Origin: Planctomycetaceae bacterium
GTDB lineage: Bacteria > Planctomycetota > Planctomycetia > Pirellulales > Pirellulaceae
NCBI GenBank assembly: GCA_005798335.1
Contig: SYJV01000203.1
Coordinates: 1 to 36,023, forward strand
Length of the DNA: 36,023 nucleotides
Reading direction: 5' to 3'
The first letter of the stretch is position 1; the number at the start of each line of letters is the position of its first letter. The notes below the pieces were generated by a model, which saw only the letters and a program-made list of their open reading frames with translations, was not told where the DNA came from and did not search any database. Positions 1-36,023 of this stretch are shown here, piece after piece. The translations under genes and the position numbers were made by a program.

Positions 1-269
1 GCAAGTGGTCAAAGCCACAGCGAGTGGTAAACGCTCCTCACGAACGACAAGACGATATTCTTCCGCCTCTAGCGAAAGCTAGCAATCACAGGTAACATCG
101 ACCTGTAAATTGCCCGTAATTTCAAGATACGAGCGAGTGAGAGCCTGGATTGACATACACCTGGATTGACGCACTCGCTTGCGCTTCGGGCTTGTATTGG
201 TAAATTTCCTTCTGCCGCTCGCCTTAGGACCATCATTCAACAACTTAATGGCTAATGGAATTGGGTACC
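1..269. other. Left-edge non-coding region with several short repeats
   Basis: I see no convincing gene here. It contains a 5-bp stem closed by a GAAA loop (69-82), a 6-bp inverted repeat ACAGGT/ACCTGT (88-93 and 101-106), an 11-bp direct repeat CCTGGATTGAC (144-154 and 160-170) and a 26-nt copy of the core of the palindromic element found at 30954-31031. The density of small repeats suggests an intergenic stretch that has collected repeat elements. A short open stretch on the minus strand runs off the left edge but has no start codon and is interrupted by TAG at 79-81. Confidence 0.6.
172..197. repeat. Solo copy of palindromic-element core
   Basis: These 26 nt are identical to 31006-31031, the right half of the core of the palindromic element at 30931-31054. 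The flanking bases differ on both sides, so the shared unit ends at CTTGTAT. A weak partner GCGAGTG at 133-139 could pair with CACTCGC at 172-178, hinting at a decayed left arm. The outer GGACAGCGCCAC terminus is absent here. Confidence 0.7.
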
Positions 270-1634
270 ATGCTCACCAAGCAATCAAAGTTCATTATTC
301 GAGCTACGTTCATCAAACAAGCGATTGTTTTGTTTCTGCTGACAACAAGTTACGCGCAACCGTCATTTTGTCAGGATCGCAAGACTAAGGTGCTGAACGA
401 TCGTTCGCGTACACTGCAAGATGGATTCTGGATCTACAACAATGTTGCCAAAGGTGTGGAACAAGCGCAGCGCACTGGCAAACCGCTGCTAGTGATCTTT
501 CGTTGCATTCCGTGCGAAGCCTGCGCGCAGCTCGACGAACAAGTTGTCGACAATAACCCCGATGTGCGCAAGCACTTAAGTAACTTCGTTTGCGTCCGAG
601 TGGTGCATACCAACGGTATGGATTTAGCGAAATTTCAATTTGACTACGATCAATCTTGGGCTGCATTTTTTCTGAATGCTGACGGCACGATTTATGGGCG
701 CTATGGCACTCGTTCGCATCAACATGATTCTGCCGAAGATGTCTCGCTGGAGGGTTTTCTCGATACTCTCGGCGAAGTACTCAAACTGCATGCAAACTAT
801 CCTGCCAACAAGACTCAACTGGTCGCCAAAATGGGTCCGAAGCCGGAAGTTGCTCGACCTGAGGATTTCCCAGAGCTGAAAATCAAATACTCAACGGAAT
901 TGGATTATCAGGGAAAGGTCGTGGAAAGTTGCATTCATTGCCATCAAGTCGGTGAAGCTGTGCGCGAATGGCATCGGGATGCTGGTAAGCCGATTCCCGC
1001 GGAAGTCATGTATCCGTATCCACATCCGAAAATTCTAGGGTTGGTGATGGACGCTGCCCGCGCCGCAACGCTCAAGAGAGTTTTGTCGCCATCGAGTGCG
1101 GAGATTTCTGGTTTCAAATCGAATGACAGGCTCCTGTCGCTGGATGGACAGTCCATTATTTCCGTTGCAGATATTCAGTGGGTTCTGCATCGTTGTGGTA
1201 CCAAAACGAATATTGCCGCAACCGTTCAGCGCGATGGTAAATCCGTCGAGTTGACGTTGAAGTTACCGAATGGCTGGCGAGAAAGTGGCGATATTGGCTG
1301 GCGAGCTACCAGTTGGGGACTGCGCCGCATGGTTACCGGCGGACTGCTGCTGGAATCGATCACGCGCGACGAACTCCGGCAGCTTGGATTGGACAGTACG
1401 GCCGTTGGCTTGCGAGTTAAACACGTCGGTCAATTCGGACCCCATGCCACGGCCAAACGTGCAGGTTTTAGAGTTGGCGATGTGCTAATATCGGTCGATG
1501 GAATCAACAAACCTATGACCGAAAGCCAGTTGTTCGCACAGTTGTTTACATCAAAGCGCGTAGGCGACACCGTGACGTTCGTAGTTGCTCGCGAAGACAA
1601 ACATTTGACTCTTGAGTTACCCATTCAGGAATGA
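270..1634 (+). CDS. Secreted thioredoxin-like / CxxCH / double PDZ protein
   Basis: This protein has 454 residues from ATG 270, which is preceded by GGAA; an in-frame ATG at 255 has no such site. Residues about 15-34 are hydrophobic and form a signal peptide. A thioredoxin-fold segment follows, with the cysteine-rich redox motif CIPCEAC (Cys79, 82, 85). A CIHCH motif (221-225) matches a c-type haem site. Two PDZ domains lie at about 270-330 and 375-454. This matches the planctomycete Trx7/PDZ family, in which some members carry selenocysteine in the redox motif; this copy encodes only cysteine. The likely role is an exported redox or haem protein that binds peptides through its PDZ domains; the substrate is unknown. 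It is followed by tsaD in the opposite orientation. Confidence 0.8.
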   Translation: MLTKQSKFIIRATFIKQAIVLFLLTTSYAQPSFCQDRKTKVLNDRSRTLQDGFWIYNNVAKGVEQAQRTGKPLLVIFRCIPCEACAQLDEQVVDNNPDVRKHLSNFVCVRVVHTNGMDLAKFQFDYDQSWAAFFLNADGTIYGRYGTRSHQHDSAEDVSLEGFLDTLGEVLKLHANYPANKTQLVAKMGPKPEVARPEDFPELKIKYSTELDYQGKVVESCIHCHQVGEAVREWHRDAGKPIPAEVMYPYPHPKILGLVMDAARAATLKRVLSPSSAEISGFKSNDRLLSLDGQSIISVADIQWVLHRCGTKTNIAATVQRDGKSVELTLKLPNGWRESGDIGWRATSWGLRRMVTGGLLLESITRDELRQLGLDSTAVGLRVKHVGQFGPHATAKRAGFRVGDVLISVDGINKPMTESQLFAQLFTSKRVGDTVTFVVAREDKHLTLELPIQE

Positions 1635-1691
1635 GGACCAACGTTTGCATCAATCGAAAAATAACTGCCCATTTGATTTGTAGCCCTGCAC

Positions 1692-1712
1692 TCCGTCGCG
1701 GTGGTCGACGGA
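1692..1712. terminator. Hairpin in the convergent gap after the Trx/PDZ gene
   Basis: A perfect 7-bp inverted repeat, TCCGTCG (1692-1698) and CGACGGA (1706-1712), encloses a 7-nt loop and is followed by AAAAG. It lies between two convergent genes, so it could help end transcription. The tract after it is A-rich on the plus strand and gives no U-run for the upstream gene, so a terminator role is uncertain. The rest of 1635-1928 shows nothing I can name. Confidence 0.3.
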
Positions 1713-1928
1713 AAAAGAGTATTCATCCCGGTGCGATTATTAGCTATTAGCCGGTCGCCGCACTCGGAGCACAACCGGATTATGGTCGGCAACATCGGGT
1801 TATGCTGAAGGAATTGCAGCAGACGATTTGCCGATGGAAGAACGAATGATCAAAGCCTACGTTGGTCCATGAATGAAGCCGCGCAGTTCGATCGCGTTGG
1901 GTGAGATTTGATTGGGGCCGCTGTGAAG

Positions 1929-2957
1929 TTACTTGCCTCGCATCAATCCAGGTTGGATGTCGATTTCGAGCGGCGAGAATTCTTGCAGGTGATATTTTTC
2001 CCAAGCGAGCGCGCCCATTACTGCGTTGTCGGTGCATAGTTCCGGTGGCGCAAGCACCAGTTCGCAGCCAATTTTTTGGCTCATCGATTCCAAACGGGAA
2101 CGCAGCGCAAGGTTAGCGCAAACGCCACCTCCAACACACAAGCGCGATAGGTTAGTGGCCGCAACAGCTTGCTCAGCTTTACCCGCGATACAATCAATCA
2201 CGGCTTGCTGAAAACTGGCTGCTACGTCTGCTCGATTCTGGGCAGATATGTTGAGACTTGTGAAATCTTGTTTGCCGGTACCAAATAAATGATAACGAAC
2301 TGCGGTCTTTAACCCAGAGAAACTTAGGTTTAGGGAATTTCGCTCGGCTAACAAGGGGCGTGGAAATGAATGGGCTCGCGGATTCCCCGAAGCAGCGAGC
2401 TGGCTGAGATTGGGGCCACCCGGGAACGGCAAGCCCAACATAACGGCGACTTTGTCAAACGCTTCACCAACCGCATCGTCGATCGTACCTCCTAGGTATC
2501 GCCATGAGCAGGGGGAATCACAGTGGTACAAGTTTGTATGACCTCCACTGACTACAAATCCTACGCACGGAAAAATCGAGCAACTCCTTCCAATTTGACA
2601 GGCATATATGTGGGCTTGAACGTGGTTGATCGAGATTAGAGGTTTGCCCCAAGCAATGCACAGTGCTTTGGCGGCGCTCAACCCAACCAAGAGTGAGCCG
2701 GGCAATCCAGGTTCAGTCGCAACGGCAACTGCGGCGATGTCGTTGAATGGGTCTATTCTCGATTCTTCGAGGACATTGCGAACCATCGGCACGATTCGTT
2801 CTAAATGCGCCCGAGCCGCCAATTCAGGAACTACCCCATTATAGCGATCGTGAATCGGTTGCTGGCTGGCAATTCTGGACGCCAAAACCGAGCGATTGGC
2901 CGCTATTACTGCGGCTGCAGTTTCATCGCAGGTTGATTCGATTGCCAGCATAAACAT
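1929..2957 (-). CDS. tsaD: tRNA N6-adenosine threonylcarbamoyltransferase TsaD
   Basis: TsaD (Kae1/Gcp family) transfers the threonylcarbamoyl group to A37 of ANN-decoding tRNAs, working with TsaB and TsaE in the cytoplasm. The 342-residue length is typical. Visible family landmarks are the N-terminal AIESTCDET (5-13), the metal-binding pair in NHVQAH (His112, His116), SGGHTNL, the GGTIDDAVGEAFDK loop, GGGVCAN, and the C-terminal CTDNAVM motif with the third metal ligand Asp. ATG at 2957 has no clear ribosome site; a second ATG two codons later (2951) is possible. The gene diverges from dnaA across a 450-bp gap, and tsaE lies on the other side of dnaA. TsaB and TsaC are not in the window. Confidence 0.96.
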   Translation of the reverse strand: MFMLAIESTCDETAAAVIAANRSVLASRIASQQPIHDRYNGVVPELAARAHLERIVPMVRNVLEESRIDPFNDIAAVAVATEPGLPGSLLVGLSAAKALCIAWGKPLISINHVQAHIYACQIGRSCSIFPCVGFVVSGGHTNLYHCDSPCSWRYLGGTIDDAVGEAFDKVAVMLGLPFPGGPNLSQLAASGNPRAHSFPRPLLAERNSLNLSFSGLKTAVRYHLFGTGKQDFTSLNISAQNRADVAASFQQAVIDCIAGKAEQAVAATNLSRLCVGGGVCANLALRSRLESMSQKIGCELVLAPPELCTDNAVMGALAWEKYHLQEFSPLEIDIQPGLMRGK

Positions 2958-3066
2958 TTGAGCATTCTAGCGAATCTCGGACAAAATACGCAAGTCGTTA
3001 TCACTGCGATACTTGTGCTCACTGACCTGCATGGCGAAAAGGCTGCGGGCCGTAATTCTGAACAAA

Positions 3067-3094
3067 TTTTCCACGGGTATCGGTATGTGGACAA
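3067..3094. promoter_or_regulatory. Two DnaA-box-like 9-mers
   Basis: TGTGGACAA at 3086-3094 is the reverse complement of TTGTCCACA, a recognised DnaA-box variant. TTTTCCACG at 3067-3075 is one or two changes from the same family. They sit between tsaD and the dnaA promoter, a natural place for dnaA autoregulation. Only two sites are visible, and another TTGTCCACA occurs at 28301-28309, so chance cannot be excluded. Confidence 0.4.
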
Positions 3095-3204
3095 GAAGTT
3101 ATCAATTGTTGGCCTCTTTTTACAAAAAAGGCTCACGTCCAAGCCACACCTGGGTTTAGACTAGTCCTTCGCGACGGACGAGGAAGGAATTCGTGGGAAG
3201 TTGT

Positions 3205-3232
3205 TTGACATGCTCGCTAGCAATCCTACAAT
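3205..3232 (+). promoter_or_regulatory. Candidate sigma-70 promoter of dnaA
   Basis: A perfect -35 box TTGACA (3205-3210) is followed after 16 nt by the -10 box TACAAT (3227-3232, 5 of 6 to consensus). Transcription would start near 3239, giving a leader of about 170 nt before the dnaA ATG at 3408. That leader contains the two hairpins at 3320-3342 and 3360-3380. Confidence 0.6.
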
Positions 3233-3319
3233 CGGCCACGCCTTTCACAGGCAGCTCGCGATACTGAACATCGACCGACGGATTTGTGGCCCTCTTCTTG
3301 ACCGTCGAGGTTCGGTAGG

Positions 3320-3342
3320 CGAAATGCAGGGTATGCATTTCG
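3320..3342 (+). promoter_or_regulatory. Perfect 9-bp hairpin in dnaA leader
   Basis: CGAAATGCA (3320-3328) and TGCATTTCG (3334-3342) form a perfect 9-bp stem with a 5-nt loop GGGTA. There is no U-run after it, so it is not a standard terminator. It may be an RNA control element or a protein-binding operator in the leader. Confidence 0.5.
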
Positions 3343-3359
3343 TTCGAAACAGGAACCAA

Positions 3360-3380
3360 GCTGTTAATGATTGTAACAGC
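3360..3380 (+). promoter_or_regulatory. Perfect 7-bp hairpin just upstream of dnaA RBS
   Basis: GCTGTTA (3360-3366) and TAACAGC (3374-3380) form a perfect 7-bp stem with a 7-nt loop. The dnaA ribosome site AGGAG (3391-3395) follows ten bases later. The position would suit an effect on translation initiation, or an operator at DNA level. Confidence 0.45.
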
Positions 3381-3407
3381 ATGAATGGATAGGAGTGCGC
3401 GCCGAGC

Positions 3408-4907
3408 ATGGCACACGATGTGAACCAGAGCGACAAGGACTTCGCGGCTCAGTTGCGATTTTCCCTAGTTGATCGGATCAGCCGGGAGCGCGTTGACTTG
3501 TGGATTCCGCCGGATACTCTTTGGGATTGGGAAGATGGCTGTTTGCGAATCCATTTTTCATCGTTGTTTGCATGCAACTTAGCTAGACGCATGCTTTTTC
3601 GAGATCTTGTAGCGGCTCTGAATGAAGTAGTTGGATCGGATGCTCGATTAATTATGGAACAGAGCAAACTACACAAAGTTGTCTCGGATACTGAATCCAG
3701 ACCGCGATTGCTCGAAAAGAGAGTTATCGCGGGGACAATTCCTATCCCAGGTCGATTACCCAGAAGCGAAAGACTGCCACTGGTGGTCGCATTGGAAAAG
3801 AGAAAAAATTCTCCTCCAGTTATTGCCGCGGACAGACCGCAGCCGGTTCCTGAGCCCACTGCGGCAGCGCGACCTACGTATAGTGTTTGGGAGCAGTTTG
3901 TTTCGGGCACATGCAATGAACTGGCGTGGACGGCCGCAAATATTGCGTTACGCGAGCCTGGCAGCATGACGCCGTTGCTGTTTCATGGCCCAAGCGGCGT
4001 AGGAAAGTCGCACTTGGCGGTTGGGTTAGCCCAACAACTCCGTTCTACTCAGCAACTCAAACGCGTATTGCACTTGTCCAGCGAGCAGTTCACTAATGAC
4101 TTTACGGAAGCGATTTTGGGAAAAGGCTTACCTCTTTTCCGACGCAAGTATCGCGACTTGGAAGCATTGATCATAGACGACATTCAGTTCTTGATAGGCA
4201 AGAAGGCAACCATCGGAGAATTGCACCATACGATCGACAATTTGTTGAAGGCGAATCGCCAAGTCGTATTGCTGGCAGACCGATCACTTCCAGAACTGGA
4301 GGGATTAGGAACCGAGTTGGTCGCTCGCATTCGCGGTGGACTAGTTAGTCCTTTGATGCCGTTGGACGAGGAAACTCGATATCAATTGCTGACCAAAGAC
4401 ATCGCAAGAAATAAGGTATCGATTCCCGACGAATTTCTGCGTCAGATTGCTCAGCGTATCAGCGGAGATGGTCGAGCGATCAAGGGCGTTGTGAAGCGAT
4501 TGGTAGCGATGGAGTCGTTACACGGAAAAAATCTGACCTGGGATCAGTGCTGGAATGCGATTTTTGATTTGGTTCAGGCCACTCAGCCCATCGTCCGTCT
4601 AAAAGACATCGAGCGCGTGGTCTGTGACGTTTTTGGTCTCGAAGCGCAAAGTCTGCAGTCGCATTGCAAAACTCGGACGATTTCCCAACCGCGCATGCTA
4701 GCCATGTTTCTGGCTCGCAAGTATACGCCAGCCGCGTACAAAGAGATTGGAGATTTCTTTGGTCATCGTCGGCATAGCACCGTTATCTCCGCTGAGAAAA
4801 CAGTGGAAGGCTGGTTAAAGGAAAACACGGAATTACAGTTTGCTCGAGGTCCGTTGAGCATTCGCGAAGCGATTCGTCACGTCGAAGCGAACTTACACGT
4901 CGGCTGA
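3408..4907 (+). CDS. dnaA: Replication initiator DnaA (divergent, planctomycete type)
   Basis: DnaA binds origin 9-mers and ATP and opens the origin for replication. The 499-residue protein has an N-terminal domain I (about 10-85), a Pro-rich linker (about 100-155), and an AAA+ domain III with Walker A GPSGVGKS (194-201) and Walker B LIIDDIQ (254-260). The box VII arginine-finger region reads ARIRGG (Arg307) and sensor II is around Arg356. Domain IV (about 395-499) carries the DnaA signature GHRRHSTVISAEK (452-464). The second position of that signature and the arginine-finger context deviate from the enterobacterial form. AGGAG lies 12 nt before the ATG, and an upstream in-frame ATG at 3381 hits a stop at once. 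dnaN is not adjacent; the neighbours are t6A genes. A paralogous DnaA-like protein is possible, but all core motifs are present. Confidence 0.9.
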   Translation: MAHDVNQSDKDFAAQLRFSLVDRISRERVDLWIPPDTLWDWEDGCLRIHFSSLFACNLARRMLFRDLVAALNEVVGSDARLIMEQSKLHKVVSDTESRPRLLEKRVIAGTIPIPGRLPRSERLPLVVALEKRKNSPPVIAADRPQPVPEPTAAARPTYSVWEQFVSGTCNELAWTAANIALREPGSMTPLLFHGPSGVGKSHLAVGLAQQLRSTQQLKRVLHLSSEQFTNDFTEAILGKGLPLFRRKYRDLEALIIDDIQFLIGKKATIGELHHTIDNLLKANRQVVLLADRSLPELEGLGTELVARIRGGLVSPLMPLDEETRYQLLTKDIARNKVSIPDEFLRQIAQRISGDGRAIKGVVKRLVAMESLHGKNLTWDQCWNAIFDLVQATQPIVRLKDIERVVCDVFGLEAQSLQSHCKTRTISQPRMLAMFLARKYTPAAYKEIGDFFGHRRHSTVISAEKTVEGWLKENTELQFARGPLSIREAIRHVEANLHVG

Positions 4908-4978
4908 ATCCACCAGTCCGTTTACCGTCATACATTTACTGTGTGCAATTGATGTGGCATAACGCCAGTCATCGGTAT

Positions 4979-5003
4979 CTTAAGCCGTGGCACGGAGGCT
5001 AAG
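4979..5003. terminator. Bulged hairpin between convergent dnaA and tsaE
   Basis: CTTAAGCC (4979-4986) pairs with GGCTAAG (4997-5003) with one bulged A, and the inner CCG/CGG can extend the stem. It overlaps the tsaE stop codon, at the end of two convergent genes. There is no U-run, so support for termination is weak. Confidence 0.25.
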
Positions 5004-5484
5004 ATTCCCACCGTCGCCCGATTTCCGAAACTGTGGCTGAACCATGGACTCCGAAGCCAGTGAGACAAGCGATTCTGGATCCATCTTCGTTCACGGAAAG
5101 GTCCAAACGCAGATAATTGTCCGGCAGATAATTCTGGAATTTGTCTGCCCATTCGATAATCGTTAAACAGTTGGCTGCAAACATCTCATCGATGCCTAGA
5201 TCCCAAGCTTGGTCTAAACTCTCCAACCGGTAAAGATCGATGTGAAATACGACGATGCGACCTACGTAGCGGTGGACTAACACAAAAGTTGGACTGGTCA
5301 CATCATCACATGGAATTCCTAACGCTTCACAAATGAACTTAGTCAGTTGCGTCTTGCCGCTGCCAAGAGTGCCGGTCAGGCCGATGGCGAGCGGCACGGA
5401 AACGCTAGCGGCCACGCATTGTGCCAGCCGTTTGGAATCGGCCAGAGTTGACATCAATAACAAGTTTGACTTTCGATCGCACAT
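4999..5484 (-). CDS. tsaE: tRNA threonylcarbamoyladenosine biosynthesis ATPase TsaE
   Basis: TsaE (YjeE) is the P-loop ATPase that binds and resets the TsaB-TsaD complex in t6A synthesis. The protein has 161 residues from ATG 5484. It shows Walker A GTLGSGKT near residues 38-45, then SPTFVLVHRY, the HIDLYRL motif and the IIEWADKF motif, all typical of the family. The frame is open to a TTG at 5493 that follows the thiL stop codon with no gap. Neither start has a clear ribosome site, so translation is probably coupled to thiL. A further ATG at 5454 is also possible. Together with tsaD it flanks dnaA. Confidence 0.93.
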   Translation of the reverse strand: MCDRKSNLLLMSTLADSKRLAQCVAASVSVPLAIGLTGTLGSGKTQLTKFICEALGIPCDDVTSPTFVLVHRYVGRIVVFHIDLYRLESLDQAWDLGIDEMFAANCLTIIEWADKFQNYLPDNYLRLDLSVNEDGSRIACLTGFGVHGSATVSEIGRRWES

Positions 5485-5493
5485 GTTCGACAA

Positions 5494-6399
5494 CTACTGA
5501 TGTACGTATCCTGTTGCTGGCAGTTGCCGATACTGGCTCCCGTGTCGCGACCAGAGTCCGGTGCGGCTAATGAACTCACCGACGACATGCACGTTTTGCA
5601 TGCCGATTAGCCCGCGTAATTTGTCAATTTCCTTGGCCGGCACGGCAAGTATCAGTTCGAAATCTTCGCCATCGCCGAGCGCGTGAGCGAGCGCCTGGTC
5701 CGACGCACCGGCAGCCATTTTCCAGGCAGCGGGGGTAATTGGAACTTGAGTCAGATCAAGAACCGCACCGCAGCCCGAGGCATCAGCCATGCGTAGTAAG
5801 TCGATGCTCAAGCCATCGCTGATATCCATTGCGCCATGGATCTCGACTCGTGTTCGTATTTTCTCAACCAAATCGAACCGTGGTACAAAGTCGAGGTGCT
5901 TACCCAGTAAACTGCCTCCAAGCGCCCCTGTCACAATCACTGCGTCGCCAATCTTGGCTCCCGATCGGGTCCAGATTACGTCATCGACGACTTTGCCAAC
6001 TGCGGTGACATGCACGACTAACGGACCATCCCAACAATTCGTATCGCCACCGGCAAGCGCCACTTGAAACTTTTCCGATTGTTCGCAGACTCCTTCATAA
6101 ATCTCGGCAGCAAGAGTTTGCGCGTCGTTCCGAGGAAGACACAGCGACAGAAAGATGGCGAGCGGCTGCGCGCCCATGGCCGCGAGGTCGCTGAGGTTGA
6201 CCGAAACAGCCTTTCGGCCGACACGCCTTGGCCCTGCCTCCTGTAAACGAAAATGGACCCCGTCCATGATGCTGTCGGTCGTTACGACGATGTCGCTGGC
6301 ATTAGTTGCAATGATTGCCGCATCGTCTCCAATTCCGAGTTTGACTTGCGGCAACCGTCTGGCGCGCATCTTCGCCCAGGCGACAAAGGACTGTTCCAT
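5494..6399 (-). CDS. thiL: Thiamine-monophosphate kinase
   Basis: ThiL phosphorylates thiamine monophosphate to thiamine pyrophosphate with ATP and Mg2+, the last step of the pathway. The 301-residue protein has the AIR-synthase-like fold signatures: GIGDDAA (22-28), TDSIMDGVHF (41-50), KAVSVNLSDLAAMGA (63-77), AGGDT (116-120), TGALGGS, AMDISDGLS and GDGEDFEL. The acidic metal ligands in these motifs are intact. The N-terminal segment resembles other ThiL starts, which supports ATG 6399; AGGA lies about 12-15 nt upstream. It sits 51 nt after the giant 2243-residue gene and directly abuts tsaE, so it is probably cotranscribed with tsaE. Confidence 0.94.
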   Translation of the reverse strand: MEQSFVAWAKMRARRLPQVKLGIGDDAAIIATNASDIVVTTDSIMDGVHFRLQEAGPRRVGRKAVSVNLSDLAAMGAQPLAIFLSLCLPRNDAQTLAAEIYEGVCEQSEKFQVALAGGDTNCWDGPLVVHVTAVGKVVDDVIWTRSGAKIGDAVIVTGALGGSLLGKHLDFVPRFDLVEKIRTRVEIHGAMDISDGLSIDLLRMADASGCGAVLDLTQVPITPAAWKMAAGASDQALAHALGDGEDFELILAVPAKEIDKLRGLIGMQNVHVVGEFISRTGLWSRHGSQYRQLPATGYVHQ

Positions 6400-6450
6400 A
6401 ATCGAGAATTCATCCTAAAACAGTTCAGTGCAGATGATTCGCATTAGCAT

Positions 6451-9400
6451 TCAAGGAATGGCCGCTAAATGCCGATTTCGCCAGGGACGCGTGAGCAAAC
6501 GATATCCGAGGGAATACATTGCTAGTCCAGCTATTAAATAGCTTGGCCAGACAATCGGCAACATCGCCCAAGCCAAAAGACTCAGAATAGCGACTAAGAC
6601 CCAAGTTTGGTCTATAGCAAGCCAATTTACGACTGACTCAATTCGCCTGCCAAGCAGTACAACTGAGCCACCCAAAACAATCATCAGCGCTGCTACCAGC
6701 CACATCGCGACCGCGGGTTTCGCGGTACGTTTCTCAGAGATTCGGCAAATGGCGTTGAACGAGTCGACCATTGTTACTTCGAACCAACCGCCACCATTTT
6801 CGCGCACGTTGCCGATAGCAACGGTCGTTAATGTCTGGGGACTCGCTTGAACTGACTGTTCAATACCTAGTTTTGCCAAGTAAGTTCTCCAATACTCGGT
6901 TGGCAAATCGGGTTGTAGGTTTGCTAGGTCGCCGCGCTCAAATTGCTCAGGGGTTGAGTTGGAGTCGATCGTTGTCGCGCTATCGGACTGAGTTGGGACG
7001 CGAACGCTTCGCTTGAGCTGCCAGATCGCAGGCTGCCACATTGCTGACCAGGCAATCAGCGCCGACTTCGAGCGCAACATTGCGCCCGAAAGTGCACCGT
7101 CCAACAGGCCTCGCCACTTGGTTTGCTGAGAATTGCGAACACTGGCAACATTAACTCCGCGCGCCGAGTTCCTTTCAATTGTCGATGCGAGTAGCGCGCT
7201 GCGGTCCAGATGCATGAACATTTGGCAATCCTCGACATTCGCCTCCCATTGCGGCAATACAATGCGGATGACGGGTCCTGTTGATTGCGAAGTCTCGATC
7301 GACGCCCGCCAGCGAACCAATAAGGTCAATCGCGTCGGTAAATGGCTTGGTTGAAGCAAGAATTGCACCTGTCGATCCCGATCCTGTTCCCAATTCGCAA
7401 CGTGTTCACCCATGACCGCACCAACGATTTCTAGGTGTTCGGGCAGCTTGCCCTTGAGAGTTGACTGTCGGCGCGGTTCAATCCAAAGCTCGACAGTGCC
7501 GAGGCATTCGCTGGCGCTGGAATACTGAACGTCGGCTGCGATCAGGTGGATCTTGGCGCGATTGTTGGGCGATTCAATCGTCTGCCAGCTAAGTTGTTGT
7601 TGCGACTCATTGTTTTCATACAGCGTATATCCGTCGGCCGCGAACCATCCGAGAGATTTGGAGTTACTCAGTTTTCTGCCAGTATTGGACCACTGGATTG
7701 GTTGACCGTCGAGAGTGTCGGGTAGCGCAAGCACGGGGCGATTGCGGACACTCCAAAAAACGCGCAAATCGGGAATGCGGATTGACTGCTGCGTAAAAGC
7801 ACTAGGCAGTTTTAGAGTAATACCCAGCCGAGTCTTGCCGTTGACCGAAGGTGGAGGAACAATGCAAAGCGTGATGCGGTTTGACTCAGCCGAAGGCAGA
7901 GTCATCGAAGTAGTTTGGGTCTGGTAACTGTCGCGAAATTCGACGGGCATATCGACAAAATAATAGTCAAGCGGTTCACTTGGCGTTTCCAATTCACATT
8001 CGAACTGGCCAACCCAACCCGACTGTTGATACACCATGCGGAGGGCCGAGCTCCATACGACTTGATTCTTGCGCCGACTGATCTCGACTGTCAGCGGCAG
8101 GTACACGGATTCTCTGAATTTACCTCCAAGTTCGACATCGCCTAGGGATTGCTCCAGATTAGCTAGCAAGTCTTTGACGGGTGAGGAATTCGAAACAAGT
8201 TCTATAGCGTTCGCGGAATCTTGAATGAGCCGACACACTAGTTCTGCGCCTTGGGTCAACCGCAGATAGCTAGACGATATTACAGAGTCCATGAGAATTG
8301 GACGGGACAAACGCGTTGCTGAATTCAATCGATTCGGCAGAGCTAACTCCAAATCGAGCGACTGTACGCCGCCTCGAGCGATATCGTGTAGGAGTGCCAA
8401 GTGTGCAAAGTCATCCATGGGTGTGACATTAAAGCTGGCTGGTAACTGGTTGATATGGGCTGCGATGACCCGAGCATCCCTAGGGATCTGTAGTGACAGT
8501 GACGATTGCGATTCGAGCGGCAATTTCCAGCGTGCAGAGTATCGAATCACAGTTTCCGGTTGACGTATATGGATCTCGGTTGTCTCATCGACCTGGGCGG
8601 GCGTGGAAATCGGTTGCTTTATTAGAGTCGCTGCAACATTGCCAAGCGGAACTCGCAAAGTGACAGGTTGTTCAGCCAGTTTCGCATCGCCCCATACGGA
8701 CATTGGTTGAGCAAAATTGTGCCATGATTCAGTCCCTTCCAGTTTCCATCCTGGAAAACCGGGAACCGAAACAGCCAGCGTACGCATGAGAGGCTGGCTT
8801 TCCTGAAGCGACAAGAACGGAATTGGCAAAGAGGAACTCGTCTCTGGATCGCGGGGCAGCAACAGAACTCGCACGGTAGCATTATCGCTGCCCAGTCGGC
8901 TACGACGAACTGCGTACAGCGTTCGCGATTGTCCAACCGACGTCTCCGCCGGAATCATGACAGCATCCAACCATTGATTTCCCACAGGATACCACTGTGA
9001 ATCTATTGCGACCACTAAATTTTCTGGCAGAGCTGTAGCGCCGGTAATGTTCAATTGAGCATACGCAACAACCTGAGTGTGCCGAATGCGCACCCAAGTA
9101 TGTGCGAATACTTGTGGGACGACGTCCGGAGTGGTGCGGAGTTGCCAGCTAATGTCGAGTTGCGAAACCGGGCCGAGATCCGCGACCAGGGAGTCTCTTT
9201 CATCTCGATGCACTTCACCCACGCTGGACACTTCAATTTCTTGAGTCGATTCCGAGCGAATTTCCAGCCGCGCAGTCGCAATCGGCGGAATACGAAAAGC
9301 CAAGCGCCCGCGGCCATCGAGTTCCTGTAAGGGTCCGCGCGGGACCAGAATCAATTGCACGTTGTATTGCTTAGCCGACGGTGCGCTCCAAACGATGTGA

Positions 9401-12400
9401 TCAGACTCTTGGCGAAAAGCGCTGCCAAATACTTCGATTCCATCGACAAAGAACCTTGCAAGCTGCACTTCGGCCGAATACACCGGAAATCGCAATAGTG
9501 GTTTGTCGGAAGTCAGCGTGACGTTTAGGTCGACCGTTACTTCAGCGATCGATGCCCGCTGAGACATCGTCGATTGAACATGCGCGCGGTAACTCACGCT
9601 GTGGATACGCGTGCTAAAATCACTCCATGCACCTTGCTGAGGATTCTCCAGCAAGTCGATTAACTGGCGTGGAGCATATACGAGATTCCCGGCAGGTGTC
9701 TGCTGTTGATCGGTCGGAACCAAAATGCCGTAGATCTTTCTAGCAGAATATTTGCCGGGTTCATGCAGTTCCCGATTCGCTTGGCCAATCAACTGTCGAC
9801 TATCTTGAGCCACACCGCAACTGCAGGTGGATTGCCCGAACACAATCATTGCAATGCCAAGCACTGAATGCTTGGCAACTGTAGAACCTCGTCGCAACGA
9901 AGGTCGCTGGACACCATGGAGACGGGCGAGTTTGGCTGTAATACGTACGGTTAGAGCAATGGCGAAAGCCAAGCAAATGCCCTGAACCATACCGACCAGC
10001 CATACTGGCACGCTAAGGCAGGCCGCGGACAATAGCGCAGCCAGCGACAACCAACGCCACGCATAAACAGCACAAATATGAAAGATGAAAATCGACAACA
10101 GACAGAGCGATGCGGTCACAATTGCGCTGATGGCCGCTTTGTCAACGATCCACCACCGGGCATGCGAGAAAGCGATCGAAAGATCTTTGACCGCCGGTGC
10201 TGCGGTCGGCGGTCGTATCAACTCCCAATCTTCACCAAGTCCGGCGGGACGTTTAAAGTACTCGCCTCCCGAGTGTGAAGCGTTTAAGTCGACACGAACA
10301 CGATCAGTAAGTGCATTTGTGGACGCAGCCGGCGAGTCTTCATGATGCGTTCGACCGTCAGGACGCAGTAAATCCCACCATTGCTTCGGATTCAATCGAT
10401 CTAGCAATTTGACTTGATCAAATACTAGCAACTTTTCGACCGACATCTTTCCTGGAGCGATCCAGTATCGACAATCGTGGTGCAATGTTTGCACAGAGCA
10501 GTTTACAGCCACGGGCTCCAATCGAGTCAACCAAGAATCATCAGTGCTCGGGCCCTTGCAGATGAGTGTCACGGGCACTCGCGCTCCCGGCGGTAGCGAA
10601 ATACTAAGCGACTGATTCGACTCGATCGGTAACGGACGACGATTCACTCCGTTGACCATCAGTATCGTTGGCGTCCATTGCGCTGGAACTGTAACTCGTA
10701 CAATCGAGTCCTTCGGGGACATGAAATTCCACCGTACCTCATGCCAGGTTGCCTCGCCAAAAGACTGCCAATTGTCAATTGTTTGGTCCCAAGCCCAAAT
10801 CCTCGCCGATTGAGATAATTCTGTGAAATCGATTTTTGTTAGGCTGTTTGGGTCGTAACGACATTGTACAACGGGTTGGACAGGCTGATGTATAGATGAT
10901 GCTCCCTCGCTGCCGAATGAGTCGGTACCCGGCGGAAGTAATTCGAGAGGCATGGAACTGACGGATTGCCACAACTCGTGCGGCAGCGAAATCTGACCCT
11001 CTTGACTGGCCGCCTCTGGAGCGCTGGGAAGTGAAACAGAGTAGGAGCCATCGGTCGCTCTTAATAGAGTTTTGGCAGATAATTCGAAAAGCTGCGTTAG
11101 CGGCCTGGAAAAAGTGAGTTCAAGAACCGTTTCGGTCGGCGACGAGCTTATCGTATTGGTCGTCACCATCGTGGATTCGGCAGGCTGGTTACCGAGAGAG
11201 ACCATGGCCCAGGCGCTTGCAGTTACACTTGGGGCCGCCGGAATCACGACTTGTAGTTTGGAAATGCCGCCAGATACGGGTAAGCACGCGAGTCGATATT
11301 CTACGTGCAACTCATCGGCTTGTTTGGTAAGAAATGTTCTGCATGTTGTGGTAAATGCGCCTCGAATTCGTCGCATCGTCAGCGGAGGTAAATTGCCACG
11401 AACACCACGGAAAATCCACGTTTCCGACAACCGCGGCAGCATGGCCTTTTGCCAGCCCAAAAGATCGACCTCGGTCAACCGCAATTGCAATAGCTCCGTA
11501 TCGACCTGCAATTGATATTGTCCGGTTGTTTCCACGACGTATGCATCTTGCTGGTCCGCGCTAGCGAGAGAAATCAGCCCACTTTGCGGTAATCGCAGCA
11601 GTTCGACGTTGGTAGTACGTGGGACGTGAGCAGACAATACTAAATCAAGTTCTACGTTGCTGCGAACCTCGTCCCAATGGACGACCAGCTTGCTGCGACC
11701 TCCACCTAGTTGTTGCAGGTCGGTACTCACGCTCGATCCCTCGAGCGTACAGGACGTGTCGTCCACGAACCAACCGCGACCAACTTCCAGCTCCAATCGA
11801 TTCGACCGCAAATCCCGACCAGTCAAATGCAACCGCGATGTGGCGTCAAACCACGCTGGATGAACCGAGAATTTGGTTAACGACCTGACTTGCCAAGGAG
11901 GAGACGGATCGGCGATGCGAATCTCGACTGCGTCCATTGCGCCTTGCCAGTCCCATCGCCACTCAGGCAGCTCGCGAGTTTGTCCGGTCGCTGTGGGTGC
12001 CAGCGACATGGCGGCTCGAAAACCTGCTGGTTTAAGCTCCTCGACCAACAAAGACTCGCTGCTTATCAGGTTGCTTCGACCGTCGACTACAAAGCCTCGC
12101 TCGATATTAATTGTCGGCAACACACCGCTGAAGGGTATTTGCAAGGGCATGAATGCTTCAACTTGAATCTGGTGCATGCCGTTGTTCTGGCTCGGCAATT
12201 CGATTGAAACTGTATTCCTAGAATCGCGTGCAGGCTCCCGCCGCCACGCTACTTCTTCTTTGTCGACTCGAATGGCTCGTAAACGCAATCGTGTGTCAAC
12301 GGCGAACCTCACTTGCGACACGCCCTGCCAGGGCACGATACACTCCGTTCGCAGGCGCATTTCGCTTGCCCGGATGACGTATTCGGCTTTAAAAGTTCGC

Positions 12401-13182
12401 ACGTTCAGGTCCCACTGAGGGCCGCTGTTTTTCTCGCGTGGCGATAATTTCAAGTCGAACCGCCGGCACCCTGACACGTGCATTACGTACCATGACACCA
12501 GTGGCGATTGATTCACCTTGAGTTCGTCTGGCCAGTCCGCTGGCAATTCCGCGTTGGGTTGTTCAATCTCGGAAATTGCAACCGTTGACGACCAAAGCTT
12601 CAAATGGATAGGGACAGAAACGATCAACTTGCCAAACACTGCCCCTGGCAACTCAACTTGGTAGGTTCCTCCCTGCGGGTCTGCCGTGGTTGGTCTTGCT
12701 ACAAAACCAAACCACGCCTGAGAAATTGTTCGGTCGACTGCAACCCAACCTCGACCATCAGCCTGATAGTGGAGAAAATTAGTCAATGAATTTCGCGAGG
12801 CATCCCCAGGGTGTAATGCAACGTTGGGAGTGCCGATATCTACAGGCTGTCGCGCATCGGAATCGCGAAATTTCCAACGAGAGTATTTTGAAACTAGTGC
12901 TTTTTCGGAGATTTCGGCCAGGTAGATCGCCTCTTCGATTCCTGCTACTGAGTGCTCGGGGGCTTGGCGCCGCGCGGTTTCTGCGCGCAGCAATTCACCA
13001 AGATCCTCGACTGCAATAAGTTGGTATTTGTCGGAATCGGCCAGCAAGTCGATCTGGTCGTCCGGCACGTTGATACGCATTGCTTCCCATTGCCCTTGCA
13101 GTTGGCAATCGCCAACCTCAACCATGCAAATCGCCATCGTGATGGCCATCGCGTTCCTCAAGAACATGCGTAGCCAGCACAT
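6451..13182 (-). CDS. Giant two-unit membrane-anchored beta-rich protein
   Basis: I recognise no named family. From ATG 13182 it has 2243 residues; the frame stays open to 13329, but GGAGG eight bases before 13182 and the signal peptide that follows decide the start. The upstream gene stops one base before this ATG. Residues 1-25 are a signal peptide. Unit 1 (about 30-1100) is beta-rich and ends in transmembrane helices at about 1014-1080. A further hydrophobic, signal-like segment at 1106-1126 opens unit 2 (about 1130-2150), which ends in helices at about 2159-2177, 2194-2212 and 2215-2230. By eye each unit resembles the whole upstream 1128-residue protein: a VP-[D/T]-D start, a strand-rich body, a conserved module before the helices, and a [V/I]WP or VPVW motif within the helices. 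Likely exported and membrane-anchored; function unknown. Confidence 0.82.
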   Translation of the reverse strand: MCWLRMFLRNAMAITMAICMVEVGDCQLQGQWEAMRINVPDDQIDLLADSDKYQLIAVEDLGELLRAETARRQAPEHSVAGIEEAIYLAEISEKALVSKYSRWKFRDSDARQPVDIGTPNVALHPGDASRNSLTNFLHYQADGRGWVAVDRTISQAWFGFVARPTTADPQGGTYQVELPGAVFGKLIVSVPIHLKLWSSTVAISEIEQPNAELPADWPDELKVNQSPLVSWYVMHVSGCRRFDLKLSPREKNSGPQWDLNVRTFKAEYVIRASEMRLRTECIVPWQGVSQVRFAVDTRLRLRAIRVDKEEVAWRREPARDSRNTVSIELPSQNNGMHQIQVEAFMPLQIPFSGVLPTINIERGFVVDGRSNLISSESLLVEELKPAGFRAAMSLAPTATGQTRELPEWRWDWQGAMDAVEIRIADPSPPWQVRSLTKFSVHPAWFDATSRLHLTGRDLRSNRLELEVGRGWFVDDTSCTLEGSSVSTDLQQLGGGRSKLVVHWDEVRSNVELDLVLSAHVPRTTNVELLRLPQSGLISLASADQQDAYVVETTGQYQLQVDTELLQLRLTEVDLLGWQKAMLPRLSETWIFRGVRGNLPPLTMRRIRGAFTTTCRTFLTKQADELHVEYRLACLPVSGGISKLQVVIPAAPSVTASAWAMVSLGNQPAESTMVTTNTISSSPTETVLELTFSRPLTQLFELSAKTLLRATDGSYSVSLPSAPEAASQEGQISLPHELWQSVSSMPLELLPPGTDSFGSEGASSIHQPVQPVVQCRYDPNSLTKIDFTELSQSARIWAWDQTIDNWQSFGEATWHEVRWNFMSPKDSIVRVTVPAQWTPTILMVNGVNRRPLPIESNQSLSISLPPGARVPVTLICKGPSTDDSWLTRLEPVAVNCSVQTLHHDCRYWIAPGKMSVEKLLVFDQVKLLDRLNPKQWWDLLRPDGRTHHEDSPAASTNALTDRVRVDLNASHSGGEYFKRPAGLGEDWELIRPPTAAPAVKDLSIAFSHARWWIVDKAAISAIVTASLCLLSIFIFHICAVYAWRWLSLAALLSAACLSVPVWLVGMVQGICLAFAIALTVRITAKLARLHGVQRPSLRRGSTVAKHSVLGIAMIVFGQSTCSCGVAQDSRQLIGQANRELHEPGKYSARKIYGILVPTDQQQTPAGNLVYAPRQLIDLLENPQQGAWSDFSTRIHSVSYRAHVQSTMSQRASIAEVTVDLNVTLTSDKPLLRFPVYSAEVQLARFFVDGIEVFGSAFRQESDHIVWSAPSAKQYNVQLILVPRGPLQELDGRGRLAFRIPPIATARLEIRSESTQEIEVSSVGEVHRDERDSLVADLGPVSQLDISWQLRTTPDVVPQVFAHTWVRIRHTQVVAYAQLNITGATALPENLVVAIDSQWYPVGNQWLDAVMIPAETSVGQSRTLYAVRRSRLGSDNATVRVLLLPRDPETSSSLPIPFLSLQESQPLMRTLAVSVPGFPGWKLEGTESWHNFAQPMSVWGDAKLAEQPVTLRVPLGNVAATLIKQPISTPAQVDETTEIHIRQPETVIRYSARWKLPLESQSSLSLQIPRDARVIAAHINQLPASFNVTPMDDFAHLALLHDIARGGVQSLDLELALPNRLNSATRLSRPILMDSVISSSYLRLTQGAELVCRLIQDSANAIELVSNSSPVKDLLANLEQSLGDVELGGKFRESVYLPLTVEISRRKNQVVWSSALRMVYQQSGWVGQFECELETPSEPLDYYFVDMPVEFRDSYQTQTTSMTLPSAESNRITLCIVPPPSVNGKTRLGITLKLPSAFTQQSIRIPDLRVFWSVRNRPVLALPDTLDGQPIQWSNTGRKLSNSKSLGWFAADGYTLYENNESQQQLSWQTIESPNNRAKIHLIAADVQYSSASECLGTVELWIEPRRQSTLKGKLPEHLEIVGAVMGEHVANWEQDRDRQVQFLLQPSHLPTRLTLLVRWRASIETSQSTGPVIRIVLPQWEANVEDCQMFMHLDRSALLASTIERNSARGVNVASVRNSQQTKWRGLLDGALSGAMLRSKSALIAWSAMWQPAIWQLKRSVRVPTQSDSATTIDSNSTPEQFERGDLANLQPDLPTEYWRTYLAKLGIEQSVQASPQTLTTVAIGNVRENGGGWFEVTMVDSFNAICRISEKRTAKPAVAMWLVAALMIVLGGSVVLLGRRIESVVNWLAIDQTWVLVAILSLLAWAMLPIVWPSYLIAGLAMYSLGYRLLTRPWRNRHLAAIP
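9855..9877 (-). other. Perfect 9-bp hairpin at the internal unit junction
   Basis: TGCCAAGCA (9855-9863) and TGCTTGGCA (9869-9877) form a perfect 9-bp inverted repeat with a 5-nt loop inside the coding sequence. It lies at the boundary between unit 1 and unit 2 of the giant protein, immediately before an in-frame ATG at 9849 and over an in-frame GTG. It could be a relic of a former intergenic region or an internal control element; chance is also possible. Confidence 0.45.
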
Positions 13183-13183
13183 G

Positions 13184-16100
13184 CTAGGGCCCTCCGTCAA
13201 CGGGCACCGGAGATCGAGCCTGAGTGGTGGATGGATTCTGACTTTGTGGCCGCGAACCAGGTTGGCGCTCGCTGCCACGATCAGACGCAGAAGTTGGACG
13301 GCTGGTAAATACGCTGCGACGTCGTACACGCGTGTCTACTGCCGCGCGAGTGATTAACACCAACGCGACCAATCCGATTGAAACTATCAACGTTTGACCA
13401 ACTAGAATCGCCAGGTCCGGCCATACCATCGCTAGCCCACCAAACAGCGCAACCCAAGTGACCAAGACGAGCGGACTGCGTAGAAAGCGAATTGACATTG
13501 TAAGGACGGTCAGAAGAATTGAGATTAACCCCACTGGAAACCAGAGTACCAATCGCGACACCGTCCAGCACTGAAAACTCTTGGCAGATCCAAAGCTGCT
13601 CAGCAGGTAACGATTGTTGGTCGCAGCAATTTCGGGCTGGTTCGCAACGCCAACCCATTTCTCAAGTTCTGGCTGGCCAAGCTTACTTTCTCGCGACCAC
13701 CAAAAACCGTTCCACGCCCAATGCCATTCGGGCATGAATCCATTTGGGACAATTGCCAGGTGACTGATATAAGGCGTAATCAATTGCCAGTAGAAGCGGT
13801 TGATACCATCGGTGCCGTCTATTTTTGGAATATCGATATTGTGCGGCGCGATCCATGAAATGGAACCCACTGGCCAAGTCCAGATATCCAATAGATAAAC
13901 ATCGCCGCCTTCCTTCACTGGCAGATCGAACTGGTACTTGTCCACTGCAATAGGAAATGGAGAGACGGGTTTACCGTCGACAAATATTTGCGGATTGGCT
14001 CCAGGAATGTTAACCGTCAGTTTGGTCTGATCGGTGCGAATGCTAGCGCAAAATCGATCGCGACGATCCGCGCCGCTGATCGCGGTCTGTAACCACGCTC
14101 GTTCGACCTGGACCGGCAAGTAGGTCACTCGTTTAAGTCGCCGGACCGAGATTGGTAATCGCGTTTTCGAAAGACTAAACTCTAAAGGGAACCTGAGTTC
14201 GCGATCGAATTGCTCTGTTGAAACAAAATCATTCGCGCTACTGTCATGAGAAATTTCTAGGTCGCGACTGCTCGAAATGGACACCTCGCCTGACAAGTTC
14301 CGACTGATATTGGGCAATTTTAACAATGGGATTGGCACGGTGATCGTAGTTATCGCGCCAAAATCCGGCTGTTTGGCTAAGTTGTAACGGCCTGTAATCA
14401 AGACTGATGTTTTCCCGATCAGATCGGGCACTCCCAACAGTTGAAAATCATAGGATGGTGCGGGTGGCACGACTGCGGGCACCGATCGAATGCTATATTC
14501 TTGTCCGTTGATAAACACCCGCAAATCTTGCAAAGATCTACTAGCGGAAAATTCCAAGTTGCTGAGCGGAAGGTGGTCGATCTGCAAGGACATTTCCTGC
14601 TTGAGTGCGACATGCTCCAACTCAACTTGGCAATTTAGGCGTTGCTCAATCGCGACTTGTTGAGGCAGTATTTCGGCTTGCCCTTGCCACTTTGGAGTCG
14701 TTTCGCCGCCGGCCTGAAAGCGATAAACTGCCGAACGACTGGCCAGTTCGCCACCGATCAATTCGATCTGCGACGGAGAAAGCGAATCGCTCAAAAGACC
14801 CTGACTATTCTCTTCGTCCCAGTGCAGCATCACATTGCTTGCGGCCGCAACCATTATTGCACCCGTACCGTGATCAACGTCAGGCTTCCCTCCGTCACTG
14901 CGATAGCGAACAATGCGAGGAACAGCAAATTGGACAATTGTGTTGCCGGTAGACTTCATCGGCAAATAGGCCGTTAGCCGCCACAACTGCTGTATGCGCT
15001 TGTTGGCGGTGCCAATTTCAGAGTTGTCGAAACTGCTCAATTGAATTGAGCCATCTGGTTGCACAGCATGCCCCAGCGTCTCGAATGAGCCGACAGGACT
15101 GGACCCTGACACGATTTCGGCCGTCGCCAGCGACCAATCGCCTAGGTGCAAACCAAGTTCTAATGCTTGCGAAGGTTCGAAAGCACAATTGAGCCAAGCT
15201 GTCAATTTCAGTTTGCTTTGGTCGACGATGACTAAGTAAGTCGGCCGCACGCTGGCGAGAGCAGTTTCCCGGCCAACTTTTGCATTCAGGCTGAACGGTT
15301 GGCGACTAAATCGGAATGCATACAATGTCCGATCCAAACCAATTTCATTGCGTTTATTCTCGAGCTCCGTTCCCTCGCCAATCCGCTGATCGTCCAGCGA
15401 GTAAAAGCTCGGCATGGAAATCTCAACGCGACCATCGTGGAGGTCGGCCTCAGGCAGCATAATTCCTGGTATCGAAATCGGCGATTGTAGAGGTGATCCT
15501 GGTGGAGGACGCCATTCCCATTGAATGGACAATCGATATTGGTCTGCGGGACTCCAAAATCGTACAAGCAATTCGACTGGTTCTGCTGCTGCGCTTGGTT
15601 TTTCGTGGGAAGTTTCGTTGATGGAGAATGCGTTTTGGAACTGAGGCGAGGGCAAATATCGTGAACCCGGTGGCAAACGAATTATCATCGGAGCATTTTG
15701 GTCATGATGATATCTATGAATCTCAAAGTTGGAGGACACCACCCACGCCGATTGTGGATTGTCAAATTCAAAACGCGTAAAACTGTGCGCTTCAACTGGG
15801 GAAATGCGATTTAACGCCGTGCCTCGGCGCCATGAAATGGCCACGTCTCCGTTGCTGCGGATAATCGCTTTCTTTTTCGATTCTTGCTGCTCGATATCGA
15901 TCAAACCGCTGCCTTGCTGGCCCAGTCGCAAATCCTTGACATCGTTGGGTATTTCGAACTCGATCAGGCACGGGCTGGCGGGCAGTGCCAAAGTAAGTTG
16001 CTGGCGATCTTGTTCGTCGACCAAGACTGTTCGTGCGACCAAACGCAATGAATATTGCTCGGCTTGCTTGGTCCGCAGATGCCAAATATAGCCGCGGTCA

Positions 16101-16570
16101 GTAGGCGAAATCTCCAGCGTCTGTTTGCCGCCCCCTTCGAATTGAACCTTCTCGACTAACTGACAATTTTCCAATCGCAAAGGAATTTCAAGCAGTTGTT
16201 CGTTGGTGGAATCATGAATCTTGACGTTGTATTGTGCCACCAATTCGGCAAAGTGCTCGTGAATTGTTGCGCGGACGGTAACTTGTTCAAAACTATATCG
16301 CGGGAATTTTCCATTGACGATTTCCAGAAAGTCGCCCACCGAGAAACCTGGCACCAACTTGGGATTGGACTTGTCGTCTGGCAGCCACAGCCTAGCGTCT
16401 AAAGCAAGTGTGCCATCTTTGGATAACGGCGGTGGTTCCCTTGAGACCGCAGGCTTATCAACTTGGTCACTGGATTGCGACCAACAGTTAACTTCGCTCG
16501 CACACAAAAAAAGTATTGCGAGCGTTAGCGACAAACTCTTCGCGATAAGTAAAAGAAGTTTCCCAACCAT
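13184..16570 (-). CDS. Large membrane-anchored beta-rich protein (single unit)
   Basis: I recognise no named family. From ATG 16570 the protein has 1128 residues; a GTG at 16633 would add 21 residues ahead of the signal peptide, which makes the ATG more likely. A signal peptide spans about 1-30. The body is strand-rich, with a WLPDD motif early on. A module at about 849-960 (IPGANPQIFVDG, RFYWQLITP) has visible counterparts in both units of the downstream 2243-residue protein. Transmembrane helices occupy about 1007-1077, including MVWPDLAILVG, followed by a basic, Ser/Pro-rich cytoplasmic tail of about 50 residues. It ends one base before the next gene's start, so the two are almost certainly cotranscribed and made in linked amounts. 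Confidence 0.82.
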   Translation of the reverse strand: MVGKLLLLIAKSLSLTLAILFLCASEVNCWSQSSDQVDKPAVSREPPPLSKDGTLALDARLWLPDDKSNPKLVPGFSVGDFLEIVNGKFPRYSFEQVTVRATIHEHFAELVAQYNVKIHDSTNEQLLEIPLRLENCQLVEKVQFEGGGKQTLEISPTDRGYIWHLRTKQAEQYSLRLVARTVLVDEQDRQQLTLALPASPCLIEFEIPNDVKDLRLGQQGSGLIDIEQQESKKKAIIRSNGDVAISWRRGTALNRISPVEAHSFTRFEFDNPQSAWVVSSNFEIHRYHHDQNAPMIIRLPPGSRYLPSPQFQNAFSINETSHEKPSAAAEPVELLVRFWSPADQYRLSIQWEWRPPPGSPLQSPISIPGIMLPEADLHDGRVEISMPSFYSLDDQRIGEGTELENKRNEIGLDRTLYAFRFSRQPFSLNAKVGRETALASVRPTYLVIVDQSKLKLTAWLNCAFEPSQALELGLHLGDWSLATAEIVSGSSPVGSFETLGHAVQPDGSIQLSSFDNSEIGTANKRIQQLWRLTAYLPMKSTGNTIVQFAVPRIVRYRSDGGKPDVDHGTGAIMVAAASNVMLHWDEENSQGLLSDSLSPSQIELIGGELASRSAVYRFQAGGETTPKWQGQAEILPQQVAIEQRLNCQVELEHVALKQEMSLQIDHLPLSNLEFSASRSLQDLRVFINGQEYSIRSVPAVVPPAPSYDFQLLGVPDLIGKTSVLITGRYNLAKQPDFGAITTITVPIPLLKLPNISRNLSGEVSISSSRDLEISHDSSANDFVSTEQFDRELRFPLEFSLSKTRLPISVRRLKRVTYLPVQVERAWLQTAISGADRRDRFCASIRTDQTKLTVNIPGANPQIFVDGKPVSPFPIAVDKYQFDLPVKEGGDVYLLDIWTWPVGSISWIAPHNIDIPKIDGTDGINRFYWQLITPYISHLAIVPNGFMPEWHWAWNGFWWSRESKLGQPELEKWVGVANQPEIAATNNRYLLSSFGSAKSFQCWTVSRLVLWFPVGLISILLTVLTMSIRFLRSPLVLVTWVALFGGLAMVWPDLAILVGQTLIVSIGLVALVLITRAAVDTRVRRRSVFTSRPTSASDRGSERQPGSRPQSQNPSTTQARSPVPVDGGP

Positions 16571-16771
16571 CCCGTTTGGCTTAGAAGAGAAGCGATTTTC
16601 CAAGTGCGTGCTTAGTCGCGTATCTGCCAGCACATTTGACGTGCTTGGAGCGCGACTCGAGTTCTGTGTTCCGCGCAGCTTTTCAGCTACTGAGTAAGAC
16701 TTAGTGTATATTTTATGTTACGCAGGATCTTCCGTTAATTGAACCTTTGCAGCCTTCAATGTCGGCATTCG

Positions 16772-16799
16772 AGAGTATTTAAAGACGCATTACCGTCAA
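16772..16799 (-). promoter_or_regulatory. Weak candidate promoter of the giant-protein operon
   Basis: On the minus strand TTGACG (16799-16794) is followed after 16 nt by TACTCT (16777-16772). The -35 fits well and the -10 poorly. It lies in the 258-bp gap before the 1128-residue gene, in the only non-coding gap between the dehydrogenase/cytochrome pair and the giant genes. I see nothing else in that gap. Confidence 0.25.
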
Positions 16800-16828
16800 A
16801 ATGCGGACAATCCTGCCCCTCTGGAAGA

Positions 16829-18268
16829 CTATTGCCCGCTATCTACTAGTTTATCTGGCGTACCTGGAATCAGTTCAATTGGCGCATCGTCGAGTGGTTT
16901 GACATGGCACAACAGAGCAAACAAATCCGCTAACTCCGCAAACGTAAGTTGTTGCTCAAGCCCCTCCGGCATCAACGAATTGCTGCTCGTCTTCATCTGC
17001 TCGATATCAGAATCTCTATTTAACTCAATCGTCTTGCCTCCTTGCACCTTCAGAGTCACGCGCCGCTCATCTGCTGCGACCAGCAATCCGGAAATCACTT
17101 GTCCGTCAGTTGTCAGCACAGTTCTAGCTTGAAATGCCGCACCTATCACCAAGCTTGGGTCGAGTACATTCGAGACTAACTGTTCAAAGTTTCCGCGACC
17201 ATTGCTGGTAATGTTCGGGCCAACTTCGAATCCTTGTCCGTGTAGGACGTGGCATTGCGAACAGACACGTTGAAACACCGCTAATCCGCGATGCGGATCG
17301 CCCGGTTTAGGTGCAGCGCGCAGTTGAGCGATCGTGCGACTGACCAACTCCTGACGTTGGGCGTTATCGGAAGCCCGAATCTGTCCCCAAGTCTCTTCAA
17401 TTTGCTTAGCTAACGCCTGCTGGTCCGTCGCCAACCATTTTCTGAGCTGATTTGTGTTTACTAAGTCTTTTGCGATCCTGCCATCGCGAATCTCATGGAT
17501 CAGTAGCATCATCGTATCAGCTTGATGAGTCAGCGGTTCGATACAAGAAACACGGACCTCGCGCGGCAATCGATTCCACTCCGCCAGCACCAAGCGGCTG
17601 GCACGCGTGCGATCAGCATCGAAAGCTTGTGTGATTGCCACTTGTAGCCAATCAACTTCTACGGAATCTTTAGAAAGCACCTGCTGGAAATGCTGAAACG
17701 CCGATTCACGATCAGCGTGGAACCAAACGCGCATCAGCAAGCCGCGAGTATCATTGTTGCCTCGCAGTTCTACCATCGATTTCAGAGCTGTCAGGTGAAC
17801 CGATTTCGCTTCGGTATTTTGCGAATTAACAATCACGAGCGCCGCGACCGCGACCGGGCGCCTAGGATCGTCGTCCTTGTTGGCTGCAGCTTCGAAGATC
17901 GAACTCATTTGGGCGAGCTGGCCGGCTAGTGTTTCGACCTGACCACGCGCAAGAGCCAGTTCCAACGTGCGCTGCAACGATCGAGCGGCGGACTCGGGGT
18001 TTCCATTCCACAGCAACTTGAGAATCCTCAGCGATCCACCCAGTCCGGCAGACGTACCACTCGCTGGCGTTTGCTCCGTGGCTTGGACCGGAGTTCCAAC
18101 TAGCGTCGGTCGGCTGTTTTTCGGTGTTTCTTGCGAATGAGCGCAGCAAGTAGGAATCACCAAGCTGGCCAGTACGACTCCGAGCACCAACGATTGGTCC
18201 CGCCAGAAAAATCCGCATCCAAATCTGCCGACGAGTGGTTGGCGTGTCTGAAGTTCATTGGCATTCAT
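16829..18268 (-). CDS. PVC-type c-cytochrome (haem-binding) protein
   Basis: The protein has 479 residues from ATG 18268. A TTG 33 nt upstream would overlap the previous gene and lengthen the n-region, so ATG is preferred. A signal peptide with hydrophobic core lies at about 25-42. The middle is helical and HEAT-like. The C-terminal domain has a CSQCH haem motif (336-340), GPNIT, a TDGQVISG strand pair and SLMPEGL, whose Met433 is the likely sixth haem ligand. This matches the planctomycete/verrucomicrobial haem-binding domain (TIGR02603 type). It follows the propeller protein by 7 nt. In most relatives both parts are one protein of about 1000-1100 residues, so this looks like the C-terminal half with its own export signal. 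It probably accepts electrons from its upstream partner in the periplasm. Confidence 0.85.
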   Translation of the reverse strand: MNANELQTRQPLVGRFGCGFFWRDQSLVLGVVLASLVIPTCCAHSQETPKNSRPTLVGTPVQATEQTPASGTSAGLGGSLRILKLLWNGNPESAARSLQRTLELALARGQVETLAGQLAQMSSIFEAAANKDDDPRRPVAVAALVIVNSQNTEAKSVHLTALKSMVELRGNNDTRGLLMRVWFHADRESAFQHFQQVLSKDSVEVDWLQVAITQAFDADRTRASRLVLAEWNRLPREVRVSCIEPLTHQADTMMLLIHEIRDGRIAKDLVNTNQLRKWLATDQQALAKQIEETWGQIRASDNAQRQELVSRTIAQLRAAPKPGDPHRGLAVFQRVCSQCHVLHGQGFEVGPNITSNGRGNFEQLVSNVLDPSLVIGAAFQARTVLTTDGQVISGLLVAADERRVTLKVQGGKTIELNRDSDIEQMKTSSNSLMPEGLEQQLTFAELADLFALLCHVKPLDDAPIELIPGTPDKLVDSGQ

Positions 18269-18275
18269 TATGCGA

Positions 18276-20108
18276 TTATTGATCCTGCAGCTTCTCAGCA
18301 ACTCGCGGCAAGATGGCTACCACGGCGGGTGCTTCGGCGGCTTTCGACTGTTCGATCAATTGTAAAAACTGCTCTGATTTTTTGGGCAACAAGGGATGCA
18401 AGTTCTGCCACACGATATGCGGAATCAACGCGTCGTTACCACAACTCGCCAGCACATCGATCCAAACTGGAATGGGATCGACTCCCTTGAGCTTCTTAGC
18501 CGCGACAGCAACTTGCAGTAACACATCGGGATGTGCATCGTGCGCCATTTCAATAATCTTTTTGGATAATTCTGCTTGGTCAGCGAGCAAGTTGCCCACG
18601 CCGCGCACTCCCCAAGCTCGCACACTAGGGTTCGCGTGATTTAACAAAGCCTTTGCAAACTTGGGACTTAATTCGCTGCCAGAAATCAATGCCCACAGCG
18701 CATGCAAGCGGTGCTTTTCAGGAGTCGAGTTGTCGACGACCAGTTTTTCGAGTTCCGTTAACACTCCTTTGCAATGGCGCTCACTTAGTAGCCGCTGTGC
18801 AATTTCGCGCAAACATACATTGCCGTGACCCAACATCGCAACCAATTCCTGGTTCGACTTTGCTGAGAGATCTCCCGATGGCACTGGAGCGATCTTGTCA
18901 TAAACGACGCGATAGAGCCGACCATGCCCGCGATCGATTCCCTCGGGATCTGCTTTGGCATCTTGGTAGCAGTGATATCGGTCATACCAATCCAGAACAT
19001 ACAAACAGCCATCCGGCCCTACTTTTTGTACCACGGGCATGAACCAGACATCGTTGCCCGTGAGAAAATCGTTTTCGCCGGTCGCACGGTAAGTCGATCC
19101 ATTTCGATGCAGCCGATCAACATTCAAGCAGTTGCCGTGGATGTTTCCCATCACCAATAAATCCCGCATGGATTCGGGATATGCGGGAGTATCTAGATAG
19201 GTGATGCCACAATACGCGGCCATTTGATGCTGATGCTTGACGATCGATTCGATCTTCCAAGTGTGCGGCGGGTAGGGGCCGCCTTGCCGATGGTAGTAAC
19301 CGCTTTCGCTCAGATGCCACAAGTGATCAATTACGCAAGCGCTGACGAAAGCTTGGCCTAACGGGTCAAATGCGATACCCCATGGATTGCTCGTGCCCTC
19401 GCTGAAGAGTTCAATCTTTCGCGAACGAGGGTGAATGCGAAACATTGCGCAGGTGAATTTATAAGTCTGGCCATCTTTTACGACGGTGGACGGATTAAAA
19501 ACTCCGTTCAAGCCATACAGCCATCCGTCTGGACCCCATGTCAGACTGTTGGGTAACTCGTGCGTGTCATCCCGGCCAAAACCGGTTACAACAACGGTTT
19601 GCTTGTCTGCACGATCATCCTGATCAGTATCCTCGAGAAAGAGGATATCTGGGCTGTTCGCGACCCAGACTCCACCATAACCGACCGCTATTCCTGAGGG
19701 GATGTTGAGACCCTCGGCAAAGATCTTTACAGAATCGACTTTTCCATCCCGATCGATGTCTTCAAGAATCTTGATGCGATCTCGACCAGGCCCAGGCGCA
19801 TGCCGTGGATATTCAAAACTCTCTGTCACCCAAATGCGCCCACGTTCATCGAAAGTCATGGCGACGGGGTTTACCAGATCCGGTTCCGCCGCAACTATTT
19901 CGACATGAAAGCCGTCTGGAACCGTAATTTTCCGTAAGGCCTCTTCGGGCGCTAGTGGCGGACCAGGCATTTTCGTTTGTTTGCGTGGAATAAAAGGTTG
20001 CTTGGGGTTCTGGCCTTCGTTCTTTTTGTCTTGAGCCATTACGGGCCATGGGGCGAACAGCCAACACAGCACAAGCATGCGGCTGATAACTTGGATGCTC
20101 ATTTTCAT
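18276..20108 (-). CDS. PVC-type membrane-bound dehydrogenase, beta-propeller with HEAT repeats
   Basis: The protein has 610 residues from ATG 20108, with GGGAG eight bases upstream. Residues 1-25 are a signal peptide. Residues about 60-410 form a sorbosone-dehydrogenase-like beta-propeller (VPDGFHVE, DERGRIWVTES, IKILEDIDRDGKVD, PNSLTWGPDGWLYG, KVGPDGCLYVLDWYD), typical of the planctomycete putative membrane-bound dehydrogenase domain (TIGR02604). Residues about 425-600 are HEAT-like helical repeats. No CxxCH haem motif is present; it is supplied by the next gene, which begins 7 nt later. The substrate is unknown; sugars or polyols are a family-level guess. It diverges from the lipoprotein gene at 20289. 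Confidence 0.88.
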   Translation of the reverse strand: MKMSIQVISRMLVLCWLFAPWPVMAQDKKNEGQNPKQPFIPRKQTKMPGPPLAPEEALRKITVPDGFHVEIVAAEPDLVNPVAMTFDERGRIWVTESFEYPRHAPGPGRDRIKILEDIDRDGKVDSVKIFAEGLNIPSGIAVGYGGVWVANSPDILFLEDTDQDDRADKQTVVVTGFGRDDTHELPNSLTWGPDGWLYGLNGVFNPSTVVKDGQTYKFTCAMFRIHPRSRKIELFSEGTSNPWGIAFDPLGQAFVSACVIDHLWHLSESGYYHRQGGPYPPHTWKIESIVKHQHQMAAYCGITYLDTPAYPESMRDLLVMGNIHGNCLNVDRLHRNGSTYRATGENDFLTGNDVWFMPVVQKVGPDGCLYVLDWYDRYHCYQDAKADPEGIDRGHGRLYRVVYDKIAPVPSGDLSAKSNQELVAMLGHGNVCLREIAQRLLSERHCKGVLTELEKLVVDNSTPEKHRLHALWALISGSELSPKFAKALLNHANPSVRAWGVRGVGNLLADQAELSKKIIEMAHDAHPDVLLQVAVAAKKLKGVDPIPVWIDVLASCGNDALIPHIVWQNLHPLLPKKSEQFLQLIEQSKAAEAPAVVAILPRVAEKLQDQ

Positions 20109-20157
20109 TCAGGGGACTCCCACAAAAATCTACAGCAAAATCCCAGCGAGAAATAAC

Positions 20158-20186
20158 TCGACACCCCGGGAAGGTAATGCCATAAT
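20158..20186 (+). promoter_or_regulatory. Strong candidate sigma-70 promoter for the lipoprotein gene
   Basis: TCGACA (20158-20163, 5 of 6) and CATAAT (20181-20186, 5 of 6) are separated by the optimal 17 nt. Transcription would start near 20193 and give a leader of about 95 nt before ATG 20289. It lies in the gap shared with the divergent dehydrogenase gene. Confidence 0.6.
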
Positions 20187-20288
20187 ACGAAAGTTTCCAC
20201 ACTTGGGTAATCACACAGATTATTGCACAAACTCACTGATCGTGGCTGCGACCGCCCCACAAATGCTCCCATCAAATCCGAGGTGACC

Positions 20289-21893
20289 ATGCGTCAAGTC
20301 CTTAAGTACTCCGAATTCGGAATCGTGTTGCTAACTATAATTAGTTTCGTCGGATGCGGCGGAGGTGGCGAAGCAGCCGCGCCAGCGGGTGGCGATCCAG
20401 CAGCAGCCGCTGCCGGTATGCCAACGGGTGGCGCTTTACCTGGCGATCCGGCGATCAGCGATCCCACGGCCGGCGCAGGTCCGGCTGCTGCGAACGCGGG
20501 CGCCTTGCCTGAAAGCGGATTGCCTGGCGATAATTATAACTCTACGCCAGACGGTGGCGCTGTAATAACCAACATTGATCCAGCTAGCCAATCGACACCG
20601 GGCGGATTTCCTGGCGACGGAGCAATCGGCTTACCGGGCGATGCTCCACCCGGGCAAGGATTTCCAGGTGATGCTGGAGGTTTTGCACAAGCTCCGCCCA
20701 AAGATCCCGCTCCACCCGAGGACGCAGACCTGCTGACCAAAGCGAACTACGCATTCTCGATAGGAAAAGAGGCTATCGCGCACCAATATTTGTATGCTCA
20801 CGTATTGTCCAACGATGCAGCCGCTGTCGAGCTACTGAAAAAACTCAAATGGCTTTGGTCCGTCAAGCGACCAGTCGCAACAACTCGGTTTGGCGTAGGA
20901 ATAATTCTTACCGCTCCGACAACGCTGACGGATTACAAGCCGATTGGTTCGTCTCGGTTGCAGGGAAATCAGGGCGGCGGCGGAATGGACACCGGCATGC
21001 CCGGTGGTGGCGGTGCGGGTGGCAGGGTTAGCCCCAACACTCGTGCATTCCAAGATTTCACTGGAGATTTTGGTGAAGCCGTCATCGCAGCTTTTGAATC
21101 TCGCTGGGCCGCAGGCGATTTCGGTACTGCGTTTAATGAAGTGGCTGCATTCCGACCGCCAACCGCTGCAGTCGGAGGCGGATTTGACGGATCGGGAGGC
21201 TTTGCTGGTGGCGAAGCGGCAATGCCAGGTGGCTTTGTCGGGGGCGATCCCAACGCAACCGCGACACCCGGATCAACTCGCGCTCGCGCTTTGCCTGGCA
21301 AATCGATTACGCCTGGCCTGCACTATCTCGGCGTCGGCAGCCAAGCTGAATTGGCCGACAAAGCGGGCAAGGAAGGATTGCATGCTGTGTTTTACTTTGA
21401 AGTCGATTGCAAACCCAATCGCATGGGCGTGGTACAAAACGATACACGTATTCGTTTGGTGACAGTCGGCACAAATAAAACCATAGCTGCTACGCAGACG
21501 TTGAATAACGTCAAAGTCGAACGAGCGATGATGTCCGGCACAGGAAACGATGTCGAAAAACAAGTAACTTCGTTGATGAAAAGAATGGAATCCGGCAAAT
21601 CACCCGATGGCAAGGATGCGCCAGAAATTACTGTTAAGCTGGTTGATTTGCCGAAGATCTCGGCCGCCAGTGCTAAGACACAGGTCAGCCGCATTGTCGC
21701 TAGTAAACCCAAGGACGTTCTCGCGGCATTGACCGAAGTTCGACTATACCATTCCCTAGGACTAATATCGGACGAGGACAAATCGCAGGCCTTTCAACTG
21801 CTGATGGACGGAGCCGCAGGAGCGACTTTGGCTAGCGGTAGCGAAGAGGAGCGCGCTGCGTTGCTTAAACCCAAGTTAGCTTCTTACAAATAG
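20289..21893 (+). CDS. Gly/Ala/Pro-rich putative lipoprotein
   Basis: I recognise no family. ATG 20289 is preceded by GAGGTGA at good spacing; the longer frame from TTG 20223 would bury the signal sequence. The 534-residue product starts with a hydrophobic stretch ending FVGC (Cys23), a plausible though imperfect lipobox followed by GGGG. Residues about 24-150 are low complexity with recurring LPGD, FPGD and GGFPGD steps. A second Gly-rich segment lies at about 240-345. Between them (about 150-235) is a folded-looking helical segment, and residues about 350-534 form a mixed alpha/beta domain with no Gly-rich sequence. It is a single-gene unit, with its own promoter and a strong terminator. 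Likely an envelope-attached protein whose disordered segments act as spacers. Confidence 0.75.
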   Translation: MRQVLKYSEFGIVLLTIISFVGCGGGGEAAAPAGGDPAAAAAGMPTGGALPGDPAISDPTAGAGPAAANAGALPESGLPGDNYNSTPDGGAVITNIDPASQSTPGGFPGDGAIGLPGDAPPGQGFPGDAGGFAQAPPKDPAPPEDADLLTKANYAFSIGKEAIAHQYLYAHVLSNDAAAVELLKKLKWLWSVKRPVATTRFGVGIILTAPTTLTDYKPIGSSRLQGNQGGGGMDTGMPGGGGAGGRVSPNTRAFQDFTGDFGEAVIAAFESRWAAGDFGTAFNEVAAFRPPTAAVGGGFDGSGGFAGGEAAMPGGFVGGDPNATATPGSTRARALPGKSITPGLHYLGVGSQAELADKAGKEGLHAVFYFEVDCKPNRMGVVQNDTRIRLVTVGTNKTIAATQTLNNVKVERAMMSGTGNDVEKQVTSLMKRMESGKSPDGKDAPEITVKLVDLPKISAASAKTQVSRIVASKPKDVLAALTEVRLYHSLGLISDEDKSQAFQLLMDGAAGATLASGSEEERAALLKPKLASYK

Positions 21894-22277
21894 CTAATTG
21901 ACCGTTCCATGGCTCATTGAAGAGGCTGCGCAAGCGGCCTCTTCTTATTGAATTGTCTGTATCCTTGCCAGCAAAGTTGTTGCGATAGTTTTGCGCAACT
22001 CTTGTTCATCGCGACGCAAAGAGTCGTCTGCCTCGTTGGAACAAAAACGATCCGGGCCGAATCGCTATGCATTGCAGGTGTCTTACTCCGAACTCCTTCG
22101 CCGTCGCCGTTTCAAGTGTTTTCATACAGAATCGGACTGAGTAGACTACCAATCATAGTAGCAATCCAAGATACTGTAGGTTGCAGACTAGCGAGTAGGT
22201 GGCTTACTTATCTTGTTGTTTGGGCTATTTTTCTGTTGATATCAAACACGTTAAATGCAAAGTAGGGTTTACTTCGA
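21894..22277. other. Gap between lipoprotein and HtrA genes
   Basis: This 384-bp stretch contains the terminator above and no convincing gene. A weak promoter-like pair, TTGTTT (22216-22221) and TATCAA (22240-22245) with an 18-nt spacer, could drive the HtrA gene. A 6-bp inverted repeat GTTGCG/CGCAAC lies at 21979-21999. An open frame of 105 codons was judged spurious because of its composition and lack of a ribosome site. Confidence 0.5.
21919..21949 (+). terminator. Intrinsic terminator after the lipoprotein gene
   Basis: An 11-bp stem (21919-21929 with 21934-21944, one G-U pair) is closed by a GCAA tetraloop and followed by TTATT. It starts 25 nt after the stop codon. This is the clearest intrinsic terminator in the window. 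Confidence 0.8.
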
Positions 22278-23393
22278 ATGATTGCTCACTTGCGCAATAG
22301 TTTTTCAATGATCGCCTGGTTCTTAATATGTGTCATGGTTATTCACCTTGAGAGTCGTGGAGACGATCAAGCGCGAACAGCGAAGGTGGAGCTGCAATCG
22401 AGCATCGCGGCTGCCAAGGCGCTTTCAGTAGCCTTTCGCGACGCTTCTGCAAGAATGTTGCCCTCGGTAGTGACGATTCGTACCCGCATGCCCAGACGCA
22501 ATACGGATGGCGATATTCTCGATGTTCTGCAAGGTGACGAGCACGATACGTTTGAAACCGTTGGATCGGGGGTGATCATTTCTGCGGATGGACTGATTAT
22601 CACCAACAACCACGTGGTCGCGCGCGCTCGAGAAGTACAAGTGGAATTGTCGAATGGCATTCAATTACCAACCACGGATATCCGCACCGATCAATCGAGC
22701 GACTTGGCGATATTGAGAGCAGTGACCAAGAAAAAATTGACGGCGGCGGAGATCGCCGACTCAGATGATTTAATGGTCGGCGAATGGGTCCTCGCTATTG
22801 GCAGTCCATTTGCACTCCAGTCGACGGTAAGCGCTGGAATTATCAGCGGCAAAGGACGTGGATTAGGCCAAATGGTTAAAGGGCAATTCCTGCAAACTGA
22901 CGCAGCCGTTAATCCGGGAAACTCGGGCGGACCATTGGTGAATTTGGAGGGAAAGGTTGTAGGGATCAACACCGCTATCTCTTCGCAAAATGGGACTTTC
23001 AATGGCGTTGGTTTTGCGATTCCGATCAATCGTGCATTTTGGATCACGAACGAATTGGTGCAACACGGCAAGGTGCGCCGAGCTAGGATTGGGCTGGCTT
23101 TGAATACTATTCCGCAAGAAATATTGGATGATCTAGACACGATTAGTGTCAACGGTGGTTATGTTACCGGCGTGGTCAAGGGCAGTCCGGCCGATAAAGC
23201 TGGCGTCAAGGACGGCGATATTGTGCTTGAGCTGGACGGAGTACGGGTTGAAAATCACCGAGGGCTGCCCGATATCGTTGAACAGAGTCCGATTGGCAAA
23301 CCGTTAAAATTGATCGTGTTGCGCGACGACAAGCAACTGGAATTGACCGTTGAGTTGGTATCAGCAGAAGATGCGGATGTGAAACGGAAATAA
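22278..23393 (+). CDS. HtrA/DegP-type serine protease with one PDZ domain
   Basis: The 371-residue protein is an envelope quality-control protease of the trypsin-like S1C family. A hydrophobic N-terminal segment (about 8-24) directs export or anchors it. The catalytic triad is intact: His112 in ITNNHVV, Asp142 in SSDLAIL and Ser217 in GNSGGPL. The oxyanion-region GIISG and the VGFAIPI motif are present. One PDZ domain covers about 285-365 (VVKGSPADKAGVKDGDIVLELDG). Two-PDZ DegP proteins are longer, so this is closer to DegS/HtrA-like proteases. Its stop codon overlaps by one base with an ATG at 23393 that opens the frame of the giant propeller gene, so the two genes are very likely cotranscribed. 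Confidence 0.93.
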   Translation: MIAHLRNSFSMIAWFLICVMVIHLESRGDDQARTAKVELQSSIAAAKALSVAFRDASARMLPSVVTIRTRMPRRNTDGDILDVLQGDEHDTFETVGSGVIISADGLIITNNHVVARAREVQVELSNGIQLPTTDIRTDQSSDLAILRAVTKKKLTAAEIADSDDLMVGEWVLAIGSPFALQSTVSAGIISGKGRGLGQMVKGQFLQTDAAVNPGNSGGPLVNLEGKVVGINTAISSQNGTFNGVGFAIPINRAFWITNELVQHGKVRRARIGLALNTIPQEILDDLDTISVNGGYVTGVVKGSPADKAGVKDGDIVLELDGVRVENHRGLPDIVEQSPIGKPLKLIVLRDDKQLELTVELVSAEDADVKRK

Positions 23394-23485
23394 TGTTCGA
23401 GGCGCGGGATGCTCACTGCGGTGATGAATCACCATCGAGCAGATTAGCGATCGCTGCAAAATGCAAAAACTCGAGGACGCGAGTA

Positions 23486-26400
23486 ATGAGATCTTTGGTT
23501 GCGGGATTGGCCTGGCTGTTGCTTTCTTCCGAAATATTATTCGCGCAAGTCGGGGCGCTCAACCGCAATCCAACTGAGCAATCCGAGGACCTATTTCTGT
23601 TGGCTCCACGCTCGCTGCTGCGGTTGTATCGGGAGGGACAGAGCGCGATCGAGCAGCAGCGATACAGCGACGCTGTTAGTGCGCTGGGAACTTTGTTGAT
23701 TGAACCTCCAAGTGAACCTGGTACGCTTCAAGAAAGCGTGCGACAAGACTATTTCCAACCGTCGACCGAACAGCGTGTATTTCGCTCAAGTATTCGCGGG
23801 GATGCCCTGCGGTTGTTGGGAGAATTGCCAGAATCCGGGCGCAAGTCGTTGGAAATTCGCTACGGCGTCACAGCGAAACAGCAACTTCAAGAGGCGATCA
23901 AGGCACGAAATTTCGAGGCAATTGCTGAAGTTGCACGCCTGTATTTTCATACGGAAGCAGGTTACGACGCAACTTTGATCATGGCGGAAGAACGTTTGGC
24001 GCGGGGATTTCCGCTGGCGGCCGCGGTTATGCTTAACCGGTTGACCGAGTTTTCCCATTCGCGCAAGCGCTATGGTGCCCGCTTGTTTGGGACTTTGGCA
24101 AATTGTTGGCTCCATGCCCAGCGCCCAGCCTCCGCTGTGGAGCAACTGCAAGTAGCGGCCAAGCACTTTCCGGGCGAAAAGATCCAGCTACTTTCACGCG
24201 AAATTGAGTTGCGGGAAGACACAGACTGGGAAAAGGTCATTGTTGGCGATGGCGACCAACAAATTCGCACCGATAAACGATTGCAAAACGCTTGGACGAT
24301 GACAGGCGGATCGCCGGATCGCAATGCGTCGGCCAGTATTGGTATGCCAATTACAACTGTGAAATGGGCCTATCGATTACACGGAAATGAGAATGATGAG
24401 CAAGCCATTTTGCAAAGCGCCGAACGAGCGAGAGCGCGAGGAAGTGTCCTATTGCCTCGCATAGAGGCTCGCACCACCAATGACTTGGTGCTCGTCAAAT
24501 CTCCCAGCGATATGTTGATGGCAATCGACTTTGAAAGTGGGACACTGCGATGGCCATTTTACTTTCACAGCGCTCCATTTGATGTAATGCCGCATCGTGG
24601 ATTTGAAACAACCGAGGGATCCACCGAAGCGCCACGCGAATTATTGGCGAGAATATGGGGTCGTAGTTCATTTGGTCAGTTCGCTTGTGACCAGAACAAT
24701 TTCTACTTTGTAACTAGTGCCAACCAACCGACATTGAGCTCCCGCAATATGTTTACCGTGTTGCCGCGCAACTTGGCCGAAACCTGGAATCACCTGGAGG
24801 GCGTGAGTATAGGACAAGAGGGAGCACTTATCTGGCGAATCGGTGGTGCCAAAAGCGACGAGCCGAGTCTAGCCAACGCCTATTTCCTTGGACCGCCGAC
24901 ACCCTATGCAGGGCAGTTGTATGCTCTGGCAGAAGTGAACGGCGAGACGCGGTTGGTTGTGCTCAATCCTCAGAACGGACGATTGTTGTGGAGTCAACAA
25001 TTGATCCATTCACCTACAAATTTGATATCGAACGATCAGCAACTCCAATCGCAAGCCATATCTCCTGCAATTGGTGACGGGGTGATCGTTTGCGCAACAG
25101 GTCACGGCGCTGTGGTCGCAGTTGACATGACCAGTCGCAACTTGTTGTGGGCTCACCATTATGCACCTCAGCGTGCGACATCGCAATTTGGGTTCTCCAC
25201 GGACTCATATGCGTTCGATGTTTTGGAAGAACGGTGGTGTGAACCCAATACGATCATGTATCGAGGCTTAGTAATTCTTGCGACACCCGAAGACAACGAA
25301 TTGCATTGCTTGGACGCTGTCAGTGGCAACCTGCTGTGGAAGAAACTTCGGGGAAAGGGACGTTATGTCGCTGGGGTTTTCAACGACCGCGTCGTGGTGC
25401 TTGGCAATAACGCGGTCAGCAGATATTTCCTATCGGACGGTTCGCCGGGCTGGTCTTCGGACACTACTTTACCCAGCGGTGAATTCATCGCGGGAAAACC
25501 AATTCGGCAAGATGGCGTAATATTGGTTCCCACCACCGCCAAGCGGGTTTTGAAAATCGATCTCGAATCTGGAAAGATCATCGCAACGGCATCAGTCGAT
25601 CGTCCGTTGGGCAATTTATTTTCATACAAAAACCAACTGATTTCAGTCAGCGCGACTGAGGTTTCAGCATATTTCACAAAAGAACACTTGGCCACGGAGG
25701 TCGAAGCGCGACTAGCTGTCAATGCATCGGACACCTGGGGCTTGAACCAAAAAGCACAGTTAGAATTAGCGGATAATCGCATCGACTCGGCGATTGCTTT
25801 GTTGGAAAAATCTTATTCGCTGGACTCTGCCAGCGATGAAACCCGTTATCTGCTGATTCGCAGTTTGTTGAGTGGATTGAAATCGGATCCAGACCGATAT
25901 TTGCCATTTGCGGAAAAATTGGATCATGCGATTGAAATCGGTCCCCAGAGATTTGACTTTTATGTGAATCTAGCAATGAGTAACCTTCGTCGCGGACAAC
26001 ACGTACAGGCTTTCGATCGACTGCTGCAGTTGATGCATGATCGCCGTACCGATTCGGCACCTCAAACTCAAAAACGATTGGACCGCGTTTTTGTGGATAC
26101 TCGTCACGAAGTCGATGCCGACGCCTGGATCGCCGCTCAATTGAGCAATTGCTTCGAAAAGGCCGCGCCATCGGATCGCCAAGCAATGCGGACTGTAGTT
26201 TTACGTGAATTGGCGGAAGCTCAGAAACTGACTCCAGGCTCTCAACGCGAGTTGCTGAGCTATTTCCGGTGGCTGCCCGATGCACAAGAAAATATTCTTT
26301 CGGTTGCGCAAGAACTGCTCAATGAAACAGAACAATCCGCCGCCGAGAATTTTCTCAGACCACTGTTGTCGGTTGGAGATGCATTAGTTCGGTCGCTAGC

Positions 26401-28093
26401 CGGGCAACTGATGTCGAAGGAAACGGACTTTGACCGAACTAGATTTCGTAACTATGACCCCGATTTGTTTGACCCGGACAGCTTCGCGCCCGGCCGCCGA
26501 ATTAGGCCAGCAGAACGCAACGACATTGAATCTTCAGCCGCACCAAAGAATATCGACGAGGAAATCGCATGGCCGCGGGGTATGGTCTATGACCGGATTA
26601 TTCAGGACAGCGTGCCGACGATGGGTGGAACCCCGATCGGCATGATTGGAAATCGATATGGCAGACCCGAATACTCGCTGCGCGTTAACGGTAGCAGCGT
26701 ATTTGTGTTCAATCAATTTGGGAACATCGTGGGACAATTCGAAATTGAACGATCCTCAATGGAGAATAATGACGCCATATTACGAGGGCAAACTGACGGC
26801 GGAATGTTGCTGCTGGAAACCTATACAGAAATAATCGCCTTGGATATTTATCGTGGAATGGTCTCACCGAACGATTCGATGTTGTGGCGGCATTCTTTGT
26901 CAACTGCTGGCCCAGCCAAAATTCGCGCGTCTCCTAGTTCGATCGGCGAAGACAATTCGCTGGGCGCGCGAGCGCTGCGGCGAGAATTTGCCGATGGCAC
27001 GGAATGTTGGGTCGGACCGATTACGCCTGCCGGAGTCATTGTAAAAAAGGGGACGGAAGTCGCGATGTTGGATCTGTTGTCGGGCGAGACACTTTGGAAA
27101 CGATCCGGTTTCAGCAATCGTACCGCGCTGGCCGCAGACGGATTAAATGTTGCCCTTGTCGATAGTTCGACAGGCTTCAGCCATATCTTTGACGCGCGTG
27201 ACGGAGCCGCCCAACGTCAGGTAGAGTATCGAGGCGACTGGAAACCATGGATTTCGAACGGACCAGTGCTGGCCGAATACGCTACACGAGTATCGGATAC
27301 TCCGACCGATGGCATTCAACATGCCGGCAACTTGCCCACGGCAATCCGGCTATTTAATGTCATGACGGGTGAGGTATTGGCCGAAAAGGAGTTCGAAGTT
27401 GGCAGCCGCGCCTCGATTTGCAGCGACCGGTATATCGCTGTGTTAGAACCTAAAGGCAATTTGTGGTTCTGCGATCTCGTCAAAGCCAAAGCCAAGGAAC
27501 ACGCGATACAACCGCTCCAGAATTTGAGGGCTATTTCACTACAGCAATTCCAGAAACGGCTTGTCTTATTGACCAGTTGCCAAAGTTCCGCGCCGGCGAG
27601 CAATCAACTGGTCGTTGTAGGTAGAGCATCCTCCTCGGCTGGTCAGAGCAACTTTGTGGTGAATGGACCGATTTTCGGGATCGATGTTCTGCAGGGCGAA
27701 CTGCTGTGGGATCGCGCAGGTAAACTCTATCAGTTTCAATTTGCGCTCGACCAACCACGCGGTTCACCACTGGCGGTCTTTCATCGCATTGTCAGATCGA
27801 CCACAGGTGGTCAACCCTTAGGCGGAATTGCGGTGGTAGATTTACGAAATGGACGGTTGGTGTACGGTACGAATTCCATCAGAGATATGGGCGAGACCAT
27901 CCAATCACAGGTGGAATTGGAGCCAGCGAAATCCGTTTTGACAATTTCATTTGGGAGGCAAGCGACGGAGCTAGAATTTACTAGTGATCCAATGCCGCCT
28001 CAACCGGTATGCAACTTTGGATTTATCAGCCAATCGATAGATTTGCCCAAGAATTCTCCGTTGTTTGAGTTCTTTCCTATGCCGGCCAAGTAG
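23486..28093 (+). CDS. Giant secreted TPR / PQQ-like beta-propeller protein
   Basis: The protein has 1535 residues from ATG 23486. AGGA eight bases upstream and an immediate signal peptide (about 1-21) decide this start; the frame is open from an ATG at 23393 that overlaps the HtrA stop. Residues about 45-240 are TPR-like helices. A first BamB/PQQ-type propeller at about 260-735 shows repeated [LV]xxLDxxxGxLLW blades, for example LNPQNGRLLW and LDAVSGNLLWK. TPR-like helices follow (about 745-1000), then a second propeller (about 1030-1535; LDLLSGETLWKR, IDVLQGELLWDR). Such proteins are common in planctomycetes as exported scaffolds; cofactor binding is unproven. Coupling to the HtrA gene suggests a client, adaptor or assembly partner. 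Confidence 0.85.
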   Translation: MRSLVAGLAWLLLSSEILFAQVGALNRNPTEQSEDLFLLAPRSLLRLYREGQSAIEQQRYSDAVSALGTLLIEPPSEPGTLQESVRQDYFQPSTEQRVFRSSIRGDALRLLGELPESGRKSLEIRYGVTAKQQLQEAIKARNFEAIAEVARLYFHTEAGYDATLIMAEERLARGFPLAAAVMLNRLTEFSHSRKRYGARLFGTLANCWLHAQRPASAVEQLQVAAKHFPGEKIQLLSREIELREDTDWEKVIVGDGDQQIRTDKRLQNAWTMTGGSPDRNASASIGMPITTVKWAYRLHGNENDEQAILQSAERARARGSVLLPRIEARTTNDLVLVKSPSDMLMAIDFESGTLRWPFYFHSAPFDVMPHRGFETTEGSTEAPRELLARIWGRSSFGQFACDQNNFYFVTSANQPTLSSRNMFTVLPRNLAETWNHLEGVSIGQEGALIWRIGGAKSDEPSLANAYFLGPPTPYAGQLYALAEVNGETRLVVLNPQNGRLLWSQQLIHSPTNLISNDQQLQSQAISPAIGDGVIVCATGHGAVVAVDMTSRNLLWAHHYAPQRATSQFGFSTDSYAFDVLEERWCEPNTIMYRGLVILATPEDNELHCLDAVSGNLLWKKLRGKGRYVAGVFNDRVVVLGNNAVSRYFLSDGSPGWSSDTTLPSGEFIAGKPIRQDGVILVPTTAKRVLKIDLESGKIIATASVDRPLGNLFSYKNQLISVSATEVSAYFTKEHLATEVEARLAVNASDTWGLNQKAQLELADNRIDSAIALLEKSYSLDSASDETRYLLIRSLLSGLKSDPDRYLPFAEKLDHAIEIGPQRFDFYVNLAMSNLRRGQHVQAFDRLLQLMHDRRTDSAPQTQKRLDRVFVDTRHEVDADAWIAAQLSNCFEKAAPSDRQAMRTVVLRELAEAQKLTPGSQRELLSYFRWLPDAQENILSVAQELLNETEQSAAENFLRPLLSVGDALVRSLAGQLMSKETDFDRTRFRNYDPDLFDPDSFAPGRRIRPAERNDIESSAAPKNIDEEIAWPRGMVYDRIIQDSVPTMGGTPIGMIGNRYGRPEYSLRVNGSSVFVFNQFGNIVGQFEIERSSMENNDAILRGQTDGGMLLLETYTEIIALDIYRGMVSPNDSMLWRHSLSTAGPAKIRASPSSIGEDNSLGARALRREFADGTECWVGPITPAGVIVKKGTEVAMLDLLSGETLWKRSGFSNRTALAADGLNVALVDSSTGFSHIFDARDGAAQRQVEYRGDWKPWISNGPVLAEYATRVSDTPTDGIQHAGNLPTAIRLFNVMTGEVLAEKEFEVGSRASICSDRYIAVLEPKGNLWFCDLVKAKAKEHAIQPLQNLRAISLQQFQKRLVLLTSCQSSAPASNQLVVVGRASSSAGQSNFVVNGPIFGIDVLQGELLWDRAGKLYQFQFALDQPRGSPLAVFHRIVRSTTGGQPLGGIAVVDLRNGRLVYGTNSIRDMGETIQSQVELEPAKSVLTISFGRQATELEFTSDPMPPQPVCNFGFISQSIDLPKNSPLFEFFPMPAK

Positions 28094-28348
28094 TGAATTG
28101 TCCTAAAACAATTTCCATGTATTTGATTTTCGAAAGGGTGTGCAGAAACAACAAGGATTGAGCGGCAGAAATAACATCAACGGCTAATCGAGTTTGTGCA
28201 ACATAAGAGGTTTTTTTAAAGCGCCACAGAGAGTTCTTGGAGCCAACTCAAGCGTTTCTTCTGCATTATGATCATTCGACGATCTGATTTGTAATCTTGC
28301 TTGTCCACACTGGCCTGCGACCGAAACTGTTGTCACGTTCGGCTGCGA
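28094..28348. other. Gap between convergent propeller and zinc-ribbon genes
   Basis: No gene is visible in these 255 bases. A weak AT-rich hairpin AATTGT/ACAATT (28096-28101 and 28108-28113) lies just after the propeller stop codon and may aid termination. A T-run sits at about 28211-28217. A single TTGTCCACA at 28301-28309 resembles a DnaA box but stands alone. Confidence 0.4.
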
Positions 28349-29320
28349 TCATGGTGCAGCGGTTACACCGCTTGACGCCGGTTCGGTATCCGCGGTCGGA
28401 GTCTTGAAACCTCCTGCGGAAAAATAGAGATAGGCTCCAAAGCCTCCGATCAATAGCCCCAAACCTAGTCCCTTAAGCGCGGATTTGTTATCCGCCCAAG
28501 TCTTGAACGCGTAGTAAATCGTGTAGAACGGAATCAGCATACAGGCAAACCCTTGCCCAATACTACGCTGAAACGCAAAAACCAAAATACTGAGATTGGC
28601 CAGTGACGCAATAAAACCACTCATCGACAAGAATGTGGCTCCAATTACCACGGACATGCTTTGGCGTTGGATCTTGCCCATCAGTGTGTTGATGGGTTGT
28701 TTCGTGTTATTACGTGCATCTACGATCAGCACGCCCGCAGCCGCAATGCACAGCGCGCCCATCAGAAAAGCCATCACCATCCACCAAGGCATTCCTACCT
28801 TGGAATGGCGTTCTCCCATGATGTCTTCGCGGCGCATGTTGTTGGCCGCTTCTTGCAGGTATTCGTTTTGGAATTCAATCTTCTGCGATGCAAATTCGAG
28901 GCCCTTGAGTTGTTCACCGGATTCGAATTGAAGTCCGCATTTCGTGCAGATCGCTGCGTTGCGTACGATTGGGTTGCCACACTTGGGGCAAACTGGGCCA
29001 GTTTTTTTGGTCAATCCGGCTTCATCCAGCAAATCATCCAGCGAGGACGTTTGAACAGCAGCTTGGCTTGGCGCCGCTGGCTTGGATGGGCTTGGCGCCG
29101 CTGGCTTGGCTGTCTCCGGCTTCGCTGTCTCCGGCTTCGCTGTCTCCGGCTTCGCTGTCTCCGGTTTCGCTGTGGCCTGTTGACCTGCAGCAGGTGAAGC
29201 TGCGGATCCTGCAGGAATCTTCAGCGCCTTTTGGCATTTCGGACACTTGCCCGTTTTCCCTGCCATGGCGTCCGGAACATTGAGAACTTGACCACAGTCG
29301 CACTTGAGTTTGATCGGCAT
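28349..29320 (-). CDS. Zinc-ribbon membrane protein with AKPET tandem repeat
   Basis: The 323-residue protein begins with a zinc-ribbon-like motif (Cys7, 9, 26, 29). A low-complexity Pro/Lys/Thr linker follows (about 36-90) containing four exact AKPET repeats (51-70) plus a fifth partial copy. A second zinc ribbon has CPKC and CTKC (Cys111, 114, 125, 128). Hydrophobic helices lie at about 179-200, 225-275 and 285-305. This matches planctomycete proteins that fuse zinc ribbons to a multi-pass membrane region; the molecular role is unknown. The Cys-rich part probably faces the cytoplasm. It follows the glycosyltransferase gene by roughly 100 nt on the same strand and ends opposite the propeller gene. 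ATG 29320 has no clear ribosome site. Confidence 0.8.
   Translation of the reverse strand: MPIKLKCDCGQVLNVPDAMAGKTGKCPKCQKALKIPAGSAASPAAGQQATAKPETAKPETAKPETAKPETAKPAAPSPSKPAAPSQAAVQTSSLDDLLDEAGLTKKTGPVCPKCGNPIVRNAAICTKCGLQFESGEQLKGLEFASQKIEFQNEYLQEAANNMRREDIMGERHSKVGMPWWMVMAFLMGALCIAAAGVLIVDARNNTKQPINTLMGKIQRQSMSVVIGATFLSMSGFIASLANLSILVFAFQRSIGQGFACMLIPFYTIYYAFKTWADNKSALKGLGLGLLIGGFGAYLYFSAGGFKTPTADTEPASSGVTAAP
29103..29177. repeat. 15-bp tandem repeat inside the zinc-ribbon gene
   Basis: Five consecutive 15-bp units (starting 29103, 29118, 29133, 29148, 29163) encode the AKPET repeats; units 2-4 are identical and the outer two differ at a few bases. An adjacent 19-bp direct repeat occurs at 29067-29085 and 29091-29109. 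The array keeps the reading frame, so copy number can change without breaking the protein. Confidence 0.85.
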
Positions 29321-29424
29321 GAGCGGCTAACGTACCAGGAGAAACGTGGAACAGACGCAACGCAACTCGGCTGCACATAAGTAACTGTACAATTGTGCTC
29401 TACGACGACGGATGTTACAAGCAT

Positions 29425-30816
29425 CTACCTCGATCGAGCATGCTGTTTGCCGACCCAAAATTTGGTGATCCAAGCGATGCAACCCGCAATTCCAATTCCG
29501 CCCAATGAATACAAAATTCCGTACAACGGCACCAAGAATCGTCCGCCGGTGGTATACAGCATCATCACCACGACGGTATTGAGTAGTGGCAGTCCAATCA
29601 ATACCACTGCTGCACGATTCTTGGTGACGATCAACCAAGCGATTCCGGCGATCATAGCAAACTTCCACAACAAACTGCGACCATGATACGGATTCCAGTG
29701 GGTGACTATGCGCCGCCCAAATAACGTCGGCAAATCAGCCAAGTGGGCAGCGATCCAGCTTCTTACTCGCCGCGAGGCCTCCCGAACAACGATCAGTTCG
29801 CGCTCGATGGGATCAGTATTCTGTTGAAAGTCCGGGTTCTGCTCCAATTCCTCGCGTAGTTCGAATTCCGGTGCGTACTGCCAGTCGCCCCCAGCAGCCA
29901 AGGCTGCGTCGGAGTACCCTCCCAGCATCGTGATTGGCCCCTGAGTTCCCAGCGGCATGACCGCCCCTAACACGAGACAGTTTCTAATCCACCACGGTGC
30001 CAAGCACAGCCCAGCGACCACAATCGCGAGCAGCGACTGACCAGCCGGCCACTTCCAGATATGGTTCTGCCGCAGACCGATCCATAACAGCACCCAAATT
30101 CCCGGCAACCAAAATACAAACAAGGATCGAGAATAAATCATTGCAGCCAGAAGTACCCCTACTCCAATCGCATACCAGCGCCAACTGAACTTTAGACCCT
30201 CGCCGATTACCTCTCGTGCGCCATACAGCCAAGCTAGCAAACAAATGGTCAGCAACTCCGTGAGTAACAAAGCGAGCGGTTCGGTCAAAAAATCCGTCGA
30301 ATAATTCCGAGTATTGCGATCGCCGATGGCAATCAATAAGGTTCCTGCGCCGGCCAGGTTGACAATTGCGCGAGGTTGGTTTGCTTTGGCGGCAATCGCT
30401 ACCGAAACATAAACTGCTAGCGCACTGGCGATGGCTAAGCAAATCGCGAGAATGAATCGGATTGTGGCAAAGGCGAACGGACCTCTGGGCACGATCGTGT
30501 ATACCACTGCGATTAGCCAAGGCAGCAATGGCGGGCGCGCGGTTGTAGGCGTTGGCTGGCTTGTGCGAGCGATATCCGCCACGGTCGCTTTTGACAATTC
30601 GCTCTGCTGGTAAACTTCGATCGCGCGGGGGTCGGTCCAGTCAAAAACAAAGCCGAGACCACGGGCAAGATTGAATCCTATATTTTCGTAGTCGGGACCA
30701 TCGGTATTGGGTTTCGGTGGTTGGAAAAGCCACGGACTGTTGACCAGCGAAACCAAGTGTATGGCTAGCAGGATGGTCAGTGCGAGCCAGAACCACAGTT
30801 GTGCTTTGGTCGACAT
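29425..30816 (-). CDS. ArnT-like integral membrane glycosyltransferase
   Basis: The protein has 463 residues from ATG 30816; a GTG at 30873 would add 19 residues and cannot be excluded. The pattern of 10 or more hydrophobic helices fits a GT-C fold polyprenyl-phosphate-sugar transferase (ArnT/PMT-like). The first periplasmic loop has the acidic motif DGPDYE (39-44), where family members carry the catalytic Asp. The ARPPLLPW motif, typical of the family, lies at about 92-99. Such enzymes move sugars from a lipid carrier to lipids or proteins on the outer face of the inner membrane; donor and acceptor here are unknown. No partner glycan genes are adjacent. Confidence 0.8.
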   Translation of the reverse strand: MSTKAQLWFWLALTILLAIHLVSLVNSPWLFQPPKPNTDGPDYENIGFNLARGLGFVFDWTDPRAIEVYQQSELSKATVADIARTSQPTPTTARPPLLPWLIAVVYTIVPRGPFAFATIRFILAICLAIASALAVYVSVAIAAKANQPRAIVNLAGAGTLLIAIGDRNTRNYSTDFLTEPLALLLTELLTICLLAWLYGAREVIGEGLKFSWRWYAIGVGVLLAAMIYSRSLFVFWLPGIWVLLWIGLRQNHIWKWPAGQSLLAIVVAGLCLAPWWIRNCLVLGAVMPLGTQGPITMLGGYSDAALAAGGDWQYAPEFELREELEQNPDFQQNTDPIERELIVVREASRRVRSWIAAHLADLPTLFGRRIVTHWNPYHGRSLLWKFAMIAGIAWLIVTKNRAAVVLIGLPLLNTVVVMMLYTTGGRFLVPLYGILYSLGGIGIAGCIAWITKFWVGKQHARSR

Positions 30817-30930
30817 ACCGGCATTTGCACTTCGGAAAAGTACCTGGAGTGGATTAGAATGCGAGTGATTCACGGGCGTCTTGACGAGAGACAGGGCACT
30901 TTCGTGTTTCGTGCTGCGGACTAATTAGTT

Positions 30931-31054
30931 GGACAGCGCCACATTTTTGCGGAATACAAGCCCGAAGCGCAAGCGAGCGAATAACTTGCGACGATTACGA
31001 CAATTCACTCGCTTGCGCTTCGGGCTTGTATGCCGCAAAAATGTGGCGCTGTCC
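30931..31054. mobile_element. 124-bp palindromic MITE-like element with 8-bp duplication
   Basis: The element starts GGACAGCGCCACATTTTTGC and ends with the inverse. Counting the paired TT/AA at the edges, arms 30929-30982 and 31003-31056 match at 52 of 54 positions around a 20-nt loop. AATTAGTT occurs directly before the element (30923-30930) and directly after it (31055-31062), an exact 8-bp duplication as left by a transposase. It encodes no protein, so it is non-autonomous. Its inner core (30954-31031) recurs in part at 172-197 and its outer terminus recurs at 35859-35870. It lies just upstream of the 98-residue gene. Confidence 0.8.
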
Positions 31055-31105
31055 AATTAGTTTGAGTCTAACATCAAAATTGTATTCGGGTACAGGCTAA
31101 GTCCA

Positions 31106-31402
31106 ATGTCGGGCGAAGGATCGATTCATACAGTTGACTTGCTGGAAGAAGCGCTGTCGCTCGCGACGCACTTCGGTTTTGAGGTGCGCCGCGAATGGCT
31201 TAGCGGGAGGAAAGGTGGTGCCTGCCGGCTCGGTCAAAAGCACTTGTTGTTCGTAGATCTTTCACTTTCCGCCGCTGAGCAATTGGAACAAGTTATCGGT
31301 CCATTACGATCAGTAGTTGACCGAGCGGCATCACTCAGCATATCGCCGCGATTGCAGCGGTTACTTCCAAACGTATCGGTTACTGAAAGCAACATTGAGT
31401 AG
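31106..31402 (+). CDS. Small hypothetical protein upstream of U32 peptidase
   Basis: The 98-residue protein has no transmembrane segment, signal peptide or cysteine pair; it has one cysteine. I recognise no family. It is predicted mixed alpha/beta, with a central LLFVDLSLSAAEQLEQV segment. Its stop codon is immediately followed by the ATG of the U32 gene, so the two are almost certainly cotranslated, which suggests a linked role. Its own promoter is probably in the short gap after the palindromic element. Confidence 0.7.
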   Translation: MSGEGSIHTVDLLEEALSLATHFGFEVRREWLSGRKGGACRLGQKHLLFVDLSLSAAEQLEQVIGPLRSVVDRAASLSISPRLQRLLPNVSVTESNIE

Positions 31403-33949
31403 ATGAGTCAAAACACTCGGTTCGAAAATAATCGGTCGGTTGAGCTGCTGGCGCCGGCAGGGGATTGGGACTGTGCTCGAGCCGCCGTCGAAAACGGAGC
31501 CGATGCGATTTATTTTGGATTGGAGGTTGGCTTCAATGCTCGAGCTCGAGCGGCCAATTTTCATTTGGATCGCTTGGACGAACTGATGGCGATGCTGCAT
31601 CGTCAAGGAGTTAAAGGCTACGTCACGCTCAATACTCTAATCTTCACGAGTGAATTGGCAGAAATCGAGAATCATATCCGGCAACTTGCCCAGTCGGGAG
31701 TGGATGCGGTTCTCGTACAAGACTTGGGGCTGGTACGGTTGATTCGGCAACTCTGTCCTGGGCTGGATATTCACGCCAGCACCCAGATGACACTAACATG
31801 TGCCGACGCAATAGGGATGGCAGAAGAATTGGGAGTTCGCCGAGTCGTACTGGCGCGCGAGCTATCCTTGCCTGAGATACGCGAGATTCGCCAGCATTCG
31901 CAAATGCCGCTCGAAGTTTTCGTTCATGGTGCTCTGTGTGTTGCCTACAGCGGTCAGTGTCTGACGAGCGAGTCGCTCGGTGGACGCAGTGCAAATCGCG
32001 GCCAGTGCGCGCAAGCCTGTCGCATGCCTTATGAACTGGTGTGTGATGGTTCAGTGCGAGATTTAGGAGATGTACAGTATTTGCTCAGTCCTCAAGACTT
32101 GGCCGCATACGAGCTGATTGAGCAACTGATCGACGCTGGCGTGTGTTCGCTGAAAATTGAAGGGCGGCTGAAATCAGCCGAATATGTGGCAAATATCTGC
32201 CGTCATTACCGATCTGCGATCGACGAGGTGCTCGCCGGAAAACGCGTGACACTGACTCACCAAGATCGGCAAGAAATGGAACTTAGTTTTTCGCGTGGGT
32301 TTTCTCCCGGATGGCTGGAGGGCTGCGATCACAAACGACTGGTGCCCGGACTGAGCAGCTCCAAGCGAGGCGTATTGGCTGGCACGGTCGCGGATGTGCA
32401 CGGAGAATCCGTACAGATTGACTTGGCCTGTTCTTTGTCCGTTGGCGATGGAATTGTGTTTCAGGCAGATCGCTTCGAAGGCAAGGAGATTGGCGGTCGA
32501 ATCTACGAGATTTTTCAGCATGGGACTCGACAAACTCGTGTGGAACATGGCTTGGCCGAAGTCAGGTTGCAATACGGTATCGTCAGTACCAACCGCATTT
32601 CGCGATTGCAGCAAGTTTGGAAAACCGACGACCCACAGCTTTCCAAACGCTTGCGTCATTCCTTCGAGAATATTGACCCGCAAAAGCGCATCGACGTGGA
32701 TGTGTCGGTTTCTGCGTCTGTTGGCCGACCGCTGACATTGATTGCGGAATGTAGTGATGGATTCCGCGCGGAACTGGAAGTCGCACACCATCCCGAGCCA
32801 GCTCGCAAACACTCGTTGACGGACCAAGTCTTGCGAGAGCAGTTGGGGCGATTGGGTGCTTCCGTGTACCGATTGCGAAATTTGACAGCAGTAATTGAAG
32901 GCTCGCCTATGGTTCCATTGAGCGTATTAGGTGAGTTGCGCCGCGAAATGATCGCCCGACTTGATTCGGCTCGAACTCTGCCAAGGAGCAAGCTTTGTTG
33001 CACTGATTCAGTGCTGGCATCGTTGCTAACCGACCTACCCAAGCTTTTTTCTCAACGAAATCCATCTGGTGACTCGGCGAATGAGACACCGTGTTTAACG
33101 GTGCTATGTCGAACGCTCGCTCAAGTGCGGTGTGCAATTGATTGTGGCGTTACACAAGTCATAGCCGACCTCCATGATTTGCGAGAATACCGCCAAGCGG
33201 TAGAGATGGCACGTTGTGCAGGTGCCTCGATTTGGTTGGCAACTTTGCGAATCCACAAGCCTGGCGAGGGCGGTTTGTTCAAGGCGTTAACGAAACACAA
33301 CGGCCATGGATGGCTGGCGAGAAGTCTGGCTGCGGTACGCTATTGTCGAGAACATCAAATTCCGTTTGTTGCCGACTTCTCGTTGAACGTGACCAATCCG
33401 CTGACAGCCGCAATTGTAAAATCGTGGGGCGCTGCGCGCATTACAGCCTCGTACGATCTCAATCGCGACCAATTGATCGAGATGATTCGGGCAGTTCCGG
33501 CGCATTGGATGGAAGTGGTTGTTCATCAGCACATGCCGATGTTTCACATGGAGCATTGTGTTTTTTGTAGTGTACTCAGTCCCGGCAAGAACAAGTCCGA
33601 TTGTGGCCGACCATGCGACTCTCATTCAGTTAAACTGCGCGATCGCGTGGGAGTTGACCATGTTCTTCACGCAGACATTGGCTGCCGCAACACGCTTTAC
33701 AATGGCGTCGCTCAAAGTGGAGCGGAAGTCGTCCGTGACTTGATAGCACAGGGCGTGAGGCAATTTCGCATCGAGTTGATCGGCAGCGAATCGGCGGATG
33801 AAGTCAAACAATTGATCCGACTGTACAGCGATTTATTATCTGGCAATTGTCGGGGCACAGACGTTTGGCGACAGCTCAAGGCTCATAACCGCGTCGGAGT
33901 GACTCGTGGAACACTTGAGCAAGCTCGTAATCCATTGGCGATACTTTAA
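31403..33949 (+). CDS. Peptidase U32 family protein, RlhA/TrhP-like RNA hydroxylation enzyme
   Basis: The 848-residue protein has the U32 signature region EVFVHGALCVAYSGQC (171-186) with four conserved cysteines at 179, 186, 202 and 206, which in characterised relatives bind an iron-sulfur cluster. The N-terminal ELLAPAG motif (14-20) begins the barrel. After the first U32 domain comes a region resembling DUF3656 (about 280-560), as in RlhA. The C-terminal part adds a second U32-like barrel with HCVFC and DCGRPC cysteine pairs (around 719-740). Despite the peptidase name, studied members hydroxylate tRNA uridine (TrhP) or 23S rRNA cytidine (RlhA). It is longer than E. coli RlhA (about 650 residues). 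It follows the small gene with no gap. Confidence 0.88.
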   Translation: MSQNTRFENNRSVELLAPAGDWDCARAAVENGADAIYFGLEVGFNARARAANFHLDRLDELMAMLHRQGVKGYVTLNTLIFTSELAEIENHIRQLAQSGVDAVLVQDLGLVRLIRQLCPGLDIHASTQMTLTCADAIGMAEELGVRRVVLARELSLPEIREIRQHSQMPLEVFVHGALCVAYSGQCLTSESLGGRSANRGQCAQACRMPYELVCDGSVRDLGDVQYLLSPQDLAAYELIEQLIDAGVCSLKIEGRLKSAEYVANICRHYRSAIDEVLAGKRVTLTHQDRQEMELSFSRGFSPGWLEGCDHKRLVPGLSSSKRGVLAGTVADVHGESVQIDLACSLSVGDGIVFQADRFEGKEIGGRIYEIFQHGTRQTRVEHGLAEVRLQYGIVSTNRISRLQQVWKTDDPQLSKRLRHSFENIDPQKRIDVDVSVSASVGRPLTLIAECSDGFRAELEVAHHPEPARKHSLTDQVLREQLGRLGASVYRLRNLTAVIEGSPMVPLSVLGELRREMIARLDSARTLPRSKLCCTDSVLASLLTDLPKLFSQRNPSGDSANETPCLTVLCRTLAQVRCAIDCGVTQVIADLHDLREYRQAVEMARCAGASIWLATLRIHKPGEGGLFKALTKHNGHGWLARSLAAVRYCREHQIPFVADFSLNVTNPLTAAIVKSWGAARITASYDLNRDQLIEMIRAVPAHWMEVVVHQHMPMFHMEHCVFCSVLSPGKNKSDCGRPCDSHSVKLRDRVGVDHVLHADIGCRNTLYNGVAQSGAEVVRDLIAQGVRQFRIELIGSESADEVKQLIRLYSDLLSGNCRGTDVWRQLKAHNRVGVTRGTLEQARNPLAIL

Positions 33950-33973
33950 GTGCGTCTGGCAAGCTCTGGCAAG

Positions 33974-34399
33974 TTATTCGAAGGCGCGGCGCTTGACCAT
34001 GGTTACTTGATTTCCCGCTGCGTTGAATTCTACGCTGGTCATGGTCTGCCGAATGAGCATGACGCCGCGACCGTGGGGAACATCAAGCAACTCTTCAGAA
34101 GTGGGATCGGGTAGCGAGTCGGGGCAAAATCCTGGGCCTTCGTCGCGTATCCTCATAATTGTTTCGTTTCTGGACACTTTGAATTCGATCTCTACCGTTT
34201 TGTCAGGCGACTGTTGATTTCCATGCGTAATGGCATTGACAATCGCCTCTTCAACCGCCAGTTGCACGTGGAATAAATCGCCCCCTTCCCATCCGAACTG
34301 GTCCAGAATCTTTAAATAGCATTCGATAAGCTGATGACCAGCATCCAGCGAACTAGGAATAGTTCGCTGTAAATTCCAATCCCACGGAGAGTCTGGCAT
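33974..34399 (-). CDS. RsbW-like anti-sigma ATPase (HATPase_c_2)
   Basis: The 141-residue protein is a GHKL-fold serine kinase/anti-sigma factor of the RsbW/SpoIIAB type. It has the N box EEAIVNAITHGN (50-61), G1 box DEGPGF (86-91) and G2 box HGRGVML (109-115). In partner switching such a protein binds a sigma factor or other target and phosphorylates a STAS antagonist. The STAS gene lies 63 nt upstream on the same strand, so the two likely form that pair. No sigma factor or PP2C phosphatase is in the window, so the controlled target is unknown. Confidence 0.88.
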   Translation of the reverse strand: MPDSPWDWNLQRTIPSSLDAGHQLIECYLKILDQFGWEGGDLFHVQLAVEEAIVNAITHGNQQSPDKTVEIEFKVSRNETIMRIRDEGPGFCPDSLPDPTSEELLDVPHGRGVMLIRQTMTSVEFNAAGNQVTMVKRRAFE

Positions 34400-34462
34400 G
34401 TCGAACGCTCCAGCCCCAGGCTGCTGTGGAACTGGAACGTAGGTTGACCAGTTCGCGGATTC

Positions 34463-34828
34463 CTAAATCGTTACGCCCAACGCTTTGAGCGCATCGCTTT
34501 CAGTTTTCTTGATGTCGAAAACTTTATTTAGACGAGTAATTGTGAACACTTCCATGATCTCGGCCTTGAACGAGCATAATTGCAGTTTTCCGCCCACGTT
34601 CTTAACTGCTTTGTCCATTATGATCAGTTTATTCAGGGCCGCCGAAGAAAGAAACTCAACCCCGTCAAAATTCAGGATTACGTCCTTGAATCGATCCTTT
34701 TCTACGAGGCCGAGCATTTCCTCCCCCATTTCTTCGATATTCGTGCTATCCACAATCTTGCGATCAATGAATCGCACGATCGCCAAATCAGCAATTGCTG
34801 TCACGGACAGTCGACGTCGCTCCGGCAT
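34463..34828 (-). CDS. STAS-domain anti-sigma factor antagonist
   Basis: The 121-residue protein is a single STAS domain of the RsbV/SpoIIAA kind. ATG 34828 has GAGGA six bases upstream; a TTG at 34840 is less likely. The phosphorylation loop FLSSAALNK places Ser61/Ser62 at the position phosphorylated in SpoIIAA, though the usual acidic residue before the serines is replaced by Leu. It is followed by its likely partner kinase. Unphosphorylated antagonist would release the target from the RsbW-like protein. Confidence 0.88.
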   Translation of the reverse strand: MPERRRLSVTAIADLAIVRFIDRKIVDSTNIEEMGEEMLGLVEKDRFKDVILNFDGVEFLSSAALNKLIIMDKAVKNVGGKLQLCSFKAEIMEVFTITRLNKVFDIKKTESDALKALGVTI

Positions 34829-34922
34829 CGTGTTCCTCAATTCTCACTTGTGGAGGCCAGGATCTTACAGATATTCACATTTTTCCTAACCTAACCACTA
34901 CGCCAAACCGATGCAACGGGCG

Positions 34923-35357
34923 TTATTTTTTTCCCGACTTAGCATTCTTGTCTGTCGCACGTATGCCGCGGTCCAACAGCAGATAGTTCCGATCCCGAAA
35001 CTCAGTGATCTGGCCGGTTACCATCCAGCGATCTTGCGTGGGGTCATCTAAGATTGCTTGATATACTCGCTGCAAAGCCAAGTTTTCCAGACCTTCGATG
35101 GGGTCGTGCCCCTCTACAGTGAAGATCAGTGTTTCGCCGACGATGCGCGCACGGGCTTCACGCAGTTCCATTCGAGCCCCTTCGCGAATGGGTTTGCTAG
35201 CTTCCGTGCGATTGGGTTCGTTGTTAGCTGGTGCAGGCTGGCCACTTGTATCACCAACGGTGGCATTGGCAGCTACTGCCGCAATAATTGCAACTCCTCC
35301 AAGCCAGAATGCGGGCGAACCCACAAGATTGCGAATCATTCCTTTCACAGTTTGCAT
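34923..35357 (-). CDS. Small membrane-anchored hypothetical protein
   Basis: The 144-residue protein has one hydrophobic N-terminal segment (about 15-33), then a Pro/Asn-rich linker and a C-terminal domain. A segment of that domain reading TGQITEFRDRNYLLLDRG (118-135) has the feel of a small beta-barrel or OB-like fold. It begins 3 nt after the stop of the 97-residue gene, so the two are translationally linked. The C-terminal domain probably sits outside the cytoplasm. I do not recognise a named family. Confidence 0.75.
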   Translation of the reverse strand: MQTVKGMIRNLVGSPAFWLGGVAIIAAVAANATVGDTSGQPAPANNEPNRTEASKPIREGARMELREARARIVGETLIFTVEGHDPIEGLENLALQRVYQAILDDPTQDRWMVTGQITEFRDRNYLLLDRGIRATDKNAKSGKK

Positions 35358-35360
35358 AAA

Positions 35361-35654
35361 TTATTTACTGTTCTTGGGCAAAACGAACGCGTGCATGCAG
35401 ATAACGCCACCCGCAGTGACTAGAGCCCAGCCGATCCATCCGGGCGGCCGTACTTTTTTCTTCGGGGACGGGTGATAGTTCATATAAATCTGGGTACCGA
35501 CATCTTGGGACGCGACTTGAGTATTTTTCACAATTCTCGCCAAAGCTCGTGTACTGGCTTCGTTTAAGACAAACGATTCCACCATGCGAAACTGGATCCC
35601 GATCAGGAACAGCAAGATGCCGATCATGAAATAACGATTACGATCGAATTCCAT
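35361..35654 (-). CDS. Small two-helix membrane protein
   Basis: The 97-residue protein starts at ATG 35654 after a strong ribosome site GGGGAGG four bases upstream. Two hydrophobic helices lie at about 10-28 and 73-92, joined by a polar loop of about 45 residues ending in a PKKKVRP basic run. The arrangement puts both ends on the same side of the membrane. It is the first gene of a two-gene unit with the 144-residue membrane protein. I recognise no family; similar small proteins occur in planctomycetes. Confidence 0.75.
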   Translation of the reverse strand: MEFDRNRYFMIGILLFLIGIQFRMVESFVLNEASTRALARIVKNTQVASQDVGTQIYMNYHPSPKKKVRPPGWIGWALVTAGGVICMHAFVLPKNSK

Positions 35655-35858
35655 TGCTCCTCCCCTCTATCTTCCCTGCCCAACTCTCATCGGATCGCCC
35701 CGAAAGTCGCGGGGATCCTAGTTACTCTCCTTATCGAACACGGCAATTTCTAGAATGAACGCAAATTGATTACTTTTGCTTTGAACTGTTCAGCAGGAAT
35801 ATAGGAATTGAACCGCCGACGCGTTGCAGCGCACTCGGATTTTAACACCATCCTAAAT

Positions 35859-35880
35859 GGACAGCGCCACTTTCATTTGC
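35859..35880. repeat. Second copy of the MITE terminus
   Basis: GGACAGCGCCAC at 35859-35870 is identical to the outer 12 bases of the element at 30931, and the following TTTCATTTGC resembles its ATTTTTGC. This looks like the left end of a related element whose right end would lie beyond the window. The bases before it (TCCTAAAT) would be the expected duplication, which cannot be checked here. Confidence 0.6.
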
Positions 35881-35909
35881 AGTGGAAAGAACAAGTCGTT
35901 GCAGCGAAA

Positions 35910-36012
35910 TCGTTTAACCCGCAGCCGCTAGGCGAGGATTGGGTTGAGTTTTCGAACTTATTGCAAAGCCAAGCTCAACCCAATCCTCGCCTAGCGGCTG
36001 CGGGTTAAACGA
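35910..36012. repeat. 103-bp perfect palindrome flanked by CGAAA
   Basis: Arms 35910-35948 and 35974-36012 are perfect 39-bp reverse complements around a 25-nt spacer. CGAAA occurs directly before (35905-35909) and directly after (36013-36017) the palindrome, consistent with a 5-bp target duplication. There is no coding capacity. The lack of any mismatch suggests recent insertion or active maintenance. Confidence 0.8.
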
Positions 36013-36023
36013 CGAAATGGCTA

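Follow-up and report, generated by a model that had tools for sequence, protein, structure and literature searches.

What kind of proteins two adjacent giant genes of a Planctomycetaceae bacterium encode, and how one of them came to hold two similar units in a single chain, is the question raised by this locus. In the window, i.e., the whole stretch of 36,023 nucleotides that was analyzed, a sequence-only reading had placed the two genes within 6451-16570, one base apart, and this was confirmed, A being at 13184-16570, B at 6451-13182 and the gap between them the single base 13183. For the analysis, B was cut at residue 1096 into B1 and B2. The features of the region are the following:

13184..16570, minus strand: gene A (unit A, 1128 aa), from profile matches to B1 and B2
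6451..13182, minus strand: gene B (fused B1 and B2, 2243 aa), from profile comparison
16481..16570, minus strand: signal-peptide region at the A N-terminus (approximate), from model helix 2-27 and a hydrophobic segment
13832..16204, minus strand: tandem array of β modules of ~170 aa, A residues about 123-913, from hhalign self-comparison and model strands
13316..13555, minus strand: C-terminal membrane-helix anchor of A, residues about 1006-1085, from hydropathy, the model and a net positive tail
9895..13182, minus strand: unit B1, from a profile match
9925..10122, minus strand: membrane-helix cluster closing B1, B residues about 1021-1086, from hydropathy
9808..9891, minus strand: internal signal-peptide-like segment with a predicted site between G-V-A and Q, B residues 1125/1126 (score 7.4)
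6454..9894, minus strand: unit B2, from a profile match and the model
6460..6714, minus strand: C-terminal membrane-helix anchor of B2, B2 residues about 1061-1145, from the model
5494..6399, minus strand: thiL-like gene (AIRS domains), downstream neighbor, from Pfam
4999..5493, minus strand: tsaE, downstream neighbor, from Pfam

The reading had assigned one common order of features to A and both halves of B, and this order (a signal-like start, a strand-rich body and a C-terminal helix cluster) was recovered in the three units by hydropathy and by the models of A and B2. AlphaFold models of A (57-sequence alignment; mean pLDDT 80.5, pTM 0.44) and B2 (54-sequence alignment; mean pLDDT 78.5, pTM 0.45) display strands through the body and C-terminal helices, the same β body being followed by helices in both. 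Across loci of the order (Pirellulales in all counts below), hydropathy detected mostly one starting hydrophobic segment and a C-terminal helix cluster per unit, a pattern found twice in B, along with scattered single hydrophobic segments within some bodies.

Sequence profiles were built from 57 A, 54 B1 and 54 B2 sequences, excluding L106 and L107, two loci with a split B, and for the B profiles also L071, in which B has 1942 residues; the B1 alignment (A3) holds 48 of the 54 sequences, with six over-long ones omitted. Their comparison by hhalign revealed collinear, significant similarity over most of the length and along the main diagonal in every pairing: A versus B1 reached E 2.8e-44 over 964 columns, A versus B2 E 1.9e-37 over 795 columns, and B1 versus B2 E 1.1e-38 over 827 columns, with a between-unit identity of only about 8-12%. 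Among five pairings with reversed columns, the lowest E-value was 1.3e-3 for local alignment and 4.6e-6 for global alignment, where about 140 columns of the helix-rich end were aligned. The module strands singled out by the sequence-only reading, IPGANPQIFVDG and VPAQWTPTILMVNG, occupy the same aligned columns as a B2 counterpart, LPEHLEIVGAVMG. Its two short motifs stand in register or close to it: at the start, VPDD of B1 aligns with VPTD of B2, and LPDD of A is offset by one column from VPTD and by some twelve from VPDD; at the transmembrane cluster, VWP of A and VPVW of B1 have their proline in the same column, and WP of B2 is shifted. Trp accounts for the fully invariant columns, together with the initiator Met in B1. 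All three units are homologous, each consisting of a signal-like start, repeated β modules and a C-terminal helix cluster. Self-comparison by hhalign produced repeat offsets of about 170 and 340 columns in A (best E 1.3e-17), B1 (9.6e-10) and B2 (3.3e-15), which indicates that each unit is an array of about four to five modules. This repeat array within the units and the internal signal-like start of B2, discussed below, were absent from the earlier reading, the latter being new here.

Used as a single query, A matched 194 of the 246 sampled genomes of the order and B matched 17 of the 246, presumably owing to a faster divergence of B; the identity of A to the window protein within the order is 17-30%. 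A4, a profile built from the C-terminal portion of A, matched 171 of 196 sampled order genomes, and 141 of 159 among the more complete, clean ones. In a phylum sample, 67 of 392 genomes matched A4, which divide by a hand count into 12/12 for the order, 26/28 for the rest of the class and 29/352 for others, several of the last matches being short or weak and maybe due to chance. A contig search with the A of a relative found one locus, in Blastopirellula marina DSM 3645, the strain in which L098 (genus g2) has an 88%-identical counterpart; with P0002, one of the two proteins of the pair, the contig search found no relative. Of the 25 genomes that A4 did not match, 16 were assessed for joint absence; 20 of the 25 are listed by name, and among these G037, G060, G065 and G085 were omitted, of which G060 and G065 had matched A, and G085 had matched B, in single-query searches. 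Fourteen of the 16 were also without a B2 profile match, and the remaining two, G134 and G155, matched the B2 profile despite having no A4 match, G134 having matched A as a single query. A and B are largely co-inherited. Some single-contig genomes of the order (G024, G081, G086 and G166) are without the pair, so A and B are not universally required. Given its prevalence in the A4 survey and the lack of a library family name, the pair is a candidate part of the unusual planctomycete envelope.

Sixty loci of the order were fetched, with ORF lengths counted from the first start codon and some therefore over-long. An A ORF of more than 900 residues was recovered in 58 of them and an adjoining long ORF on the same strand in 56, of which 53 have a second ORF of at least 2100 residues, the others being L071 and the split B of L106 and L107. 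Two further loci carry a fused B (2236 residues in L057 and 2558 in L081) without a recovered A, which a contig end cuts in the former and an overlap filter dropped in the latter, where A had matched as a single query; a fused B is thereby present in 55 of the 60 loci, 53 of them with a recovered A. The contig ends inside the second gene in L070 and L079. Among gene-number versions of the locus, the two-gene fused form is the usual one, and a three-gene form occurs in L106 and L107 (two genomes of genus g87), where three separate genes match A, B1 and B2 one to one. The units of these two loci are larger, at 1506-1682 aa.

Twenty further regions were taken from the phylum sample and the window's own genome, and 13 of them contain an A-like ORF followed by a B-like ORF of more than 2100 residues; L150, L152 and L162 are cut by contig ends, and L160, L165, L166 and L167 deviate. 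In five of the further regions, a second locus type was found, with a B near 2700 residues. The window's own genome has such a second locus, for which contig C9 carries, at its end, A' and the first part of B' (L150, G000:C9:1-14000; ORFs at 2-3403 and 3285-6812), and a B2-like ORF of 1558 on contig C181 (L175, G000:C181:1715-2479) may be the remainder of B', this second copy of the pair apparently being broken over two contigs. L164 has an extra unit after B. Extra single B1-like units at 1597-5457 of L164 and 9993-13802 of L165 belong to one genome and have short branches to its B1, which suggests recent copying. L160 holds, at 3989-15055, an ORF of 3688 aa with two recognizable units after about 1200 residues without a listed match.

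The history of the units was examined in a quick tree of 118 units, from 21 sets of the order and other loci, of which only the broad pattern is to be trusted given long branches and uneven composition. In this tree, one starred group unites 25 of the 37 B1 units, a second, with lower support (87), gathers 26 of the 37 B2 units, and a third (100) comprises 26 of the 39 A units and one stray B1. The order's units largely follow these three groups, a few long-branch strays excepted. The type labels require 13 changes on the tree versus a mean of 58.4 when shuffled. Units from second loci and from other classes stand apart from the three groups, again mostly sorted by type. Tandem duplication followed by fusion, the simplest history envisaged by the sequence-only reading, is supported by the profile comparison together with the three type groups, and the duplication is old, as these groups also take in the A, B1 and B2 units found at the first locus in another family of the class. 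The three-gene version was considered as the unfused ancestor and rejected, since L106 and L107 are nested among fused relatives in the quick tree (to be trusted moderately), and this form reads better as a later fission. As reconstructed from the sequences, the history is a nested one, running from module repeats through unit triplication and fusion to fission in one genus.

The genomic neighborhood was surveyed for a function-telling conserved neighbor, and none was found. The thiL-tsaE pair that the sequence-only reading had placed next to the family does abut it according to Pfam, but the adjacency is not conserved: at E 1e-3, BLAST matched neither gene to any ORF in 80 other loci, each spanning 20 kb at most. 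We rejected a functional link to these two genes, this neighborhood being local to the window's genome among the loci examined. Upstream of A, 26 of the 60 order loci and L161 carry a gene of the inositol-monophosphatase family (assigned by PF00459 on one representative), which is the commonest neighbor; less common are genes for GNAT (14 loci), acyltransferase (11) and ATP-grasp (10) proteins. Further out, a family of 254 aa without a Pfam match is present in 19 loci. Elsewhere in the window, the minus strand carries tsaD (1929-2957) as well as tsaE, and dnaA lies between them on the plus strand (3408-4907); upstream of A, 16829-20108 encodes a DUF7133/HEAT protein and then a cytochrome-c-like protein, and at 22278-28093 a Trypsin-PDZ protease gene adjoins the gene for a PQQ/TPR protein of 1566 aa, one base being common to both.

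The junction between B1 and B2 bears most directly on the fate of the fused protein. After the B1 helices, a linker with a median of 33.5 residues precedes a short hydrophobic segment, which 4 of 54 B2 starts lack by the threshold used. A small-x-small-Q motif was found at 24 of 50 B2 starts versus 14 of 406 C-terminal helices, and at the N-termini of 32 of 56 A and 21 of 50 B1 units; strict AxA was found at 20 of 50 B2 starts versus 69 of 406 C-terminal helices. The motif follows the segment at a median distance of 6 at B2 versus 5 at N-termini, and in 40 of 50 the charge is more positive before the internal segment than after it. A matrix for the cleavage site, trained on the A and B1 N-termini and tested on B2, with 371 helices as controls, reached an AUC of 0.92; 26 of 50 B2 starts lie above the control 95th percentile (6.0), including that of the window (7.4), and 24 lie below it, compared with passes for 82 of 106 training starts and 117 of 1000 same-composition shuffles. 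A second matrix, trained on 65 other secreted-looking ORFs, was noisier (12/50 for B2, AUC 0.75; 1/11 for others). Outside the order, 2 of 11 internal segments pass (14 units looked at). The separate B2 genes of L106 and L107 have hydrophobic, signal-like starts that score 2.0 and 4.9, below 6.0. An internal signal peptide with a cleavage site is a statistical feature of the order's B proteins and not of every member. We read the junction as a kept signal peptide, its cleavage being likely in the order and conjectural elsewhere; with a signal-peptidase-type site there, B may be a polyprotein from which two anchored stalks are cut.

The charge following the last helix is net positive in 51 of 57 A and 50 of 54 B2 units, but in only 26 of 54 B1 units. 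The bodies would be extracytoplasmic and the ends of the units would be on the cytoplasmic side of the membrane, an arrangement in which B1-B2 can be a single chain with no topology conflict. In 37 of 57 gene pairs, the A stop and an in-frame B start share a 4-nt overlap, a figure without a chance control, and this overlap together with the co-absence is compatible with a joint product. We tentatively favor, as close to an even chance, an old three-paralogue family of planctomycete envelope proteins whose cleaved stalks form one complex. Signal peptidase I would usually cut B at the internal signal, so that A, B1 and B2 would be present as three individually anchored stalks of roughly equal abundance; these would associate into one stalk-like periplasmic complex, the role of which would be structural, e.g., spacing or tethering envelope layers.

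The main alternative holds that B stays uncut, the internal segment being an uncleaved signal anchor and the fusion fixing two extracytoplasmic stalks side by side. Conservation of the fusion in 55 of the 60 order loci and elsewhere in the phylum speaks for it, as do the 24 of 50 internal segments under the control 95th percentile and the mere 2 of 11 passing outside the order. It accounts less readily for a motif enriched far above shuffles and control helices at an N-terminal-like distance, and for the separate-gene version in L106 and L107, a natural control for the polyprotein reading. We consider an uncut B a serious possibility, though with a chance somewhat short of even.

Comparison of the models with known structures bears on what the predicted stalks might do. 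In Foldseek searches against the PDB, integrin alpha chains ranked first for both models (E 1.2e-8 for A and 2.0e-11 for B2), and the best matches were multi-domain β-sandwich ectodomains, i.e., integrin alpha chains and ribophorin I/Ost1, with inter-alpha-inhibitor heavy chain and M1 peptidases also matched. TM-scores to the matches were 0.35 or less, so the folds are only broadly alike, and the matches support a predicted multi-domain β stalk rather than membership in any of these families. The units could also be surface adhesins or receptors resembling integrin legs, in keeping with the rank of integrin alpha and with the fast divergence of A within the order; we regard this as unlikely, as the units end in a C-terminal helix cluster with no sign of surface export, Pfam recognizes no ligand-binding domain in them, and the TM-scores to integrin alpha are about 0.1. 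More doubtful still is a role in envelope biogenesis as enzymes or chaperones, to which the ribophorin I, inter-alpha-inhibitor heavy chain and M1 peptidase matches and a very weak B1 profile match to the N-terminal part of leukotriene A4 hydrolase (E 0.7) could point, but no catalytic family is consistently matched in 39 units and the invariant columns are Trp, besides the B1 start Met. That the units resemble each other by chance or generic β-sandwich likeness, as their low identity might suggest, was rejected as next to impossible by hhalign, with collinear local E-values of 1.9e-37 or better versus 1.3e-3 or worse for reversed profiles.

The sequence-only reading had named no described family with this design, and no convincing relative was found in Pfam, NCBIfam or PDB sequences. 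Neither P0001 nor P0002, the two proteins of the pair, has a Pfam or NCBIfam match below E 0.05. When 39 units of 13 genomes were scanned, five Pfam families and five from NCBIfam were matched, each by one unit only, the best being Trypan_PARP (Pfam, E 0.0011) and TonB (NCBIfam, E 1.3e-4); sequence profile searches of the PDB reached at best E 1.4 for A, 0.13 for B2 and 0.012 for B1 (helix region). In the accessible portions of the literature searched, mostly outside subscription journals and including PMC10632474, PMC5177795, PMC8567305 and PMC3422733, the family is not described, and the search returned no experimental datum on any member. As far as the portions available show, 108 essential phylum-specific proteins of unknown function are reported in planctomycetes (PMC10632474), and planctomycete giant genes are a class defined by size with a 5-kb threshold, which B exceeds, with no family of this design among them (PMC5177795). 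The internal signal peptide points to something rarely claimed for bacteria, a cellular polyprotein. With some reserve, and at rather less than an even chance, we propose that B is such a polyprotein, each stalk having its own signal and anchor, and that splitting by signal peptidase would give a 1:1:1 complex characteristic of planctomycetes and unlike any described.

Three known systems offer partial parallels. Integrin alpha chains consist of a β-domain chain outside the membrane with a C-terminal anchor; they (PDB 3fcs, 9e8a and others) are the best Foldseek matches of both models, yet do not share the same overall fold, the TM-scores being about 0.1, and have no sequence match, and the family units differ in being bacterial and in having several anchor helices each. 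Ribophorin I/Ost1 likewise has a β-sandwich ectodomain and a C-terminal membrane anchor. The oligosaccharyltransferase subunit (6c26, 6ezn, 6s7o) reaches a TMt of up to 0.35 for A, but spans 432-580 residues versus the long array of the family units, in 39 of which no match to the ribophorin I sequence family was found against Pfam. FbcH, the cytochrome b-c1 precursor of Bradyrhizobium, has an internal signal peptide after its membrane helices and is cut into two proteins; its parts are unrelated proteins, whereas B comprises two paralogous giant units.
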